Positions 1 through 64,000 of a stretch of DNA of 64,000 bases are shown one piece after another; within the stretch, counting starts at the first letter, position 1, and each line of letters begins with the position of its first letter. Below the pieces are notes generated by a model, which made no database searches, was not told where the DNA came from, and saw only the letters and a program-made list of their open reading frames with translations. The translations under genes were made by a program, and so were the position numbers. The stretch is from Oscillospiraceae bacterium (GTDB lineage: Bacteria; Bacillota; Clostridia; Oscillospirales; Oscillospiraceae): NCBI GenBank assembly GCA_910575505.1, contig CAJTFK010000003.1, forward strand, positions 124,001-188,000. The letters run 5' to 3'.

Positions 1-114
1 GTGGAGATCAAGCGGCAGATTCACGACCTGGACCCCGCCGCCTTCCTGATTGTCTGCGACGCCCACGAGGTCATGGGCCGGGGCTTCCGGCAGTACCGGA
101 AGGATGAAATCTGA
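1..114 (+). CDS. C-terminal fragment of YitT family membrane protein (DUF2179 domain)
   Basis: The window opens inside this gene; 37 codons and the TGA stop are visible. The readable end, with AFLIVCDAHEVMGRGF, matches the cytosolic C-terminal DUF2179 domain that closes YitT-type integral membrane proteins (family knowledge). The membrane part lies outside the window, so substrate and role cannot be judged. A 51-base gap with an AGAGGAG ribosome site separates it from the LUD gene, so the two may share a transcript. Confidence 0.7.
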   Translation: MEIKRQIHDLDPAAFLIVCDAHEVMGRGFRQYRKDEI

Positions 115-165
115 CCCGGCCGTCCCTGCCGCCTGGCACACAGCACAGAGAGGAGTACAGATGAT

Positions 166-762
166 ATGAAGCTGGAGACTGTCAAAAAAAATCTGGAGGA
201 CCGGGGCTATACCGTCCGGCTCTTCCCCACCGGCGCGGAGGCGGCGGACTATCTGGAAGACACCGTCGCAGGAAAGACCGTGGGCTTCGGCGGCTCCGTC
301 ACCCTGGACGCCCTGGGGCTTTACGAGCGTCTGGGGAAGCGCTGCAAAACCATTTGGCACTGGAAATGGGAGGACGCCTCCGCCGCCCGCCGGGAGGCCC
401 AGACCGCGGACATCTACCTGACTTCTGTCAACGCCCTGGCGGAAACGGGGGAGCTGGTGAACATCGACGGCGCTGGAAACCGGGTGGCCTCCACCCTGTT
501 CGGCCACGAGAAGGTCTATTTTGTCATCGGACGGAACAAGCTGGCCCCCACCGTAGACGCAGCGGTCTGGCGGGCCCGGAATATCGCCTCCCCCCGGAAT
601 GCCCGGAGGCTGGGCAGGAAAACCCCCTGCGCCGTCAAGGGGGACCGGTGCTATGACTGCAGGAGCCCGGAGCGCATCTGCCGGGGACTGGTGACCCTCT
701 GGGGGCCCATGATGGGCATGGAGGCCGAGGTGCTGCTGATTGATGAGGACCTGGGCATGTAA
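166..762 (+). CDS. LUD domain protein (LutC/YkgG-like, lactate-utilisation family)
   Basis: 198 residues, the size of a stand-alone LUD (DUF162) domain. It shows the glycine-rich GFGGSVTL loop near residues 40-47, a TSVNALAETGELVNIDG segment typical of the family (residues 86-102), and a Cys-rich tail (C-x2-C-x6-C, DRCYDCRSPERIC). Family members act with Fe-S proteins in lactate oxidation, but many stand-alone Clostridia copies have no known partner, and no lutA or lutB is visible here. The ATG follows AGAGGAG about 10 bases upstream. Family assignment is firm; the reaction is not known. Confidence 0.85.
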   Translation: MKLETVKKNLEDRGYTVRLFPTGAEAADYLEDTVAGKTVGFGGSVTLDALGLYERLGKRCKTIWHWKWEDASAARREAQTADIYLTSVNALAETGELVNIDGAGNRVASTLFGHEKVYFVIGRNKLAPTVDAAVWRARNIASPRNARRLGRKTPCAVKGDRCYDCRSPERICRGLVTLWGPMMGMEAEVLLIDEDLGM

Positions 763-817
763 TGCCCTTCGCCGGTCTGCCGGCATCTCATGGGAAACGG
801 GGAAAGGAGGTCCGCCG

Positions 818-1774
818 ATGCGGCCAACCATCTGCTGTATGCTGCTGGCTCTGTGTCTGCTGACGGGCTGTGCGCCGCTGCTGGAACGGACCTATTCCGT
901 ATCCGAGCCTCACAGCAGCAAGTTCTGGGAGAGCGAGGCCGCCGGCACCCTTCGTGCGGAAAACCACCAGGACATTGTCAACGACCTTCTGCTGCTCATC
1001 GGCCAGCACCGGGAGACCGCCACCCTGCGGCTCTATAACTTCGAGAGCGACCTGTCCGTGGCGGACACGCTGGAGCGGGCCGCCGCGGAGATACAGCAGG
1101 AAACCCCCATGGGGGCCTATGCCGTGGAGTATATCACGTCCTCCAGCCAGGCCCAGCGGGGCTATTATGAGGCGGCGGTCCGGATCAGCTACCGCCGCAG
1201 TCTGGAGCAGATTCAGTCCGTCGTGAACGCCACCAGCCCCGAAGCTCTGTACAGCCTTCTGGCCGCCGCCCTGGCCGATGGTCAGACAGAGCTGGCGGTG
1301 CGCATGGGCTATTGGGGAGAAGCTGGCCTGACTCGGCTGGAGGAATCCATGGCCCTTCTCCGCGAGGAGCAGGGTCTGACGGAGACGCCCGCCTGGGTGG
1401 TGAACTTCTACCCCAACGCGGAGGAACCGGGACTGGTGGAGTTCCTTCTGGACCCCCCGGAACTTCCGGAGGCAGAAACCCCGGAGAACAGCGAAAATCC
1501 GGAGGACGGACAGGAGCCTGGGGGCGGAAAAGAACCCGGGGGCGAAAAGGAACCCGGGGGCAAAAAGGAACCGGAGGGCGAAAAGGAACCGGAGGGTGAA
1601 AAGGAACCTGGGGGCGAAAAGGAGCCCGGGGGCGAAAAGGAACCGGAGGGTGAAAAGGAACCCGGGGGCGAAAAGGAGCCCGGGGGCGAAAAGGAACCGG
1701 AGGGCGAAAAGGAACCCGGGGACCGTCCCATGCCGTCAGATACCCCGGAGTCCGTGGGTCGATCAAAAATATGA
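818..1774 (+). CDS. Lipoprotein of unknown function with Glu/Lys/Pro/Gly repeat tail
   Basis: 318 residues. The start at 818 follows AAAGGAGG and gives a clean lipoprotein signal: MRPTICCMLLALCLLTGC, lipobox LLTGC with the acylated Cys at residue 18. Residues about 30-220 form a mixed globular domain of no recognised family. From about residue 235 the chain becomes a hydrophilic tail built of six-residue units EKEPGG and EKEPEG, probably an extended spacer. An in-frame ATG at 740 overlaps the previous gene and would bury the signal peptide, so it was not chosen. It may be surface exposed; function unknown. Confidence 0.75.
   Translation: MRPTICCMLLALCLLTGCAPLLERTYSVSEPHSSKFWESEAAGTLRAENHQDIVNDLLLLIGQHRETATLRLYNFESDLSVADTLERAAAEIQQETPMGAYAVEYITSSSQAQRGYYEAAVRISYRRSLEQIQSVVNATSPEALYSLLAAALADGQTELAVRMGYWGEAGLTRLEESMALLREEQGLTETPAWVVNFYPNAEEPGLVEFLLDPPELPEAETPENSENPEDGQEPGGGKEPGGEKEPGGKKEPEGEKEPEGEKEPGGEKEPGGEKEPEGEKEPGGEKEPGGEKEPEGEKEPGDRPMPSDTPESVGRSKI
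1519..1722 (+). repeat. In-frame 18-base tandem repeat encoding EKEP(G/E)G units
   Basis: About eleven copies of an 18-base unit, consensus GGCGAAAAGGAACCGGAG with GGG/GAG variation, lie inside the lipoprotein gene. Each copy adds exactly six residues, so copy-number change keeps the frame. The unit resembles hydrophilic low-complexity tails of surface proteins. Confidence 0.85.
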
Positions 1775-1793
1775 AAAAAATAGAGCAAACCCC

Positions 1794-1822
1794 TTGACAG
1801 GAAGGCGGAAGTCTGCTAAGAT
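1794..1822 (+). promoter_or_regulatory. Sigma-70-type promoter of tRNA-Gly
   Basis: TTGACA at 1794-1799, a 17-base spacer, and TAAGAT at 1817-1822. Transcription would begin about 7 bases before the mature tRNA 5' end at 1836. Confidence 0.75.
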
Positions 1823-1835
1823 ACTTCTTGTTCCC

Positions 1836-1911
1836 GCGGGCATAGCTCATCTGGTAGAGCGCCACCTTGCCAAGGTGGAGGTAGCGAGTTCGAGCCTCGT
1901 TGCCCGCTCCA
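1836..1911 (+). tRNA. tRNA-Gly (anticodon GCC)
   Basis: 76 bases with full cloverleaf: acceptor GCGGGCA pairs with TGCCCGC; D arm with AGCTCATCTGGTAGAGC; anticodon stem CCACC/GGTGG around loop TTGCCAA (anticodon GCC); T arm with GTTCGAGCC; encoded CCA at 1909-1911. It has its own promoter and is followed by a terminator, so it is a monocistronic tRNA gene. Confidence 0.97.
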
Positions 1912-1917
1912 GCTCAG

Positions 1918-1955
1918 AAAAAGCCCTAAGGCTATAAAAAGCCTTAGGGCTTTTT
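1918..1955 (+). terminator. Intrinsic terminator after tRNA-Gly
   Basis: Perfect 15-base arms AAAAAGCCCTAAGGC (1918-1932) and GCCTTAGGGCTTTTT (1941-1955) separated by 8 bases, with a T-run. It begins 7 bases after the tRNA CCA end. Confidence 0.95.
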
Positions 1956-2165
1956 CTTCGCTTCCCCACCGGAACCGCTTCGCTGGGTTCCGGCGGGGGA
2001 CCCCAAAATAATTCCCAACACCGTAACCTTTCCGGCCTTGCTGAAAACGGCACTCAGGCGGGATTTTTGCTTTCGCTTTCAGCCGCGGTCCGTTCAGGCT
2101 CGCGGCTGATTTTTTGCCTTGTCCCATTACCGCTTTTTATAAGCTTCTCCCGCTTCGCCGGACGC
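1956..2165. other. Intergenic stretch without a supported gene
   Basis: Contains one imperfect palindrome near 1972-2000 (CCGGAACC / GGTTCCGG) and short GC-rich dyads. Reading frames crossing it on either strand show no family similarity and run through the tRNA or its terminator. Nothing else supported. Confidence 0.5.
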
Positions 2166-2341
2166 AAAAACACCCCTCCTGACCGGCAATGTCATTAAGT
2201 CAAGACCGATTTCCAAACAATATCGCATCAAAATGTTCTTAGATTTTATCTAAATAAGAAGAATCCAGAACATTTCTGCACCCCATTATTTGGTAAATTT
2301 CCTCAACTTAATGACATTGTCCTGACCGGAGGGGTGTTTTT
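2166..2341 (-). terminator. Intrinsic terminator of the D-2-hydroxyacid dehydrogenase gene, split by an inserted element
   Basis: Outer arms AAAAACACCCCTCC (2166-2179) and GGAGGGGTGTTTTT (2328-2341) are perfectly complementary, and with the 5-base loop TGACC would form a classic bidirectional terminator just after the minus-strand gene ending at 2370. The loop is now occupied by a 133-bp insertion flanked by a duplicated TCCTGACCGG. What the interrupted hairpin still does is unknown; the insert is itself an inverted repeat, so the arms could still be brought together. Confidence 0.75.
2187..2319. mobile_element. MITE-like non-coding element with terminal inverted repeats and 10-bp target duplication
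   Basis: 133 bp, clearly AT-richer than its surroundings. Ends CAATGTCATTAAGT and ACTTAATGACATTG are exact inverted repeats of 14 bases. Inner arms continue imperfectly (ATTTCC..AAA with TTTGGTAAAT; AAATGTTCT with AGAACATTT), so the whole element folds on itself. It is flanked by the direct repeat TCCTGACCGG at 2177-2186 and 2320-2329, the signature of transposition. The duplication length and terminal sequence recall IS4/IS231-group elements, but no transposase is present, so a parent element elsewhere is inferred. Confidence 0.8.
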
Positions 2342-2369
2342 CGGCTTTTTCGTCCTGGCCTCTTTCCGC

Positions 2370-3338
2370 TTACGGGTTCACCACATGGATGGGCGCCCCC
2401 TCCAGGAAGGCTTTCACATTCTCCACGGTGCAGTCCATGATACGCTGGCGGCTCTCCCTTGCGCCCCAGGACATATGCGGCGTGATGATGCAGTTTTTGG
2501 CCTTCAGCAGGGGATTGTCTTCCCGAATGGGCTCGGTGGACACCACATCCAGAGCGGCGGCGGCCACCTTGCCGGAATTCAGGGCGTCGGCCAGGTCCTG
2601 CTCCACCACCATCTGCCCCCGGCTGTTGTTGATGATGATAACGCCGTCTTTCATTTTGGCTATGGTTTCCCGGTTGATGATACCGGTGTTAAAGGGGAGC
2701 AGGGGCATCTGGAGCCCCAGCACGTCAGACCGGGCAAACAGCTCGTCCAGCGTCACATACTCCACGCCCAGGGCATGACCGGCCTCGGTCTCCCTGGCGT
2801 CATAGGCGATGACCTGCATCCCCAGGGCTTTGGCAATTTCCGCGGTGTGAATGCCGATATTGCCGCAGCCCAGCAGGCCGTAGGTCTTCCCCGCCAGCTC
2901 GATCAGGGGGTAATCCCAGTAGCACCAGTCTTCATGATTCTGCCACTTTCCGTCATAGACCGTCCGGCTGTGGTGGCCGATGTGGTGGCAGACCTCCAGC
3001 AGCAGGGCAATGGCAAACTGGCTGACGGACCGGGTGCCGTACACCGGCACGTTGCAGACGGGAATCCCCCGTTCCCGGGCGCAGGCGCAGTCCACGACGT
3101 TATATCCGGTGGCCAGCACGGCAATCAGTCTGACCCCGGGACACCGCTCCAGAACGGCACGGCTGACAGGGGTCTTGTTGGTGACGATAATTTCCGCGTT
3201 TCCAATGTGGGAGACAATCTCCTCCTCATCGGTGAGGCTGGTGCGGTCATAGACCGTCAGCTCTCCCAGCGCCTCCAGCCCCGCCCAGCTGAGGTCCCCG
3301 GGGTTTTCGGTGTATCCGTCCAGAACAGTGATGCGCAT
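2370..3338 (-). CDS. D-2-hydroxyacid dehydrogenase (NAD-dependent, glycerate-dehydrogenase-like)
   Basis: 322 residues, normal length. The Rossmann motif GLLGCGNIGIHTAEIAKALG sits near 150-170, the catalytic Arg in NNSRGQMV, the Glu in VSTEP and the His in TPHMSWG, i.e. the Arg/Glu/His set of the family. Members reduce 2-keto acids such as hydroxypyruvate, pyruvate or phenylpyruvate to D-hydroxy acids with NAD(P)H; the substrate here cannot be told. Monocistronic: a dispersed repeat lies upstream and an element-disrupted terminator downstream. Confidence 0.9.
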   Translation of the reverse strand: MRITVLDGYTENPGDLSWAGLEALGELTVYDRTSLTDEEEIVSHIGNAEIIVTNKTPVSRAVLERCPGVRLIAVLATGYNVVDCACARERGIPVCNVPVYGTRSVSQFAIALLLEVCHHIGHHSRTVYDGKWQNHEDWCYWDYPLIELAGKTYGLLGCGNIGIHTAEIAKALGMQVIAYDARETEAGHALGVEYVTLDELFARSDVLGLQMPLLPFNTGIINRETIAKMKDGVIIINNSRGQMVVEQDLADALNSGKVAAAALDVVSTEPIREDNPLLKAKNCIITPHMSWGARESRQRIMDCTVENVKAFLEGAPIHVVNP

Positions 3339-3385
3339 ACCATATTCCTCCAGTCATCGGACCCGCCCTGCGGGCCTCTTCAGAA

Positions 3386-3574
3386 TATAGTGAACAAAGT
3401 CGAAGCACTGCAAATTGCACTTTTTCAACCAGCGGACAAAGGTCCGCCGGCGTGTGAAACACGCTTTGTTCTCTATGAAGTCCAAACCGCGGCCACAAAT
3501 ACGGCCGTCTGCGGCGGCGTTTCGCCCCGGAGCTGAAAGGAATCTGTTGATTCTTTTCAACTTGTTTGACTATA
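3386..3574. mobile_element. MITE-like dispersed element, family 1, copy 1
   Basis: 189 bp bounded by TATAGTGAACAAAGT and, inverted, TATAGTCAAACAAGT (at 3560-3574). It is the near reverse complement of a second copy at 9939-10128, including shared blocks GCAAATTGCAC, CAACCAGCGG, GTGTGAAACACGCTT, CTCTATGAAGTC and TGATTCTTTTCAACTTG. Several internal hairpins are visible. TA at the outer ends fits TA-targeting (IS630/Tc1-like) insertion, which is inference. It lies just upstream of the D-2-hydroxyacid dehydrogenase gene. Confidence 0.8.
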
Positions 3575-3808
3575 ACACCAGTTTAACAAAACCTGCTCCG
3601 CTTGTCATCCCCTCCGGCGGGATTTTACGATACTTTTTTGGATTTTTCGAAGCCTCTCGAAGCCCTTCGGAGCTTCTTGGAGCCTGCCGGATTCTCTCCG
3701 CCGGGACGGAGGAGAGGCTAAAAAGGACGCTTTTGCCGAACGAAGAAAGAGACGGCCTCCCGTCTCCTTCCCCGCCCGCAAGGGGCTTTTTCCATTTCAG
3801 GATCTTCC
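3575..3808. other. Intergenic stretch between element and zinc-ribbon gene
   Basis: No supported gene. An open minus frame covering this part runs into the zinc-ribbon gene in the wrong frame. The short repeated motif CGAAGCC/CGGAGC occurs around 3649-3680, and a GC-rich run with CGCCCGCAAGGGGCTTTTT near 3770-3791 could help termination of the zinc-ribbon gene, but no clean hairpin could be drawn. Confidence 0.4.
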
Positions 3809-4102
3809 TCAGATGGCGGAAAACAGCAGCGCCGCGCTGCACCCGTACATCAGAACGGTAAATGCAATGCCGGCAATGAAGCCGATCAGAGCCCATTTCC
3901 CCAGAGCGGACGCCTTTCTGGGGGTTTTGTCCCGGAACACCAGATACAGGATCAGTCCCACCAGGGGGAAGAAGAAGCTCAGTATATTCAGTCCCGTGCT
4001 GGGAATGTCCACACTGTCCCCGCCCTGCACCGCGCAGCCGCAGTGGGGGCAGACCACCGCCTGATCCGAAACCTCTTTCCCGCAATTTGAGCAAAATTTC
4101 AT
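3809..4102 (-). CDS. Small zinc-ribbon membrane protein
   Basis: 97 residues. The N-terminus CSNCGKEVSDQAVVCPHC carries a C4-x2-C7 / C18-x2-C21 zinc ribbon. Residues about 38-58 and 70-95 are hydrophobic and probably two membrane helices separated by a basic loop (RDKTPRKAS). Such proteins are widespread in Firmicutes with no settled function. The start follows AAGGAGACACAGTT. It is divergent from an XRE regulator whose intergenic region carries a dyad that could control both genes. Confidence 0.8.
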   Translation of the reverse strand: MKFCSNCGKEVSDQAVVCPHCGCAVQGGDSVDIPSTGLNILSFFFPLVGLILYLVFRDKTPRKASALGKWALIGFIAGIAFTVLMYGCSAALLFSAI

Positions 4103-4202
4103 AACTGTGTCTCCTTTTTCTGTCTGTCGTTTCCTGCCGCCGATCCCGGCGGCAGTTCAAGTATAATAGAAATCACCCGGCTTGTCAATTATAAACACCA
4201 TT

Positions 4203-4220
4203 ATGATAATGTAATATCAT
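4203..4220. promoter_or_regulatory. Candidate operator between zinc-ribbon and XRE genes
   Basis: Perfect dyad ATGATA-6-TATCAT inside a short AT-rich stretch between two divergent genes, 37 bases before the XRE start. Autoregulation by the XRE protein is inferred from position and symmetry only. Confidence 0.4.
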
Positions 4221-4257
4221 TTTGATGTTTTAAAATACAGGCAGCGGAGGTGATGGA

Positions 4258-4554
4258 ATGGTTGCCGCGAGAATCAAGCTGCTTCGGGATCAGCGGGGCA
4301 TGACGCAGACAGAGCTGGCGAAGCGGCTGGGAATTACACGCTCCAGCGTCAACGCCTGGGAGATGGGCATTTCCGTTCCCTCTACCCAGTATATTGTCGA
4401 GCTGGCCAGACTTTTCAAGGTATCCACGGACTATCTGCTGGGGGTTGCCTCCTCGGCCACGGTAAACGTCTCCGGCCTTACGGAGAAGGACATTCAGCTG
4501 GTCTGCGCTCTGGTGGAGCATCTGCGGGAGAAGGGGAAGCATCCACAGTCATGA
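4258..4554 (+). CDS. XRE family helix-turn-helix regulator
   Basis: 98 residues. Residues about 5-60 form the HTH_3 (Cro/C1-type) domain: RIKLLRDQRGMTQTELAKRL, then GITRSSVNAWEMGISVPS and LARLFKVSTDYLLG. The remaining 35 residues form a short acidic then basic tail rather than a sensor domain. The start follows GGAGGTGATGGA. Divergent from the zinc-ribbon gene; target genes unknown. Confidence 0.9.
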   Translation: MVAARIKLLRDQRGMTQTELAKRLGITRSSVNAWEMGISVPSTQYIVELARLFKVSTDYLLGVASSATVNVSGLTEKDIQLVCALVEHLREKGKHPQS

Positions 4555-4592
4555 AAACATGAGGGCATAAAGACAAAAAGACGCAAAAACGC

Positions 4593-4632
4593 AAAAAGGT
4601 CGCCGGGAGTCTGTCGGACTCCCGGCGGCCTT
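4593..4632 (-). terminator. Intrinsic terminator of the FMN dehydrogenase operon
   Basis: 16-bp stem (4596-4611 with 4617-4632, one G-U pair) and 5-base loop, followed on the minus strand by a T-run (AAAAA at 4593-4597 on plus). It could also stop readthrough from the XRE gene. Confidence 0.85.
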
Positions 4633-4649
4633 CCGCGTTCTGTCAGCGC

Positions 4650-5672
4650 TCAATATCCGTAAATCATATCCCGCCGGATTTCCCTCAGCGAGTGGGCCCC
4701 GCACATGGCCATGGTATCCGCCAGCTCGGCCTTCAGCTTGTCCGCGTACACCTTCACGGCCTCGGCGCCGCCGCCGTAGACCATGGTGACGAAGGGCCGG
4801 CCAATCAGCACGCCGTCGGCCCCCAGGGCCAGAGCCTTGAACACGTCCATGCCGGTCCGGACGCCGCCGTCCACCAGAATGGTCATTCTGCCGCCCACGG
4901 CGTCGGCAATGCCGGGCAGGACCTCGGCGGTGGAGGGGCACTGATCCAGCACCCGGCCGCCGTGGTTGCTGACCACGATGCCGCTGGCCCCGGCCTCAAG
5001 GGCCTTTTCCGCCCCCCGGACAGTCATGATTCCCTTGAGGATAAAGGGAATTCCCTCCATCATGTCCACAATCTCACGCAGCTCCTCCACGGTCTTGCTG
5101 CCGGCAGGGGGATGGAGGTTTTTCAGAAAGGGCAGGCCCGCCGCATCAATGTCCATGGCAATGGCGGCAGGCCTGGCCGCCTTCACCAGTGCCAGCTTTT
5201 CCCGGATGGTCTCGATGTTCCAGGGCTTGATGGTGGGCACGCCCCGGCCCCTACAGGCGGTCAGGGCCTTGGCGGCGGCCTCCATGACGGCGGGGTTGGT
5301 GCCGTCGCCGGTGAAGGCCAGCGTCCCCGCCTCTGCGCAGGCGGCCACCAGAATGTCGTTATAAGCCAGATCGTCGTATTTGTCGCCGTAGTGGAGCTTC
5401 ATGGCCCCGATGGGCGCGGCGAACACAGGCAGGTCCATCCTCTGGCCGAAGAAGTCAAAGGCGGTGTCCACCGGCCCGTTTTCGCAGATGGTGTCCATGT
5501 TGACGCAGAGCTCCTGCCACTTCTGGTAGTTGCGGATGAAGCCGGTGCCGATGCCCTTGGCCCCGGGACCGGGAACCGTGTTCCGGCAGCCCAGGCCGTT
5601 GCAGGTGGGGCAGGCCTTGCAGTAGGGGCCCACACAGCCCCGGGCCTGTTCCAGAATTTCCTGATAGGTCAT
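4650..5672 (-). CDS. FMN-dependent alpha-hydroxy-acid dehydrogenase with N-terminal cysteine cluster
   Basis: 340 residues. The C-terminal half has the FMN/substrate signature of the lactate-oxidase/glycolate-oxidase TIM barrel: VSNHGGRVLD with the catalytic His, DGGVRTGMDVFKALALGADG and IGRPF. The N-terminus carries five cysteines (C13, C18, C21, C24, C29), which suggests a bound metal or Fe-S cluster not present in classic oxidases. Last gene of a three-gene minus operon (MBL, HAD, this gene). In an anaerobe it is more likely a dehydrogenase than an H2O2-forming oxidase (inference). Substrate unknown. Confidence 0.85.
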   Translation of the reverse strand: MTYQEILEQARGCVGPYCKACPTCNGLGCRNTVPGPGAKGIGTGFIRNYQKWQELCVNMDTICENGPVDTAFDFFGQRMDLPVFAAPIGAMKLHYGDKYDDLAYNDILVAACAEAGTLAFTGDGTNPAVMEAAAKALTACRGRGVPTIKPWNIETIREKLALVKAARPAAIAMDIDAAGLPFLKNLHPPAGSKTVEELREIVDMMEGIPFILKGIMTVRGAEKALEAGASGIVVSNHGGRVLDQCPSTAEVLPGIADAVGGRMTILVDGGVRTGMDVFKALALGADGVLIGRPFVTMVYGGGAEAVKVYADKLKAELADTMAMCGAHSLREIRRDMIYGY

Positions 5673-5711
5673 GATGATTTCCTCCGTTTCCGTCTTTATG
5701 TGAATAGGTCC

Positions 5712-6368
5712 TCAGTGACTGAGAATAAACGCCTCCAGCTCCTCCACGGTCTCTGCCACCGCGATAGCGCCGGCATCCTCCAGCTCCCCCGGCGGCGCAT
5801 AGCCGAAGAACCGCACGCCCACGCAGTCCACGCCGCATTCCCGGGCCCCCAGCACGTCAAACTTCCGGTCTCCCACCATCAGAACGGCAGGCCGGTCCGC
5901 CTCCGTCAGATCCAGCTGGGCCATGGCCTCCCGGATGACGTCGGCCTTGCTCCGGTCACCCAGGGGAGGACTGCCCACAATGGCGGACAGGTGGGGCGTG
6001 AAGCCGAAGCGCTTACAGATGGAGACGCAAAGCTCCTCGGGCTTGGAAGAGGCCAGGGCCAGCACATAGCCCTTCCCCTTCAGCCGGGCCAGCAGCTCCG
6101 CCGCCCCCGGCGCAGCCCGGTTCTCAAACTGGCCTACCGGCAGATAGCGCTCCCGGAACACGGCCACGGCCTCCACAGCCCGCTCCGGGGAAAAGCCGCA
6201 GAACCTTTCAAAAGAATCCTGCAGGGGCGGGCCGATGAACAGCTGAAGAATTTCCTCCTCCGGAACCGGCGCGTCCATGCTCCGGAGGGTCCAGCGGACA
6301 CTGTTGACAATGCCCTCCTTGGAATCCGTCAGGGTGCCGTCCAGGTCGAACAGTATGTATCGGTACAT
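5712..6368 (-). CDS. HAD-IA family phosphatase (phosphoglycolate-phosphatase-like)
   Basis: 218 residues. Motif I FDLDGTLTDS with both nucleophile Asp residues is at residues 7-16, motif II around LASSKPEE, and motif IV MVGDRKFDVLGA. The segment between about 20 and 85 is the helical C1 cap. Family members hydrolyse small phosphate esters such as phosphoglycolate or hexose phosphates; specificity is not readable. The start lies 1 base after the stop of the MBL gene, so the two are translationally coupled. Confidence 0.88.
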   Translation of the reverse strand: MYRYILFDLDGTLTDSKEGIVNSVRWTLRSMDAPVPEEEILQLFIGPPLQDSFERFCGFSPERAVEAVAVFRERYLPVGQFENRAAPGAAELLARLKGKGYVLALASSKPEELCVSICKRFGFTPHLSAIVGSPPLGDRSKADVIREAMAQLDLTEADRPAVLMVGDRKFDVLGARECGVDCVGVRFFGYAPPGELEDAGAIAVAETVEELEAFILSH

Positions 6369-6369
6369 C

Positions 6370-7104
6370 TCAGCCCTCCTCGGAAAAGCGCGGGACCAGC
6401 ACGCCGGAACAGCCGCCGGTTATCTCGCAGAGAGGCCCGCCGAGCCGCTGGACCTGTTCCTTGGGCCACAGCTCCAAAAATTCCTCCACGCCGCCCACAT
6501 TGGGCAGGCCATAGGGGGCGTGGCGGTAGTGCATGGGGACGACGCACCTGGGTCTCAGGGCCTCACAGACGGCCCTGGCCCCCGCCGCGTCCACGGTATA
6601 GGTGCCGCCTACGGGAATGAGGACGGCGTCCAGAGGGCCGATCTCCGCAATCTGCTCCGGCGAAAGCTGGCAGCCCAGGTCTCCCAGGTGGGCCACGGTG
6701 ACGCCCCCCGCCGAGAGGATATGGACGGTGTTGCTTCCCCGGAGGGCTCCGCCCTGATCGTCGTGGAAGGTCTCCACGGTGCGGATGGAGAAGGGGCAGG
6801 GGGCCTCCGGCAAAAGCGCCGTCAGCTCCACGGCGCTGTGGTCAAAGTGGCCGTGGCTGCACAGGACCCTGTTGACATAGATTTTTTCCTCCCCAGGGGT
6901 GACCGGCCCGTCTGTATACTCTATATGCATCCGGACAGGGAGCCGGATCCTCACGCCCCCTTCCTTCATCCCGGGATTCGCGGCCCGGACGGCAGTCTCA
7001 TACAGGGGCGGATAGCCCTCCACGCCGGTGTAGGGGTCCAGCAGAATGGTATAGCCGTCCTGCTCCACCAGAAAGCAGGCGTGGCCCAGCCAGAACAGTT
7101 TCAT
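6370..7104 (-). CDS. MBL-fold metal-dependent hydrolase (UlaG-like)
   Basis: 244 residues. The metallo-beta-lactamase core is complete: N-terminal LGHACFLVE, the metal motif HGHFDHS, the bridging Asp in HLGDLG, and a C-terminal PMHYRHAPYG His. This arrangement is that of the UlaG/L-ascorbate-6-phosphate-lactonase-like group, which covers many hydrolases of unknown substrate. First gene of the operon continuing into HAD phosphatase and FMN dehydrogenase. Confidence 0.85.
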   Translation of the reverse strand: MKLFWLGHACFLVEQDGYTILLDPYTGVEGYPPLYETAVRAANPGMKEGGVRIRLPVRMHIEYTDGPVTPGEEKIYVNRVLCSHGHFDHSAVELTALLPEAPCPFSIRTVETFHDDQGGALRGSNTVHILSAGGVTVAHLGDLGCQLSPEQIAEIGPLDAVLIPVGGTYTVDAAGARAVCEALRPRCVVPMHYRHAPYGLPNVGGVEEFLELWPKEQVQRLGGPLCEITGGCSGVLVPRFSEEG

Positions 7105-7174
7105 AACGGCGTCCTCCTATTCTAAATGATGAAATATACGGCGCTTTGCCGCCGGCTTCTTCCGGCAGGGCGGC

Positions 7175-7202
7175 AAAAGGGGCGGACCGCGGTCCGCCCC
7201 TT
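7175..7202 (-). terminator. Intrinsic terminator of the DUF4349 gene
   Basis: Near-perfect palindrome AAGGGGCGGACC-GC-centred-GGTCCGCCCCTT with a T-run on the minus strand (AAAA at 7175-7178 on plus), 8 bases after the stop of the DUF4349 gene. Confidence 0.85.
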
Positions 7203-7209
7203 CAGTATA

Positions 7210-8250
7210 TCAGTCTTTGGGTTGTTTGTCATCCGGTTTTTTTGCGTCTTCCTGATTCGCGTCTTCCCTCTTCTTCCGGCCCAGGGAGAACCCCCGCCGC
7301 TCCCTATTCGGGAAGGGCCCGGCCTGCCGCTCTGCCCGGCGGCGGACGGCCTTTGCGGCCAGCAGCACGATTCCGGCCAGAATCACCAGCCAGATCCAGT
7401 TATAGGCCGCGAAAATGGACAGCTCCTGGAGGAAGTCGCCGAAGTTGACCAGTCCCCCGGAGAAGGCGGCGCTCAGGCGGGCGGAAAAGCTGGGGGGCGT
7501 GGTCTCCACGTCGGAGAGCCGGGCCACCTCCCGGAGCTGAATCTGAATGGTGGAGAAATCCACCAGGGCGTCGTAATGGCGGAGAGAGCCGGTGAGCTGC
7601 TCAATCTGATACTCCGTTTCGGCAATGGCGGACTCGATGGTGATGATGTCCTCCATGTTCTCCGCCCTGGCCAGCAGAGCCTGAAGCCGCTCCATTTTGG
7701 TCCGCTGGGTGGTAAGGCGGCTTTCAAGGTCGTAATACGCTTCACTGATGTTTTCGCTGCTCTTCTCCTGCCAGGTGACATGGGCGATGTCCCCCACACT
7801 CTTCAGGAAAAGGGTGAACCGGGCGGCGGGAATCCGGGCGGTGTAGCTCCCGCTTCGGTAGCCGTCGCCGTAGCTGTGGACGGAGGCGTACTCCAGATAG
7901 CCCCCCGTCTGCTCCACCAGGGTTTCCAAATCGGCGGCGCAGGTATCGAACTCCATGGTCTGGGCCTCGATGCTGGCGGAGTAGATCATCTTGGCATTGG
8001 CCAGACGGTCCTCTCCGGCGTTCGTCTCCCCCTCGTCCGGGGGCGCTGCTTCGGGTTCCTGAACCTGGCTGTAAAACAATCCCCCGAAGTCCTCCCCTCC
8101 TCCATAGCCGCCTTCCATCTCGTAGGCAGAGTCCATGGAGCCGGAAGGACTGGCGGCCGCGGTGTCTCCTTTGGCGCTTCCTCCGCAGGCGGTGAGGGTC
8201 AGGGCGGCCAGCAGGGCCGCCAGGGCCAGGGCTCCAAATTTCCTGTTCAT
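7210..8250 (-). CDS. DUF4349 domain lipoprotein
   Basis: 346 residues when started at the ATG at 8250, which follows GGGAGG at 8-base spacing and yields a lipoprotein signal MNRKFGALALAALLAALTLTAC (lipobox LTAC). After a low-complexity linker comes the DUF4349 region: YSASIEAQTMEFDTCAADLETLV, a coiled-coil part with MERLQALLARAENMEDIITIESAIAETEYQIEQL in pieces, then a hydrophobic helix near the C-terminus (WIWLVILAGIVLLAAKAV) and a very basic tail. Family members are cell-envelope proteins of unknown function; an upstream ATG at 8286 is disfavoured. Confidence 0.88.
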   Translation of the reverse strand: MNRKFGALALAALLAALTLTACGGSAKGDTAAASPSGSMDSAYEMEGGYGGGEDFGGLFYSQVQEPEAAPPDEGETNAGEDRLANAKMIYSASIEAQTMEFDTCAADLETLVEQTGGYLEYASVHSYGDGYRSGSYTARIPAARFTLFLKSVGDIAHVTWQEKSSENISEAYYDLESRLTTQRTKMERLQALLARAENMEDIITIESAIAETEYQIEQLTGSLRHYDALVDFSTIQIQLREVARLSDVETTPPSFSARLSAAFSGGLVNFGDFLQELSIFAAYNWIWLVILAGIVLLAAKAVRRRAERQAGPFPNRERRGFSLGRKKREDANQEDAKKPDDKQPKD

Positions 8251-8565
8251 CCTTTCATCCTCCCGTTCCGTCTTCCAATCGCTCAATTGCTTCTTCTAAT
8301 TTCATTTTCTCGAGCTTTCGATCTTCGTCTCTACAGAGTAAGACGGTTTTTCCAGCCAAAAGGTTCCGGAGCATTGAAATTTTGTGACGGCCCCCGGACA
8401 AAACAGGACCGCCCGGGGATTCCGGACGGTCCTGGGTTCCATGCGGCTGCCTCCGAACCGAAACGACGGAAGTCATATGCGCCATGCGTTGCGGCTGCCG
8501 CCCCTTGCGGCGGCAAGCCAAACGGCCTCAATCAAATATTATGATTCCCGCATTCGGGAATTCTG
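8251..8565. other. Intergenic stretch between DUF4349 and HExxH protein genes
   Basis: Contains the terminator at 8400-8434 and presumably the DUF4349 promoter. A minus frame at 8255-8521 gives no recognisable protein and overlaps the terminator, so it is not called. Confidence 0.5.
8400..8434 (-). terminator. Intrinsic terminator downstream of the HExxH protein gene
   Basis: Arms CAGGACCG and CGGTCCTG, extended by CCCGGG/CCGG pairs, with loop GATT; on the minus strand a T-run follows (AAAA at 8400-8403 on plus). About 130 bases after the stop of the gene ending at 8566. Confidence 0.75.
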
Positions 8566-9501
8566 TCAGGCCACCGCCGAGAAGGGCGTACGGGTCTTTT
8601 CCTCTTCCCTGCTCTGCCGGGCCAGGTCCTGCCGGGCGGCGTTGTCCGTGTCCGCCTTGGTGACGGTGCGGGTGGTGCCGCCGGAGACAAAGGACTCCCC
8701 GCACTCCGGGCAGATTTCCGTGTGCATGGTCACCGTCTGGCTGACCACCTTCCGGTCCTCCCGCTCCGCCTTGGCCTGCTCCCGGTAGACATGTTCCATC
8801 TCGTGGCCCCGGACGGCGGAGGCCGCCTGCTCCGGCGCGATATTGGTGGGCGTCTTGAAGGAAACACCGGGGTCGTCGGACCCGTCCTGATATTTCCGTT
8901 CCTTGCAGGTCTGGCACTCGCCTTCCTCCAGAGCCTTCTGCGCGCCCTGGACGCCGCCGGCTTCGGACCCGTTCTCAGCGCGCTCCGCCGCCTGCTTTTC
9001 CACCCCCAGGTTTTCTGCACCCAGTTTTTCCGCTCCTGGCTTCTGTGCCTCAGGCAGGTCCGCCGCCCCCTGGGCAGGCGGGTCCTGCTTCAAAATGCCG
9101 CCGGCCCGGGTCAGATCGTTCCGGGCCAGGGCGTCCTCCGCCCTGGAGAGACGGCCCTCCAGCGCCGCCAGCTCCGGGCCCCGGACGGCGTCTCCGCCGT
9201 TCTCCGCGAACCGGCCCTCCGGCGTCACGTCGCCGTACTGTATCCGCATCCGGCCCGCCATGGCGGCGGGGTCGTTTTCCATACGGCTCAGCAGCGCCGG
9301 AATAGAGGCCTCATCCGCCGACACCCTCCGGACCGGGCTGACCGGCTGGACCGGCGTCTCGGGAGAGGCCGACCGCCGCACGGCCCATGCGCTGCCGTCC
9401 TGGGCGGTCCGGGCCTGCCGGGTCTGCTCCGCCTGCTGCTGACGGGTATAGAGAGAAACCGCGTAGGGGCTGTATCCCGCCCCGGAAATCGCTCCAACCA
9501 T
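8566..9501 (-). CDS. Putative metalloprotease-like protein with HExxH and zinc-ribbon motifs (SprA-related type)
   Basis: 311 residues from the ATG at 9501 (GAGGTG 8 bases upstream). The first 170 residues are low-complexity and rich in Ala, Glu and Gln. The C-terminal domain starts with CQTC (about 196-199), then KERKYQDGSDD, the zincin-type motif HEMEH (H233, E234, H237), and a second pair CPEC (about 264-267) before GGTTRTVTK. This layout matches bacterial proteins annotated as SprA-related or CJM1_0395-type putative metalloproteases (family recall). No signal peptide, so likely cytosolic or released otherwise. Monocistronic. Confidence 0.65.
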   Translation of the reverse strand: MVGAISGAGYSPYAVSLYTRQQQAEQTRQARTAQDGSAWAVRRSASPETPVQPVSPVRRVSADEASIPALLSRMENDPAAMAGRMRIQYGDVTPEGRFAENGGDAVRGPELAALEGRLSRAEDALARNDLTRAGGILKQDPPAQGAADLPEAQKPGAEKLGAENLGVEKQAAERAENGSEAGGVQGAQKALEEGECQTCKERKYQDGSDDPGVSFKTPTNIAPEQAASAVRGHEMEHVYREQAKAEREDRKVVSQTVTMHTEICPECGESFVSGGTTRTVTKADTDNAARQDLARQSREEEKTRTPFSAVA

Positions 9502-9574
9502 ATCAAACACCTCGCTGACCGTATGATTTGGCCCGCGCCGGACGGCGGCGGGCGGCAATTGCTGTTACAGGGTC

Positions 9575-9603
9575 ATTATACCAGAAGCCCGGCGCAATGG
9601 CAA
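9575..9603 (-). promoter_or_regulatory. Promoter of the HExxH protein gene
   Basis: On the minus strand TTGCCA (9603-9598), a 17-base spacer, TATAAT (9580-9575). The -10 box lies about 75 bases before the chosen start at 9501. Confidence 0.65.
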
Positions 9604-9609
9604 GAGCAT

Positions 9610-9736
9610 TTTGCCCGCGGGCAGGGTCCGTTCCCACAGTTTATAACAGGACCATGATGCAGGGGCCGCCGCCCTCGGCGGCCTGCCGATACAAGGCCCG
9701 GGCCTCATATCGGGCCGCCCGGGAGGGCGGCCCCTA
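9610..9736 (-). repeat. Dispersed GC-rich palindromic repeat (family 3), copy a
   Basis: Carries, in reverse, the family marks: a TATAAACTG segment with GGAACGGACCCTGCCC, and paired blocks CAGGGGCCGCC and GGGCGGCCCCTAC. Similar combinations recur at 9775-9885, 10734-10800, 30330-30470, 53690-53730, 59330-59445 and 62945-63055. Non-coding. Confidence 0.55.
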
Positions 9737-9774
9737 CAAAATAAAATCTGACCATCAGACCTTCCCTTGTCCGC

Positions 9775-9885
9775 CGGAAGTGTCTGTTCAGGCATTTTAT
9801 CAGGGGGAAGTGGTGCAGGGGGCAAACCTTACACCCACAGTAACGCCTGTAGGGGCGGGCCTCTGTGCCCGCCCGTTCCGGAAGA
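9775..9885 (-). repeat. Dispersed GC-rich palindromic repeat (family 3), copy b
   Basis: Includes TGTAGGGGCGGGCCTCTGTG followed by CCCGCCCG, a strong hairpin, and, in reverse, CCCCTGATAAAATGCCTGAA, the second mark of this family. Lies between two minus-strand genes. Confidence 0.6.
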
Positions 9886-9938
9886 GCCAGGCCGCCGGGA
9901 GCCTGTCCCGGAGGACCGCCCGGTCAATCCGGCGCAGT

Positions 9939-10128
9939 TATAGTCAAACAAGTTGAAAAGAATCAACCGATTCTTTTCAACCCTGCGGCGAAACTTCGCC
10001 GCAGAGGGCCGCATTGGCGGCCCTGATTTAGACTTCATAGAGAATCAAGCGTGTTTCACTCGCCAGCGGGCCATGGCCCCGCTGGTTGAAAACGTGCAAT
10101 TTGCACGTTTTTAACTTGATTCACTATA
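9939..10128. mobile_element. MITE-like dispersed element, family 1, copy 2
   Basis: 190 bp, ends TATAGTCAAACAAGTTGAAA and (inverted) TATAGTGAATCAAGTTAAAA, in opposite orientation to the copy at 3386-3574. Internal hairpins: GAAAAGAATC/GATTCTTTTC, CTGCGGCGAA/TTCGCCGCAG, CAGCGGG/CCCGCTG and CGTGCAA/TTGCACG. The right end overlaps the 3' end of the TudS-like gene and provides its TAG stop codon (10124-10126). Confidence 0.82.
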
Positions 10129-10657
10129 TAAGCGGCCGCAGCCGTTCCGTAACCGGGCCGCTTCCCGTCAGGCCAATCATGGGAACGGATATCCGGTTTT
10201 CGGAGAGCATCCGGGAAAGCTCCTCCATAAACAGCCCCATTCCTTCGACTTCCTCATTGCGGTCCGACGTGGTGTCTACGCCGCAGCTCGGAGAGCGGTT
10301 TGCTCCGATGATTCCAAGGATTTCAAATCCGAACCGATGGTATTCCAATATCTGCCGCACCACACCGCCGGCCAGCAGGGTTAACTGATCGGCCTTTTCC
10401 TGTTTCAGCGCCGCACGAATCCGTGTGTTTTCGACCGCCACCGGGCTGCCGGCTCCGTCGGCGTTTCCCCGGTCCAGGCCCAGACAGCACAGCTCCGGGC
10501 AGGGCATTTGAACCATGCCGATGTTGGCGTTCATCAAGCATTCGACCAGCTCCCTGCATACAGCCGGACAAACCGCCGTGCCATCGGAAATGGAATTCTG
10601 GTTCAGGAAGCAATGGGCGATGAACACAATTTTTTTGCTTCTCCCGTCACAAAACAT
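10124..10657 (-). CDS. CD3072-type TudS-related putative desulfidase
   Basis: 177 residues from ATG 10657, preceded by AAAGGAGGCCCTT. Cysteine motifs typical of the TudS/DUF523 neighbourhood are visible: HCFLNQNS near residue 16, MPCPELCCLG near 55, and GANRSPSCGV near 122. TudS enzymes hold a [4Fe-4S] cluster and desulfurate thiouracil; the CD3072 branch is only putatively similar. The stop codon lies inside a MITE terminus, so the last residues may be element-derived. Not in an operon. Confidence 0.78.
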   Translation of the reverse strand: MFCDGRSKKIVFIAHCFLNQNSISDGTAVCPAVCRELVECLMNANIGMVQMPCPELCCLGLDRGNADGAGSPVAVENTRIRAALKQEKADQLTLLAGGVVRQILEYHRFGFEILGIIGANRSPSCGVDTTSDRNEEVEGMGLFMEELSRMLSENRISVPMIGLTGSGPVTERLRPLI

Positions 10658-10733
10658 AAGGGCCTCCTTTTCAGCCGCAGTCTGACAGGCTGATGAGATC
10701 ACAGCCCTGCCGTTCTATCAATATCGCCTTTGC

Positions 10734-10800
10734 GGGCATGTCCGTTTCCGCAGTTTATCAGGAGGACGGGGTGAGCGGGCTCCGCCTGTTTGGAAATTAT
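10734..10800 (-). repeat. Dispersed GC-rich repeat (family 3), copy c (partial)
   Basis: Holds in reverse the family mark CCTGATAAACTGCGGAAACG followed by GACATGCCC, and GCGGGCTCCGCC as a hairpin. Shorter than other copies. Lies between the TudS-like and NUDIX genes. Confidence 0.5.
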
Positions 10801-10826
10801 CAGCGGAGCCGGGGCCCGGCAGGCCG

Positions 10827-11447
10827 CTAATCCAGCAGAGTGGTCCACTGCTCCGCCGCCCGGGCCCGAAAGCACAGCTCCACCTGCTCCCTGGTGTTCT
10901 TTTCCTCCGCCAGGGGCGGCAGGTCCTCCAGGGAGAACCAGCCCCGCTCCACCGTCTCCAGATTGGGGCGGAAGCTACCGCCCAGAGGCGTGCAGAGAAT
11001 GAAAATCTTGCACACCTTACAGGCGTAAACCGGGCGGTTGTGCTTCTCCCGGTCCTGTACGGCAATGACCAGCTCCGCCGTCACCTCCAGGCCCGCCTCC
11101 TCCCATACCTCCTTGACGGCGCTCTCCCTGACGGACAAATCCACATCCACCCAGCCCCCCGGCAGGGACCAGCGCCCGTCCCGCTCCTTCACCAGCAGTA
11201 TCCTCCCCTCCCGAAAGACCGCCGCCCGGGTGTCCAGCTTGGGAGTCTGATAGCCGGTCTCGCAGCAGAAGAGGTCCCGGACCTTCTCCAGGGGAATCTC
11301 CGTCTGGAGGCTGAGCATCTCGGCGGCGATGGAACGGATCCGCTCATACCGCTGGCGGTCGAAGGGGTCCCTGCCGTAATAGAGGCCGGCCTGGGCGATG
11401 CTTTGCAGCTCCACCGCCCATTTCAGCCACGCACCATCCCGTTCCAT
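10827..11447 (-). CDS. NUDIX hydrolase (YjhB-like, with N-terminal helical domain)
   Basis: 206 residues from ATG 11447 (AAAGGAGCGGAGAC upstream). An N-terminal helical domain (about 1-60) of the Nudix_N type is followed by the Nudix fold: LPGGWVDVDLSVRESAVKEV then WEEAGLEV, a Nudix box in which the usual first Glu is replaced, as in the YjhB group. Members hydrolyse nucleoside-diphosphate compounds; the substrate is unknown. A longer open frame reaches 11687 but its extra 80 residues are the reverse strand of a dispersed element, so they are not coding. Confidence 0.88.
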   Translation of the reverse strand: MERDGAWLKWAVELQSIAQAGLYYGRDPFDRQRYERIRSIAAEMLSLQTEIPLEKVRDLFCCETGYQTPKLDTRAAVFREGRILLVKERDGRWSLPGGWVDVDLSVRESAVKEVWEEAGLEVTAELVIAVQDREKHNRPVYACKVCKIFILCTPLGGSFRPNLETVERGWFSLEDLPPLAEEKNTREQVELCFRARAAEQWTTLLD

Positions 11448-11480
11448 GTCTCCGCTCCTTTCTCCCGCTCTGTATGAACC

Positions 11481-11631
11481 TGTATTCACAACCGCTGAAC
11501 ACGGTCTGAACAGGCTTTTTCCTGCCATACCGTGTCGGTTGCCCTTGCAGCCCTTCAGGATTGCCGCGGAAAATTTCCTTGTTTGACAGAAATCATCCTC
11601 GCCCATCCGGCATCCCCCGGCTATGAATACA
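11481..11631. mobile_element. MITE-like dispersed element, family 2, copy A
   Basis: 151 bp with inverted ends TGTATTCACAACCG and CGGCTATGAATACA. Shares with the copy at 26221-26370 an ordered set of blocks: CATACCG.GTCG, CTCCTTGTCCGAC-like TTCCTTGTTTGAC, and CCCATCCGGC followed by CGGCTATGAATACA. No coding capacity. It sits upstream of the NUDIX gene. Confidence 0.75.
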
Positions 11632-11785
11632 GATTTTATATCCCGAGACACCTTTCCCGGCCCTTCCGGCAGACCGTGGGAGCACACAGCCCGCCGCCGC
11701 GGAAAAGCCGCCCGGCGGCTTTGAATGCGCCGTTCAAGGGGAGGACCCGGACCGCCGGGGATTTGGCGGTCCGGGTCCTGTCCGG
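11632..11785. other. Intergenic, with strong hairpin at 11742-11779
   Basis: Arms AGGACCCGGACCGCC (11742-11756) and GGCGGTCCGGGTCCT (11765-11779) form a perfect 15-bp stem with an 8-base loop just after the bactofilin stop. There is no T-run on either side, so it may be an RNA-stabilising 3' hairpin rather than a classical terminator. Confidence 0.65.
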
Positions 11786-12280
11786 TCAGTCTGTTTTCTC
11801 CTCCGTGTCCGCGGTCCGGACAGTCGGTCCGTGACGGGGCGTCTTTTCTCCGATTTCCTCCGCCTTTACCATAGTGGTCCGTCCGTTCAGACAGCCGCCG
11901 TTTTCGATGACAAAGGAAACTGTTGTGACGTCCCCCTGAATGGTGCCGGTGCGCTCCAGCTGCAAGTGGTCCCGGCAGTTGACGCTGCCCTCCACATTTC
12001 CGGCCACTCGGATTACGTCCGCCTCCACAGGGCCCTTTACGCGGCCGGTGTCTGTGACGATTACGTAGCCCTTCAGGCAGACCTCGCCCTCCACGGTCCC
12101 CTCGATCTGCACCACGCCCTCGCCGCTGAGGCGGCCGGTCAGGGTGATATCCTTGGCAATGACCGTGTTATCCCGGGGCTCGGGGAGCTCGGGCAGGTCG
12201 CCGTGCTGTTCCTCCCGCGTATCTGCGGGCTGCGGGTCCACCTGGGGCGCCGCTTTCAACTGTCCTCCAAAAAAAGCCAT
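11786..12280 (-). CDS. Bactofilin family polymer-forming cytoskeletal protein
   Basis: 164 residues from ATG 12280, after GAGGTGG. Residues about 40-130 form a bactofilin (DUF583) beta-helix: NTVIAKDITLTGRLSGEG, VQIEGTVEGEV, GRVKGPVEADVIRVAGNVEG, TGTIQGDVTT, with the regular Gly spacing of the fold. Disordered acidic ends flank it, as usual. Bactofilins self-assemble into non-polar filaments linked to envelope and cell-shape functions. A GTG start three codons upstream is possible but sits inside the ribosome site. Confidence 0.9.
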   Translation of the reverse strand: MAFFGGQLKAAPQVDPQPADTREEQHGDLPELPEPRDNTVIAKDITLTGRLSGEGVVQIEGTVEGEVCLKGYVIVTDTGRVKGPVEADVIRVAGNVEGSVNCRDHLQLERTGTIQGDVTTVSFVIENGGCLNGRTTMVKAEEIGEKTPRHGPTVRTADTEEKTD

Positions 12281-12313
12281 TCGTTCCACCTCGTTTGCCA
12301 GAATATAATCAGT

Positions 12314-13480
12314 TTACCATAAGCGGCGGCGTTTTACAAGTATGGATATTACCCCGGGCCGCCTGAATATGACAAACCGGCCCCGCCGCCTGTTCTGCGA
12401 TGAAGCCCGCAGAATTTTGCGGACCCCCACAGTGAGCATAGGCAGGGCGTAGAGAACCAGGAAGACCCGGCCCGCCGCGCCATAGCCCCGTTCCACCAGA
12501 TTCCCCAGCCCCAGGGCAGAGACCCGCAGACCGGCGGCGGCCAGCCCCAGGGCGGCCGGCAGGCGGACCAGGGCCCCGTTCCCCCTCCAGGCTGCCTCAG
12601 CCCGGTCCGCCGCCGCCTTGATGAAACCGGCGGCGGTCTCAATCAGCGTACCGAACAGAACCACTTCAAAGAGCGCCCGCAGCCACCCCATATCCAGCAT
12701 GCGGAACATGACGGCGACAGGCGCCTCCGCCTCCAGAACGGCCTCCAGCCCGCAGCCCATGGCCAGCAGCAGAAATACACCGGGCAGAATGGCCAGCAGC
12801 CCCGCCAGAAGGCCGCAGGCCGCCGCCTCCCTCCGGCTTTCGACGTCCCGGACGCTGTAAAGCACAAGCGGAACCATCACCAGATTATAGGCGGCGTACC
12901 GCAGTCCGCTGCCCAGCCAGCCGGGAGCCGCGGCCCACCGGGTCAGCTCTCCGCAAACCGCGCCGCCGAAGCGCCGGAACACCGCCAGCAGAAACAGCAG
13001 GTATACGGCGTAGAGCACATAGGACCACAGCGACAGCGCCCGTTCCACCGCCTCCGTGCCCCGGAGCACCAGCCAGACGGCGCAGCCGGACACCAGGACC
13101 CCGCCGGTCCAGGGGGGCAGTCCCGCCAGGGCGGCCATGGTTCCGGCGGTGGCGTCCGCCACCCCCAGCACCAGCAGCGTCATGGCAAAGCAGCACAGGT
13201 CATACCAGACCCCCCACCTCCCCAGCAGCGCCCGCATCAGGGAGCCATAGTCCCAGGTCCGGAACACCCGGGCAAACTCAAAGGTCACAGCGCAGACCAG
13301 GCTCCACAGCGCCGCCGCCGCTCCCATGCCCAGCAGGCCGCCCCACAGGCCGTATCTGCCGAAATACCGGGCAATCTCCGCCCCGGTGCCGTAGCCGCCC
13401 CCCACCAGAAGGGACTGAAACATCAGTCCGGGCACCAGCAGCCGGGTCCACCGCCGTATTTTCCCTTTTTCCGCCAACAC
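12314..13480 (-). CDS. YkvI-like integral membrane protein (LeuT/APC-type fold)
   Basis: 388 residues from GTG 13480, after AAAAGGGG. About ten hydrophobic helices; the first (LLVPGLMFQSLLVGGGYGTG) has the unwound GG.GTG pattern of transporter helix 1, followed by EIARYFGRYGLWGG. It matches the YkvI group of uncharacterised membrane proteins related to amino-acid transporters. The frame stays open to 13621 but the additional 47 residues have no ribosome site. Substrate unknown. Convergent with nothing; upstream lies a 316-base gap. Confidence 0.8.
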   Translation of the reverse strand: MLAEKGKIRRWTRLLVPGLMFQSLLVGGGYGTGAEIARYFGRYGLWGGLLGMGAAAALWSLVCAVTFEFARVFRTWDYGSLMRALLGRWGVWYDLCCFAMTLLVLGVADATAGTMAALAGLPPWTGGVLVSGCAVWLVLRGTEAVERALSLWSYVLYAVYLLFLLAVFRRFGGAVCGELTRWAAAPGWLGSGLRYAAYNLVMVPLVLYSVRDVESRREAAACGLLAGLLAILPGVFLLLAMGCGLEAVLEAEAPVAVMFRMLDMGWLRALFEVVLFGTLIETAAGFIKAAADRAEAAWRGNGALVRLPAALGLAAAGLRVSALGLGNLVERGYGAAGRVFLVLYALPMLTVGVRKILRASSQNRRRGRFVIFRRPGVISILVKRRRLW

Positions 13481-13796
13481 ATCAGCCCCTTTTCTCTCGT
13501 CCTGGTTCAGTATAGAGGGCGGAGGGCGAAAAAATGCCCCCTTTCTCCGGGAAGAAAGGAGAGAGAACGTCAAAACCCCCTGTTCCCCCTGTGCGCTGTC
13601 CGATGACTCCGTCAATTTCACCCATGCCGCTGCAGCAGACAGCTTGATATGTCAGAATGTGACAAAGGCGTCCAGGAACCGGCTTTCAGCAGCATGCAAG
13701 GCAAACGGAATGAAAAAGTAAAATACTGTCTTTTCATCCGGCGGGAATCGTGTTACAATAAGCGGATGTGAATTTCATAATGAGGGGGAAGCAGAG
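13481..13796. other. Divergent intergenic region (YkvI-like / DUF1846)
   Basis: No gene supported. Contains a candidate plus-strand promoter at 13731-13759 and the leader of the YkvI-like gene. Confidence 0.5.
13731..13759 (+). promoter_or_regulatory. Candidate promoter of the DUF1846 gene
   Basis: TTTTCA (13731-13736), 17-base spacer, TACAAT (13754-13759), 38 bases before the ATG. The -35 box is weak. Confidence 0.5.
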
Positions 13797-15278
13797 ATGA
13801 AAACCGGTTTTGACAATGGAAGCTATGTGGAAACCCAATCCCGCCATATCAGGGAGCGCATCGCCCAGTTCGGCGGCAAACTCTATCTGGAATTCGGCGG
13901 CAAGCTCTTTGACGACCACCACGCCGCCCGGGTGCTGCCCGGCTTCGCACCGGACAGCAAAATCCGGATGCTCACCCAGCTGAAGGAGCAGGCAGAAATC
14001 GTCATTGCCATCAATGCCGCCGACATCGAAAAGAACAAGGTCCGGGGCGACCTGGGCATCACCTATGATGTGGACGTGCTGCGGCTCATCGACGCGTTCC
14101 GCTCCATGGGCCTGCTGGTGGGCAGCGTGGTCATCACCCGCTGGACAGGCCAGTCCGCCGCCGAGGCCTTCCAGCGCCGTCTGGAGGACCTGGGCATCCG
14201 GGTTTACCGGCACTACCCCATTGAGGGCTACCCTCACAACATCCCCCTGATTGTCAGCGACAGCGGCTTTGGCAAAAGCGAGTTCATCGAAACCCGGAGA
14301 CCCCTGGTGGTGGTCACCGGCCCCGGACCCGGCAGCGGAAAAATGGCGGTGTGCCTCTCCCAGCTCTACCATGAATACCGCCGCGGCCATCAGGCGGGCT
14401 ACGCCAAGTTCGAGACCTTCCCCATCTGGAACCTGCCTCTGAACCACCCGGTGAACCTGGCCTATGAGGCGGCCACCGCCGACCTCAACGACGTGAACAT
14501 GATCGACCCCTTCCACCTGGCGGCCTACGGCGAAACCACGGTGAACTACAACCGGGACGTGGAGGTCTTCCCCGTCCTCTCCGCCATCTTCGAGACCATC
14601 ACCGGCGAGAGCCCCTACAAGTCCCCTACGGACATGGGCGTGAACATGGTGGGCAACTGCATCACTGACGACGAAGCCGTCCGGGAGGCCGCCCGGCAGG
14701 AGATTGTCCGCCGGTATTACGACGCCCTCTGCGAGCGCCGCCAGGGCCGGGGCAGCGACGAAACGGTGTACAAGCTGGAGCTTTTGATGAAGCAGGCCAA
14801 AATCGACGCCTCCATCCGGACGGTGGCCTCTGCCGCCCGGGCGGCGGCGGAGGAGACCGGTCTGCCCGCCGCCGCCATCCAGCTGGAGGACGGAAGCATC
14901 GTCACCGGCCGGACCTCCGACCTGATGGGGGCCTCCGCCGGGGCGCTCCTCAACGCCCTGAAGGCCCTGGCGGGCATTGAGAAGGGGGTCCATCTGATTT
15001 CACCGGAGTCCATCCTGCCCATTCAGCGTCTGAAGGTGCAGTATCTGGGCAGCGTCAACCCCCGGCTCCACAGCGACGAAATCCTGATCGCTCTGGCCAC
15101 CAGCGCCAAAGCGGACCCCCTGGCCGCCAGGGCCCTGGACCAGCTGGCCAAACTCCGGGACTGCCAGGCCCACGCCACCGTCATCCTCTCCTCCACGGAC
15201 ATCGGCGTCTACAAAAAGCTGGGCCTGCAAATCACCTGCGAGGCCCAATACGAAACCAAGAAGCTCTATCACCGCTGA
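13797..15278 (+). CDS. DUF1846 family protein
   Basis: 493 residues, the usual family length. It begins MKTGFDNGSYVETQSRHI, a family hallmark, and has a P-loop-like GPGPGSGKMAVCLSQLYHE near residue 180, followed by conserved FETFPIWNLPLNHPVNLAYE in pieces. The structure class is known (nucleotide-binding fold) but the cellular function of DUF1846 is not established. Start follows GAGGGGGAAGCAGAG. Monocistronic, closed by a strong terminator. Confidence 0.93.
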   Translation: MKTGFDNGSYVETQSRHIRERIAQFGGKLYLEFGGKLFDDHHAARVLPGFAPDSKIRMLTQLKEQAEIVIAINAADIEKNKVRGDLGITYDVDVLRLIDAFRSMGLLVGSVVITRWTGQSAAEAFQRRLEDLGIRVYRHYPIEGYPHNIPLIVSDSGFGKSEFIETRRPLVVVTGPGPGSGKMAVCLSQLYHEYRRGHQAGYAKFETFPIWNLPLNHPVNLAYEAATADLNDVNMIDPFHLAAYGETTVNYNRDVEVFPVLSAIFETITGESPYKSPTDMGVNMVGNCITDDEAVREAARQEIVRRYYDALCERRQGRGSDETVYKLELLMKQAKIDASIRTVASAARAAAEETGLPAAAIQLEDGSIVTGRTSDLMGASAGALLNALKALAGIEKGVHLISPESILPIQRLKVQYLGSVNPRLHSDEILIALATSAKADPLAARALDQLAKLRDCQAHATVILSSTDIGVYKKLGLQITCEAQYETKKLYHR

Positions 15279-15288
15279 GAAAACCGGA

Positions 15289-15325
15289 ACGGCCCCGGAC
15301 CTGTCACAGGTCCGGGGCCGTTTTC
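15289..15325 (+). terminator. Bidirectional intrinsic terminator between DUF1846 and pepD
   Basis: 15-bp perfect stem ACGGCCCCGGACCTG / CAGGTCCGGGGCCGT with loop TCA and T-run TTTT. Both converging genes end within 80 bases, so it can serve both. Confidence 0.9.
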
Positions 15326-15354
15326 AGTCTGCATGGCGGGCTTTCCCGCCGGTC

Positions 15355-16803
15355 TCAGCGGCTCCGCTTCAAAAATTCCAGAACCAGCCGGTAGACCCGT
15401 TCCGTGGAAGGGACGCTGAGCTTTTCCCGGACGGAATGGACATCGCGGAGCTCCGGTCCCAGGGACACCGCGTCCAGACCAGGCATCTTCTCGACGAACA
15501 GGCCGCACTCCAGTCCGCCGTGGGTGGCCTCAATCCGGCCCTCCCGGCCGCTGAGCTCCTTCCACACCGACAGCAGCCGGTCCCGCATGGCGGACTGCCG
15601 GGCATACTGCCAGCCGGGATAGGCGTTCCGGGAAACGGCGGAGCCGCCGGCATGGGTAACCAGCGCCCGGACCCGCTGGAGCATCATTTCCTTTTGGGAG
15701 GCGATGCAGGAGCGGATGGAGACGGTGAAATGCAGGCCGCCGGCCTCCATCTTCATCACGCCCAGGTTCAAAGAGGTCTGCACCAGACCGGGGAAATCCA
15801 CATTCATGGCCTGAACCCCCTGGGGCAGAGCCAGCAGCACATGGAGCACGGCGGAGGTATCCTCCGGCGTCAGGGCGGCGTCCAGCGGAGCCGTCTCACA
15901 GGTCAGGGTCACGCCCCCGTCACAGCCGGCATACTCATTTTTCAGGATGCCGTCAAACTCCCGGATGAAGGCCTCGAATTCCGCCTCTTTCCCCGCCGGC
16001 ACCGCGGCAAGGGCATCGTTCTGTGAACAAATCACGTTGTCGAACCGGCCGCCCCGGATGTCCGCCAGACGGAGACCGGGGAATTTCTCCATGGCGCTGA
16101 ACAGCACCCGGCCCATCAGCTGATTGGCAGAGCCCCGGCCCTTGTGAATGTCCGCGCCGGAGTGGCCCCCCTGGAGGCCGGAGAGGGAGAGGGCATAACC
16201 GGTCTCTCCCGTCAGCGACGCCTGCCGGCCCGGCAGGAGGCAGTCCACCCGCATGCCCCCGGCGCAGGAAACGGTGAACACCCCCTCCTCCTCGGAGTCC
16301 AGATTCAGCAGCTGCCGGCCCTTGAGGTCGGAGCAGTCCAGGGCAAAGGCCCCGTCCATGCCCGTCTCCTCGTCCACGGTGAACACCGCCTCCAGAGGCG
16401 GGTGCGGCAGGCTGTCATCCGCCAGAATGGCCAGAATCATGGCTACGGCGATGCAGTTGTCCCCGCCCAGAGAGGTCTTGTCCGCCCAGACCCATTCCCC
16501 GTCGGTGCAGAGGTCCAGACCCTCCTTCGCCATGTCCTTGGAGCAGTCCTCCGTCTTGGCGCAGACCATGTCCATGTGCCCCTGGAGAATGACGGGGGCA
16601 GCGTTCTCATAGCCGGGAGAGGCGTCCTTCCAAATCACAAGATCGTTGGCCTCGTCCTGCCGGTAACGAAGGCCCAGCTCCCGGGCAAAGCCGGCGCAGA
16701 GGCCGCTGATCTGTCTGGTGTTGCCGCTGCCGTGGGGTACGGAGCAGAGCTTTTCAAAATATTCAAAGACCGCCTTGGGCTCCAGTCCGGATAAAATCGC
16801 CAT
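15355..16803 (-). CDS. pepD: Beta-Ala-His dipeptidase / aminoacyl-histidine dipeptidase (M20C)
   Basis: 482 residues, normal for PepD. Metal-site motifs: QGHMDMVCAK (about 73-82), SLGGDNCIAVAMILAIL with the bridging Asp, and the catalytic DEETGMDGAF. A C-terminal His (DVHSVREKLS) completes the two-zinc centre. The enzyme hydrolyses Xaa-His dipeptides such as carnosine and other small peptides in the cytosol. It follows the DUF3798 ABC importer operon on the same strand with a 113-base gap holding a large hairpin, so it may be partly co-transcribed with it. Confidence 0.93.
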   Translation of the reverse strand: MAILSGLEPKAVFEYFEKLCSVPHGSGNTRQISGLCAGFARELGLRYRQDEANDLVIWKDASPGYENAAPVILQGHMDMVCAKTEDCSKDMAKEGLDLCTDGEWVWADKTSLGGDNCIAVAMILAILADDSLPHPPLEAVFTVDEETGMDGAFALDCSDLKGRQLLNLDSEEEGVFTVSCAGGMRVDCLLPGRQASLTGETGYALSLSGLQGGHSGADIHKGRGSANQLMGRVLFSAMEKFPGLRLADIRGGRFDNVICSQNDALAAVPAGKEAEFEAFIREFDGILKNEYAGCDGGVTLTCETAPLDAALTPEDTSAVLHVLLALPQGVQAMNVDFPGLVQTSLNLGVMKMEAGGLHFTVSIRSCIASQKEMMLQRVRALVTHAGGSAVSRNAYPGWQYARQSAMRDRLLSVWKELSGREGRIEATHGGLECGLFVEKMPGLDAVSLGPELRDVHSVREKLSVPSTERVYRLVLEFLKRSR

Positions 16804-16828
16804 ATGGGTACACTCCTTCTAAAGCATG

Positions 16829-16872
16829 CAGCCTGCCGGAGCATTCCGAACCTCGAACCCGGCAGGCTGCAT
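16829..16872. other. Hairpin between DUF6672-like gene and pepD
   Basis: Arms GCAGCCTGCCGG and CCGGCAGGCTGC (about 16830-16872) form a 12-bp stem with a loop of about 18 bases. No T-run follows in the minus direction, so readthrough into pepD is plausible; it may be a processing or stability element. Confidence 0.55.
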
Positions 16873-16916
16873 CTATTTTGTCCTGTCCTCCAGGAATTAC
16901 ACAGGCCTGAAGCCTG

Positions 16917-17414
16917 TCAGACGCCTAAATCGCCTTCCAGGCCCAGATCGCCCTCCAGGCCGAATTCATCGCCCTCGCCGGGCAGCGGTTCTTCGTCCTC
17001 GGGCTCCTCCTGCACCTGGGGAACAAACTCGGAATACCAGGCATCCTCCGGCAGCCCGGCCAGAAGGGCGGGCAGGTTAATCACAATACCGTCCACGCTG
17101 TAGGGCAGATCCACGGTGACCACCTCTGTCCTGGGCTCGTCCCCTTTCTTGTCGGTGATCTCCAGGGTCATGGTGAAGGACTGGCCCATGCAGGTGGCCA
17201 TGCCGCGCTCCCGCTTGCTCAGCTTGGCGGCCTCCTCGCCGTCCACGGTGACGACCACCCGCTCAAAGGACTTGTATTCCTGACCCTGGTAGTCCTCAAT
17301 GGTCTTGTTGTCCAGATAGATGGTGTGGCCCCGGCCAATGACCATCATGACCGCCGCCACGGCAATCACCGCCGCCAGAACGGCCAGCCGGATCGCCAGC
17401 GTTTTTCCCTTCAT
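16917..17414 (-). CDS. DUF6672-like single-pass membrane-anchored protein
   Basis: 165 residues. An N-terminal hydrophobic segment (about 8-27) anchors an extracytoplasmic part of about 110 residues and an acidic tail repeating EGDLGL. The start overlaps the stop of the preceding permease by ATGA. Proteins of this size and position accompany DUF3798/ABC operons in Firmicutes; I recall the label DUF6672 but cannot confirm it. It may be an accessory subunit of the importer (inference). Confidence 0.6.
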   Translation of the reverse strand: MKGKTLAIRLAVLAAVIAVAAVMMVIGRGHTIYLDNKTIEDYQGQEYKSFERVVVTVDGEEAAKLSKRERGMATCMGQSFTMTLEITDKKGDEPRTEVVTVDLPYSVDGIVINLPALLAGLPEDAWYSEFVPQVQEEPEDEEPLPGEGDEFGLEGDLGLEGDLGV

Positions 17415-18538
17415 GACTGGGCGCCCCCTTCCCTCCGGGCCCGCTGGGCCTGGGCCAGCAGCTCGCCGCCCTGGCTCCTGGCCCGGCGCTTCTTGATCTC
17501 ATACATGACCAGGGCCAGCGTGATGACGCCGTAGGAGACGAAGACCCGGAAATACTCTCCGATCATGGCATCGCCGGTGATGGCGACGCCTGCCCGGGGG
17601 GCCACGATGAACATGGTGTGAAACAGGATGACCCCCAGGAACACGTTGCCGATGGAGGCCTTTTCCACCGACGCGCCGCCGACCAGAAGCGCGGCGATGC
17701 AGAACATGCCGATCTGGGAGTGGGCGGTGTAGGTGGGGAAGTTGCCGATGTTCTGGAGATAGATGATCTGGCCGAAGCCGGCAAAGACCGTGGAGATGAT
17801 GATGGAGATGATCCGGGTGCGGTCCACGTTGATGCCGGCGGCCTGGGCCACCTCCATGTCCTGGCCCACGGCCCGCATGTCCTGGCCCAGCTTCGTCCGG
17901 CGGAACCAGACGATAATCAGGCACATCACGCCAATGATGATGAAGTTCAGAACCGGGATTTTCACGCCCTTGTAGAGAATGGCGAACTCGTTGTCCAGGC
18001 ACTGGCGCATATTGGCCAGATTCACGGTGGTGCGGATACCGAAGCCTCTGGGCAGGCGGATGGAGGCGTGCCTGATGGGGATGATGGATGCCATAAAATA
18101 GAGCACCACCAGCTGATAGAGGCCTGTGACGAAGTAGTTCATCATATAGCCCAGAATCATCTCCCGGCCCTTGGCCATGTTCATGAGCTTGCCGCACAGC
18201 AGGCCCAGAAGCACGGAGACAGGCACGGAGAGAATCATAGCCAGCACCACGCCGGGAATGCCCCAGATCTGCCAGTCGGTGACAAAGATCAGGGCCACCT
18301 GCCCCGCCATGGCCCCCAGGGTCATGCCGAAGTTCAATCCCATGCCCGCCATAATGGGAATCAGCAGGCTGAGAATCAGGAAGATGTTCCGGCCCATGCG
18401 GGTGACAATCTCGTTGATGAGATAGCTGGCGGAGAAGCCGGACAGGGGGATGCAGACGGCGCAGATGATGATGAACATCAGGGGCACCAGGTTGTTTTGC
18501 AGGAAGTCCAATCCGTCGAAATTCTTTTTCAGTTTCAT
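17411..18538 (-). CDS. ABC transporter permease (BPD_transp_2 family), second subunit
   Basis: 375 residues from ATG 18538, which overlaps the stop of the first permease by ATGA. About 9-10 membrane helices; conserved family segments GMGLNFGMTLGAMAGQ, VGQDMEVAQAAGINVDRTRI and LVGGASVEKASIGNV identify the RbsC/YjfF-type permease fold used for sugars, nucleosides and purines. The open frame continues upstream to 18961 but this is a shadow of the neighbouring gene. Inner-membrane partner of the 18535-19605 permease. Confidence 0.9.
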   Translation of the reverse strand: MKLKKNFDGLDFLQNNLVPLMFIIICAVCIPLSGFSASYLINEIVTRMGRNIFLILSLLIPIMAGMGLNFGMTLGAMAGQVALIFVTDWQIWGIPGVVLAMILSVPVSVLLGLLCGKLMNMAKGREMILGYMMNYFVTGLYQLVVLYFMASIIPIRHASIRLPRGFGIRTTVNLANMRQCLDNEFAILYKGVKIPVLNFIIIGVMCLIIVWFRRTKLGQDMRAVGQDMEVAQAAGINVDRTRIISIIISTVFAGFGQIIYLQNIGNFPTYTAHSQIGMFCIAALLVGGASVEKASIGNVFLGVILFHTMFIVAPRAGVAITGDAMIGEYFRVFVSYGVITLALVMYEIKKRRARSQGGELLAQAQRARREGGAQS

Positions 18539-19605
18539 GCCGCTTCCTCCGTCTTTCTCGTCAGGGCATAGACCACCATGCCGTTGGAGACGATGATCCG
18601 GATGACCTCGCTGACGTCCGTGTGGATGAGGGCGGTAATGACGGTGGGCGTCATGGTCACAAGGCCCTGGAAGAGGAGGGTGCCGATGATGACGTTGGAG
18701 ATGCTGGCCTTGTTCACAGACGCGCCGCCGATGAGAACAGCCGCCACCGCCGGCATGGTCATATTCAGGGGGGCCGTATAGAGCTGCACGAAGCCGAAGC
18801 CCTGCTGATAGGTCAGAACGCCCACAGCGCCCAGCCAGGTGGACAGAATCACCGACAGGGTCCGAATCCGGTCCACGTTGATGCCGGAAGCCCTGGCAAA
18901 GGTGGGGTTGGAGCCCACGGCGGTCATGGCGGTGCCGGTCTTGGTGTGGAGGAACGCCCACACCAGCAGTCCCAGCAGGGCAAAGAACAGGATGGACCCG
19001 GTGGGAATCACCAGATTGATCCCCAGGGGGTTCAGGTCAATCTTCAAAAACTCGGAGAGCGCGCCGGCATAAAAGCTGTCCAGAGCGAACATGTTCCGCA
19101 GGCCCACGCCGGTGTAGGCCATGACGATGGAGGGGTTTCTGTAGGGAATCAGCAGCCACATGATGCACATCAGGGACACGGAAGAGAGTCCCACGTAGGT
19201 GGCCACCATCATCTCGCCGCCCTTGATCTTGTTCAGCAGCATGCCGTAGCCGCCGCCGAAGAGGACGGCGAAGGGTGTGGACACCACAATGGCCATGACA
19301 AAGCTCATGGGCCCGGTGAAGCCCAGCTCAATGGCCAGGGTGCCGCCCAGAAGACCCGACAGCACGCCCAGGGGGATGCCGAAGTTCAGCCCGCAGCCGG
19401 AGTGGATCATGGGCACCATGGCCAGCACCAGAACGGCGTTCCAGCTGAAGCGGTTGATGACGTTGGTAATCTGTGTGGGCAGGTCGGACCCGGTGATGGG
19501 GGCCATGATGAACAAAAAGAGGAGGAAGCCGGCGATGATCAGCCGGGGATAGCCCATCTTTTTGAGCCAGTATCGCAGCGCGATGGCAGACGCATATTCA
19601 TGCAT
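18535..19605 (-). CDS. ABC transporter permease (BPD_transp_2 family), first subunit
   Basis: 356 residues, about 9-10 helices. Motifs SGCGLNFGIPLGVLSGLLGG, ASGINVDRIRTLSVI and IGGASVNKASISNVIIG parallel those of the second permease, so the two probably form a heterodimeric channel. Start follows AGGAGGAGAGAACG. 18 bases after the ATPase stop; clearly one operon. Confidence 0.92.
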   Translation of the reverse strand: MHEYASAIALRYWLKKMGYPRLIIAGFLLFLFIMAPITGSDLPTQITNVINRFSWNAVLVLAMVPMIHSGCGLNFGIPLGVLSGLLGGTLAIELGFTGPMSFVMAIVVSTPFAVLFGGGYGMLLNKIKGGEMMVATYVGLSSVSLMCIMWLLIPYRNPSIVMAYTGVGLRNMFALDSFYAGALSEFLKIDLNPLGINLVIPTGSILFFALLGLLVWAFLHTKTGTAMTAVGSNPTFARASGINVDRIRTLSVILSTWLGAVGVLTYQQGFGFVQLYTAPLNMTMPAVAAVLIGGASVNKASISNVIIGTLLFQGLVTMTPTVITALIHTDVSEVIRIIVSNGMVVYALTRKTEEAA

Positions 19606-19623
19606 ATCGTTCTCTCCTCCTTC

Positions 19624-21219
19624 TTATATGACCTTGCTGACCATCAGCGCGCCGAAGTCCTCCGAGGAGTCCGCCGCCGGAAGAATGCCGGCCACCTGTC
19701 CGCCGGAGATGATGGCGATGCGGTCGCAGGTCTGCCGCAGCTCCTCCAGCTCCGAGGAAATCATCACCACAGTGACGCCGCTCTCCCGGTTGAAGCGCTT
19801 CAGGGCGTCCAGCACCAGGGCCTTGGCGCCCACGTCGATGCCCCGGGTGGGCTCGGAGACGAAGAGGAAACGGGGCTCCAGAGCGAAGGCCTTGGCCAGG
19901 CAGATTTTCTGCTGGTTGCCGCCGGAGAGCTCCCGGGCGTTCTGCCTGGAGCTGGTGCATTTAATCTCCAGCGCGTCAATGTATTTCTTCGTCACGGCGT
20001 GGATGGCTTTCTCGTCCCGCCACCTGACGGGACCGTACTTCTTCAGGAATTTGTTCTGAATCTGCATGGCGGGGAAGGCCACGTTCCACTCCAGACTCTC
20101 GTCCAGCAAAAGGCCCACGCCCCGGCGGTCCTCCGACACGAAGGCCAGAGAGGCGTCCAGGCACTTCCGGGGGCTGTTGAGCTGAATGGGCTTCCCGTCA
20201 AACTCCACGGTTCCGCCGGCCTGATAAAGGCCCATAATGCCGTTGGGGATTCCCAGCTTGCCCTGACCGGCCAGGCCGCCGATTCCGAAAATCTCGCCGT
20301 CCCGGATATCCAGGGACACGTCCCGCACCGTCTCGCCGGGCATGTCCACCCAAAGGTTCCGGATGGACATGACCACCCTGGCGTCCCTGTTCTCCGCCCG
20401 GACGGGCTCCGCAGGGGCCGCGGCGGCCTTCTGCACCTCCCGGCCCACCATCCAGCGCGTAATGTCGGAGACGCTGGCCTCCGCGGCGGGCACATCCTTG
20501 ACCACATACCCGTCCCGCATGACCACCACCTTGTCGCACACGGCCAGAATCTCGTGGAGGCGGTGGGTGATGAAAATGACGGCGATGCCCTGGGCGGCCA
20601 TGTTCCGGATGGAGTCCAGAAGGGCCTCGGCCTCCTTTTCCGTCAGCACGGCGGTGGGCTCGTCCAGAATCAGCAGCTTCAGCTGATCCTTACTCAGCTC
20701 CCGGGCAATCTCCGTGAACTGCTTGTGGCCTACGGGCATGCTGCTGATGGTCATGCCCGCGTCGATTTCCACGCCCATTTTCCGGATGGCCTCGCCGGAG
20801 CGCCGGTCCATCTCCTTATAATCCAGAGTATTCAGCCGGTCGCCGAACACCTCTGAAATCACATTCTTCTTCTTAGGCTCCCGATTCAGGAGGATATTTT
20901 CCGTGGCGGTGAAGCCGGGGATCAGGGAGAACTCCTGATGCACCATGCCGATGCCCGCCGCCAGCGCGTCAAAGGGGGTTTTAAACTCTGTTTTCTGACC
21001 GTTGAGCAGCACATCTCCGTCATAGCCGCCGGTCTCGCGGATGACGTCCATACCGAAGAGAATCTTCATCAGCGTGCTTTTGCCCGCGCCGTTTTCACCG
21101 CACAGGCCCAGAACCTGGCCGGCCTCCAGGGTGAAATTGATGTCGGTGAGAACCTGGTTGCCAAAAAAGTCCTTTTTAATATTCTGCATCCGCAACAGGG
21201 GAGTACCGTTGTTTGTCAT
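19624..21219 (-). CDS. ABC transporter ATP-binding protein, two nucleotide-binding domains (RbsA/MglA-like)
   Basis: 531 residues. Domain 1 has Walker A GENGAGKSTLMK (near 40) and Walker B LLILDEPTAVLTEKE. Its signature loop is degenerate (SSMPVGHKQ). Domain 2 (from about 270) has a degenerate Walker A (GGLAGQGKLG) but an intact signature LSGGNQQK, and Walker B reads FLFVSEPTRGID with Ser in place of the usual Asp. Such asymmetry between domains is typical of sugar/nucleoside-type ATPases. Energises the importer with two permeases and the DUF3798 binding protein. Confidence 0.92.
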   Translation of the reverse strand: MTNNGTPLLRMQNIKKDFFGNQVLTDINFTLEAGQVLGLCGENGAGKSTLMKILFGMDVIRETGGYDGDVLLNGQKTEFKTPFDALAAGIGMVHQEFSLIPGFTATENILLNREPKKKNVISEVFGDRLNTLDYKEMDRRSGEAIRKMGVEIDAGMTISSMPVGHKQFTEIARELSKDQLKLLILDEPTAVLTEKEAEALLDSIRNMAAQGIAVIFITHRLHEILAVCDKVVVMRDGYVVKDVPAAEASVSDITRWMVGREVQKAAAAPAEPVRAENRDARVVMSIRNLWVDMPGETVRDVSLDIRDGEIFGIGGLAGQGKLGIPNGIMGLYQAGGTVEFDGKPIQLNSPRKCLDASLAFVSEDRRGVGLLLDESLEWNVAFPAMQIQNKFLKKYGPVRWRDEKAIHAVTKKYIDALEIKCTSSRQNARELSGGNQQKICLAKAFALEPRFLFVSEPTRGIDVGAKALVLDALKRFNRESGVTVVMISSELEELRQTCDRIAIISGGQVAGILPAADSSEDFGALMVSKVI

Positions 21220-21318
21220 ACATCCACCCTAACCTAAAATATAACCTGATTATGAATCGCGGGGAGGAGGACGAGTCCCCCTCCCCGCAGTTTGAGAAAT
21301 CTGATTGTTCCGCGGAAC

Positions 21319-22605
21319 TCAGCTGACGGTGTAGTACTTCTCGGGCACCTCCACGTCGGTAGCACCCATGAAGCGGCCGGGATTGCCCATGATATAGGTG
21401 TCCTGGTAAATCAGGAACACGTTGTCCTCTTTGACGCCGGTGTCAGCGTTGGTATAGCCGGAGCCGTTCCACGCGGCCTTGGGAGAGAACTCCTGCAGGG
21501 CAGCGGCAACGTCGTCCATATTGGTAATTTCGGCTTTGCCCTCGATGACATTGATGGCGTGCTGGGCCAGGCCGGCGGACAGGCAGTAGCCATAGGAATA
21601 GGCCCAGGTGCCGAAGCGGCCGTCGCCGCCGGCGTCCACAACGGCCTGCTCGACCTTGGCCAGGATGGCGTCAAAGTCGCCGGCCTCGGCGGTCAGGTCC
21701 AGATCGCCCAGAGCATTGGGATAGCCCATCAGAGGAGAGGGCAGGTCGGCCTCGATGAAGTAGCCGCCCAGCTCCAGCAGGCGCTGCAGCAGGGGCGCGG
21801 TGTGTGCGTCGTTGGTGCAGAAGTAGGCGGAGTTCTGGCCGTACTTGGAAATCCACTCGGGAGCCTTCTCCAGAACGTAGGCCTGGGCACCGGTGACGCC
21901 GACGTCGGTGGTGGGATCGGGAGCGGTCTCCTGAACAAACGTCATGCCGAACTCCTTGCAGGCCTCTTCCATGACGGCCACGCGGCGGCTCATGGTCTCA
22001 TAGGACATGTGCCGGGGGAAGGAGATGTGGACGAAGGTGTCGCAGCCCAGCTCGTGGGCGGTGCGGATAATCAGGTAGCCCCGGGAGACGAAGTCGTTGT
22101 TGCAGACCAGGTCCGCGGAAGCGCCCACAACGGGCAGATCCTCGTGGGCCTCGCCGGCGATGCAGAGGATGTCGGGGCGGCGCTCCTTGATCTGGGTGAA
22201 GGCCTCGGCGGTGCCGGGGACGGACTGGTTGACAATGATGGCCTTCATCAGGGGGTCGTCGGACATGTTGACGATGGTCTGGATGGTGGTCTCCAGCTCC
22301 TCGGTGAAGTTGTCGGGATAGGTGGCCAGCTTGACCACATCCTCGCCGTACTTGGCCTGAATGGCCTCGGCGCCGCGCAGGTCGTCCTCAGACTGGGAGA
22401 CGGTGCCGGTGATGATGCCGATGTGGTACTCGCCGGCGCCCTCGCCGTCCGCCTCGGGCTGAGCGGCGTCGCCGCTGCCGGAGTCCTGGGACTGTCCGGC
22501 GTCGCTGCCGCCGGTGGTGGAACCGCTCTGGCCGGAGCCGCTGCCGCAGCCCACGAGTGCCAGAAGCATCACGAGGGTCAGCAGCATGCTGATGATTCTT
22601 TTCAT
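21319..22605 (-). CDS. DUF3798 family solute-binding lipoprotein of ABC importer
   Basis: 428 residues from ATG 22605 (GGAGGTTTGT upstream). Lipoprotein signal MKRIISMLLTLVMLLALVGC, lipobox LVGC, then a Gly/Ser/Asp-rich linker (20-60) and the DUF3798 domain beginning YHIGIITGTVSQSEDDLRGA. The fold is of periplasmic-binding type (family knowledge), fitting its place as first gene of the ABC operon. Ligand unknown; the permease class suggests a sugar, nucleoside or related compound, whereas pepD downstream might hint at peptides. Confidence 0.9.
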   Translation of the reverse strand: MKRIISMLLTLVMLLALVGCGSGSGQSGSTTGGSDAGQSQDSGSGDAAQPEADGEGAGEYHIGIITGTVSQSEDDLRGAEAIQAKYGEDVVKLATYPDNFTEELETTIQTIVNMSDDPLMKAIIVNQSVPGTAEAFTQIKERRPDILCIAGEAHEDLPVVGASADLVCNNDFVSRGYLIIRTAHELGCDTFVHISFPRHMSYETMSRRVAVMEEACKEFGMTFVQETAPDPTTDVGVTGAQAYVLEKAPEWISKYGQNSAYFCTNDAHTAPLLQRLLELGGYFIEADLPSPLMGYPNALGDLDLTAEAGDFDAILAKVEQAVVDAGGDGRFGTWAYSYGYCLSAGLAQHAINVIEGKAEITNMDDVAAALQEFSPKAAWNGSGYTNADTGVKEDNVFLIYQDTYIMGNPGRFMGATDVEVPEKYYTVS

Positions 22606-22650
22606 ACAAACCTCCAAAAATACTTGTTTGTGTCCTGACGTATACAGATA

Positions 22651-22699
22651 TTTTTGTTTCCCCCGCCGGGGGAAACAAAAAAGGCGTACGCCTTTTCAC
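22651..22699 (-). promoter_or_regulatory. Tandem terminator-like hairpins at the 5' end of the DUF3798 operon transcript
   Basis: Read on the minus strand: AAAAGGCGTACGCCTTTT, a perfect dyad, then directly TTTTTGTTTCCCCC-3 nt-GGGGGAAACAAAAA, a second perfect hairpin. Both lie between the promoter and the start codon, at the extreme 5' end of the predicted RNA. They could be an attenuator, a stabilising 5' cap or, for the first, an operator. Confidence 0.6.
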
Positions 22700-22706
22700 C
22701 TGTTCC

Positions 22707-22734
22707 ATTCTAACAAATATTTCCCAGATGTCAA
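22707..22734 (-). promoter_or_regulatory. Promoter of the DUF3798 ABC operon
   Basis: Minus strand TTGACA (22734-22729), 16-base spacer, TAGAAT (22712-22707); predicted start near 22700. Confidence 0.7.
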
Positions 22735-22897
22735 CTATAATTTGCGGCATTGCCGAATTAAATTGATGCTTTTTTCGAAAATAGCTCTCCCTTTCCCCAA
22801 AAACCGCACCGCCGCACCGCCGCACCGCTCCCCCTCGCGATACAGATTTTCTGTTCTGCATAAATATTGACCGTAATTTTGTCAATCTTTCAGCATC

Positions 22898-22926
22898 TTG
22901 ACAGAACACCCGCCGTAGGGTAAACT
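22898..22926 (+). promoter_or_regulatory. Promoter of the NCS2 permease gene
   Basis: TTGACA (22898-22903), 17-base spacer, TAAACT (22921-22926); predicted start near 22933, giving a leader of about 92 bases. Confidence 0.65.
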
Positions 22927-22936
22927 GAAAGGGTTA

Positions 22937-22997
22937 CTGCGGCTGAAACCGCAGGTCCGCGTTTCAGCCCTTCTATTTCCGCGGAGCCAAACCGCGG
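22937..22997 (+). promoter_or_regulatory. Structured leader of the NCS2 permease, with mutually exclusive hairpins
   Basis: Hairpin 1: CTGCGG (22937-22942) with CCGCAG (22949-22954). Hairpin 2: GGCTGAAAC (22941-22949) with GTTTCAGCC (22961-22969), which uses bases of hairpin 1. Hairpin 3: CCGCGG (22979-22984) with CCGCGG (22992-22997), ending a few bases before the ribosome site AAAGGAA. The arrangement resembles a regulatory leader; it does not match the purine riboswitch core as I know it. Confidence 0.45.
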
Positions 22998-23025
22998 CCA
23001 CCGTTTGAAAGGAATTGCCGGCATC

Positions 23026-24378
23026 ATGAAACAAGACAAACAGCAGCTTCTTTTCCAGCCCGGGGGCGTGCCGCCGCTGGGTGCCTCCGTCTCATTGTCC
23101 CTTCAGCATCTGGTGGCCATGATTGTGGGCTGCGTCACACCGCCCATCATCATCGCCGGAGCCATCGGCCTGAGCCAGGCGGACCAGGTGCTCCTGATTC
23201 AGGCGTCCCTGGTGATGTCCGCCGTGTCCACCCTGCTCCAGCTCTATCCCGTGGGAAAGCGCTTCGGCTCCGGCCTGCCGGTGATTCTGGGGGTCAGCTT
23301 CGCCTATGTTCCCAGCATGCAGGCCATCGCCTCCTCCGGCGGCGGCGTGGCGGCCATTGCCGGGGCTATGATCGTGGGGGGCGCGGTGGCCGTCATTGTG
23401 GGCCTGTTTGTGAAGAAAATCCGCCTGCTCTTCCCCCCGGTCATCACGGGCACGGTGGTGTTCACCATCGGACTGTCCCTCTATCCCACCGCCATCAACT
23501 ACATGGCCGGCGGCACGGGGAACACCGCCGCGGCCATTGAGGCCAGGGGCCTGACCCCCGCCCTGATCTACGGCTCCTGGCAGAACTGGACAGTGGCGGT
23601 GCTGACCCTCATCATCGTCATGGTGCTGAACCACCACGGAAAGGGCATTTGCAGGCTGGCCTCCATTCTCATCGGGATGCTCTGCGGTTATGTGATTTCC
23701 TTCCTGTTCGGCATGGTCTCCTTTGCCGATGTGGGAGCCGCCGCCTGGGTCTCCCTGCCCAGGGTGATGCACTTCGGCATCCGGTTCGATTTCGCCTCCT
23801 GCGTGGCCATCGGGCTGCTCTTCGCCATCAACGCCATTCAGGCCATTGGAGACTTCACCGCCACCACCGTGGGCGGCCTGGACCGGGACCCCACGGACCA
23901 GGAGCTCCAGGGGGGCATCATCGCCTATGGCTTCAGCAACATTCTGGCGGCCCTCTTCGGGGGCCTGCCCACCGCTACATACTCCCAGAACGTGGGCATC
24001 GTCACCACCAACAAGGTGGTGAACCGGACGGTCTTTGCCATGACCGGCGGCTTTTTGCTGCTGGCGGGGCTGTCTCCCAAGTTTGCGGCGGTGCTGACCA
24101 CCATCCCCCAGTGCGTGCTGGGCGGGGCCACCATCACCGTGTTTTCCACCATCGCCATGACGGGCATGAAGCTCATCGCCTCCCAGGACCTGACAGCCCG
24201 GAACACCACCATCGTGGGCCTCTCCGCCGCCCTGGGCGTAGGCGTATCCCAGGCCGGCGGGGCCCTGAGCCAGTTTCCCGAAGCTGTTACGATGATTTTC
24301 GGAAAGTCTCCGGTGGTCATCGCAACGCTGATGGCGGTGCTGCTGAACCTGATTTTGCCCAGAGAGGGGGAGACCTGA
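23026..24378 (+). CDS. NCS2 family nucleobase (xanthine/uric acid type) permease
   Basis: 450 residues, about 12-14 helices. Family motifs: LSLQHLVAMIVGCVTPPIII near the N-terminus, GDFTATTVGGLDRDPT with the conserved acidic residue in helix 8, and GGLPTATYSQNVGIVTTNKV in helix 10 region. NCS2 proteins import xanthine, urate or uracil with H+ or Na+; the QNVG motif fits the xanthine/urate branch. Start ATG 23026 follows AAAGGAATTGCCGGCATC. It could supply purines to the nitrogen-catabolic genes near 33-39 kb (inference). Confidence 0.9.
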   Translation: MKQDKQQLLFQPGGVPPLGASVSLSLQHLVAMIVGCVTPPIIIAGAIGLSQADQVLLIQASLVMSAVSTLLQLYPVGKRFGSGLPVILGVSFAYVPSMQAIASSGGGVAAIAGAMIVGGAVAVIVGLFVKKIRLLFPPVITGTVVFTIGLSLYPTAINYMAGGTGNTAAAIEARGLTPALIYGSWQNWTVAVLTLIIVMVLNHHGKGICRLASILIGMLCGYVISFLFGMVSFADVGAAAWVSLPRVMHFGIRFDFASCVAIGLLFAINAIQAIGDFTATTVGGLDRDPTDQELQGGIIAYGFSNILAALFGGLPTATYSQNVGIVTTNKVVNRTVFAMTGGFLLLAGLSPKFAAVLTTIPQCVLGGATITVFSTIAMTGMKLIASQDLTARNTTIVGLSAALGVGVSQAGGALSQFPEAVTMIFGKSPVVIATLMAVLLNLILPREGET

Positions 24379-24380
24379 GA

Positions 24381-24836
24381 ATGGACGCCCTGCGCTTTGC
24401 CTGCCCCGGCCTGGAGGACGGCGGCAGCTTTCCCCCGGACCACACCGGCCGGGGCCGGGATCTGTCGCCGGAGATCCGTCTGGAAAACCTGTCCCCCGGC
24501 GTCAAGACGCTGGCGGTGACATTAGAGGACCTGTCCCACCCCATCAAGGGTTTTACCCACTGGGTTCTGTGGAACTATCCGGCGGGGCCCGTCATTTCCG
24601 GCGGCCTGCCCAGAGGGAAACAACTGGAGAACGGGGCGGTCCAGGGAACCGCTTACGGTCTCCACCGCTACGCGGGGCCCAAGCCGCCGCCCTTTGCCCG
24701 GCATCACTACCGCCTGACGGTGTACGCCCTGGACTGTCTCCTGGACCTGCCGCCCTCTGCCCGGAAAGGGCGGCTTCTGAAAGCGGCGGAGGGACACATC
24801 CTGCAGGCGGGGAGCCTGACGGCCCGGTTTCCCTGA
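24381..24836 (+). CDS. YbhB/YbcL family (PEBP/Raf-kinase-inhibitor-like) protein
   Basis: 151 residues; start two bases after the NCS2 stop, so translationally coupled. Family marks: LSPEIRLENLSPGVKTLAV, GFTHWVLWNYPAG and the ligand-site loop YAGPKPPPFARHHYRLTVYAL. PEBP proteins bind phosphate-containing ligands; bacterial roles are unclear. The context with a nucleobase permease is noted but unexplained. Confidence 0.85.
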   Translation: MDALRFACPGLEDGGSFPPDHTGRGRDLSPEIRLENLSPGVKTLAVTLEDLSHPIKGFTHWVLWNYPAGPVISGGLPRGKQLENGAVQGTAYGLHRYAGPKPPPFARHHYRLTVYALDCLLDLPPSARKGRLLKAAEGHILQAGSLTARFP

Positions 24837-24849
24837 CCGTTTCCGCCCC

Positions 24850-24886
24850 AGGCCCCGGAGGTTCGCGGACCTCCGGGGCCTGTTTT
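24850..24886 (+). terminator. Intrinsic terminator after the NCS2/YbhB genes
   Basis: Arms AGGCCCCGGAGGT and ACCTCCGGGGCCT with a short loop, then GTTTTCC. Confidence 0.88.
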
Positions 24887-24917
24887 CCGCGTCCGAAAGA
24901 AAAGCCTCTCCGCCCTC

Positions 24918-24946
24918 TTGCAATTTCCCCCCGGGTGGTCTATAAT
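24918..24946 (+). promoter_or_regulatory. Promoter of the ATP-grasp gene
   Basis: TTGCAA, 17-base spacer, TATAAT (24941-24946), 70 bases before the ATG at 25016. Confidence 0.7.
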
Positions 24947-25015
24947 TCATTGCTATAAAGCGCTAAATAACCATAGCGCGTCAAGCGCGGCCCCACCAAC
25001 AAAGGAGGAAACCCC

Positions 25016-26215
25016 ATGAATTTCGTCTTTATCTCCCCCAATTTCCCGGAAGCCTTCCGCTGGTTCTGCATCCGCCTGCGGGAAAACGGCGTCAACGTCC
25101 TGGGCGTGGGAGACGCCCCCTATGACGGCCTGCACCCGGACCTGAAAAAGGCCCTCAGCGAGTATTACCGGGTGGACAGCCTGGAGGACTATGACCAGGT
25201 GCTCCGGGCCCTGGGCTATTTCACCGGCCAGTACGGCAAAATCGACTGGGTGGAGAGCAATAACGAATACTGGCTGGAACTGGACGCCCGTCTGCGGACG
25301 GACTTCAACATCACCACCGGCCTGAAAACCGACCAGATAGAAAAGTTCAAAAGCAAGCTGGCCATGAAGGCCTTTTACCGGGAGGCCGGCCTGCCCTGCG
25401 CCCGGCACTGCCCTGTCACGGACCTGGAGGCGGGCCTGGCCTTCGCCAGAGAGGTGGGCTATCCCATTGTAGCCAAGCCGGACAACGGCGTGGGGGCCAT
25501 CGCCACCTATAAAATCAAAAACGACGAAGACATGAGGGCCTTTTTCCGGGACAAGCCCGACGCCCTGTATCTCATGGAGGAGTATGTCTCCGGCTCCGTC
25601 ACCACCTACGACGGCATCTGCAATTCCAAGGGCGAGGTCCTTTTCGCCGCCAGCCACATCACCCGAAACTCCATCATGGACATGGTGAACGAGGGCGTGC
25701 CTACTTATTACTATGTGGACAAGGAGGTCCCCGCCGACGTGGAGGCGGCGGGCCGGGCCACCCTGGCGGCCTTCGGCGCCTTCAGCCGGTTCTTCCACCT
25801 GGAGTTCTTCCGCCTGACGGCGGACAAGCCGGGCCTGGGCAGCGTGGGGGACATCGTGGCCCTGGAGGTCAACATGCGCCCCGCCGGCGGCTTCACGCCG
25901 GACATGCTGAACTTCGGCCAGAGCGCCGACGTCTATCAGATCTGGGCGGATATGGTGGCCTTTGACGAACTGCGCCACAGCTACGGCGGCCCCCACAGCT
26001 ACTGCGTCTACGCCGGGCGGAAGGACGCCAACCGCTACGTTCTCACCATGCCCCAGCTGGAGGAGCGCTGCGGCAGCCACGCCCGGCTTTTCACCCGGAT
26101 GCCCGACGCCCTGGCGGGCACCATGGGCAACCAGGTGGCTATTGCCTGCTTCGACACGCTGGAGGAGGTGGACGCCTTCGTCCGCGACGCCTTCCAGCTG
26201 GAGGACGGGGACTGA
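25016..26215 (+). CDS. ATP-grasp domain ligase of unknown substrate
   Basis: 399 residues. It starts with a Rossmann-like MNFVFISPNFPEAFRWF pre-ATP-grasp segment. The ATP-grasp core includes KSKLAMKAFYREAGLPCARH (substrate-channel start), YPIVAKPDNGVGAIATYKI (glycine loop), YLMEEYVSGSVTTYDG, and the metal-binding ALEVNMRPAGGFTPDM (E and N). It belongs to the carbamoyl-phosphate-synthase/biotin-carboxylase-like branch. These enzymes join a carboxylate to an amine or other nucleophile using ATP. Start follows AAAGGAGGAAACCCC. Monocistronic; substrate unknown. Confidence 0.87.
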   Translation: MNFVFISPNFPEAFRWFCIRLRENGVNVLGVGDAPYDGLHPDLKKALSEYYRVDSLEDYDQVLRALGYFTGQYGKIDWVESNNEYWLELDARLRTDFNITTGLKTDQIEKFKSKLAMKAFYREAGLPCARHCPVTDLEAGLAFAREVGYPIVAKPDNGVGAIATYKIKNDEDMRAFFRDKPDALYLMEEYVSGSVTTYDGICNSKGEVLFAASHITRNSIMDMVNEGVPTYYYVDKEVPADVEAAGRATLAAFGAFSRFFHLEFFRLTADKPGLGSVGDIVALEVNMRPAGGFTPDMLNFGQSADVYQIWADMVAFDELRHSYGGPHSYCVYAGRKDANRYVLTMPQLEERCGSHARLFTRMPDALAGTMGNQVAIACFDTLEEVDAFVRDAFQLEDGD

Positions 26216-26589
26216 GAACCTTTGTTCACAGCCGCCCCACGCCGTCCGGCCGGTCTTTTTCCCACCATACCGCGTCGATTTCCCCTGCCGTACGTCAGTA
26301 TGGCAAGGGAGATCTCCTTGTCCGACGAGAAAAGTTCTCACCCATCCGGCGCCCTGCGGCTATGAATACAGGTTCTGATTTTGCGGGAGCGTTCCCGCCT
26401 GTCAAAAAATTTTTGGCGGGCGGGAACTTTTTCGCGCCTGTCTGCGTCATACTGTCATGCGAATTTCCCATGAACATGGGGCGTGCCGCCCTTGGCGCAA
26501 AGCGGCGGGTTTGCATGGCCTCACCGTTCAGCGGCGAATCACAAGATTATCTAAAAAATCTAAAAAATCTGAAAACAAGGAGAACACAC
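26216..26589. other. Intergenic region carrying a family 2 element
   Basis: Holds the MITE-like copy at 26221-26370, then an inverted pair GTTCCCGCC / GGCGGGCGGGAAC around 26392-26425, and a short A-rich direct repeat (TCTAAAAAA twice, near 26551-26568) upstream of the DUF4358 start. No gene. Confidence 0.6.
26221..26370. mobile_element. MITE-like dispersed element, family 2, copy B
   Basis: 150 bp, same orientation and length as the copy at 11481-11631. Ends TTTGTTCACAGCCGC and GCGGCTATGAATACA are imperfect inverted repeats. Shared internal blocks include CCATACCGCGTCG, ATCTCCTTGTCCGAC and CCCATCCGGC. Begins 5 bases after the ATP-grasp stop. Confidence 0.75.
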
Positions 26590-27114
26590 ATGAACAGACA
26601 TTTCTTCACCCTCAAGCCCCTGGCCGCGCTGGCTCTGGCGCTGGCCCTGATCCTGTCCCTGGCCGCCTGCGGCGGCAAGCAGGGAGACGCCTCCGGCAGC
26701 TCCGAGCCCGTGGACCTCACCGCCTTTTACGAGACCCTGACCCAGAACGAGAACGCCCCCGCTCTGATGCCTCTGGAGGAAGCGGAGCTGATGGACGCCC
26801 TCTATCCCGGCCTCTCCGAGATTGAGACCAGCCAGCGCATCGTGGCCACAGCCGCCATCACCTCCGTGGCGGCGGAGCTGGCCCTGGTGGAGGTGGCCAA
26901 CGCCGAGGACGTCCCGGCTGTGGAGGCCATTTTCCAGGCCCGCATCGACTATCAGGTGGGAGACGACGCAAACCCCGGCGGGGCCTGGTATCCCGAAACC
27001 ATTGAGAACTGGAAGCAGAACGCCCGCATCGTCTCCAACGGCAGCTGTGTCATGCTGGCGGTCTGGGAAAACGCGGACGACGTGGCGGAGCAGTTCAACG
27101 CTCTCTTTGCCTGA
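26590..27114 (+). CDS. DUF4358 domain lipoprotein
   Basis: 174 residues from ATG 26590 (AAGGAGAACACAC). The signal peptide carries a basic start, a long Leu/Ala stretch and lipobox SLAAC. The mature part (DLTAFYETLTQNENAPAL, YPGLSEIETSQ, IFQARIDYQV, GGAWYPETIENWKQNARIVS) fits DUF4358, a family of small secreted or lipid-anchored proteins in Clostridia of unknown role. Own terminator follows. Confidence 0.88.
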   Translation: MNRHFFTLKPLAALALALALILSLAACGGKQGDASGSSEPVDLTAFYETLTQNENAPALMPLEEAELMDALYPGLSEIETSQRIVATAAITSVAAELALVEVANAEDVPAVEAIFQARIDYQVGDDANPGGAWYPETIENWKQNARIVSNGSCVMLAVWENADDVAEQFNALFA

Positions 27115-27148
27115 GCCCGGCCGGTCCTAATAAAACAAACACCCTCCG

Positions 27149-27176
27149 GGGGGAGCGCGGAAGCGCTCCCCCTTTT
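27149..27176 (+). terminator. Intrinsic terminator after the DUF4358 gene
   Basis: GGGGGAGCGC-GGAA-GCGCTCCCCC followed by TTTT; perfect 10-bp stem. Confidence 0.95.
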
Positions 27177-27220
27177 CCGCGTCAGACAACGGTTTCACTT
27201 ATCCGGACAACCTTTTCCCC

Positions 27221-27249
27221 TTGCCTTTTTTTGCCGGTTATGCTATGCT
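27221..27249 (+). promoter_or_regulatory. Promoter of galKT
   Basis: TTGCCT, 17-base spacer, TATGCT (27244-27249), 36 bases before the galK ATG. Confidence 0.6.
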
Positions 27250-27284
27250 GAACCCATGAAAATCATATAAGGAGGCGGTGCCCC

Positions 27285-28580
27285 ATGTATTCCTGCACCC
27301 AGCTGCTTCAAGCCCTTGAGGACGGTTCCCTGGACCGGCGGCTGGCCCTGGTCTACGCGCCGGACGGCGTCGGGCTGGACCAGGCCCGGACCAGAGCTCT
27401 TCGGGTAACAAACTCCCTGCTGAAGACCTTTGACCCCCTGTCTCAGAGTCCCGCCGGCCTGTTCAGCGGCCCCGGCCGCACGGAGATCGGCGGCAATCAC
27501 ACGGACCATCAGCGGGGCCATGTTCTCTGTGCCAGCGTGGACATGGACATGCTGGCCTGCGCCGCCCCCAACGGCAGCCGCCGCATCCGCATCCAGTCCG
27601 AGGGCTACCCCTTTCTGGAAGTGGACCTGGACGACCTGGCCCTGCGGCCCGAGGAGACCAACAGCTCCGCCGCCCTGGTCCGGGGCGTGGCGGCCAAGCT
27701 GGTCCAGAAGGGCTACCCCATCGCCGGGTTCGACGCCTGCGTCACCTCCAGCGTCCTGTCCGGCTCCGGCCTCAGCTCCTCCGCCGCCTATGAGATTCTG
27801 GTGGGCAACATCCTGAACCACTTTTTCTGCAACGGCGCTCTGGACGCCATTGAGCTGGCCAAGGTGGGCCAGTACGCCGAAAACGTCTATTTCGGCAAGC
27901 CCTGCGGATTGATGGACCAGATGGGCGCCTCCATCGGCGGCGCGGTGGCCATTGACTTCCAGGACCCCGTCAATCCCGTGGTGGTTCAGGCGGACTACGA
28001 TTTTGCCAGGTCCGGCCACGCTCTGTGCATCATCGACACCGGTTCCTGCCACGCCGATCTCACCGGGGACTATGCCGACATCACCACCGAGATGGGCGGC
28101 GTGGCGGCCTGCTTTGACAAGGAGGTTCTCCGGGAGGTGCCGGAGGAGGAATTCCGGGCCGCCATTCCCCACCTGCGTCAGGTCTGCGGCGACCGGGCGG
28201 TTCTCCGGGCCCTCCACTATTACGACGACGACCGCCGGGCCGTTCAGGAGGCGGAGGCCCTGAAGCGGGGCGACTTCGCCGCCTTCCTGGCCCTGGTAAA
28301 CGCCTCGGGCCTCTCCTCCTCCCTGCACCTGCAAAACGCCTGGTCTCCCGCCAACCCCAAGCAGCAGGCCATTCCTCTGGCCCTGGCCCTGGGCCGGGAG
28401 CTGCTGGGGGGCAGCGGCGCGCTCCGGGTCCACGGCGGCGGCTTCGCCGGAACCATTCAGGCCTTTGTGCCCACGGAGCAGCTGGAGGCCTTCAAGGCCG
28501 GCATGGAAGCGGTACTGGGCCAGGGCAAGTGCCACGTGCTGCGCATCCGGCCTCAGGGCGGCTGGGTCGTCGCCTCTTAA
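27285..28580 (+). CDS. galK: Galactokinase (GHMP kinase family)
   Basis: 431 residues, somewhat longer than the 380-400 usual, with about 50 extra residues at the N-terminus. The galactokinase signature is GPGRTEIGGNHTDHQRG (residues about 62-78); the ATP loop VLSGSGLSSSAAYEILVG; the C-terminal GGGFAGTIQAFV completes the GHMP fold. It phosphorylates galactose at O1 in the Leloir pathway. Followed after 33 bases by galT, with RBS GGAGGCGGTGCCCC. No galE, galM or permease is visible in the window. Confidence 0.95.
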   Translation: MYSCTQLLQALEDGSLDRRLALVYAPDGVGLDQARTRALRVTNSLLKTFDPLSQSPAGLFSGPGRTEIGGNHTDHQRGHVLCASVDMDMLACAAPNGSRRIRIQSEGYPFLEVDLDDLALRPEETNSSAALVRGVAAKLVQKGYPIAGFDACVTSSVLSGSGLSSSAAYEILVGNILNHFFCNGALDAIELAKVGQYAENVYFGKPCGLMDQMGASIGGAVAIDFQDPVNPVVVQADYDFARSGHALCIIDTGSCHADLTGDYADITTEMGGVAACFDKEVLREVPEEEFRAAIPHLRQVCGDRAVLRALHYYDDDRRAVQEAEALKRGDFAAFLALVNASGLSSSLHLQNAWSPANPKQQAIPLALALGRELLGGSGALRVHGGGFAGTIQAFVPTEQLEAFKAGMEAVLGQGKCHVLRIRPQGGWVVAS

Positions 28581-28613
28581 ATCAAGAAAAAACCGCATAC
28601 AAGGAGGACGCTC

Positions 28614-30113
28614 ATGGTTAACGAAGCGATTTCCAGGCTGGCAGGCTACGCCTTCCGCTCCGGGCTGATTGAGGAATGCGATTACACATGGGCCATCAAC
28701 ACCATACTGGACGTATTAAAACTGGATAGTTATACAGAACCGGCGGAGAAGGACTGGGAGACAGGGGACATCGAGCTGGCCCCCATTCTGGAAGAGCTGC
28801 TGGATGACGCCTACGCACGGGGCGTGCTGGCGGAGAACTCCGTGGTCTACCGGGACCTGTTCGACACCGAGCTCATGGGCCGGCTGACGCCCCGGCCTTA
28901 TGACGTGCGGGAGATGTTCCGGCTCTACTATGAGATAGAGCCGAAGAAGGCCACCGACTGGTTTTACCTGTTCAGCCAGGACACCAATTACATCCGCCGG
29001 GACCGTATCGCCAGGGACATGCAGTGGAAAGCCCCCACGGAATACGGAGACCTGGACATCACCATCAACCTCTCCAAGCCGGAGAAGGACCCCAAGGCCA
29101 TCGCCGCTGCCAAGCACCTGCCCGCTTCCGCCTATCCCCGGTGCCAGCTCTGCGCCGAGAACGAGGGCTACGCCGGCCGGGTGAACCACCCCGCCCGGCA
29201 GAACCACCGGATTGTTCCCATCCTCATCAACGGCTCCCCCTGGTTCCTGCAATATTCTCCCTATGTCTACTATAATGAGCACTGCATCTGCTTCAATCAG
29301 GAGCACACCCCCATGAAGATCGACCGGGCCTGCTTCGGCAAGCTCCTGGACTTCGTCCGGCAGTTCCCCCACTACTTTGTGGGCTCCAACGCCGACCTGC
29401 CCATCGTGGGGGGCTCCATTCTGGCCCACGACCACTTCCAGGGCGGGCACTACACCTTCGCCATGGAAAAGGCCCCGGTGGAAACTCCCTTCACCTTCCC
29501 CGGCTTCGAGGATGTGGAAGCGGGGATCGTCAGGTGGCCCATGTCTGTGGTCCGGATTTCTTCTGAAAACCCGGACCGGCTCATTGACCTGGCGGACAGG
29601 ATTCTCACCGTCTGGCGGACCTACACAGATGAAAGCGCCGTTATCTTTGCCGAGACGGACGGCGAACCCCACAACACCATCACCCCCATCGCCCGGCGGC
29701 GGGGGAAGCAGTACGAGCTGGACCTGGTGCTGCGGAACAACCTGACCACGGAGCAGTACCCCCTGGGCCTCTACCATCCCCACGACGAGCTCCACCACAT
29801 CAAAAAAGAGAACATCGGCCTGATCGAGGTCATGGGACTGGCTGTCCTCCCCGCCCGGCTGAAGGAGGAACTGGCGGCGGTGGCGGACTGCCTCGTGAGC
29901 GGCAAAGACCTCCGGGCGGACGAGAAGACCGCCAAGCACGCCGAATGGGCGGAGGGCTTTGCCCCCAGGTATCAGATTACAGCGGAGAACGCTCTGGGGA
30001 TTGTCCAGAAGGAAACCGGCCTGGTGTTTGCCCAGGTGCTGGAGCACGCCGGCGTCTACAAGCGGACGGAGGAAGGGAAAGCGGCCTTCCTGCGCTTCCT
30101 GGACACCATTTAA
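28614..30113 (+). CDS. galT: UDP-glucose--hexose-1-phosphate uridylyltransferase (class II GalT)
   Basis: 499 residues, the length of the Firmicutes class II enzyme. Recognisable parts: NHPARQNHRIVPILINGSPW, VGGSILAHDHFQGGHYTFAME and GLYHPHDELHHIKKENIGLIEVMG. HDHFQGG supplies the catalytic region in place of the HPH of class I. The enzyme exchanges UMP between UDP-glucose and galactose-1-phosphate, downstream of GalK. Start follows AAGGAGGACGCTC. Confidence 0.95.
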   Translation: MVNEAISRLAGYAFRSGLIEECDYTWAINTILDVLKLDSYTEPAEKDWETGDIELAPILEELLDDAYARGVLAENSVVYRDLFDTELMGRLTPRPYDVREMFRLYYEIEPKKATDWFYLFSQDTNYIRRDRIARDMQWKAPTEYGDLDITINLSKPEKDPKAIAAAKHLPASAYPRCQLCAENEGYAGRVNHPARQNHRIVPILINGSPWFLQYSPYVYYNEHCICFNQEHTPMKIDRACFGKLLDFVRQFPHYFVGSNADLPIVGGSILAHDHFQGGHYTFAMEKAPVETPFTFPGFEDVEAGIVRWPMSVVRISSENPDRLIDLADRILTVWRTYTDESAVIFAETDGEPHNTITPIARRRGKQYELDLVLRNNLTTEQYPLGLYHPHDELHHIKKENIGLIEVMGLAVLPARLKEELAAVADCLVSGKDLRADEKTAKHAEWAEGFAPRYQITAENALGIVQKETGLVFAQVLEHAGVYKRTEEGKAAFLRFLDTI

Positions 30114-30125
30114 TCCAAAGCAGCG

Positions 30126-30156
30126 AAAAGGAACCCCCTTGGGGGGTTCCTTTTTT
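30126..30156 (+). terminator. Intrinsic terminator of the galKT operon
   Basis: AAAAGGAACCCCC/GGGGGGTTCCTTTTTT, 12 bases after galT. Confidence 0.95.
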
Positions 30157-30476
30157 CATCCTTCACAGCCGCCCTTTTCCGCGCTGTCCATGAAATCTGC
30201 GTTCAGCCACCCCCGGCATGGACCGGGCGGCATGGCCGGAGCAGGCGGCGCTTTCGCAGGAAGAAACGGAGAGGCCGCCGGAAGGAGAAGGTCCGCGGGA
30301 GACCTGGGGTACGTGCGGGAGGGTCTTATTGAAGGATTTTATGCAGGGGCCGGACTCTGTCCCGGCCCATCTGCCGGAAGCCCGGCACAGCCGGGAATAC
30401 GGACGGGCCCAGAGGCCCCCTGCATCTCCTTCTGATAAACTGCGTGAGCGGACATTCCCGTTCCCTCCGCCCCGGC
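30157..30476. other. Intergenic region with dispersed repeat copy
   Basis: 320 bases between convergent galT and the amidohydrolases. Holds family 3 repeat copy d; no gene supported. Confidence 0.6.
30330..30470 (+). repeat. Dispersed GC-rich palindromic repeat (family 3), copy d
   Basis: Contains CAGGGGCCGGACTCTGTCCC then GGCCC, a second palindrome GGGCCCAGAGGCCCCCTGCA, and the conserved tail TCTGATAAACTGCGTGAGCG followed by GACATTCCCG. The same order is seen at 59330-59445. Confidence 0.65.
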
Positions 30477-31391
30477 TCAGCGGTTCTGTCCCTTTCCGGC
30501 AGATTCCAGCAGGCGGCGCATATTCGCCCCCATCACCAGCTCCCATTCCGCCTCTGTCAGACCGGCGTGCTCCTCTATGTCCTCAATGAACAGGGAGAAA
30601 TCCTGCCCCTGGCGCCGCCGGGGGTAGACGGTCAGGGGGAAGTCCGTACCGAACAGCACCCGTTCCGGCCCCGCCAGACGCACCGCCGCCTTCACGGCCC
30701 GGATGTCATACAGCAGCGGGTTGGCCGCCAGGTCATACCACACGTTCCGGAAGGCCTGCCGCACATGGGGCAGCAGCTCATAGAAGGGCAGTCCGCCTCC
30801 CATGTGGGCCAGAATCAGCCGGAGATCCGGGAAGCGCCTGGCGATGTCATAAAATCCCTCAATGGGGGTCCGGTCCTTCCCAGGGTACGCGTGCCCCACC
30901 GGCTCGCCCACATGGAAGCAGACCGGCAGGCAGAGCCGCGCCGCCGTCTCCAGCACCTCCAGCAGGCCGGGGTGGTCCAGGGGATAGCCGTTCCCGCCGG
31001 GTCCCAGCTCCCCCACGCCGGAAAAGCCCATGTCCCGGCAGCGCTCCACCTCCCGCACCGCCGCCTCCCCGAAGACGGGGTTGATGCTGGCATAGGCGGC
31101 AAAGCGGCCGGGATAGGCCCGGACCACGCCCTCCATGTAGTCGTTGTGCCGGCGGCAGAGGTCCATGTCCCGCCAGTACCAGCCCTGCATGACGATGCGT
31201 TCCACCCCCGCCCGGTCGGCAGCCCGAAGAGCCTCCTCCGGCGTGGCCCAGGCCTCCCGGACCCGGCTCCGGGGCGACTCCCGGGTCAGTTCCGCAAAGC
31301 AGCTGTCCCGGGCGGCGTACCAGTCCCACCGGGCGGGAATGTCTGCGGGGAACATGTGGGTATGACAGTCGACAATCCGTCCCCGGTTCAT
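30477..31391 (-). CDS. Amidohydrolase family protein (TIM-barrel metal-dependent hydrolase)
   Basis: 304 residues from ATG 31391, overlapping the upstream paralogue by ATGA. Motifs: VDCHTHMFP (metal-binding HxH), LPVCFHVGEPVG, LILAHMGGGLPFYELLP and LFGTDFPL with the catalytic Asp. This is the amidohydrolase-2 layout covering decarboxylases and lactonases. Substrate unknown. It forms a two-gene operon with the paralogue at 31388-32125 and shares the GGGLPFY motif. Confidence 0.87.
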   Translation of the reverse strand: MNRGRIVDCHTHMFPADIPARWDWYAARDSCFAELTRESPRSRVREAWATPEEALRAADRAGVERIVMQGWYWRDMDLCRRHNDYMEGVVRAYPGRFAAYASINPVFGEAAVREVERCRDMGFSGVGELGPGGNGYPLDHPGLLEVLETAARLCLPVCFHVGEPVGHAYPGKDRTPIEGFYDIARRFPDLRLILAHMGGGLPFYELLPHVRQAFRNVWYDLAANPLLYDIRAVKAAVRLAGPERVLFGTDFPLTVYPRRRQGQDFSLFIEDIEEHAGLTEAEWELVMGANMRRLLESAGKGQNR

Positions 31392-32125
31392 AATATCCCT
31401 TCCCATTCTTCGGGCAGCTCCCAGCAGGGACCGGCGTCAAAGACGGGCCCCGGCAGGTGCGAGCCGAACAGCAGCCGGTCCGCCCCCAGGCACAGCCGCG
31501 CACAGTCCGACGCCTGGGGCGGCAGGATGCAGCCCTCCGGCGCGGCGTCAAACCAGACGTTTTTCAGCTTCCGGGCCACTTCCGGCATCAGGGCATAAAA
31601 GGGCAGGCCTCCGCCGTAGTGGGGTAGCAGTAGCCGCAGGCCGGGACGGGCCTCAATCAGCCGGAGGCAGTCCGCCGGCAGAACCGCCCTCCCGCCGCCT
31701 TCCCGGCCCACGGTCATGTCCGTGTGCAGACACAAAACCCGGCCCCGATCCTCGCACAGGGCGCAGAGCTTCAGGAAATCCGGGTCCTCCAGGGAAAAGC
31801 CCTGTCGGGCCGGGTCCAGCTCACCGATGCCGGAGCAGCCGGCGTCCAGACAGGCGGCAGCCTCCTCCAGCGCCGCTGCCCCCGCTCCGGGAGCCGTTGT
31901 GCAGAAGCCCCTGAAAAAGTCCGGACGGGTACGGATCGCCTGCAATATGGCCCGATTCTGGACCTGGCAGTCCTCCAGTCTCCGGAAGGGCCAGCCCTGA
32001 ATCACCGCCCGCTCCGCTCCGCCGGACCGGCAGAGGGTCTCCAGGGCCTCCGGTCCAAGGGCAGGCACGTCCGCCCCGGGCGAAAGGGCCGGCGGAATCA
32101 GATGGACATGGATATCCGTTTTCAC
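31388..32125 (-). CDS. Amidohydrolase-like protein, shorter paralogue
   Basis: 245 residues. DIHVHLIP provides HxH; LCLHTDMTVG, LRLLLPHYGGGLPFYALMPEVARKL in parts, and LLFGSHLPG follow. The last motif has GSHLPG where the partner has GTDFPL, so the catalytic Asp of the family is replaced by His here. It is also 60 residues shorter. It may have altered chemistry or serve as a non-catalytic partner (inference). First gene of the pair, promoter at 32181-32209. Confidence 0.78.
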   Translation of the reverse strand: MKTDIHVHLIPPALSPGADVPALGPEALETLCRSGGAERAVIQGWPFRRLEDCQVQNRAILQAIRTRPDFFRGFCTTAPGAGAAALEEAAACLDAGCSGIGELDPARQGFSLEDPDFLKLCALCEDRGRVLCLHTDMTVGREGGGRAVLPADCLRLIEARPGLRLLLPHYGGGLPFYALMPEVARKLKNVWFDAAPEGCILPPQASDCARLCLGADRLLFGSHLPGPVFDAGPCWELPEEWEGIL

Positions 32126-32180
32126 AGGTCTTTCCCCCTTTTTCCGGCCGGAGCGGAGCGCTGCATCCCGGTTTTTCTAC

Positions 32181-32209
32181 ATCATAAAATCTCTGACCCT
32201 GCTTGTCAA
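32181..32209 (-). promoter_or_regulatory. Promoter of the amidohydrolase pair
   Basis: Minus strand TTGACA (32209-32204), 17-base spacer, TATGAT (32186-32181). Confidence 0.75.
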
Positions 32210-32470
32210 CAGGGTTCCGGCGGCGGGATACCTCTATTCACCTATTTTAGGGGGCTCCCGCAGGCCCCATACCGGCGGCACAGTGCAGGGCCGGGCCCTG
32301 GACCATCCGGCAGGGAAATGGACCGCCTGCCGCGGGGGATGGGCCCCGGCGGTTCCGGGACCGTGGCTTTTTGGGGGCCTTGGTGATTCCAAGGCGGGCG
32401 GTTCCATGGGGACGGCCCTCCGTGGGCGGCGGTCCCTGCAAAAGTCCTCAGCCGGGCGATTCCCCGGCAG

Positions 32471-32502
32471 AAAAAGGCAGGGCCTTTCGGCCCCGCCTTT
32501 TC
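32471..32502 (-). terminator. Intrinsic terminator of the PLP-enzyme operon
   Basis: On minus: AAGGCGGGGCC-GAAA-GGCCCTGCCTTTTT, 22 bases after the stop at 32524. Confidence 0.85.
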
Positions 32503-32523
32503 CCTCATGGGTTTTGCTCCGGC

Positions 32524-33999
32524 TTACAGATTTTTGAGCACGCCGGTCTCCTCGTTGAAGGCGTTGATGAGCTCGTCCAGGTCCTTGGCCTGCTTGTGAA
32601 CCGCGTCCCAGGTGCCCTCGGTGTCGTACCACAGGGCGTTCAGCTCCTCGCTGGTCTTGCCCTGCTGCTCCACCCAGGTGTAATACTTCAGATGGTGCAC
32701 CCGCTTGCGGTCCATGTAGGTCAGCTCCATCAGGTGATCCGTCTTCTGGCCCAGCATGTGGATGTTGTGGTCCAGAACCGCCTCGGTCACCGTGTAAGCG
32801 CCGAACTGTTCGTTCAGCTCCTCAATGCGGCTGCCGTACATCATAGCGGAGTCCGTCATGACGGTGGCCACCACGTCCCGCTCTGTGAAGTCGTAGTATT
32901 TTGCCATCTTGATGCAGCACAGCACATTGGCGATGCCGGAGATGCCCAGCCAGCTCAGCTTTTCCACCAGCTCCGGGTCCAGCTTCAGTGTGTTCAGCAG
33001 GTAATCCTTTCCCTCGGCGGTGTTGAACAGCCGCAGCAGGCGCTGGGAATCCTCGTCGTCAATGGCAATGGCCATGTCCGTGTTTTTTACATTGTGAATC
33101 CAGGGGATGTGCTTGTCTCCGATGCCCTCGATCCGGTGGCCGCCGAATCCGTTGTTCAGAATGGTGGGGCATTGAAGAGCCTCGCCCACGCCCAGCTTCA
33201 GGCGCGGATAGCGCTCCTTCAGCAGGTCGCCGGCGGACATGGTGCCGGCGGAGCCGGAGGTGAAGCAGGCGCCGGCGAAGCGGTCGCCGGGGCGCTTCAC
33301 TGCCTCGTACAGGTCCGCCAGGGCGAAGCCGGTGACGTTATAGTGCCACAGGGGGTTGCCCATCTCCTCAAACTGGTTGAAGATCATGTATTGGGGATCC
33401 TGCTTCAGCTCGTTGGTCTTGTCGAAGATTTCCTTCACGTTGGACTCGCAGCCGGGGGTGGCAATGACCTCCGCCCCGATCTCGTGGAGCCAGTTGAACC
33501 GCTCCTGGCTCATCTCGGCAGGGAGAATGGCCACGCCCTGGGCCCCCAGCAGCTTGGAGTTGAACGCGCCGCCCCGGCAGTAGTTGCCGGTGGAGGGCCA
33601 GACGGCCTTGTGGGCGTCCACGTCGAACTGGCCTGTCACCAGCCGGGGGGCCAGGCAGCCGAAGGAGGCGCCCACCTTGTGGCAGCCGGTGGGGAACCAC
33701 TTGCCGGCCATGGCGATAATGCGGCAGGGCACGCCGGTGAGGGCGCTGGGAAGCTCGATATAGTTGGGGACTTCCCGGAAGAGGCCTCCGGACTCCCTGG
33801 CCTCGTTCTTCCAGGTGATGCGGAAGAGGTTCAGGGGATTCACGTCCCACAGGCCCACGGATTTCAGCTTTTCCTGAATCTTTTCGGGGATGGTCTCCGG
33901 ATGCTGCATCTGGGCGATGGTGGGGATGAGGATGTTCTGCTCCCGGGCCTTTTTCAGGTTGTGCTCCAGGCCCTGCTTGTTGATGGTAAGATCAATCAT
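32524..33999 (-). CDS. Fold-type II PLP-dependent lyase/synthase-like enzyme
   Basis: 491 residues. The PLP lysine sits in PTGCHKVGASFGCL (K about 107), the asparagine/substrate loop in WPSTGNYCRGGAF, and the phosphate-binding loop in SGSAGTMSAGD. This is the cysteine-synthase/threonine-dehydratase superfamily, but the protein is longer than most and not YgeX by motif (YgeX has NAFKMLGG at its lysine). Start overlaps the regulator stop by ATGA, so the pair is co-transcribed. Likely acts on an amino acid formed by the divergent ygeY-ygeW-yqeA genes (inference). Confidence 0.8.
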   Translation of the reverse strand: MIDLTINKQGLEHNLKKAREQNILIPTIAQMQHPETIPEKIQEKLKSVGLWDVNPLNLFRITWKNEARESGGLFREVPNYIELPSALTGVPCRIIAMAGKWFPTGCHKVGASFGCLAPRLVTGQFDVDAHKAVWPSTGNYCRGGAFNSKLLGAQGVAILPAEMSQERFNWLHEIGAEVIATPGCESNVKEIFDKTNELKQDPQYMIFNQFEEMGNPLWHYNVTGFALADLYEAVKRPGDRFAGACFTSGSAGTMSAGDLLKERYPRLKLGVGEALQCPTILNNGFGGHRIEGIGDKHIPWIHNVKNTDMAIAIDDEDSQRLLRLFNTAEGKDYLLNTLKLDPELVEKLSWLGISGIANVLCCIKMAKYYDFTERDVVATVMTDSAMMYGSRIEELNEQFGAYTVTEAVLDHNIHMLGQKTDHLMELTYMDRKRVHHLKYYTWVEQQGKTSEELNALWYDTEGTWDAVHKQAKDLDELINAFNEETGVLKNL

Positions 34000-34643
34000 G
34001 ATTGCTTGCCCTCCTGTTGTTTCATATCAATATAGGAATATAGGGTATATTTGGAGATGCCAAAGTATTTGGCGACCTTGTCGCCGGACTTGGTAATCAG
34101 GAACGCGCCGTTCTGGTTCAGGAACTGGATGGCCCGCACCTTGTCGTCCTTGTTCATCAGGGCGGCGGGCTTGCCCACCAGGGCCACGGACTGCTGAATA
34201 AGTCCCTCCAGCAGATCGCTGACGTTGGTAATCTTCTCCGGCTCGGACTGAACCGGTTCCCCGGTGGAAATCAGGTCCTGCACCGCGGATTCCACCATCA
34301 GCAGCTTGGAAATATCGTAGTTGATGGCGAAAATGGCGGAGACCTTTCCCCGGCTGTTCCGGATATAGACCGTGGAGGATTTCAGAATTTTCCCGTCGGG
34401 GGTCTTGGTGAGGTAGCAGAGGTGGTCCCTGGGCTCCGGATCGTTGGTGCGCAGCTGCTCCATCACCACGGTGGACGCGCCGTCCCCCACCTTCCGCCCG
34501 GTGACATGTCCGTTGAGAATGAAGACGATGGACTGCTCCGGGTCCCGGCTCAGGTCATGGACCACCACCTCGCAGCTGCTGCCCAGCTGGGCGGCAATGC
34601 AGTTGGCCACCTGTTTCAATAGATCCAGTTTACTGTTTTCCGT
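33996..34643 (-). CDS. PAS-domain/HTH transcriptional regulator (YheO/DauR type)
   Basis: An N-terminal YheO-like PAS domain (LGSSCEVVVHDLSRDPEQSI, then IRNSRGKVSAIFAINYD) is followed by a C-terminal HTH of the same family (VAKYFGISKYTLYSYID). The family start is uncertain: TTG at 34619 gives 207 residues, but family-like sequence (NSKLDLLKQVANCIAAQLG) continues upstream to an ACG codon at 34643, 7 bases after GGGGGG. No ATG or GTG is available before the in-frame stop. Probably controls both divergent operons through the repeats at 34730-34765. Confidence 0.72.
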   Translation of the reverse strand, partial: TENSKLDLLKQVANCIAAQLGSSCEVVVHDLSRDPEQSIVFILNGHVTGRKVGDGASTVVMEQLRTNDPEPRDHLCYLTKTPDGKILKSSTVYIRNSRGKVSAIFAINYDISKLLMVESAVQDLISTGEPVQSEPEKITNVSDLLEGLIQQSVALVGKPAALMNKDDKVRAIQFLNQNGAFLITKSGDKVAKYFGISKYTLYSYIDMKQQEGKQS

Positions 34644-34699
34644 AGGCAGGCCCCCCTTTTTTCCCGTTTCTTTATGAAAAGCTCCGGTCTCTTATCTTC

Positions 34700-34727
34700 A
34701 TCATAGCATAAATTTTAGAGAAATCAA
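34700..34727 (-). promoter_or_regulatory. Promoter of the regulator/PLP-enzyme operon
   Basis: Minus strand TTGATT (34727-34722), 16-base spacer, TATGAT (34705-34700). Confidence 0.65.
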
Positions 34728-34729
34728 CA

Positions 34730-34765
34730 GGTTTTCAAAAAAATTTTTTGGTTTTCAAATTTTTT
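34730..34765. promoter_or_regulatory. Direct-repeat operator candidate between divergent promoters
   Basis: GGTTTTCAAA occurs at 34730-34739 and 34750-34759, exactly 20 bp apart, each followed by an A/T run. It lies between the -35 boxes of the two divergent promoters, so bound protein would face the same side of the helix. Confidence 0.6.
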
Positions 34766-34767
34766 GT

Positions 34768-34795
34768 TTGACAACTGGATTTCTTATGCTATGAT
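34768..34795 (+). promoter_or_regulatory. Promoter of the ygeY-ygeW-yqeA operon
   Basis: TTGACA (34768-34773), 16-base spacer, TATGAT (34790-34795). The sequence around the -10 box, TTATGCTATGAT, is the same as in the divergent promoter. Confidence 0.75.
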
Positions 34796-34871
34796 AGAGA
34801 TACAGAGAAGAAGCCACCAGGGACCAGACGGCGGGAGCCGTACATAAATATTTATTTTGACGGAGGACTGT

Positions 34872-36287
34872 ATGATGGACTTTGAAGCGATCAAATCCGC
34901 GGCGGAAGGCTACAAGGCGGAGATGTCCCGGTTCCTGCGGGACATGATCTCCCATCCCAGCGAGAGCTGTGAGGAAAAGGAAGTCGTCATGTGCATCAAG
35001 GCCGAGATGGAAAAGCTGGGCTTTGACAAGGTGGAAATCGACGGCCTGGGCAACATCATCGGCTGGATGGGCCAGGGAGAGAAAATCATTGCCATCGACT
35101 CCCACATTGACACGGTGGGCATCGGAAATCTCAACAACTGGGAATCCGACCCCTACACCGGCTATGAGACCGAGGACATCATCTATGGCCGTGGCGGCAG
35201 CGACCAGGAGGGCGGCATGGCCTCCGCCGTCTACGGGGCCAAAATCATGAAGGACCTGGGACTGATTCCCGAGGGCTATAAAATCATGGTGGTGGGCTCC
35301 GTTCAGGAGGAGGACTGCGACGGCATGTGCTGGCAGTACATTGTCAACAAATACTTCAACGGTCCCGAGGACGCCCGGAATCAAATCGAGTTCGTCATCT
35401 CCACCGAGCCCACCGACGGCGGCATCTACCGGGGCCACCGGGGCCGGATGGAAATCCGGGTGGATGTGAAGGGCGTTTCCTGCCACGGCAGCGCCCCGGA
35501 GCGGGGAGACAACGCCATCTATAAAATGGCCGACATCCTCCAGGACGTCCGGGCCCTGAACGAGAACGGAGACGGCCCGTCCAACAAAGTCAAGGGCCTG
35601 GTCAAGATGCTCAACGAGGAATTCAACCCCGAGCACGCCGAGGACGCCCGCTTCCTGGGCCGGGGCACCTGCACCGTCAGCCAGATTTTCTACACCTCCC
35701 CCAGCCGCTGCGCCGTGGCGGACTCCTGCGCCATCTCCATTGACCGCCGCATGACTGCCGGCGAGACCTGGGACTCCTGCCTGGAGGAGATCCGGCAGCT
35801 GCCCAGCGTGAAGAAGTACGGGGACGACGTGAAGGTCAGCATGTACATGTACGACCGGCCCGCCTGGACCGGCACGGTCTATGAAACCGAGTGCTTCTTC
35901 CCCACCTGGATCAACAAGGCCACCGCCGCCCATGTCCAGGCTCTGGTAGACGCTCACGAGGCCCTCTGGGGCAGGGAACGCATCGGCCACGCCGACGCCG
36001 ACCCCAGGAAGGACGCCATGCACCTCCGGACGGGCCGCCCCCTCACCGACAAGTGGACCTTCTCCACCAACTGCGTTTCCATTCAGGGCCGCTACGGCAT
36101 CCCCTGCGTGGGCTTCGGCCCCGGCGCGGAGTCTCAGGCCCACGCCCCCAATGAAATCACCTGGAAGCAGGACCTGGTGACCTGCGCCGCTCTGTACGCC
36201 GCCGTTCCCGGCCTGTATAAGCCGGAGAACAAAACCGGCGACGTGACGGAGTTCCGCCAGAGCCTCACCGACAACGACATCCAGTGA
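34872..36287 (+). CDS. ygeY: YgeY family M20 hydrolase (selenium-metabolism-linked peptidase/deacylase type)
   Basis: 471 residues from ATG 34872 (GGAGGACTGT; a second ATG follows immediately). M20 metal motifs: [27 protein letters not shown] with bridging Asp, and [12 protein letters not shown]. The dimerisation region starts [22 protein letters not shown]. Family members remove an acyl or carbamoyl group in anaerobic purine or amino-acid breakdown clusters; in E. coli ygeY sits beside ygeW, ygeX and yqeA. First gene of the plus operon. Confidence 0.9.
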
Positions 36288-36778
36288 TTCAGGAGGAACG
36301 GACGCCTGCGGCGGCGGCAGACGACGTGCGCTTTATGAGGGAGGCCGTCCGCCTCTCCAGGCTGGCCGCGGAGCACGGCAGCGAGCCCTTCGGGGCGGTG
36401 CTGGTGAAGGACGGCGGGATTGTCTATTCCAATGAGAACCAAATCTACAGCCAAAGCGACCCCACCTTTCATGCCGAGCTGGGCCTGATCCGCCGGTTCT
36501 GCCATGAGAAGAGAATCATGAATCTCCGGGACTATACGCTCTACACCAGCTGCGAGCCCTGCTTCATGTGCAGCGGGGCCATGGTGTGGGCAAAGCTGGG
36601 CCGGCTGGTCTACGCCGCCGGCGCCCGGGATCTGGCGTCTATCTTCGGCAGCGAGGGCTGTGATTGCAGCGCCCTTGTCTTCGCCAACTCCGGCCACCGG
36701 CCCCAGGTTACCGCCGGGGTCCTCCGCCAGGAGAGCTTTGCCATTTTGAAAGACTATTTCGGAAAATTCAGGAAATAA
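36284..36778 (+). CDS. Nucleoside/guanine-type deaminase (CMP/dCMP deaminase fold)
   Basis: 164 residues. Zinc-site motifs are complete: FHAELGLI (His and proton-shuttle Glu) and [14 protein letters not shown] (PCxxC). The [19 protein letters not shown] segment resembles guanine deaminase GuaD and tRNA-adenosine deaminase relatives. The GTG at 36284 overlaps the ygeY stop by GTGA and is used for coupling; the AGGAGG at 36291 lies inside the reading frame and has no start codon at normal distance. Probably hydrolyses an amino group from a purine-derived compound. Confidence 0.8.
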
Positions 36779-36791
36779 GGAGAATGAAGCT

Positions 36792-37982
36792 ATGAGCAAG
36801 ACCATCGAGCTGGCCCAGCATCTGGAAAAGCTGCACATCAACAACATGTACAAGTCCGATTTCTATTGGACCTGGGACAAGACCGACGAGGAGCTGGACG
36901 CCATTTTCACCGTGGCCGACGCCCTGCGGGATCTGCGGGAACGGAATAAGTCCACCCGGATCTTCGATTCCGGCCTGGGCATTTCCATCTTCCGGGACAA
37001 CTCCACCCGGACCCGCTTCTCCTTCGCCTCCGCCTGCAACCTGCTGGGACTGGCCGTCCAGGACCTGGACGAGAAAAAGAGCCAGATTGCCCACGGCGAG
37101 ACCGTCCGGGAGACGGCCAACATGGTTTCCTTTATGGCCGACGTCATCGGCATCCGGGACGACATGTTCATCGGAGAGGGCCACAAGTATCAGAAAACCT
37201 TCATGGACGCCGTGAAGGAGGGCTACCGGGACGGCATCCTGGAGCAGCAGCCCACCCTGGTGAACCTCCAGTGCGACGTGGACCACCCCACCCAGTGCAT
37301 GGCCGACATGCTCCACATCATCCACCAGTTCGGAGGCGTGGAGAACCTCAAAGGCAAGAAAATCGCTATGACCTGGGCCTATTCCCCCAGCTACGGCAAG
37401 CCCCTGTCCGTGCCCCAGGGCGTCATCGGCCTGATGACCCGGTTCGGCATGGATGTGGTGCTGGCCCATCCCGAGGGCTATGACGTCATGCCCGAGGTGG
37501 AGGAAATCGCCAGGAAAAACGCCGCCGCCACCGGAGGCAGCTACAAGAAGGTCGCCACGATGGAAGAGGCTTTCCAGGATGCCGACATCGTCTATCCCAA
37601 GAGCTGGGCCCCCTTTGCCGCCATGGAGGAGCGGACCCGCCTCTATCAGGCCGGCGACCAGGCGGGTATTGACGCCCTGGAGCAAAAGCTGCTGGCCCAG
37701 AACGCCCAGCACAAGGACTGGACCTGTTCTGAAGAGATGATGAAGCGCACCCGCAACGGCAGCGCCCTCTATCTCCACTGCCTCCCCGCCGACATCACCG
37801 GCCTCAGCTGCCCCGAGGGAGAGGTGGATAACTCCGTGTTCGACCGCTATCTGGTGCCCCTGTACAAGCAGGCCAGCTACAAGCCCTATATCATCGCTGC
37901 CATGATTATGATGAGCAAGGTGAAGGACCCTGTGTCCGCCCTGATGGCCATGGACAGCGGGGATAAGAGAAAGTCTTTCTAA
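36792..37982 (+). CDS. ygeW: YgeW family knotted carbamoyltransferase
   Basis: 396 residues, matching YgeW. Carbamoyl-phosphate site FRDNSTRTRFSFASACNLLG; second domain DVDHPTQCMADMLHI and the LHCLPADITG motif. In related clusters the enzyme runs in the catabolic direction, cleaving an ureido compound with phosphate to give carbamoyl phosphate; the natural substrate was long unknown and is probably a 2,3-diaminopropionate-type ureido acid (recollection, not certain). Start follows AAGGAGAATGAAGCT. Carbamate kinase lies 11 bases downstream. Confidence 0.9.
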   Translation: MSKTIELAQHLEKLHINNMYKSDFYWTWDKTDEELDAIFTVADALRDLRERNKSTRIFDSGLGISIFRDNSTRTRFSFASACNLLGLAVQDLDEKKSQIAHGETVRETANMVSFMADVIGIRDDMFIGEGHKYQKTFMDAVKEGYRDGILEQQPTLVNLQCDVDHPTQCMADMLHIIHQFGGVENLKGKKIAMTWAYSPSYGKPLSVPQGVIGLMTRFGMDVVLAHPEGYDVMPEVEEIARKNAAATGGSYKKVATMEEAFQDADIVYPKSWAPFAAMEERTRLYQAGDQAGIDALEQKLLAQNAQHKDWTCSEEMMKRTRNGSALYLHCLPADITGLSCPEGEVDNSVFDRYLVPLYKQASYKPYIIAAMIMMSKVKDPVSALMAMDSGDKRKSF

Positions 37983-37993
37983 GAGGTACCGCC

Positions 37994-38929
37994 ATGCCTG
38001 AACGCATTGTGATCGCCCTGGGCGGCAACGCCTTGGGCAAGAACCTCCCGGAACAGATGGCCGCCGTGAAGCACACGGCCAGGGCCATCGTGGACCTGAT
38101 CGAGGGAGGCTGGGAGGTGGTGGTCTCCCACGGCAACGGCCCCCAGGTGGGCATGATTAACATTGCCATGACCACCCTCTCCCGGGAAGATCCCACCCAT
38201 CCCATGGCCCCCATGTCCGTCTGCACGGCCATGAGTCAGGGGTATATCGGCTATGACCTTCAGAACGCCCTGCGGGAGGAGCTGCTGGACCGGGGCATCA
38301 TCAAGCCCGTTTCCACCATCCTGACCCAGGTGGAGGTGGACCCGGAGGACCCCGCCTTCCAGAACCCCACGAAGCCCATCGGGACCTTTATGACCGAGGC
38401 CGAGGCGGAGGAAATGCGCCGCCGGGGCAACGCCGTCATGGAGGACGCAGGCCGGGGCTGGCGGCGGTGCGTGGCCTCTCCCCTGCCCAAGTCCATCATT
38501 GAGATCGACACCGTCCGGGCTCTGGTGGAGGCAGGACAGGTGGTGGTGGCCGCCGGCGGCGGCGGCATCCCGGTCTATAAGACCGAGGGCCACCATCTGA
38601 AGGGTGCGGGCGCGGTCATCGACAAGGACTTTGCCTCGGAGCTGCTGGCAGAGGAGCTGGACGCGGATGTGCTCATCATCCTGACCGCCGTGGAAAAAGT
38701 CGCCGTGAACTTCGGCAGGCCGGATCAGAAATGGCTGGATCACATGACTCCGGAGGAGGCCCGGCGCTATGCCGCCGAAGGCCAGTTCGCCCCCGGCTCC
38801 ATGCTGCCCAAGGTCCAGGCGGCCCTGAAATTTGCCGAGTCCCGGCCTGGCCGCCGCGCCCTCATCACCCTGCTGGAAAAGGCAGAGGCCGGCGTGGCCG
38901 GAAAGACCGGCACCGTGATTTCTCAATAA
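37994..38929 (+). CDS. yqeA: Carbamate kinase
   Basis: 311 residues. ALGGNALGKN at the N-terminus, SHGNGPQVGMI, VASPLPKSI, VVVAAGGGGIPV and VIDKDFASELLAEEL are all carbamate-kinase marks. It converts carbamoyl phosphate and ADP to ATP, CO2 and ammonia, giving the operon its energy yield. It follows ygeW closely and ends the operon; a terminator is at 39065-39104. Confidence 0.95.
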   Translation: MPERIVIALGGNALGKNLPEQMAAVKHTARAIVDLIEGGWEVVVSHGNGPQVGMINIAMTTLSREDPTHPMAPMSVCTAMSQGYIGYDLQNALREELLDRGIIKPVSTILTQVEVDPEDPAFQNPTKPIGTFMTEAEAEEMRRRGNAVMEDAGRGWRRCVASPLPKSIIEIDTVRALVEAGQVVVAAGGGGIPVYKTEGHHLKGAGAVIDKDFASELLAEELDADVLIILTAVEKVAVNFGRPDQKWLDHMTPEEARRYAAEGQFAPGSMLPKVQAALKFAESRPGRRALITLLEKAEAGVAGKTGTVISQ

Positions 38930-39064
38930 GCTCCACGGCGCGGAGAGGCCGGGAGAGGTCTTTCCACACCGTGGGCGGCCGGGGACCGGCGGCGCGGCGC
39001 CGCAATCGCGGCGTCAACGCAACAGCGCCGCTTGCCAGGTTCCCTGGCCGCCATAGCTGAATAA

Positions 39065-39104
39065 GGAGACCGGCGTGAAATCCACGCCGGTCTCCTCATT
39101 TTTT
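39065..39104 (+). terminator. Intrinsic terminator of the ygeY-yqeA operon
   Basis: GGAGACCGGCGTG-AAATC-CACGCCGGTCTCC then TCATTTTTTG; perfect 13-bp stem. It starts about 135 bases after yqeA. Confidence 0.9.
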
Positions 39105-39145
39105 GTGCCATTCATAAAGGCCGGCAGAAAATGGTGTGCCACGCC

Positions 39146-39502
39146 TTATATCCAGCTCAAATAATCGTCGGTTTGAAACGGCCTGCGCCAGAATACGTCG
39201 TTTTCCTGCGCTTTCAGCACCAGCGCCCGCCGTTCTTTCAGCACGCTCCGGTCCATCTGGCGGATGAAACAGGCGGCGCCGATCTGGCAGTCGGACCCGT
39301 CGTAGTCCTCATTCAGCAAAAACTCAAACAGCAGGTCCGCCAGTGCCCCGTCCGTCCGAAACTGCGCAAAATAAAGCTCGATCAGCTGCTGAAACCTCTG
39401 ATCGCACGACTGGATCAGGTATTCTTTCAGCTTGTCCCTGTCCCATTTTCCGCCGCAAAACGGCGCTTCCTGACTTAACTCACTCCAGGAATCAAAGCGC
39501 AT
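39146..39502 (-). CDS. Hypothetical protein, 118 residues
   Basis: No family recognised. Soluble, acidic and rich in aromatic residues (FDSWSELSQEAPF, LIELYFAQFRTD, DYDGSDCQIGAACFIRQMD, NDVFWRRPFQTDDYL). ATG 39502 follows AAGGAGG at 6 bases, whereas the ATG two codons upstream touches the ribosome site. Composition and size resemble small immunity-type proteins, but that is only a resemblance. A tandem repeat lies directly upstream. Confidence 0.6.
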   Translation of the reverse strand: MRFDSWSELSQEAPFCGGKWDRDKLKEYLIQSCDQRFQQLIELYFAQFRTDGALADLLFEFLLNEDYDGSDCQIGAACFIRQMDRSVLKERRALVLKAQENDVFWRRPFQTDDYLSWI

Positions 39503-39514
39503 GGGCATCCTCCT

Positions 39515-39700
39515 TCCAGGCGCGGCGCAGAGTCAGGAAAACGGGCCCCGCTTTTGCCCTTTTCCAGCCGCGTGGAACCGGCCTGCTCAAGCACCCGACT
39601 CCAGGAGCGGCGCAGAGTCAGGAAAAACGGGCCCCGCTTTTGCCCTTTTCCGTCCGTGTGGGACCGGCCTGCTCAAGCGCCCGACTCCAGGCGCGGCGCT
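39515..39700. repeat. Tandem 85-86 bp repeat, 2.2 copies
   Basis: Unit starts with TCCAGG at 39515, 39600 and 39686 (periods 85 and 86). Copies share CGGCGCAGAGTCAGGAAAA, CGGGCCCCGCTTTTGCCCTT and CCGGCCTGCTCAAGC. The third copy stops after about 14 bases at the end of the VOC gene. Non-coding. Confidence 0.9.
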
Positions 39701-40052
39701 AAAAGGATTTCTGCATGATGTGGATGGCGAAACCGCCGAACTCGCCGGAGAGGTAGACGTTTTTAATGCGCCCGGCTTCGTCATAGGCGGCGGTGTCCAT
39801 GTTGAAGGAAAAGCCTTTGGCTTTCAGCTCCTCCATGGCGGCGGCAAGGTCCGGGGTCCGCATGGCGATGTGCCCGTTGGTTCCCAGGAAGGGGGCCTTC
39901 ATGCACTCAAAATAAGGTCCGGCAAACTCAGACTTCTGGCCGTGGCGGGGCTCCAAGCTGAACAGGCCGCTGAGGAGCTCCGCCAGCTTCAGGGCCTCGT
40001 CGGCATTGGCCGTATTGACGCCGATGTGTTCCAGCTCAAATTTGCAGCTCAT
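39699..40052 (-). CDS. VOC (glyoxalase/bleomycin-resistance fold) family protein
   Basis: 117 residues, one VOC unit pair. ELEHIGVNTANADEALKLAELL opens the fold; His 9, with NGHIAMRTPDLAAAMEELKAKG and a C-terminal GGFAIHIMQKSF, gives likely metal ligands. Similar domains are found next to or fused with KDPG-type aldolases in Firmicutes. Last gene of the nine-gene operon; perhaps a lyase or isomerase step in its pathway (inference). Confidence 0.8.
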   Translation of the reverse strand: MSCKFELEHIGVNTANADEALKLAELLSGLFSLEPRHGQKSEFAGPYFECMKAPFLGTNGHIAMRTPDLAAAMEELKAKGFSFNMDTAAYDEAGRIKNVYLSGEFGGFAIHIMQKSF

Positions 40053-40064
40053 CAGACGCCCCCC

Positions 40065-41225
40065 TTATTTCATCTGGGCGGCGGTGGGATTGTACAGGCC
40101 CACGGTCTCCCGCTTCGCGCCCATGACGTCCGCCTCGGTGAAGCTGACATACTTGATGGCCTTCCGGGTGAAGGCGGCGTAGGTCAGGTGGATGCGGCCG
40201 TCGGAGCTTTGCATGATATGGGGGTATTCATACTGCTTGTTGTTGGTTCTGTTCTCATCTCCGACGAAGCCCTCGCCCCGCTCCATCCAGCGGATCATGG
40301 GGAAGGTCAGGCCGCCGTCCTCGCTGAGGGCCACGGCCACCGGGCACCGCAGGCCGGGCCAGGCCGCCTTGCCGGGACTGGGCGCCGGGGTACAGGTGGG
40401 ATTGCAGGCCACGGCGATGCGCCCGCTCTGGAGGCGGATGGCGCTGATGCTGGAGTTGTTGTTGGGCAGAGGGGTGGGCTTGGGCTCAGACCAGGTGTCG
40501 CCCCAGTCCAGGGACTCGCTGCGGTAGATGTTGGCCGCCTCCCGGTCCCGCATGAAGGCCACCAGATGGCCGTTCTCCAGCTCCACCACGTTGGCGTGGA
40601 CACGGCCATGGCTGTTGGGCATATCCACCTGCCGCCAGGTCTTCCCCTGATCCTCGGAAATCTGGAAGGCGGTGGGGTCGCCGGAAAGACCGTCCGCAGA
40701 GTCGGTGCACAGCCAGTTGGCGAAAATCCAACGGCCGTTGGACAGCACCTGAATGGCCTGGCGGCAGAAGGTGCCTTCCCTGGGGAACATGGTTTCATAG
40801 GGACCCCAGGTCAGGCCGCCGTCGGTGCTCTTCTGCACCCGGACCTGAGAGGTGAACTGCATGTTGTCCTTGCCGGCCTCCCGGTCCTTCTGGGCGGTGT
40901 ACATAGCCCAGATGGCCTCATCGGGCCCGTAGAACAGAGAGGGGTTCTGCTCGCTGCGGGCAGGGTCGCCGGAGATGTCCACAGGCTCCGTCCAGCGGTC
41001 CGCTCCCTTGGGCAGACGGGCGCAGACGATATGGACGTCGGCGCTGCCCTCATAGGTGCCGGCGAACCAGCAGCACACCAGGTCCCCATTTGGCAGCTCC
41101 AGTGTAGCAGGGGAGTGGCAGGTGGGATGAACGCCGGGCGGGATGACCGCCTCCACGGTGCCCATCTCCAGATTCTGATAGAGAACGCCGTCATACGTCA
41201 GGCCGGGGAGAACAGGATAATCCAT
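40065..41225 (-). CDS. Sialidase-like BNR-repeat protein (intracellular)
   Basis: 386 residues with four Asp-box repeats (S-x-D-x-G-x-T-W type): STDGGLTWGPY, SEDQGKTWRQV, SLDWGDTWSEP and SEDGGLTFPMI, spaced as in a six-bladed propeller. An early Arg-containing strand (HSPATLELPNGDLVCCWFAG) is also typical. There is no signal peptide, so it should act in the cytosol, unlike secreted sialidases. In this operon it could hydrolyse or isomerise an imported acidic glycoside (inference). Twelve bases upstream of the VOC gene. Confidence 0.8.
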   Translation of the reverse strand: MDYPVLPGLTYDGVLYQNLEMGTVEAVIPPGVHPTCHSPATLELPNGDLVCCWFAGTYEGSADVHIVCARLPKGADRWTEPVDISGDPARSEQNPSLFYGPDEAIWAMYTAQKDREAGKDNMQFTSQVRVQKSTDGGLTWGPYETMFPREGTFCRQAIQVLSNGRWIFANWLCTDSADGLSGDPTAFQISEDQGKTWRQVDMPNSHGRVHANVVELENGHLVAFMRDREAANIYRSESLDWGDTWSEPKPTPLPNNNSSISAIRLQSGRIAVACNPTCTPAPSPGKAAWPGLRCPVAVALSEDGGLTFPMIRWMERGEGFVGDENRTNNKQYEYPHIMQSSDGRIHLTYAAFTRKAIKYVSFTEADVMGAKRETVGLYNPTAAQMK

Positions 41226-41369
41226 GATACATGTTCCTTTCTATGGAAATTTTCCTCACAGCCGGAGCGGAGAAGCTCCGGCCGGGGCGGCGGCAAAAAG
41301 GCGGAACGGCCCGCTGGGCCGTTCCGCCCGCCGGTTTCGCAGGGGATGCGGTGATTGCTATTGGAGCAC

Positions 41370-43352
41370 TCAGGCCGCCTTTGCGGTCTTTTTCTTCCGG
41401 GCGGTGTTCAGGACGAGCATGGCGACGCCCAGGACCACGCCCACAAGGGAGGTCATGGTCTCCGGAGTGATGAGGCAGATCGCCGCCGCGAACAGCAGCA
41501 CCCGTTCCAACACGCTCATCTCCGTGCTGAAATAGCCGGAAACCACGGTAGCCAGGAAGAAGGTGCCCACCAGCAGCATGGCAGCGCCGATGGCGATTTC
41601 CACAGCGGTGCCCTGGAGCAGAATGGCGGGATTGTATACGAAGACAAAGGGCACCATGAAGCCCACCATAGAGAAGAGGAAGCCCTTCACGCCGGTCTTC
41701 ATGGCGTTGCCGTCGGCAATGCCCGCCGCCGTGTAGGATGCCACGCACACAGGCGGGGTGATCTGAGCCATGATGCCGTAATAGAACACGAACATGTTGG
41801 CGCAGAGGTTGGCAGTGGCGTCCGCCATGCCGCTGGCAATCAGGATGGGACGGATGCAGGGCACGAACAGGATAACGCCCACCAGATACGCGGCCACCGT
41901 GGGCAGAGCCATGCCCAGCAGCATGCAGCCCACCATGGCAATCAGCATGGCGATGAAGAGCTTGTCGGTGCCAAGACCCGAGATGACGCCGGAGAGGTTG
42001 GTGGCCAGAGCGGTCTGGCCCGTCACCACGTTGATGATGATGCCGCAGGCCGCGGTGGGAATGGCGATTTCCGCCGCCTGCTTCGCGCCGTCCATGCAGC
42101 AGTTCCAGATGCCCTTCAGGTCCACAAAGTCCTTTTTGTCATTGATAAAGTAGCTGATGACGTCGCACACCAGACAGGAGAAGATGCCCATGGTGCCGGC
42201 CCGCATCAGAGACGCGCCCCGGACGATAAAGACCACCAGAATGATGGCGGGCAGCAGCAGATAGAGACGGGGAAGGATCTTCCGCTCCACCTTGATGGTG
42301 GTGTCCACCTTGCCGTCCAGACGGCTGGAGCGCTTGGCGGCCAGCCGGTCCACCAGGATGAACACAGCGAAATAGTACGCCACGGCGGGGATGATGGCGG
42401 AAGCGGCAACCTTGCCGTAGGAGATGCCCAGCATCTCCGCCATGATGAAGGCACCCACGCCCATGATGGGGGGCATGACCTGGCCGCCGGTGGAGGCCAC
42501 AGCCTCAATGGCGGCGGCTTCCTCGGGCTCATAGCCCACCTTCTTCATCATGGGAATGGTCATGACGCCGGTGGTGGCCACGTTGGCCACGGCGGAGCCG
42601 GAGATCATGCCCATGAGGCCGGAGGAGATGACGGCGGCTTTCGCCGGGCCGCCGGAACCCTTGTTGGAGGCCTTCATGCCGATATCAATCAGCAGCTGGC
42701 CGCCGCCGAAGGCGGAGAAGAAGGCGCCGAAGACAATGAAGTAGAACAGGCTGTTGGCCGACGTTTGCAGCGGGGAACCGAAGACGCCGGAGGTGCCCAT
42801 GGTCATGCCCTCGGTGAACTGCTTGAGCATCTGAGCCGCGGCCTTGCCCCGGGTATAGAGGATACCGGGCAGATAAGGAGAGGCCCAGGCATAAATGATG
42901 AACACCAGAATAAAGCCGAAGAGGATCGCGCCCAGGGTCCGGCGCACCGCCTCCAGCAGGAGGACCACGGTGATGACCATGAATGCGATATCAATTCCGT
43001 CCACCGGGCTGATGAACATGACGTGGTTGATGAGATACTCATACCGGCTCAGTACATACCCGAGCTGGAAGATGATGCAGGCGTAGACCGCTATGTCAAT
43101 CCAGCGGGTCCAGGCGAACTTGTTCAGCTCCGCCGGAGCGGCGGCGTCGCCCTTTTCCTTTTGAATCTTTTTCCGGTATTTCTTGTCCGGGGGATTATAG
43201 AGGTAGACCAGGGTCAGAGCGAACAACAGATGAATGGGGGCCTGGAGCATTGTGGCGAACTGCTTGACCAGCGCAAGGTATGCCTGGAAAATGACCATTG
43301 CCACTGTCAGCACGATCGCCGCCCATTTGCGCCAATCGAAATTCTTTCCCAT
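41370..43352 (-). CDS. TRAP transporter fused permease (4TM/12TM type)
   Basis: 660 residues from ATG 43352, behind GAAGGAGGGG. The N-terminal four helices are fused to a 12-helix DctM-like part. Typical segments: GKAAAQMLKQFTEGMTMGTSG, SANSLFYFIVFGAFFSAFGG, MMKKVGYEPEEAAAIEAVAS, MPPIMGVGAFIMAE and LGMALPTVAAYLVGVILFVP. Works with the TAXI binding protein encoded just upstream to import an organic anion, driven by an ion gradient. A terminator between the two genes probably sets the ratio of binding protein to permease. Confidence 0.93.
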   Translation of the reverse strand: MGKNFDWRKWAAIVLTVAMVIFQAYLALVKQFATMLQAPIHLLFALTLVYLYNPPDKKYRKKIQKEKGDAAAPAELNKFAWTRWIDIAVYACIIFQLGYVLSRYEYLINHVMFISPVDGIDIAFMVITVVLLLEAVRRTLGAILFGFILVFIIYAWASPYLPGILYTRGKAAAQMLKQFTEGMTMGTSGVFGSPLQTSANSLFYFIVFGAFFSAFGGGQLLIDIGMKASNKGSGGPAKAAVISSGLMGMISGSAVANVATTGVMTIPMMKKVGYEPEEAAAIEAVASTGGQVMPPIMGVGAFIMAEMLGISYGKVAASAIIPAVAYYFAVFILVDRLAAKRSSRLDGKVDTTIKVERKILPRLYLLLPAIILVVFIVRGASLMRAGTMGIFSCLVCDVISYFINDKKDFVDLKGIWNCCMDGAKQAAEIAIPTAACGIIINVVTGQTALATNLSGVISGLGTDKLFIAMLIAMVGCMLLGMALPTVAAYLVGVILFVPCIRPILIASGMADATANLCANMFVFYYGIMAQITPPVCVASYTAAGIADGNAMKTGVKGFLFSMVGFMVPFVFVYNPAILLQGTAVEIAIGAAMLLVGTFFLATVVSGYFSTEMSVLERVLLFAAAICLITPETMTSLVGVVLGVAMLVLNTARKKKTAKAA

Positions 43353-43400
43353 TGAGACAACCCCTCCTTCGTTCAGTGATGTATATGGATGTGGGAGAGA

Positions 43401-43445
43401 AAAAGGAAGCGGGGGACGCTGGGAGAGCGCGTCCCCCGCTTCCTT
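43401..43445 (-). terminator. Internal terminator between TAXI and TRAP permease genes
   Basis: 17-bp stem AAGGAAGCGGGGGACGC / GCGTCCCCCGCTTCCTT, 9-base loop, T-run on the minus strand. Placed inside the operon, it likely allows partial readthrough. Confidence 0.85.
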
Positions 43446-43634
43446 ACTTCCGCGCATTGCGCGGCAGTGCGTTGATTAGGGCGTTTCCTGCCGCCCCGCC
43501 GGTTCCCCGCGGGGCGTGATTATTGGGGGCTTTGCTTTGTTTGCTTTGACAGCTCGGGTTTTACCCGCTGTGAGCAGGTTTTTTCGCACGGGCTTTCGTA
43601 CAGGCTTCGTGCGATGGGTAAAAGCGCCGGAAAA

Positions 43635-44744
43635 TCAGCCGTGGGGATAGCCGGCGTCCTCATAGTAGGCGGCGGCGCCGGGATGCAGGGGCACGCCGGT
43701 GAGGGTCATGGTGCCGGCGGTCTGGGGATCGAGATAGCTCATGGCGGACACGGCGCTGGCCAGGTCGTCCTTGTTCTCGCACACGGCCTTGGCCATGTGA
43801 TAGGCAACAGCATAGTCCAGGTCGGCACGGACCAGGATCACCTGCTGAGAGCCGACGGTCTTGATCTCCTCGGTCTGGCCGTTCCAGGTGTTGGCCTCCA
43901 CGGTCACATAATCATAGCCCATTTCCACCATCTTGGCCATGGTCTCCTCGCCCAGCTGGACATCATACATGTCGTGGGTCAGGCAGAGCTCGGTGGTGTT
44001 GGCCTGGCCGGCTCCGATGTGGTCGATGGTCATATCATACAGGTCGTCCTGAAGTCCGCTCTTGATGGCGTCGCCGCCGGTTTTCTCAACCACGCCGCCC
44101 CAGGAAACCACGTCTTCCAGAGTGACGCCCAGCGCCTCGAACACGCGCTCAGCGGCCATTTCACCGAAGGTGCCGTCGGTCTTGCAGACCAGCTTCACGG
44201 GGTACTTCTGGGCCACCAGGTCCTCCATGGTGGTGATGCCGGTGGCGTCCACGAACTTCTGGGTGAACATGACGTTCACGAAGTCATGGCCCAGGCCGCC
44301 GGCGATGGCAGCGATGTCGGGGGTGGGGCCGTTGCCCAGGATGCCCTCTTCATAGCTCCACTTGGCGGGGGCGGAGTTGGACATGACCACGTCGCACTGC
44401 GCGCCGCCGTTGACAATGATGGGCGCGCCCACGCCGCCGGGGGAGGTGGTGGTGATGCTGATATTGGCGCCGGGCATCTCTTTGACCAGAACGGTCTGGA
44501 TGGCGGCGGCGTAGTTGTAGGCGGCGGTGCCGACTTCCTGAGCCGCAAAGGTCAGGTCCACCTTGTCGGGGACGTCGGTGCTCTGCTCGCCGGAGGGCTC
44601 GGTCTGCTGGGCGTCACCGCCGGAGGGCTGGGTCTGCTGGGCGTCGCCGCCGGAGGTCTGGCTGTCGCCGCCCTTGTCTCCGCCGCAGGCGGCCAGGCTC
44701 AGCACCATTGCCAGAGCAAGGATCATAGCAAATACTTTTTTCAT
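43635..44744 (-). CDS. TAXI family TRAP transporter solute-binding lipoprotein
   Basis: 369 residues. Signal MKKVFAMILALAMVLSLAAC with lipobox SLAAC, then a repeated linker (GGDAQQTQPSGGDAQQTEPSG). The TAXI domain shows AAQEVGTAAYNYAAAIQTVL, TTSPGGVGAPIIVNGGAQCDVVM in parts, and LVCKTDGTFGEMAAERVFEALG. TAXI proteins bind small organic anions for TRAP import. The ligand of this one is unknown; the pathway suggests a sugar acid. Confidence 0.93.
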   Translation of the reverse strand: MKKVFAMILALAMVLSLAACGGDKGGDSQTSGGDAQQTQPSGGDAQQTEPSGEQSTDVPDKVDLTFAAQEVGTAAYNYAAAIQTVLVKEMPGANISITTTSPGGVGAPIIVNGGAQCDVVMSNSAPAKWSYEEGILGNGPTPDIAAIAGGLGHDFVNVMFTQKFVDATGITTMEDLVAQKYPVKLVCKTDGTFGEMAAERVFEALGVTLEDVVSWGGVVEKTGGDAIKSGLQDDLYDMTIDHIGAGQANTTELCLTHDMYDVQLGEETMAKMVEMGYDYVTVEANTWNGQTEEIKTVGSQQVILVRADLDYAVAYHMAKAVCENKDDLASAVSAMSYLDPQTAGTMTLTGVPLHPGAAAYYEDAGYPHG

Positions 44745-44862
44745 GTTGTTTCTTCCTTTCGATGATTTGTGGATACCACTTTATTTCTTCACCAGCCAAA
44801 GCCGGTAGAAGCCTTTTTTGTTTTCACGGTCTGCGGAGCTAGAGAAAACTTTCCGCTGTTTC

Positions 44863-45942
44863 TTACTGCTCCGCCTTGGCGTTGGCCATGCGGATGCCGT
44901 AATCCATGGCGTTGACCAGGCTCAGCTCGTTGGCGTGGCCGTCTCCAGCGTGGCCGAAGCCGGTGCCGTGGTCCACGGACGCCCGGATGATGGGCAGACC
45001 CAGGGTGACGTTGACCCCGGCCACGGCGTCCCAGTGGCCCTCGGCCTTGTTGTAGACAAAGCCCTTGACCTTCAGGGGGATGTGGCCCTGGTCGTGGTAC
45101 ATGACCACAACGATGTCATACCAGCCGCCCAGCGCCTTGGAAAATACGGTGTCCGGCGGGGTGGGCTTCTTCTCGGGGATGATGATGCCCTCGGCCATGG
45201 CGGCGTCAATGGCGGGCTGGATTTCCTCGATCTCCTCGGTGCCGAACATGCCGTTCTCGCCGCAGTGGGGGTTCAGTCCGGCCACAGCAATCTTGGGCTC
45301 CTTGATGCCGATGGCCTTGCAGCCCTCATTGGCAATGCGGATCACGTCCAGCACCCGGTCCTTCTTCACCCGGTCGCAGGCCTCCCGCAGGGAGACGTGG
45401 GTGGAGACGTGGACCACCCGGAGCTCCTCATGGGCCAGCATCATGGTGTATTTGCTGGTATGGGTGTAATCGGCATAGATTTCCGTATGTCCCGAATAGT
45501 GGTGGTCCGCCATGTTGATGGCTTCCTTGCTCAGGGCGTTTGTGATGGTGGCGTCCACTTCGCCGGCCATAGCCAGCTCGATGACCTTCTTGACATACTG
45601 GAAGGCCGCTTCGCCGCCCAGCTTGGTGGCCCCCAGGCCGAAGGGCTTGGGATTCTCAGGGTCGTTGGGGATGTCTCCGGCCTTGACAATGCCCATATCA
45701 TAGACGTCAATGACGCCGTACTCATAGCGGGCCTCGCTGACGGCCTGGATGACCCGGATTTTCATGTCGATGCCGGAAACCTTTTTGGCAACCCTGGCGG
45801 CGTACTCCATTGCCGCCACGTCGCCAATCACCAGGGGACGGCAGCGGTCATACACGCTCTTGTCCGCCAGGGCCTTGACGGTGATCTCCGGACCGTTGCC
45901 GAAGGGGTCGCCCATGGTGATGCCCAGAATAGGCTTGTTCAT
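44863..45942 (-). CDS. pdxA2: PdxA-family dehydrogenase (PdxA2-like, 4-phospho-threonate/erythronate dehydrogenase candidate)
   Basis: 359 residues. ITMGDPFGNGPEI begins the PdxA fold; metal-ligand His residues are in HHYSGHTEIYAD, VHVSTHVSLREA and VMYHDQGHIPLKVKG; the end has SVDHGTGFGHAG. PdxA2 enzymes next to DUF1537 kinases oxidise and decarboxylate 4-phospho-D-threonate or erythronate to dihydroxyacetone phosphate (family knowledge). The kinase is in the same operon, so this role fits better than vitamin B6 synthesis. The start follows AAGGAGGTACTGTTATT. Confidence 0.87.
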   Translation of the reverse strand: MNKPILGITMGDPFGNGPEITVKALADKSVYDRCRPLVIGDVAAMEYAARVAKKVSGIDMKIRVIQAVSEARYEYGVIDVYDMGIVKAGDIPNDPENPKPFGLGATKLGGEAAFQYVKKVIELAMAGEVDATITNALSKEAINMADHHYSGHTEIYADYTHTSKYTMMLAHEELRVVHVSTHVSLREACDRVKKDRVLDVIRIANEGCKAIGIKEPKIAVAGLNPHCGENGMFGTEEIEEIQPAIDAAMAEGIIIPEKKPTPPDTVFSKALGGWYDIVVVMYHDQGHIPLKVKGFVYNKAEGHWDAVAGVNVTLGLPIIRASVDHGTGFGHAGDGHANELSLVNAMDYGIRMANAKAEQ

Positions 45943-45985
45943 AATAACAGTACCTCCTTATTTTTTACAGCAATTCCTGTCGATT

Positions 45986-46897
45986 TCAGCAGACGCCTTT
46001 GTCGGCGGTCTCCTTCAGGACGGCTTTCAGCTCCTCAACGCCCTCGTCGCAGAGGTAGTTGAAGGGCCTGCGGCAGTCTCCCACGGGATAGCCCATCATC
46101 GCCACGGCCTTCTTGATGATGGTGTTGGGGTTGCCGAATTTGAACACTCTCTGGAGCGCCACAATGGCGTCCTGGGCCTCCTGGGCCTTCTCCAGGTCTC
46201 CGGCCACGAAGCAGTCATAGATGGAAGCAATGGTCCTGGGCCAGATGTTGGCCCGGCCCGCCACGCCGCCTGCGCCGCCGGCCTTCAGGCAGGGGAGGAT
46301 GTTGCCGTCGTTGCCTGCCAGAACAGCAAAGTCCTTGCCCACGTCCCGGGTAAGGGTGATGTAGGCCTTCAGGTTTTCCAGATCGCCGCTGGAGTCCTTG
46401 GCGCCCATGATGACGTCCACGTCCCGGGCCAGCTTGGCCACGGTTTCGGGCAGCAGCTTGTTGCCGGTGCGGGCGGGGATGTTGTAGAGGACGATGGGGA
46501 TGTTCACGTGCTTGGCCACCTCACAGTAGTGGTCGTAAAGCTCCTTCTGGCTGGCGGCGGCAAAGCTGGGAGTAATGATGGACAGCGCATCCGCGCCCAG
46601 GGCCTCGGCCCGCTTGCTGAGATACACGGTGTCCCGGGTGGAGATGCAGCCGGTGCCGGCGTAGACGGGAATGCGGCCCTTCACCTGGTCCACGGTGGCC
46701 TCCAGGATCTCCTCCTTCTCCTTCATGTCCAGGATGTAGGCTTCGCCATTGGTTCCGAAGGGGAAGATGCCGTGGACGCCGGCGGTGATCTGCCGCTCGA
46801 TCTGGTTGCGGAGCTCGGGGATGTTGACGCTTTCGTCCTCGGGGTTCATGGGAGTGACCACCGGGGGAATGATGCCCTTGATTTCAAGCTGCTTCAT
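45986..46897 (-). CDS. Dihydrodipicolinate synthase (DapA) superfamily lyase
   Basis: 303 residues from ATG 46897 (GAAGGAGCGTGCAAC). Catalytic residues of the class I aldolase family are present: FGTNGEAYIL, Tyr 138 in VLYNIPARTG, Schiff-base Lys 167 in GAKDSSGD. DapA-type lyases cleave or form bonds to pyruvate in keto acids such as KDG, sialic acid or DHDP. In a sugar-acid operon a 2-keto-3-deoxy acid aldolase role is likely; lysine synthesis is unlikely from context. Confidence 0.88.
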   Translation of the reverse strand: MKQLEIKGIIPPVVTPMNPEDESVNIPELRNQIERQITAGVHGIFPFGTNGEAYILDMKEKEEILEATVDQVKGRIPVYAGTGCISTRDTVYLSKRAEALGADALSIITPSFAAASQKELYDHYCEVAKHVNIPIVLYNIPARTGNKLLPETVAKLARDVDVIMGAKDSSGDLENLKAYITLTRDVGKDFAVLAGNDGNILPCLKAGGAGGVAGRANIWPRTIASIYDCFVAGDLEKAQEAQDAIVALQRVFKFGNPNTIIKKAVAMMGYPVGDCRRPFNYLCDEGVEELKAVLKETADKGVC

Positions 46898-46996
46898 GTT
46901 GCACGCTCCTTCTTTTACTAAAATCGACAAACGCTTCCGCCTTTGTCCGGTTTACGTCGTACAGCCGCCCTCCGGCGGAGTCCCTCAGCAGGCGGT

Positions 46997-47773
46997 TCAG
47001 TTCATATATTTACCGCCGTTGACATTGATGGACTCCCCCACGATGAAGGCGGACATCTCCGAGGCAAGGAACACCACCGTGTTCGCCACGTCCTCCCCCC
47101 GGCCCAGACGCCGCAGCGGGATATCCTCCAGCACTTTCTTCCGGTAGTCCTCCGTCCACTGCCGGGACATATCCGTCTCGACAGGGCCGGGACAAACCGC
47201 GTTGACGCGGATTCCGTAGGGAGCCAGGTCATAGGCCAGCTTTTGGGTCAGGGAGTTGATGCCCGCCTTGGAAACCCCGTAGCTCAAGGAGGCGTTGGGA
47301 TGGGCGGTCTTTCCTGCGGTGGAGGACATATTGATGATGCACCCGCTCCGCCGCTCCAGCATGTGGGGCGCCACGCATTTGCAGGCGCAGAATACGCCGG
47401 TCAGATTGACCCGGAGCATCCGGTCCCACTCCTCCAAGGTCAGGTCCTCGAAGCGGCTGCGGCTGTTGACGCCGGCGTTGTTCACCAGGGTGTCAATTTT
47501 GCCGTAAGCCTCCAGGCACGTTTCCGTCAGTCGCTGCGCTGTGGCGCAGTCTCCAATGTCCCCCGCCACAAATTCGCACCGAACGCCCAGGGCCCGGATT
47601 TCATCCCGCAGGTCCCTCAGCGCCTCTTCCCGGGTGCCGTGAATCACCAGATTCGCGCCGTTCCGGGCGAAGGCCAGCGCGGTTGCCCGCCCGATGCCCC
47701 GAGAGGAGCCGGTGATAATCGCGGCCTTTCCCTCCAGAAGTCCCGCCGCACCTTCTATCTGGCAGGACCTCAC
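46997..47773 (-). CDS. SDR family oxidoreductase
   Basis: 258 residues from GTG 47773, overlapping the ADH stop by GTGA. Classical SDR marks: ITGSSRGIGRATALAF (cofactor), NNAGVNSRS, catalytic Ser in NMSSTAGKT, YGVSK (Tyr and Lys), and CPGPVETDMS. Most like FabG-type or sugar dehydrogenases. Probably oxidises a hydroxyl group of the operon's substrate with NAD(P). Confidence 0.88.
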   Translation of the reverse strand: MRSCQIEGAAGLLEGKAAIITGSSRGIGRATALAFARNGANLVIHGTREEALRDLRDEIRALGVRCEFVAGDIGDCATAQRLTETCLEAYGKIDTLVNNAGVNSRSRFEDLTLEEWDRMLRVNLTGVFCACKCVAPHMLERRSGCIINMSSTAGKTAHPNASLSYGVSKAGINSLTQKLAYDLAPYGIRVNAVCPGPVETDMSRQWTEDYRKKVLEDIPLRRLGRGEDVANTVVFLASEMSAFIVGESINVNGGKYMN

Positions 47774-48924
47774 AGGACTTCCTGATAAATTTTCCGGGCG
47801 TCGTCGGGGGTGACCTGGCGCATGTTGTTCACCAGCAGGCGGGTGACCTCCATGCCGGCGGCCACCAGACCCTCCAGGTCCTCCTTGGGCACGCCGAACT
47901 CCGTGAGGCTGGTGGGGATATCCAGGTGCTTGACAATGCCCTCCAGCTTGGCGATGACGGCGGCGCTCTTCTCCTCCAGGGTTTGCGCGTCTCCCCCGAG
48001 GCAGCGGTCATAGGCTCTGGCCAGCAGGGGACGGATGGCGGGCTCGTTAAACCGCATGACGGGAGCCAGCAGTATGGCGTTGGACACGCCGTGGGCAATG
48101 TGGTACTTGCCGCCCAGAGGATAGCTCAGGGCATGGACGGCGGTGGTGCCGGAGGCGGTGATGGCCACGCCGGCGTAGAAGCTGGCCAGGAGCATGGTAT
48201 TCTTGGCGTCCATGGCCTCGGGGTCGTCACAGGCCCGCTCGATATTGTTCAGAATCATATCCAGAGCCTGGAGGGCGAAAAGATCGCTGAAGGGGTTGGC
48301 CTTGTTGCTGGTAAAGCACTCAATGGCATGGGCCAGGGCGTCCACGCCGGTGGCGGCGGCAATCTTCCGGGGCAGCTTTTTAATCATCACCGCGTCCAGA
48401 ATCACATAGTCCGCAATCATCTCCGTGTTGACGATGCCCACCTTCAGCTGCTTTTCCGGCACCGCCACAATGGCGTTGGGCGTGGCCTCGGAGCCGGTGC
48501 CCGCGGTGGTGGGAATCATCAGGGTCTTCATGCACTTTTTGGCCCGGCCGGGTTCATCCAGCAGCTCCTTGATGCCGTATTCATCGGTCATCAGAATGCT
48601 GGCCAGCTTGGCGGTGTCCATGACGCTGCCGCCGCCCACGGCCATGATGAAGTCCGCGCCGCAGGCCTTGCACTGGTCTACCAGCTTCTGGGCCTCCATA
48701 TAGGTGGGTTCCGCCGGCAGATCGTCCAGGACGATGGTCTCCACACCGGTCTGTCTGACCTGGGCCATGGGGAACTCCAGAAGACCCGCGCCCTCGATGC
48801 CCTTGTCGGTGAAGACCGCAAGGCGCTTGACGCCGTTGGCGGCGAAAATCTCGGGAATCCGGCCCAAAGCGTTCTCGCCGCTGTAAACGGCATGGGGCAT
48901 TTTCAGTTCGTACTTTGTCAGCAT
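47770..48924 (-). CDS. Iron-containing alcohol dehydrogenase
   Basis: 384 residues. NAD loop MAVGGGSVMDTAKLAS, then PTTAGTGSEATPNAI, and the metal-binding His residues in GVDALAHAIECF and HALSYPLGGKYHIAHGVSNA. The family handles alcohols, aldehydes and sugar-acid intermediates such as lactaldehyde or tagaturonate-like compounds. Start overlaps the end of the kinase gene by 7 bases; the two are tightly coupled. Confidence 0.92.
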   Translation of the reverse strand: MLTKYELKMPHAVYSGENALGRIPEIFAANGVKRLAVFTDKGIEGAGLLEFPMAQVRQTGVETIVLDDLPAEPTYMEAQKLVDQCKACGADFIMAVGGGSVMDTAKLASILMTDEYGIKELLDEPGRAKKCMKTLMIPTTAGTGSEATPNAIVAVPEKQLKVGIVNTEMIADYVILDAVMIKKLPRKIAAATGVDALAHAIECFTSNKANPFSDLFALQALDMILNNIERACDDPEAMDAKNTMLLASFYAGVAITASGTTAVHALSYPLGGKYHIAHGVSNAILLAPVMRFNEPAIRPLLARAYDRCLGGDAQTLEEKSAAVIAKLEGIVKHLDIPTSLTEFGVPKEDLEGLVAAGMEVTRLLVNNMRQVTPDDARKIYQEVL

Positions 48925-50180
48925 GTTCCGTCCTCCTCGTTGTCCTCTCCGGCGCCCAGGGAGCGGGCCAGCCTGATGAACAGGTCCGGCTCTCCAAAGC
49001 CGCCGGATTTTGAAATGATATGATAGGTTTTCCCGTGGTACACAAAATCAGTCAGAACTGCGCCGGTATCCAGCTCGCAGACCGGACGCAGCTCCGCCAC
49101 GCCTACCGCCCGCATCAGGGCCAGCAGGGCGTCCCCGCCGGTGCAGAGAATCGTGGCGTCCAGGCCGCCGTCCAGCATCCGCTGAACCAGCTGTCCCAGC
49201 TGCCGGGAAATGCGCCGCCGCAGGTCCTCGGTGGTCAGGCCCCGGGCCCGGGCGTAAGGCGTGGTATCGTCCTGCCCTGCCGGGTCGTTCACATCCAGAA
49301 TGAAGCGTTTCTTCGCCGCGGCCTCCGCCAGCCAGGCCCCAACGGCCTGATTGCAGTCCGGGCTGTCCGCCCAGGCGGGCTCCAGCTTCTGCACCGGGTT
49401 CAGGTGAACATGGGGGAATCCCGCCGCCTCCGCCTCGGCCATCTGACGCAGCGTCACCTGGTTCACACTGCCGCAGGCCACAAACAGCGCACGGGGCAGA
49501 GGCGGAACCCTGGGCTTTTCTCCGCTGAGGCCCAGACTGTCCGCCAGCACCGCGCCGAAGCCTGCGCATCCGGCGGAAATCCGCAGCCCAGCCCGGCCCA
49601 GCCTCCGGGCCGTCCGGCGGAGGTCGGTCTCGTTCTCCGCGTCGTAAACCTGAATCCCCGGCGCGTCCATATCCTCCCCGGGCTTCCGGACGCGGACCGG
49701 CGTATCGGTCTGCTCCCCGATGATCTCCGCAACGGCGGAGCGCCGCACCGGCTCAAAGGGGTCCTGGCCAAACACGCTGTCGGCCACCGGCACGCCGTCT
49801 ATGTAGTGCACGCCTCCCCGGGTCAGCCGCCGCAGCTTGGGGAAGGCGGGAAGGAAGGGCATCCGGTCCGCCCCGGCGGCGTCCAGCACCGCGCTGAGCT
49901 CAGCGCCCACGTTGCCCCGGAGGGCGGAGTCTGTCTTCTTATAGATGTACGAAAATCCTGCGTCCAGCGCGGACCGCGCCGCCCGGAACACGACGTCATA
50001 CGCTTCTTTAGGGCTCAGGTGGCGGGTCTCCGCGTCCAGGACCAGAATCTCCGCCTCCGACCGGGAAAAATCATAGGCCGGGTCCGTCACCACACAGGTC
50101 CGGGCTCCCCGGGCGGCGAACTGGACGCCGGAGTCCAACGCCCCGGTAAAGTCATCCGCAATCATCAAGAGTCTGCCCAT
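48918..50180 (-). CDS. Four-carbon acid sugar kinase (DUF1537, DtnK/DenK-like)
   Basis: 420 residues. N-terminal domain motif IADDFTGALDSGVQFA and YKKTDSALRGNVGAEL; C-terminal nucleotide-binding ATILCTGGDALLALM. Characterised relatives phosphorylate D-threonate, D-erythronate or related acids at O4 and pair with PdxA2 dehydrogenases; such a partner is encoded four genes downstream. First gene of the operon; the promoter at 50285-50313 and a dyad at 50203-50218 lie upstream. Confidence 0.9.
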   Translation of the reverse strand: MGRLLMIADDFTGALDSGVQFAARGARTCVVTDPAYDFSRSEAEILVLDAETRHLSPKEAYDVVFRAARSALDAGFSYIYKKTDSALRGNVGAELSAVLDAAGADRMPFLPAFPKLRRLTRGGVHYIDGVPVADSVFGQDPFEPVRRSAVAEIIGEQTDTPVRVRKPGEDMDAPGIQVYDAENETDLRRTARRLGRAGLRISAGCAGFGAVLADSLGLSGEKPRVPPLPRALFVACGSVNQVTLRQMAEAEAAGFPHVHLNPVQKLEPAWADSPDCNQAVGAWLAEAAAKKRFILDVNDPAGQDDTTPYARARGLTTEDLRRRISRQLGQLVQRMLDGGLDATILCTGGDALLALMRAVGVAELRPVCELDTGAVLTDFVYHGKTYHIISKSGGFGEPDLFIRLARSLGAGEDNEEDGTC

Positions 50181-50202
50181 GCGCGCCTCCTTGTGCGTTC
50201 AT

Positions 50203-50218
50203 TTTTGAAACATCAAAA
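50203..50218. promoter_or_regulatory. Candidate operator in the kinase operon leader
   Basis: Perfect dyad TTTTGA-AACA-TCAAAA, 23 bases before the kinase ATG and downstream of the predicted transcription start. Partial matches TTTGAAAC (50341) and TCGAAAC (50402) occur nearby. A repressor or activator site is inferred. Confidence 0.4.
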
Positions 50219-50284
50219 TCGACAGATGTTCCGTTTCGGCGGTTCGCTAAAAAACCCGGCGGTCCGCCGCTGTACTTTGGCATC

Positions 50285-50313
50285 ATTTTATAAAGAACCG
50301 TCTGCAAGTGCAA
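50285..50313 (-). promoter_or_regulatory. Promoter of the nine-gene catabolic operon
   Basis: Minus strand TTGCAC (50313-50308), 17-base spacer, TAAAAT (50290-50285). This is a sigma-70-type layout; no GG/GC -24/-12 pair of a sigma-54 promoter was noticed. Confidence 0.65.
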
Positions 50314-50362
50314 TCATTTTTTTGGTTTTTGGCGTTCACATTTGAAACGCACCGAAAAAACC

Positions 50363-50391
50363 TTGCGATTTTTTTGTTGGTTTGTTATAAT
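50363..50391 (+). promoter_or_regulatory. Promoter of the PrpR_N-type regulator
   Basis: TTGCGA, 17-base spacer, TATAAT (50386-50391), 33 bases before the ATG. Confidence 0.75.
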
Positions 50392-50423
50392 ACGTTTAAT
50401 ATCGAAACACTTTTGGAGGGCCT

Positions 50424-52211
50424 ATGGACAATCCCATCCGCGTTCTGGGCATTGCGCCCTACGAGGGCATGAAAACCCTCATGTCCAATCTGGCGGCGGA
50501 ATACCCGCAGATGGACCTGACTCCGTTCGTGGGCGACAGGGAGCTGGGGCTGGAAATTGCCCGGGCCAATTTCCACGGCAATTACGACGTGGTCATCTCC
50601 CGAGGGGATACCGCCAGCATCCTGCGCCAGAATCTCTCCCTGCCGGTGGTGGAGATTGAGGTCTCCATGTACGATATCCTCTATGCCCTGAAGCTGGCCA
50701 ACGGCCTGGAGGGCAGAACCGCCATTGTTGCCGCCGTCAGCGTTGTGGAGAACGTCCGGGCCCTCTGCGGACTGATGGACTACCGCATCGAGATGTTCTC
50801 CTATGATACAGAGGACGATATTGAGCCGATTCTGCGCCGGCTCCGGCGGGACCGGTGCCAGACCGTCCTCTGCGACACCGTGGCCAACGCCACTGCCAAG
50901 CGCCTGGATATGGATTCCTTCCTCATCACATCCTCCGGGGAGAGCATCCGCCAGGCCTTTGACCAGGCCATTCTGCTGAGCTGGAGCCAGCAGCGCCTGC
51001 GGGACGAAAACCTCTTTTTCCGGGAACTGATTCACGGCCAGATCGGCCAGACGGTGGTGTTCGACGAAAGCGGCACTTTGTACTTCTCCACTCTAGACAA
51101 CCTGACCACGGAGCTGCTGGAGCTGCTGCGCCGGGAGCTGCCGGAGTCCTGGAAGGTTCCGGAGCGCCGGGTGGCCCGGACTCTGGGCGGGATGCTGTAC
51201 TCCATCCGCAGCCGGCAGATCCGCTCCGGCAGCCTCTCCTGCGTGGCCTTTTTCGTGGCGGCCCGGCGGACCACCCTCTCCCCCAACCAGGTGGGCGTCC
51301 GCTTCTCCAGCCGCCAGGAGTCCGAGTCCTCCTTTTACGGCAGCATTTTCAGCCTCTTCCAGACCATTGACGATTTGCAGGAGCAGATTGAGCGGATCAA
51401 CCAGAGCCGGGCCCCGGTGCTGGTCTCCGGCGAGGACGGCACCGGCAAGGAATCCATCGTACAGGCCCTGTATCTCCGGAGCTCTCTCCAGAACCATCCC
51501 CTGATTTCCATCAATTGCAGCCTCCTCAACGACAAGAGCTGGGCCTTTCTGCTGGAGCACCACAATTCCCCCCTGACGGACAAGGAAAACACGCTGTATT
51601 TCGCCAGCATCGACGTGCTCTCCGAGGAGCGGATGCGCCAGCTTCTGGCGGCGCTGATGGAGATGGATGTCTGCCGTCAGAACCGGGTTCTGTTCTCCTG
51701 CGTCTGCCAGCCGGACGAGTACATCTCCGCTGCCGGGTCCCTGTTCCTGGACAAGCTCCGCTGCCTGACCCTGTATCTGCCGCCCCTGCGGGCGGCCCCC
51801 CAGCGGATTCCCGCCCTGGTCAATCTCTCCATCGCCCACTTCAGCGCCAACGTGCCCCTTCAGATTCTGGGGGCGGAGCCGGAGGCCGTGGACCTGCTCC
51901 AGCGCTTTCCCTGGCCTCATAATTACACCCAGTTTCAGCGGGTGATGAAAATGCTGGCCGTCACCGCCTCCGGCCAGACCATTACGGCGGCAGCCGTGTC
52001 GGAGGTGCTGAAAACAGAGCGGCACATGGGCACGTTCTCCCTCAGGGCGGAAAATGCCGCCGCCCCTCTGGATTTGAGCCGGACCCTCAGCGAAATTGAC
52101 CAGGACGTGGTTCAGCGTGTGGTGGAGGAAACTGGAGGCAATCAGACCGCCGCCGCCAAACGGCTGGGCATCAGCCGGACCACCCTGTGGCGTCTGCTTC
52201 AGAAGGGATGA
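50424..52211 (+). CDS. PrpR_N-domain transcriptional regulator with degenerate AAA+ and Fis-type HTH
   Basis: 595 residues. Residues about 1-190 match the PrpR_N ligand-sensing domain (IAPYEGMKTLMSNLAAEYPQ, VVISRGDTASILRQ, LPVVEIEVSMYDIL). A linker follows, then an AAA+ module with Walker A VSGEDGTGKESIVQAL (near 335) but no GAFTGA loop; the Walker B strand reads TLYFASIDVL. The C-terminus is a Fis HTH (GNQTAAAKRLGISRTTLWRLL). It probably senses a small acid and controls the divergent operon with the ordinary sigma factor (inference). Confidence 0.88.
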   Translation: MDNPIRVLGIAPYEGMKTLMSNLAAEYPQMDLTPFVGDRELGLEIARANFHGNYDVVISRGDTASILRQNLSLPVVEIEVSMYDILYALKLANGLEGRTAIVAAVSVVENVRALCGLMDYRIEMFSYDTEDDIEPILRRLRRDRCQTVLCDTVANATAKRLDMDSFLITSSGESIRQAFDQAILLSWSQQRLRDENLFFRELIHGQIGQTVVFDESGTLYFSTLDNLTTELLELLRRELPESWKVPERRVARTLGGMLYSIRSRQIRSGSLSCVAFFVAARRTTLSPNQVGVRFSSRQESESSFYGSIFSLFQTIDDLQEQIERINQSRAPVLVSGEDGTGKESIVQALYLRSSLQNHPLISINCSLLNDKSWAFLLEHHNSPLTDKENTLYFASIDVLSEERMRQLLAALMEMDVCRQNRVLFSCVCQPDEYISAAGSLFLDKLRCLTLYLPPLRAAPQRIPALVNLSIAHFSANVPLQILGAEPEAVDLLQRFPWPHNYTQFQRVMKMLAVTASGQTITAAAVSEVLKTERHMGTFSLRAENAAAPLDLSRTLSEIDQDVVQRVVEETGGNQTAAAKRLGISRTTLWRLLQKG

Positions 52212-52490
52212 CCGGCTTGGCCGGAACAGCCGGACCAAAAATAGGCCGCCCGCGCTTTCTCAGAAGCGCGGGCGGCTCGTCCGTTCCGGTTTATTGAGTT
52301 TTTTCCGCCGGAGCCGGGAGCCTGCCCCGCGAGTCCCGGCGGGCTGTCCGCCTCTCCCTGCGCCGGACGGAGGGCCTCTGTCTTCCCGCCACAGGCAGCA
52401 CGGCCCCTTCCGTTCCCGCCGCATCTGCGGGAGCGCCGCAGCCCGCCCTGACAGCGGGACGCTCCGGGTAAACGGAGGGAGCCCCCGCCC
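52212..52490. other. Intergenic region between convergent regulator and PfkB genes
   Basis: Contains a strong hairpin CCGCCCGCGCTT / AAGCGCGGGCGG (52245-52276) followed by a weak T-run only in the minus direction (TATTTTT), probably a shared terminator. A second GC-rich stretch shows no gene. Confidence 0.6.
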
Positions 52491-53375
52491 CTATCTGTAA
52501 AATTCGGCGATATAGGCCAGCACATCGTCCCGGCTTCCCTGGAAGGGGCCGGGCGTCTCCATTTTCAGAGAGACCAGGGCGGTGCAGTACAGCAGTGCGT
52601 CCTCAATGCCGGCCCGCTGCCGCTCCGTGATATACCCGGCAAAGGTGGTGTCTCCCCGTCCGGTCCGGCCGGAGAGGTTCCGGGCTTTGATGGGGCAGGT
52701 GTAAATCTCTCTGCCGTCATAGGCCAGCACCTCGGTGTTGTGGGTAATCAGAACCTCCCTGGCCCCCCAGCTGTGGAGAAGCCTGGCCGCCTCAGCCCGG
52801 TCAGTGAGGCCGGTGAGAATCTCCGCCTCGGCGGCGTCGGTTTTCAGGTAGTCGATGCAGGGCAGGCATTCCTTTTTCTCCGCCCAGTCGTGGAAGGCCA
52901 TGGTCTTGTCCGGCTCCACGTGGCGCAGCAGGCACTGTACATCCACGGCCACTTTGCCGTGCTTTGCCGCCTCGGCGAAGAGGGCCCCGTCAAAATCCCC
53001 GTAGACCAGACCGGCGAAATGGTAGATGGCGGCGTCCACATCCGGCAATTCCTCGAAGCGGAAGGGGTCGCAGACCCCCATGGAGGTGCAGGAGCGCTTT
53101 TCCTTATCGGCGGTGAAATACTGATTGCGGATGGAGCAGGTGGCCGCCGAAGGGCTCCAATACACATCCGCCCCGGAGCCCGCGAAACGCGCCTCCACGT
53201 CGGCGTCCGCCGGATTCAGCTTGGTAAACAGGGCGGTTTTATTCCCGCTCTTCGCCGCCGCGAAGCCGGAGGCCACCACCGCGCCCCCCACTTCCTTCCG
53301 CTGGTTTCCCTGGTAGTCGATGTTGTGGTCCAGGGAGACCGGCCCAATCACCAGGACGTCATACTGTTTTTTCAT
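52491..53375 (-). CDS. PfkB family carbohydrate kinase
   Basis: 294 residues from ATG 53375 (GAGAGGAACGAAT). N-terminal VLVIGPVSLDHNIDYQG, substrate strand KEVGGAVVASGFAAAKSG; C-terminal LSGRTGRGDTTFAGYITER holds the catalytic Asp, with Arg in place of the second Gly/Ala of the common GAGD motif. Family members phosphorylate sugars or nucleosides (ribokinase, fructokinase, adenosine kinase types). Isolated gene; substrate unknown. Confidence 0.88.
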   Translation of the reverse strand: MKKQYDVLVIGPVSLDHNIDYQGNQRKEVGGAVVASGFAAAKSGNKTALFTKLNPADADVEARFAGSGADVYWSPSAATCSIRNQYFTADKEKRSCTSMGVCDPFRFEELPDVDAAIYHFAGLVYGDFDGALFAEAAKHGKVAVDVQCLLRHVEPDKTMAFHDWAEKKECLPCIDYLKTDAAEAEILTGLTDRAEAARLLHSWGAREVLITHNTEVLAYDGREIYTCPIKARNLSGRTGRGDTTFAGYITERQRAGIEDALLYCTALVSLKMETPGPFQGSRDDVLAYIAEFYR

Positions 53376-54086
53376 ATTCGTTCCTCTCCATTCCGCCCGC
53401 AGGCATCTGCGGGGCATCGTCTGACGGTTTGAAAGCCGACGCTGTCATCGCCGGGAGTCCTGCGGCGGCCATGAAGCGGGCTTCACAGGCGGCGCGCTGC
53501 ACAGTTCACGCGCCGGCGGGCGAAGCCCGCTCCGAAAACCGTATGCCGGTTTTCAGGTGCGTTGACTCTATTATACCGTCTTTTTCCCCTTCTGGCAAGC
53601 GGAAGCGCTCCTCCGGGCGTGTCCGCTCATAAATTTATCCGAAGGAGGGGGCGGCCTCTGCGTCTGTTCTCCCAATGATGCCTGCCTTCCGGCAGACGGG
53701 CCGGGACGGAGCCCGGCCCCTGCATATTGCTTCCTTTGCAATCCTCAAAAATACTGACAGCAGTCCGGCAGATGCAGGCGGCACACCCCTGCGTCTTCCT
53801 CCCTGACGGGCGTCAGCCCGCCTGCACCGTCATCCCTGTGCTGTACCGCCTGTATCCGCCTTTTCTGCTGTCATGGTTTCCGTCGCTCCGGAAGCGCCTG
53901 GTCGCCCGTTTGATCCGGAGGCGGCAGTCTTTGCGGGCAGCCTTCCTTCCGGGAGGTCTGCGGATATTCTATGCGCACGCTGTCCGGCGGGAGCGGAGAA
54001 ATTCGCCGTTTTTTACAAGAAGCAGAGTATATATATCCTTATTTTCATCACATCATCCAGAAAAATCGAACGAATCATTTTTCCAG
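53376..54086. other. Long intergenic region, 711 bases, no gene supported
   Basis: Carries family 3 repeat copy e (53690-53730), GC-rich dyads such as GCCGGCGGGCGAAGCCCGC near 53512-53530, and an AT-rich part (54000-54080) before the ilv promoter. Open frames here have no family likeness or ribosome site. Confidence 0.5.
53690..53730 (-). repeat. Dispersed GC-rich palindromic repeat (family 3), copy e (core only)
   Basis: GCAGACGGGCCGGGACGGAG then CCCGGCCCCTGCA; the reverse reads TGCAGGGGCCGGGCTCCGTC, the core block seen at 30330 and 62945. Confidence 0.55.
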
Positions 54087-54115
54087 TTGCGCTTTGCCGG
54101 AGGGCTATGTATAAT
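54087..54115 (+). promoter_or_regulatory. Promoter of the ilv leader and ilvBN operon
   Basis: TTGCGC (54087-54092), 17-base spacer, TATAAT (54110-54115); predicted start near 54122, giving a leader of about 300 bases before ilvB. Confidence 0.75.
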
Positions 54116-54177
54116 AATCAAAAAAACAAGGACCCCAACTTTTACAGAATGGCCGCCGTCAAGGCGGCGGAGGCTTC

Positions 54178-54297
54178 ATGAACATGCTGACCGCTCTGAA
54201 CAGCATCCTGGCCCTGTACATTATTCTGGTACTGGTAGTTCTGGTACGGAAACAGAATAGTGCGTTTGGTCATGCGCGGAGCGTGGAAGCGATGTAA
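54178..54297 (+). CDS. Branched-chain leader peptide (ilv attenuation)
   Basis: 39 residues, ATG 54178 directly behind GGCGGAGG. Residues 10-23 read ILALYIILVLVVLV: 12 of 14 are Ile, Leu or Val. The codons include ATT twice and GTA three times, which are uncommon next to the ATC and GTG used by neighbours. An intrinsic terminator follows 32 bases after the stop, and the acetolactate synthase gene follows that. Ribosome stalling at low Ile/Leu/Val would let RNA polymerase read through (known mechanism for ilv leaders). It could alternatively be a one-helix membrane peptide, but position argues for a leader. Confidence 0.78.
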   Translation: MNMLTALNSILALYIILVLVVLVRKQNSAFGHARSVEAM

Positions 54298-54328
54298 GCG
54301 GCGAAGCCGCCTCAGATTCAGCGGTTTC

Positions 54329-54367
54329 AAAACGTCCGTGGCCCAACGCAGGGTCACGGGCGTTTTT
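54329..54367 (+). terminator. Attenuator terminator upstream of ilvB
   Basis: 12-bp outer stem AAAACGTCCGTG / CACGGGCGTTTT (one T-G pair) extended by GCCC/GGGT, 6-base loop, T-run at 54363-54367. It lies between the leader peptide and ilvB (ATG 54420). An upstream dyad GCGGCGAAGCCGC (54299-54311) and following CAGCGG could take part in an alternative fold. Confidence 0.85.
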
Positions 54368-54419
54368 GTTTCCCTCCGGGGCGGCGCAGACTGCCGGAAG
54401 CGAAAAAGGAGAGTTCACT

Positions 54420-56051
54420 ATGGAAATGACAGGCGCTCAAATTTTAACGGAGGCCCTTCTGCGGGAAGGGGTGGAAATGGTCTTTGGCTACGCCGGGGCC
54501 ACCATCTGCCCCATTGCCGACGCTCTGCTGGCCGCGCCGGGACTGGGATATACCCTGGTCCGCACGGAGCAGAACGCCGGGCATATGGCCTCGGGCTATG
54601 CCCGGGTCACCGGGAAGACCGGGGTCTGCATCGTCACCTCCGGCCCCGGAGCCACCAATCTCATCACCGGCATCGCCACTGCCTACATGGATTCCATCCC
54701 CCTGGTGGCCGTCACCGGCCAGGTGCCCTCCATTCAGCTGGGCCGGGATATTTTCCAGGAGGTGGACATCACCGGAGCGGTTCTGCCCTTCACCAAGCAC
54801 AGCTACCTGGTCAAGGACGCCGCCCAGCTGCCCCGGATTTTGAAGGAGGCCTTTCACATCGCCTCCACCGGCCGCCCCGGCCCGGTGCTCATCGACATTC
54901 CCATTGACGTGCAGGACCAGCTGGTGCAGGATGTGGAATTTCCCGAGGCGGTCCAGATCCGGGGCTATAATCCCAGCGTCCGGGGCAATGACAAGCAGAT
55001 CATCAACGTGGCGGCGGCCATCTCCTCGGCTCAGCGGCCTGTGATCTGCGCCGGCGGCGGCGTGTTCCTGGCCCGGGCGGAAGAGGAATTGAGGGACTTT
55101 GCCGCCCGGACCGCCATTCCGGTGGTCACCACCATGATGGGCCTCTCCCTCTTCCCCACGGAGCACCCCCTGAACATGGGCATGATCGGCACCCACGGCA
55201 ACGCCGCCGCCAACAAGGCTCTGGCAAAGTCCGACCTGCTCATCATGATCGGCACCCGTGTGGCCGACCGGGCCATTTTCTCCCCCGACGAGATTCAGAA
55301 GCGGATGCCCAACATCCACATCGACGTGGACCCGGCGGAGATCGGGAAAAACATGCAGTCCACCATTCCCCTGGTGGGCAGCGCCAAGATTATTTTGCAG
55401 CAGCTGATGGAGCGGACCCTGCACGCGGACTGCGGGGAATGGCTCAGCCAGCTCCAGGCCCTCCGCCGGGAGGAGCTGGACCGGACCTATCCGGAACAGG
55501 AGGGCTTCGTCTTCCCCGGCCGGCTGCTGAAGCTCCTGGGGGAGCGCCTCCGGGAGGATGCCGCCATCTGCGTGGACGTGGGGCAGAACCAAATCTGGAG
55601 CTGCAAGCATCTGCGCCTCAAGGGAGGGCGCTTCCTCACCAGCGGAGGCCTGGGCACCATGGGCTATGCCATCCCCGCCTCCATCGGCGTGAAAACCGCC
55701 CAGCGGGACCGGCAGGTGGTGGCCGTCTGCGGAGACGGCTCCTTCCAGATGTCCATGAACGAGCTGGCGGCCATCCGGGCCCGGGGCCTGGACAATAAAA
55801 TTCTGCTGCTGCGCAACGGCGTGCTGGGCCTGGTCCACCAGTCCCAGACCAGGCCCCCCTATCACGGCCCCTTCGGCGTTCACCTGGAGGGAGATCCGGA
55901 CTTTGCCGCCATCGCCGCCGCATACGGCATCCCCAGCCTCCGCCTGAACCGGGAGGCAGACGTGGAATCCACCCTGGACGCCTTCCTGGCGGAGCCGGGC
56001 CCCTGCCTGCTGATTGCCGAGGTGGACCCGGCGTGGCGGACCACGGACTGA
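54420..56051 (+). CDS. ilvB: Acetolactate synthase large subunit (first copy, divergent)
   Basis: 543 residues from ATG 54420 (AAGGAGAGTTCACT). ThDP-enzyme layout: catalytic Glu in LVRTEQNAGHMASGYARVTG, FAD/central domain, and ThDP motif GDGSFQMSMNELAAI through LLLRNGVLG. The acceptor-site segment reads LGLVHQSQ, where typical AHAS has LGMVRQWQ; the Trp known to favour 2-ketobutyrate is Ser here. Condenses pyruvate with pyruvate or 2-ketobutyrate for Val/Leu/Ile synthesis. Followed by ilvN. The altered pocket suggests a changed acceptor preference or another ThDP reaction. Confidence 0.87.
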   Translation: MEMTGAQILTEALLREGVEMVFGYAGATICPIADALLAAPGLGYTLVRTEQNAGHMASGYARVTGKTGVCIVTSGPGATNLITGIATAYMDSIPLVAVTGQVPSIQLGRDIFQEVDITGAVLPFTKHSYLVKDAAQLPRILKEAFHIASTGRPGPVLIDIPIDVQDQLVQDVEFPEAVQIRGYNPSVRGNDKQIINVAAAISSAQRPVICAGGGVFLARAEEELRDFAARTAIPVVTTMMGLSLFPTEHPLNMGMIGTHGNAAANKALAKSDLLIMIGTRVADRAIFSPDEIQKRMPNIHIDVDPAEIGKNMQSTIPLVGSAKIILQQLMERTLHADCGEWLSQLQALRREELDRTYPEQEGFVFPGRLLKLLGERLREDAAICVDVGQNQIWSCKHLRLKGGRFLTSGGLGTMGYAIPASIGVKTAQRDRQVVAVCGDGSFQMSMNELAAIRARGLDNKILLLRNGVLGLVHQSQTRPPYHGPFGVHLEGDPDFAAIAAAYGIPSLRLNREADVESTLDAFLAEPGPCLLIAEVDPAWRTTD

Positions 56052-56208
56052 CTTTTTCCTGAAAGAAACAGTCAGCAAAAAAAGATCTTTCGTTCCTGCG
56101 CCGTGCGCGGCTTTTGCCGGAAGGACAGGCAGAAGCGCTCTTTATTTCCGCGCCGTGCGCGGTCTTCTGCGGAACGACATCAAGAATAAGGAAAAAGGAG
56201 GCTCTCCC

Positions 56209-56694
56209 GTGAAACAGACCATTTCCGTACTGGTGGAAAACCAGGCCGGCGTTTTGAACCGCATCACCAGCCTGTTTTCCCGCCGGGCCTTTAATATCGA
56301 CTCTCTGGCAGTGGGCGTCACCGACGATCCCTCTCTCTCCCGCATCACCATCATTGTAGACAGCGGCAACAGCGTGGTGGAGCAGGTGGAAAAGCAGCTG
56401 AACAAGCTGGTGGAGGTCATCAAGGTCCGCCGTCTGGACGAAAGCGCCCTGGTAGGCCGGGAGCTGATGATTATTAAAGTCAGCGCCAACAAAAACAACC
56501 GGGAACACATCATGACCATCTGCAATATCTGCGGCGCCAAGGCGGCGGACATCTCCCCCACCTCCATGACCCTGGAGATCTCCGACACGCCGGAGCGGGT
56601 CCGGACCTTTGAGGACATGATGCGCCCCTTCAATATCCTGGAGGTGGCCCGGACGGGAGTCATCGCCCTGCAAAAGGGCAGCGGGAAAATCTGA
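56209..56694 (+). CDS. ilvN: Acetolactate synthase regulatory small subunit (first copy)
   Basis: 161 residues from GTG 56209 (AAAAAGGAGGCTCTCCC). N-terminal ACT domain: TISVLVENQAGVLNRITSLF, SRRAFNIDSLAVG, then LNKLVEVIKVRRL; C-terminal domain ELMIIKVSANKNNREHIMTI onward. It binds valine and activates and feedback-regulates the large subunit. It lies 157 bases after ilvB. A block from its 3' part is duplicated at 57529-57590. Confidence 0.93.
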   Translation: MKQTISVLVENQAGVLNRITSLFSRRAFNIDSLAVGVTDDPSLSRITIIVDSGNSVVEQVEKQLNKLVEVIKVRRLDESALVGRELMIIKVSANKNNREHIMTICNICGAKAADISPTSMTLEISDTPERVRTFEDMMRPFNILEVARTGVIALQKGSGKI

Positions 56695-56709
56695 CCCCTG
56701 GGGGCGGTT

Positions 56710-57084
56710 ATGAAACGCTGGTGGAAGCGGCCCCGGAAGCTGGTGCTCGGAAGCACGGTCTATCTCTGGTCTCTGCAGGACCGCCCCCTATACCGGGAGC
56801 TGCGGGTCTTCCGGGAGAAGGAGAAACAGTCGGCTTTCCGCCTTTGGCTGACCTACCCGGAGTGCTGGGCCATCGACCTGTTCCGGCCCGGAGCCGCCGC
56901 CTGTATCATCGGCTGGCACGAGGGCAGCGAGCGCGGCGGACCCGGAAAGCCTGTCATCCTGCAAGAGGAGCCCGCCCTGCTTCAGCGTCTGCTGGACCTC
57001 TCCTTTTCCCCGGAGGAGCAGGCGGAGCGGAGGCGGTTTCTGGAGCGGATCAGGTGCCCAGGCGGGGCCAGGAAAGACCTTTAA
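56710..57084 (+). CDS. Uncharacterised protein OrfA, 124 residues
   Basis: No family recognised. It starts MKRWWKRP after GGGGCGG and has a conserved centre TYPECWAIDLFRP and AACIIGW, then an acidic end DLSFSPEEQAERRRFLE. A paralogue with the same blocks is encoded at 57595-57984. It lies 15 bases after ilvN and is probably in the same transcript. Nothing indicates an enzymatic function; the duplication shows it travels with ilvN sequence. Confidence 0.7.
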   Translation: MKRWWKRPRKLVLGSTVYLWSLQDRPLYRELRVFREKEKQSAFRLWLTYPECWAIDLFRPGAAACIIGWHEGSERGGPGKPVILQEEPALLQRLLDLSFSPEEQAERRRFLERIRCPGGARKDL

Positions 57085-57184
57085 GCCCGGAGCCTCTCGC
57101 GCCCTGCTGTTCACATTCCGCCGGCGGGGGTACGGCAGTCCGGCGGAATCTATCGGAACGCAAGAAAAAAGGAGAACAGACAAC

Positions 57185-57529
57185 ATGGACAAAGCACAGA
57201 AAAAAGCCCTGACGGAGGCGTGGAAAAACCGCCGTCCGGAGATGGGCGTCATCTCCCTGCGGTGCAGGGAAACCGGAGAGACCTTCCTGGGAACCGCCAG
57301 GGACACCAATGCGGCGTTCAACAGCGTCCGGGCCAAGCTCTCCGGGGGCCTGCATCCCAACAAACGCCTGCAGGAGCTGTGGAAGCAGTACGGGGAAGAG
57401 GGCTTCGAGTTCTCCGTGGCTGCGGTGCTGGAGTACGAGGGCCCGTTGGAAGACCACGCCGGGGAACTGGAGACTCTGCGGGACATCTGCCTGGCTGAGG
57501 ACGCGCACGCTGTGAAGCTGTGGAAATAA
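57185..57529 (+). CDS. GIY-YIG nuclease family protein
   Basis: 114 residues. MDKAQKKALTEAWKNRRPEM, then GVISLRCRETGETFLGTARD, an Asn/Arg-containing helix FNSVRAKLSGGLHPNKRLQELW, and a late Glu region; this matches short GIY-YIG-annotated proteins of Firmicutes. The GIY and YIG signatures are degenerate (GVI, FLG), so nuclease activity is uncertain. It sits between the two OrfA/OrfB paralogues. RBS AAGGAGAACAGACAAC. Confidence 0.75.
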   Translation: MDKAQKKALTEAWKNRRPEMGVISLRCRETGETFLGTARDTNAAFNSVRAKLSGGLHPNKRLQELWKQYGEEGFEFSVAAVLEYEGPLEDHAGELETLRDICLAEDAHAVKLWK

Positions 57530-57590
57530 ACCAGGAACACATGACGACCATCTGTAACATCTGCGGAGCCAGAGCGGCGGAAAGATCTGA
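57529..57590 (+). pseudogene. ilvN 3' remnant, internally deleted
   Basis: The stretch from 57529 aligns with ilvN 56497-56549 (GGAACACAT, ACCATCTG, ATCTGCGG, GCGGCGGA) and then jumps to the last bases of ilvN (GGAAA.ATCTGA, 56683-56694), skipping about 134 bases. Translation gives EHMTTICNICGARAAE, matching ilvN EHIMTICNICGAKAAD. The deletion also shifts the old stop out of frame. Confidence 0.8.
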
Positions 57591-57594
57591 GCCG

Positions 57595-57984
57595 ATGCGG
57601 AGCGTCTTGTGGCGGTGGTGGAAAAAGCCCCAGACCATCACGGTTAACGGGACGGTCTACCGCTGGTCTCTGCTGGACCGCCCCCGGTGCCGGGAGTTGC
57701 GGGCCTTCCGGGAGGACAGGAAGCAGCCGGACGTCTGCCTGCGGCTGACCTATCCGGAGTGCTGGGCCATCGACCTGTTCCGGCCCAGGGTTGCGGCCTG
57801 TGTCATCGGCTGGTATGAGGGCGGCGGACGGGAACGGTCAGGCCCTCTTTGCCTGAGGGGGGAACCCGCCCTGCTGGAGGGGCTGCTGGACCTGTCTTTC
57901 TCTCCAGAGGAACAGGCGGAGCGGGAACAGTTTTTGGAATGGATTCAAACGGACGGCCCGTCGCCCTGTAAGTGGGAGTATTGA
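57595..57984 (+). CDS. Uncharacterised protein OrfB, paralogue of OrfA
   Basis: 129 residues from ATG 57595; starts at 57541 or 57520 would add translated ilvN remnant. It shares with OrfA the pieces WWK.P, GTVY.WSL.DRP, RELR.FRE, TYPECWAIDLFRP, DLSFSPEEQAER. Ribosome site is weak (GGAAAG 10 bases upstream). It arose with the ilvN remnant by a segmental duplication. Function unknown. Confidence 0.65.
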   Translation: MRSVLWRWWKKPQTITVNGTVYRWSLLDRPRCRELRAFREDRKQPDVCLRLTYPECWAIDLFRPRVAACVIGWYEGGGRERSGPLCLRGEPALLEGLLDLSFSPEEQAEREQFLEWIQTDGPSPCKWEY

Positions 57985-58005
57985 TGAAACAAGGAGGACA
58001 TCGCT

Positions 58006-58782
58006 GTGAGTGAAAAACGGTATCAGATTTCCCCCATCGAGCTGGTTCAATGGGCTGAGCCTTTATTCGGTGAGGAAGAAGCCGCCAACGGATTTTCAGA
58101 GGATTTGGTTTCCGCCTATGAGGCCAGCGCGGGAATCAGGCTCCCCGCCGCCCTGCGGGATTACTATCTCGCCTGCGGAAAGGCCAGCCTGAACGATACG
58201 CTCCACCCTATGCGCGTTCCAGACAAGGACGCCAGACCCTTCGGCGGCCGCTTAACATTCTCCCATGATTACATTGAGGACGCCATGCTGGACTACAGGC
58301 GGCACAACGAAACCGGCAATGAGGAGCAGGAACGGCTGTGGGCGCTGCCCAAGGAACGCTGGAGCGAACGGCAGGACAACTATCTGCTGTTCTGGTGCGA
58401 AAATCAGGGCTGCTGGTATGCGGGCATCAAAGCGGAGGATTTGGCCCAGCCCAACCCGGCGGTGTATTTCAACGATCAGGATACCATGTATCACTGGGCC
58501 CCTTTTGCAGATTCCGTTCAGTCCTTCCTTCTGTCCATTTCCCTTGAAAATCTGGAGGAAACCACCAGCCCGGACGAGATCGACGACCCCGCCGGGATTC
58601 AGAAGCTTCTGGCGGAGGACGGCGTGGACTTCCAGCGTCTCCAGGAGCCCTACCCCTTTCCTGGCGGGCGCTTCTGCCACACCTGCCTGGACACGGAGAC
58701 CAACACCTTGTATGTCTACGGCGAGGAGGCGGAGGGCCGTCCCGCCTATTTGAAGGTATTCAAATCTGAGGACGAAGAGTAA
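58006..58782 (+). CDS. SMI1/KNR4 family protein
   Basis: 258 residues from GTG 58006 (AAGGAGGACATCGCT). The SMI1/KNR4 core appears at FSEDLVSAYEASAGIRLPAA and LRDYYLACGKASLND. Bacterial members of this superfamily are frequent immunity proteins in contact- or secretion-based toxin systems, though some have other roles. The next gene is also immunity-like, but no toxin gene is seen. Near the end FCHTCLDTETNTLYVYGEEAEG is unassigned. Confidence 0.78.
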   Translation: MSEKRYQISPIELVQWAEPLFGEEEAANGFSEDLVSAYEASAGIRLPAALRDYYLACGKASLNDTLHPMRVPDKDARPFGGRLTFSHDYIEDAMLDYRRHNETGNEEQERLWALPKERWSERQDNYLLFWCENQGCWYAGIKAEDLAQPNPAVYFNDQDTMYHWAPFADSVQSFLLSISLENLEETTSPDEIDDPAGIQKLLAEDGVDFQRLQEPYPFPGGRFCHTCLDTETNTLYVYGEEAEGRPAYLKVFKSEDEE

Positions 58783-58795
58783 AGGAGGCGCTTGT

Positions 58796-59287
58796 ATGGG
58801 CTGTCTGGGAGGCTTTCGGGCCATTACAAAGGAAACGCTGGAAACGCTGCGGGCCGTGCCCAGAACGGACCGGGTCCCCGACTATCTGGACGAGATGGAG
58901 ACGGCGGACATTTTTGACGTGGACAAGGCCTGGGACGCCATGCACCGGGCCCTGTGCGGAAGCAGTCTGGACTTTGGAGATACGCCCGCCCCCGGCTGCT
59001 GGGTGGTCCTGGGGGGCGAGGTCCTCCGGGGCGACCGGGAGGGAGAGGAGGACTATCTCGTCGTCTGCAAGTCCCCGGAGCAGGTCCGCCAGGTAGACCA
59101 ATTTCTCCAGGGCATGACGGAGGAGGCCTTCCGGAAGCTCTATTTCGCCATAGACCCCGAGGAATACAACTATCCGATGGATGAAGAGGATTTCGGGTAT
59201 ACCTGGGAGAATCTGTCGGGTTCCCGCCCCTTCTGGCACAACGCGGCGGAAAAGGGGCTCTGGGTCCTCTTCGACGTGGACCAGTGA
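58796..59287 (+). CDS. YfbM/DUF1877 family protein
   Basis: 163 residues. The start MGCLGGFRAITKETLETL and DVDKAWDAMHRALCG are typical of DUF1877 (YfbM), as is the end FDVDQ. Family function is unknown; relatives occur in immunity-like loci. 13 bases after the SMI1/KNR4 gene and preceded by AAAGGAGGCGCTTGT, so the two are one unit. Confidence 0.82.
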   Translation: MGCLGGFRAITKETLETLRAVPRTDRVPDYLDEMETADIFDVDKAWDAMHRALCGSSLDFGDTPAPGCWVVLGGEVLRGDREGEEDYLVVCKSPEQVRQVDQFLQGMTEEAFRKLYFAIDPEEYNYPMDEEDFGYTWENLSGSRPFWHNAAEKGLWVLFDVDQ

Positions 59288-59329
59288 GGGGCAGCCGCTT
59301 TCCCGGTCTCGGGAGCGTCCGATTGGGAG

Positions 59330-59445
59330 ATTTTTCACAGGGTCCTGTCCCGGCCCGTCTCCCTTCCCAGCAACGGGGCAGGGCAGAGCCTGCCCCCTGC
59401 ACCGCTTCCCCCTGACAAAATGCGTGAAGAGACACTCTTCCCGGT
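59330..59445 (+). repeat. Dispersed GC-rich palindromic repeat (family 3), copy f
   Basis: CAGGGTCCTGTCCCGGCCCG, GGGGCAGGGCAGAGCCTGCC with CCCTGCA, and the tail CCCTGACAAAATGCGTGAAG with AGACACTCTTCCCG follow in the order seen at 30330-30470. Confidence 0.65.
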
Positions 59446-59455
59446 CTCAGGGGAC

Positions 59456-59484
59456 TTGCATTTCCCGCCGCCCTTCTATATAAT
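59456..59484 (+). promoter_or_regulatory. Promoter of the second ilvBN-ilvC operon
   Basis: TTGCAT, 17-base spacer, TATAAT (59479-59484), 55 bases before the ATG. No leader peptide or terminator in between. Confidence 0.75.
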
Positions 59485-59538
59485 GAGTAGCTTAAACCGA
59501 AAAGGCATGCCTGAATTCAAATCTTGGGGTGATGTTTC

Positions 59539-61242
59539 ATGAAGATCCGCGCCACCGCCGCCATTATGGAATGTCTGCTGGAACAGGAAGTGGACACCGT
59601 CTTTGGCTATCCCGGGGGGACGATTCTCAATGTGTACGACGAGCTTTATAACTATCAGGGCAAGATCCGCCACGTCCTCACCGCCCACGAGCAGGGGGCG
59701 GCCCACGCCGCCGACGGCTACGCCCGGTCCACGGGAAAGGTGGGGGTCTGCTTCGCCACCTCCGGCCCCGGGGCCACCAACCTGACCACCGGCATCGCCA
59801 CCGCCTATCTGGACTCCTCCCCCGTGGTGTTCCTCACCTGCAACGTCACGGAGGCCACACTGGGCAAGGACGCCTTTCAGGAGGTGGACATCACCGGCAT
59901 CGCCATGCCCATCACCAAGGCCACCTTCCTGGTCCGGGATCCCCAGACCATCCCCGCCGTCATGCGCCAGGCCTTCGCCGTGGCGGCCAGCGGCCGGCCC
60001 GGCCCGGTGCTGATCGACTTTTTGAAGGACGTGACCTTTCCCGGCGTGGAAATCGACTATGAGTTCGTCCCCTGGCGGGAGAACCGGGGCTGCTCCGGCA
60101 TGCGGGAGCTGAACCGGGACCAGCAGCTGAAAAAGCCGGAGCCCAACCAGCAGGACGTGGACATTCTGCTGGAGATGATCGCCGAGGCAAAAAAGCCCTT
60201 TGTCATCTGCGGCGGCGGCGTGGTGCTGGGCCGGGCGGACAAGGAATTCAAGGAGTTCGCCGAGAAGCTGGACGCCCCTGTAGCCATCAGCCTCATGGGC
60301 GGCGGCGGCTTCTCCGGAAGCCACCCCCTCACCACCGGCATGATCGGCATGCACGGGTCCAGGGCGTCCAACACCGCCTGTGACGAGTGCGACCTGCTGA
60401 TTGCCGTGGGCTGCCGCTTCTCCGACCGGGTGGCCCTGAACCCCGCCACCTTCGCCAGTCAGGCCAAAATTGTCCACATCGACGTGGACCGGGCGGAGAT
60501 TGACAAAAACGTGCTGACGGACCACCACATCATCGGGTCCGCCCGGCGGGTGCTGGCCATGCTGAACGCCAAGCTGCCCCAGTACAGCCACAGCGAGTGG
60601 AAGGCCCATATCCTGCCTCTGCGGACCCCCTCCCAGGCGGAGGAGAGCGACCACCTGACCCCCCAGCAGGTGCTGGAGACCATCCGGGTTCAGATGCCCG
60701 GGGACGCCATCGTGGCCACCGATGTGGGACAGCATCAGATGTGGGCCATCAAGTATCTCCACTTCCAGTATCCCGGACAGATGCTCACCTCCGGCGGCTT
60801 CGGCACCATGGGCTTCGGCCTGGGGGCCGCCATCGGGGCCCAGATGGGAAACCCGGACAAGCGGGTCTTCCACATCACGGGAGACGGCTGCTTCCGCATG
60901 AACTGCCACGAGCTGGCTACGGTACAGCATTACGGCCTGCCCATCATCACGGTGCTCTTCAACAACGGCACTCTGGGCATGGTCCGGCAGTGGCAGAGCC
61001 TGATTTACAACAAGCGCTATTCTGAAACCACCCTGGACCGGGGGCCGGATTTCGTGAAGCTGGCGGAGGCCTACGGCATCCAGGGCTTCCGGGTCCAGAG
61101 CCGGGAGGAGATGGAGGAGGCCCTCTCCCGGGCCCTGGCCAGCGGAAAGGCCGCCGTCATCGACTGCGCGCTGGACATCGACGAGATGGTCAGCCCCATG
61201 GTGGCCGCCGGGTCCGCCATCACGGATTTTCTGCTCAGCTGA
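59539..61242 (+). CDS. ilvB: Acetolactate synthase large subunit (second copy, canonical)
   Basis: 567 residues. Catalytic Glu in LTAHEQGAAHAADGYARSTG, ThDP motif GDGCFRMNCHELATVQHYGL, and the acceptor motif LGMVRQWQSL with the canonical Trp. FGYPGGTILNVYDELY at the N-terminus is typical biosynthetic AHAS. First step of branched-chain amino-acid synthesis. Ribosome site GGGGTGATGTTTC. It heads the operon ilvB-ilvN-ilvC and is likely the housekeeping enzyme. Confidence 0.95.
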   Translation: MKIRATAAIMECLLEQEVDTVFGYPGGTILNVYDELYNYQGKIRHVLTAHEQGAAHAADGYARSTGKVGVCFATSGPGATNLTTGIATAYLDSSPVVFLTCNVTEATLGKDAFQEVDITGIAMPITKATFLVRDPQTIPAVMRQAFAVAASGRPGPVLIDFLKDVTFPGVEIDYEFVPWRENRGCSGMRELNRDQQLKKPEPNQQDVDILLEMIAEAKKPFVICGGGVVLGRADKEFKEFAEKLDAPVAISLMGGGGFSGSHPLTTGMIGMHGSRASNTACDECDLLIAVGCRFSDRVALNPATFASQAKIVHIDVDRAEIDKNVLTDHHIIGSARRVLAMLNAKLPQYSHSEWKAHILPLRTPSQAEESDHLTPQQVLETIRVQMPGDAIVATDVGQHQMWAIKYLHFQYPGQMLTSGGFGTMGFGLGAAIGAQMGNPDKRVFHITGDGCFRMNCHELATVQHYGLPIITVLFNNGTLGMVRQWQSLIYNKRYSETTLDRGPDFVKLAEAYGIQGFRVQSREEMEEALSRALASGKAAVIDCALDIDEMVSPMVAAGSAITDFLLS

Positions 61243-61263
61243 GCGGAGAGGAGGAAACAGGTC

Positions 61264-61810
61264 ATGAGAAAGCAATGGGACACCGCCCGCAAGCTCTACA
61301 CGCTCTGCATCCTGACGGAGGACACCCCCGGCATCCTCAGCCAGGTGGCCCGGCTCTTCTCCCGGAAGGGCTATAACATCGAGTCCATCGTCTCCGGGGC
61401 CACGGACCGGCCCCACACCGCCCGCATCTCCATTGAGCTGCTGGCGGACGAGCTGGTGGCAAACCAGCTGGCCACCCAGTGCCGGAGGATTCTGGGTGTC
61501 CAGGCGGTGAAAATTCTGGACGAGAACAGCTGCATCCGCCGGGAGATCGCCCTGATTAAGGTCCGGGCCGCGGACCACGGCACCCGGGACGAGATCATCC
61601 AGCTGGCCAACATCTTCCGGGGCCACATCATGGACGTGGACCGGGAGTCCCTGACGGTCTGGGTCTTCGGCACCCAGAGCAAAAACGCGGCGCTGATTCA
61701 GATGCTGGAGGATTTCGGCATTCTGGAAATCGCCACCACCGGTACTATCGCCATCGAAAGAGGGCGTAGCACGATATACGACGCCAGCAAATTGAAGGAG
61801 GAATACGACT

Positions 61811-61830
<20 letters not shown>
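61264..61830 (+). CDS. ilvN: Acetolactate synthase regulatory small subunit (second copy)
   Basis: 188 residues. ACT domain: [38 protein letters not shown]-terminal domain from [12 protein letters not shown], with [20 protein letters not shown] at the end. Longer than the first copy by about 27 residues. Its 3' end overlaps the ilvC start by 20 bases in another frame. Gives valine feedback control to the large subunit encoded 21 bases upstream. Confidence 0.93.
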
Positions 61831-62830
<1,000 letters not shown>

Positions 62831-63086
62831 CAGAAGCGGCGCAAAACAGGAGATAGGAGATGCCCGGGCGCAGGACGGCTTCATCAGAACGGCATTCCCT
62901 ATCTCCGCCTTCTTATCATAAAACTTTCCATTTGCCTGCGTGTTCCCGGATCATTTGCAGGGGCCGGGCTCTGCCCCGGCCCGTTTTTCCGCAAGGCCAC
63001 ACCAGACGGGCGGGCGCAGAGGCCCGCCCCCGCAGGTTTCCGGGAACATAAACGCAAATCGGGAGATCTGAAAAAGGGGCGACACC
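62831..63086. other. Intergenic region after ilvC
   Basis: An imperfect inverted pair GGAGATAGGAGATGCC / GGCATTCCCTATCTCC (about 62849-62906) encloses 27 bases and may act as a 3' hairpin. Repeat copy g follows. No gene. Confidence 0.55.
62945..63055 (+). repeat. Dispersed GC-rich palindromic repeat (family 3), copy g
   Basis: Two hairpins: GCAGGGGCCGGGCTCTGCCC with CGGCCCG, and GGGCGGGCGCAGAGGCCCGC with CCCCGCAGG. Same core blocks as the other copies, without the TGATAAA tail. Confidence 0.6.
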
Positions 63087-64000
63087 ATGAATCACATCCT
63101 TTCCCGCCTGATTCTCTACAGCGACCTTGGGCACGACAGCATCCTCCGCCGCCTGGCGGACCTCTTTCACGACTGGGAGCGGCAGAGGAGCCAGGAGCGG
63201 GGCTGGACCATCGACAAGGACGTCCTGGTCCAAAAGATTCACCAGCAGGTCAAGCGCCTTCTGGACCTGGCCACGGACTGCGGCTTTGATGAGAACCTCT
63301 GGCAGTGCTATCTCACCTGGGTGCTGATGACCAACGAAAATTCCTTTACCCGGACCTGTGAGCGGACGGGGGCCGGCGATGGCAGCGTGAACCATTTTGC
63401 CGAACAGGACTTCGCTCTGTTCCGGCGGCTGTTTCACTACGATTTTTCCGCCATTGAGGCGGATCTGGACATCGACTGTTTCTCGACCCTCTGCTGTTAT
63501 CAGGCCATTCCCAAGCGGGAACGGACCTATAACCGGGACGTCAGCGCCCAGGTGCGGGCCCTCCGGAAGCAGCTGGACCGGGCCCGGGACGGGTGGGAGA
63601 TATTCACCATTATGACGGACTATTACAGGCAGTACGGCTACGGCGTATTCGCCATGAACCGGGCGTTCCGGCTTCAGGACCCCGGCAGGAAGCCGCGGCT
63701 TCTGCCCATCAGCAATCTGGACGACACGCGTCTGGAGGACCTTCTGGGCTACGAGCTCCAGAAAACGGAGCTCCGGCGGAACACCGAGGCCTTCCTGGCG
63801 GGGCGGCGGGCCAACAACGTCCTGCTCTACGGAGACGCGGGCACCGGAAAGTCCACCAGCGTCAAGGCCCTCATCAACGAATACTACACCCGGGGCCTGC
63901 GGATGATTGAGCTGTACAAGCACCAGTTCGGGGAGCTCTCCCGGCTGCTGGGGACCATCAAAAACCGGAATTACCGCTTCATCATCTTTATCGACGACCT
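63087..64000 (+). CDS. DUF815 family AAA+ ATPase (cut by window end)
   Basis: 304 complete codons before the window ends. ATG 63087 follows AAAGGGG. The first 200 residues are a helical N-terminal domain (LADLFHDWERQRSQERGWTI; IFTIMTDYYRQYGYGVFAMN). Walker A VLLYGDAGTGKSTSVKALIN is near 250 and the Walker B strand FIIFIDDL is just visible at the edge. DUF815 proteins are ATPases of unknown role in Firmicutes. The gene does not belong to the ilv operon. Confidence 0.87.
   Translation, partial: MNHILSRLILYSDLGHDSILRRLADLFHDWERQRSQERGWTIDKDVLVQKIHQQVKRLLDLATDCGFDENLWQCYLTWVLMTNENSFTRTCERTGAGDGSVNHFAEQDFALFRRLFHYDFSAIEADLDIDCFSTLCCYQAIPKRERTYNRDVSAQVRALRKQLDRARDGWEIFTIMTDYYRQYGYGVFAMNRAFRLQDPGRKPRLLPISNLDDTRLEDLLGYELQKTELRRNTEAFLAGRRANNVLLYGDAGTGKSTSVKALINEYYTRGLRMIELYKHQFGELSRLLGTIKNRNYRFIIFIDD

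Follow-up and report, generated by a model that had tools for sequence, protein, structure and literature searches.

Related catabolic systems

The catabolism of D-threonate reportedly runs through a DUF1537 kinase (DtnK) and PdxA2, as described by Zhang et al. in 2016. The gene set presented here resembled that route in having a kinase and a PdxA-type dehydrogenase in one cluster, and its nearest NCBIfam models were D-threonate kinase and PdxA/D-threonate 4-P dehydrogenase, but it also comprised a lyase, an iron-containing alcohol dehydrogenase (Fe-ADH), a sialidase-fold protein (SIA) and usually a VOC protein, and its scores fell below the equivalog cut-offs. The galactarate/glucarate pathway uses 2-keto-3-deoxyglucarate aldolase, tartronate-semialdehyde reductase and glycerate kinase; our set would likewise use a pyruvate-forming aldolase on a keto-deoxy diacid, an aldehyde-acid reductase and a kinase, yet it would be one carbon longer, is built from other protein families and would end in PdxA decarboxylation. 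Neu5Ac catabolism (sialidase, NanA lyase, YhcH/NanM anomerases) shared the sialidase fold, a lyase of the NAL superfamily and sometimes YhcH, whereas here the lyase was not NanA by score, the catalytic Glu was changed and C4-acid enzymes stood downstream. Dihydrodipicolinate synthase (DHDPS, DapA) joins pyruvate and a C4 semialdehyde acid into a C7 diacid. It had in common with our lyase the fold, the Lys of the Schiff base, the Tyr, the Arg that binds a carboxylate and the C7 diacid/C4 semialdehyde type of chemistry proposed here; our lyase differed by Phe for the relay Tyr and Asn for the second Thr, and the genome carried two other dapA genes. In D-apiose catabolic pathways an RG-II sugar acid is also handled by a DUF1537-family kinase, with another substrate and other enzymes.

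Gene content of the locus

The window, i.e. the whole stretch of 64,000 nucleotides that was analysed, displayed between 39699 and 52211 nine co-directional minus-strand genes and, at their head on the opposite strand, a PrpR_N-type regulator. The original prediction of a nine-gene operon with a divergent PrpR_N regulator was confirmed for all ten genes, both in position and in family (Pfam, NCBIfam):

39699-40052, minus strand: VOC protein; relatives carry this domain as a fusion with KDPG/KHG aldolases, whereas here it stands alone
40065-41225, minus strand: SIA, BNR_2 sialidase-like, with altered active site, cytoplasmic
41370-43457, minus strand: TRAP fused permease (TIGR02123, 527.6 bits, above the cut-off of 320.65); true start probably about 43352, by comparison with relatives L017 and L018
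43635-44744, minus strand: TAXI-type TRAP solute-binding lipoprotein (TIGR02122, 105.7 bits, above the cut-off of 84.35)
44863-45942, minus strand: PdxA2-like dehydrogenase (PdxA family models), predicted to oxidise D-threonate 4-phosphate with decarboxylation to DHAP
45986-46930, minus strand: DHDPS/DapA-type aldolase of class I, predicted to act as lyase on a C7 2-keto-3-deoxy diacid; start probably about 46897
46997-47773, minus strand: SDR oxidoreductase (family models), accessory, not conserved
47770-48924, minus strand: Fe-ADH, predicted tetruronate (2,3-dihydroxy-4-oxobutanoate) reductase
48918-50180, minus strand: DUF1537 four-carbon acid-sugar kinase (Pfam SBD_N and NBD_C), predicted D-threonate kinase
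50424-52211, plus strand: divergent PrpR_N/AAA+/Fis-HTH regulator without GAFTGA loop

Overlaps were found between the kinase and Fe-ADH genes (7 nt) and between the Fe-ADH and SDR genes (4 nt). The VOC protein matched Pfam Glyoxalase_4 at 22.2 bits, below the cut-off of 27, and its assignment rests more on the aldolase fusions of its relatives.

Conservation of the gene set

Among 80 named loci, all collected through SIA alone, the kinase, Fe-ADH, PdxA and the DapA-type lyase were all encoded within 9.5 kb at 65, which bore out the view of the genes as a conserved unit. This four-enzyme core was present in 34 of the 35 SIA loci having at least 9.9 kb on both flanks, and Fe-ADH in 72 of 81 SIA loci. 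Bearers of the set among the gut Clostridia included Faecalibacterium and Oscillibacter, and similar sets were located on plasmids of rhizobia, Agrobacterium, Shinella, Roseicitreum (a marine-sediment isolate), Klebsiella and Caballeronia. Gene order differed in Proteobacteria; in rhizobia and agrobacteria the five enzyme families were identical to those of the gut Clostridia set, and in Caballeronia the kinase and PdxA families were fused into one protein. Since content and neighbourhoods recur across many genera, the gene set is not a product of chance.

Co-occurrence of all nine genes had been set as a check; in the four same-genus relatives with SIA, eight accompanied one another and the SDR did not. 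The SDR was found in just 10 of 81 SIA loci and, contrary to what had been proposed, falls outside the conserved set. SIA and VOC, originally regarded as a peculiarity of this operon, are recurrent partners of the core, though SIA is not universal: it was missing from the fetched stretch of loci L161-L165, and a genome-wide search (E <= 1e-10) returned no relative in four of these genomes and a distant one, on another contig, in the fifth. SIA without the core occurred at L093, L095, L105, L171 and L182. Outside the four same-genus relatives the transporter type was swapped for CitMHS-type, DctPQM, SSS, MFS or Opp-type ABC carriers.

Front-end genes varied as well (2-hydroxyacid dehydrogenase, FAD dehydrogenase, enolase superfamily, PTE-like, amidohydrolase, esterases), so that several precursors may feed the core. 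YhcH-family genes, defined by sequence cluster with one Pfam-checked, were present in 8 of 80 loci, and also at L021, L163, L171 and L172. The typed neighbours (recurrent clusters and selected genes) included no RG-II glycosidase, and the glycosidase adjoining the core at L165 had no significant solved relative.

Kinase and PdxA-type dehydrogenase

The best NCBIfam model of the kinase was D-threonate kinase (NF047819), at 171.4 bits against an equivalog cut-off of 450; kinases of three relatives scored 162, 221 and 282 bits. The PdxA-type enzyme exceeded the cut-off of TIGR00557 (295.2 vs 290.35 bits) and stayed below that of the D-threonate 4-phosphate dehydrogenase model NF002891 (298 vs 583). 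Kinase, PdxA and Fe-ADH were thus all under the NCBIfam equivalog cut-offs of named activities. PdxJ, the partner of a vitamin B6 biosynthetic PdxA, was found in none of five genomes (its own and those of four relatives), which speaks against that role; as a control, the search was positive in 4 of the 14 known genomes it was run on, one of them E. coli. The nearest models support the predicted breakdown of an acid sugar with a D-threonate-type kinase and PdxA at its end, and the pair very likely yields DHAP.

The DapA-type lyase

The Schiff-base Lys178 and Tyr149 were both retained, as originally noted, and belonged to the residues invariant in a 24-row alignment together with Arg154, Thr60, Asn61 and Phe123. 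Phe123 replaced the DHDPS relay tyrosine (Tyr107 of E. coli), which both other DapA copies of the genome possessed. On TIGR00674 (dihydrodipicolinate synthase) the lyase scored 222.0 bits, above the cut-off of 206.15, vs 333 and 324 bits for these two copies; Phe123 speaks against a true DHDPS. The model ranking second in NCBIfam, at 211 bits under a cut-off of 397, also describes an aldolase for a C7 diacid. By score the enzyme was not an N-acetylneuraminate lyase, both NanA models staying below cut-off (NF003164, 145.8 vs 281; TIGR00683, 136.8 vs 382).

The DHDPS equivalent of Arg154 holds the carboxylate of the C4 unit. Its conservation, together with the loss of the relay tyrosine, fits reverse cleavage of a C7 diacid. 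Because both housekeeping DapA copies have this arginine too, it is consistent with a diacid rather than proof of one; the R. etli lyase lacked it and displayed a DHDPS-like Thr-Thr/Tyr pattern, and the Caballeronia lyase had Lys at its position. The predicted pyruvate-forming lyase acting on a C7 2-keto-3-deoxy acid is still the best reading: pyruvate formation is likely and a C7 diacid substrate is slightly favoured.

The sialidase-fold protein

SIA displayed the GH33 fold with its propeller. In GH33 sialidases the catalytic Glu pairs with a Tyr nucleophile. HMM alignments placed His210 at this Glu, and the His was invariant in a 25-row alignment and likewise in all of 13 proteins compared, the window protein among them; in this SIA departs from a standard GH33 sialidase. 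Arg226 aligned to a sialidase Arg. Motif reading, for its part, put an invariant His37 at the position of the first RIP-motif Arg and pointed to Arg293, Tyr334 and Asp63 as the putative remaining Arg, Tyr nucleophile and Asp acid/base; these three and Arg226 were all invariant. The window protein and its 79 relatives were cut back to their conserved start and scanned over the first 40 residues; mean hydropathy of 15-residue stretches peaked at 0.95 in this set, against an average of 2.15 for TAXI proteins (n=26). The earlier claim that SIA has no signal peptide thus agreed with the lack of an N-terminal hydrophobic segment. That SIA hydrolyses a bound or cyclic form is plausible but slightly doubtful.

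Proposed pathway and alternatives

The cluster probably degrades a seven-carbon acidic plant sugar to pyruvate and a glycolysis intermediate. From the gene content, conservation, families, active-site residues and fold observed, we infer the reactions, their directions and the substrate. The best explanation, to which we give an even chance, is a C7 keto-deoxy diacid route with Dha as candidate substrate; that Dha itself is the substrate is a more tentative proposal. The TAXI-TRAP system would import the acid. SIA would free or open a cyclic or bound form in the cytoplasm, where VOC may assist in handling that keto acid. From the open C7 diacid the lyase would release pyruvate and D-threuronate, a C4 aldehyde-acid that Fe-ADH would reduce at its aldehyde group to D-threonate. 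The kinase would then form D-threonate 4-phosphate, and the PdxA2-like enzyme would oxidise and decarboxylate it to DHAP and CO2. Such a route would be NAD-balanced up to pyruvate and DHAP. By hand-derived stereochemistry, D-lyxo C5/C6 leads to D-threuronate and D-threonate, the substrate class named by the kinase model.

The original prediction had a tetrose oxidised at the C4 stage, which was not supported: no aldehyde dehydrogenase was among the twelve commonest neighbour clusters. Tetruronate reduction replaces this step, as the Fe-ADH route needs no such enzyme and gives D-threonate directly; we consider a reductive Fe-ADH step rather likely. Searches of an open-access library returned no description of this gene set or pathway, in line with its prediction as undescribed.

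A passage in one paper holds Dha and Kdo in plants to be known exclusively from RG-II (PMC12168206). Another lists Dha in Hibiscus beverages (PMC9960968), so Dha may also occur outside RG-II, at least by that listing. A further passage mentions GH143 in connection with release of Dha from RG-II (PMC6811678). The route, if true, would bridge the gap between this release and central metabolism and would predict a food chain in gut and rhizosphere on a rare pectin sugar. The misleading automatic names dapA, pdxA, 'exo-alpha-sialidase', iron-ADH and four-carbon acid sugar kinase would then become a testable marker set. E. coli YhcH is reported to provide its aldolase with a cyclic ulosonate in open form, and to have no stimulating effect on the cleavage of 2-keto-3-deoxyxylonate, a largely open compound (PMC8141875).

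The most specific form of our proposal is less likely than not: the set may be a Dha catabolic pathway of gut Clostridia and rhizobia/agrobacteria, with SIA as a new cytoplasmic first enzyme (His/His/Tyr site) and the lyase as the aldol step of lysine biosynthesis reversed on a hydroxylated analogue.

The variable front-end genes round one core, and the His found for sialidase residues in the SIA active site, would also suit a core degrading several C7 keto-diacids, with SIA as lactonase, anomerase or lyase and a lineage-dependent precursor. This is possible but unlikely, and it leaves the near-constant pairing of SIA and core in gut Clostridia unexplained. Cleavage of a C7 heptulosonate mono-acid to pyruvate and a tetrose, followed by oxidation to a C4 acid, phosphorylation and decarboxylation, would keep the logic of lyase, kinase and PdxA unchanged, and oxidation of the tetrose to a lactone might fall to the SDR or Fe-ADH. 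It is improbable given the lack of an aldehyde dehydrogenase among the twelve commonest neighbour clusters, the rarity of the SDR (at >45% identity in 5 of 67 full-core loci) and the retained arginine, which in DHDPS binds the distal carboxylate; nor are we aware of a free natural heptulosonate that would be an obvious substrate. Similarly low is the probability that SIA cuts a conjugate into two halves with separate fates, a C4 sugar acid (for kinase and PdxA) and a 2-keto-3-deoxy acid (for lyase and Fe-ADH). At 49 of 79 loci SIA did adjoin the kinase, and some bearers have esterases, or Opp-type ABC importers that could carry a conjugate, but most recognised carriers belonged to small-acid families and SIA-less L161-L164 kept the four other enzymes together, making one chain possible without SIA.

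A plain D-threonate (or erythronate) utilisation operon with hitchhiking genes would need just the kinase and PdxA, which suffice for D-threonate and are both present; the lyase and Fe-ADH in all but one of the well-covered loci and the reordered proteobacterial sets make this very improbable. Neu5Ac/Kdn-type catabolism by a sialidase and N-acetylneuraminate lyase, suggested by the SIA fold, the NAL-superfamily lyase and occasional YhcH, is the least credible reading in view of the NanA scores, the His at the catalytic Glu position, the lack of a signal peptide and the absence of ManNAc kinase or epimerase among typed neighbours.

Regulator and control region

The GAFTGA motif, a mark of sigma-54 activators, was carried by none of 64 regulators, which speaks against a sigma-54 activator of the PrpR kind; no -24/-12 match occurred within 50181-50423. 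This intergenic region displayed the following putative elements:

50181-50423, no strand: divergent control region (consensus matches only)
50257-50269, minus strand: terminator-like hairpin
50363-50391, plus strand: putative extended -10 promoter (consensus match)
about 50196-50212, 50332-50350 and 50393-50409: three imperfect copies of a TGTTTCA-N3/4-TGAAACA-like palindrome

The first two palindrome copies were picked out by eye and the third was computed.

Organization of the operon and its control region

The source genome is 4.26 Mb in size and the window is part of its contig C3. The ten genes announced by the original prediction were all found there: a DUF1537 kinase, Fe-ADH, SDR, a DapA-type lyase, PdxA, TAXI, TRAP, SIA (a cytoplasmic-looking sialidase-fold protein) and VOC in one operon, with a divergent PrpR_N regulator. 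The kinase and Fe-ADH genes overlap by 7 nt, and the Fe-ADH and SDR genes by 4 nt. The main features are as follows.

50180 to 39699, minus strand: operon
From 50424, plus strand: PrpR_N regulator
Within 50181-50423, plus strand (that of the regulator): extended -10 promoter-like site for the regulator (a consensus match, not proof)
Within 50181-50423, minus strand (that of the operon): terminator-like hairpin (a consensus match, not proof)

The upstream neighbours at 34857-38929 (plus strand), which from their translations we take to encode a YgeY-type peptidase, a deaminase-like protein, a YgeW-type carbamoyltransferase and carbamate kinase, look like an anaerobic purine-degradation cluster. 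Beyond the regulator, a PfkB-type sugar kinase (52491-53417, minus strand) and an acetolactate-synthase-like protein (54366-56051, plus strand) were read from translations. No match to the PfkB gene was found in 81 SIA loci; it is therefore not a member of the set.

Conservation and distribution of the gene set

The acid-sugar pathway is real, widespread and built from known families. As far as our searches show, it is also undescribed; no description of the gene set, or of catabolism of Dha (an RG-II pectin sugar, see below), was found among the papers listed by searches of an open-access library, which covers few subscription papers, so that this absence is weak evidence.

Within the genus and order (99 genomes: the source genome, 60 others of the genus and 38 of the order), SIA matches at E <= 1e-3 occurred in 14 genomes and close ones (at least 72% identity) in five, i.e. 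the source genome and four of the genus. The anticipated co-occurrence of the nine operon genes held for eight of them, which formed one block with PrpR (PrpR, kinase, Fe-ADH, DapA, PdxA, TAXI, TRAP, SIA and VOC) in all four genus relatives, but failed for the SDR, absent in three and displaced in the fourth. SIA was rare in the family, with 2 of 400 genomes positive at E <= 1e-40, source genome included.

A scan of an 84,980-species genome collection with SIA uncovered 154 relatives; only the best 80 were retained, and each of these was analysed. Kinase, Fe-ADH, DapA and PdxA lay within 9.5 kb of SIA and on the same strand in 65 of these best 80 loci. Among the other 15, ten had a contig end less than 5 kb from SIA on at least one side and two (L091 and L102) had the kinase just past 9.5 kb, at the locus edge; the set was absent in L093 (its sole match being to Fe-ADH, at 23%), L095 (a lone Fe-ADH on the opposite strand) and L105 (nothing). 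Where sequence extended for 9.9 kb to each side of SIA (35 loci), all four partners were present in 34, L105 being the exception. In a loose negative control made of distant sialidase-like proteins (L022-L027), the set was found in none of six, one having a DapA relative and one an SDR relative. Bearers include two strains of F. prausnitzii, Enterocloster, Lacrimispora, Hungatella, Caloramator, Proteiniclasticum, Bacillus canaveralius and B. salacetis.

Gene order was compared in the 79 loci with a whole SIA frame called (L079, having none, was left out): kinase and SIA were adjacent in 49, SIA and Fe-ADH in 49, and DapA and PdxA in 58. Where all four partners occurred anywhere in the locus (67 loci), carriers were CitMHS-type in 40 (Pfam family CitMHS, PF03600, one member tested), TAXI and/or TRAP in 20 (one shared with the CitMHS group) and DctM in four, none being recognised in five. 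The same 67 loci displayed VOC in 40 cases, PrpR in 56 and an SDR above 45% identity in five.

A core that persists without SIA

Since the 80 loci had been selected by SIA, a control search (ASCERTAINMENT) was begun from the lyase instead. It covered 391 genomes of the class and gave 10 at E <= 1e-90, source genome included; the surroundings of ten hits outside the window were read. The six best (L160-L165) all had kinase and PdxA nearby, and five of them Fe-ADH as well; the L165 contig measures 7.4 kb. SIA was near the lyase only in L160, whose contig equals that of L076 in length; the two are probably the same genome and hence not independent. Whole-genome searches found no SIA relative at E <= 1e-10 in the genomes of L161-L164, and the sole one in that of L165 is distant and on another contig. 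The four weakest hits (L166-L169), whose lyases are 42-44% identical to that of the window, had no partner enzymes nearby. The core therefore consists of four enzymes (lyase, Fe-ADH, kinase and PdxA), to which SIA is often added as a front end that can be replaced.

Front-end genes of the SIA-less loci were 2-hydroxyacid dehydrogenases (L161, L162 and L164), an FAD dehydrogenase with YhcH (L163), PTE-like proteins (L164) and an amidohydrolase (L162). An enolase-superfamily protein adjoins SIA in L103. Fumarate-reductase-like FAD proteins accompany SIA or the core lyase in L095 (7322-8905), L102 (8438-9955) and L163 (8000-9517). In L033, L063, L081, L083, L091 and L099 the operon encodes esterase-like proteins that look cytoplasmic and weakly match PHB esterases (for L033 and L081, BD-FAE), hinting that some bearers import an ester of the substrate. 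In L089 (12543-20331) a further cluster adjoins the operon and may encode a sister pathway: its genes read as a DapA-type lyase and a DUF1537 kinase (the latter by Pfam), each additional to that of the operon, together with an SDR, YhcH, a 2-hydroxyacid dehydrogenase and a protein resembling altronate dehydratase. Genome G728 has a second SIA copy (L197, G728:C2:3143017-3144132) distant from its operon.

Other phyla and plasmids

SIA relatives occurred in 302 plasmid records, mostly from Rhizobium, Sinorhizobium, Pantoea and Agrobacterium. Thirteen regions from the plasmid search were picked and read, twelve via SIA hits and one (Caballeronia) via a lyase hit, L171-L178 also by tblastn. SIA was found together with a DapA-family lyase, an iron-ADH and PdxA in 11 of the 13; the kinase was visible in nine, the regions of L174 and L178 stopping short of the kinase position seen in R. 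etli. The exceptions were Haladaptatus and Pantoea agglomerans, whose plasmid (L171, 6566-10294) displayed a short symporter-SIA-YhcH-SDR module devoid of the core; it is the one read among 27 Pantoea plasmid records with SIA relatives. Identities between proteobacterial and window proteins were modest (about 35-41% for SIA, 31% for the R. etli lyase). Caballeronia encodes kinase and PdxA as a single 768-residue protein, a sign that the two act in sequence.

Putative substrate

The C4 branch and the pyruvate lyase are proposed with good confidence and a C7 diacid as substrate class with moderate confidence; Dha itself and the function of SIA are less certain. The best NCBIfam model for the kinase was D-threonate kinase, at 171 bits against a cut-off of 450, followed by 3-oxo-tetronate kinase (93); three kinase relatives behaved likewise. 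PdxA scored above the general PdxA cut-off and below the D-threonate-specific one, and D-threonate 4-phosphate dehydrogenase (6e85) was among its solved relatives. Since PdxJ was not found in five bearers, this PdxA is unlikely to serve the DXP route to vitamin B6. Near the top of the Foldseek and VIA listings, where other families may still match, SIA retrieved sialidase-type entries only and the lyase DHDPS/NAL entries.

From Fischer projections drawn by hand, cleavage of 3-deoxy-D-lyxo-2-heptulosarate between C3 and C4 would yield D-threuronate, and reduction of its aldehyde would give D-threonate. Such a product agrees with the nearest model of the kinase, itself below cut-off. Other substrates were rejected by reasoning only: keto-deoxyglucarate would yield a C3 compound, making PdxA unnecessary, Kdo would give arabinose and no C4 acid, and quinate or shikimate, an idea drawn from the esterases of some loci, would yield no C4 acid by retro-aldol cleavage of dehydroquinate. 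In L165 kinase, PdxA and lyase are adjoined by a pectate lyase and by a glycosidase from the MGH1-like Pfam family; this single anecdote, with a glycosidase devoid of any significant solved relative, was not retained as evidence for RG-II enzymes beside the core.

YhcH-family genes were present in 8 of the best 80 SIA loci; further loci with SIA or the core have them too. E. coli YhcH was shown to supply the aldolase with the open form of Neu5Ac, whereas 2-keto-3-deoxyxylonate, a largely open compound, was not cleaved faster in its presence (PMC8141875). YhcH adjoining the lyase therefore suggests a ring-forming ulosonic substrate.

Matches to the VOC domain numbered 25, from 20 of the 120 genomes searched, source genome included. 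Eleven were read: four stand alone and seven have an aldolase-like part fused at their N-terminus, confirmed by Pfam as KDPG/KHG aldolase (PF01081) in all three fusions tested (L118, L123 and L130, one being the partial copy of the source genome). The operon VOC protein is a free-standing relative of the domain found in these fusions. C-terminal VOC domains on KDPG/KHG aldolase-like proteins were seen in G000:C19:26258-26593 (L130), L112, L115, L118, L123, L127 and L128.

Regulation

The PrpR_N regulators (64 loci; 50424-52211 in the window) form a family with AAA+ and Fis-type HTH domains, to which a palindromic site, TGTTTCA/TGAAACA, is assigned. None of the 64 has GAFTGA, the motif required for sigma-54, so they are probably not sigma-54 dependent; no sigma-54 promoter was found for the operon.

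With up to two mismatches, the palindrome TGTTTCA-N3-TGAAACA displayed 45 sites in 15.8 kb of 51 regulator-operon regions (at least one in 30 of them) versus 26 in 893 kb outside, an enrichment that is partly by construction as the palindrome was derived from 52 such regions. The window copies are imperfect, the exact consensus giving two matches at three mismatches versus 1.2 expected, i.e. chance level. The palindrome proved too degenerate to mark a regulon across the source genome (110 matches with up to two mismatches versus 38 for the reversed control). A less circular comparison of coordinates placed 10 of the 26 outside sites just upstream of a CitMHS carrier or a separate SIA unit, which, judging from these sites, would be under the same control as the operon.
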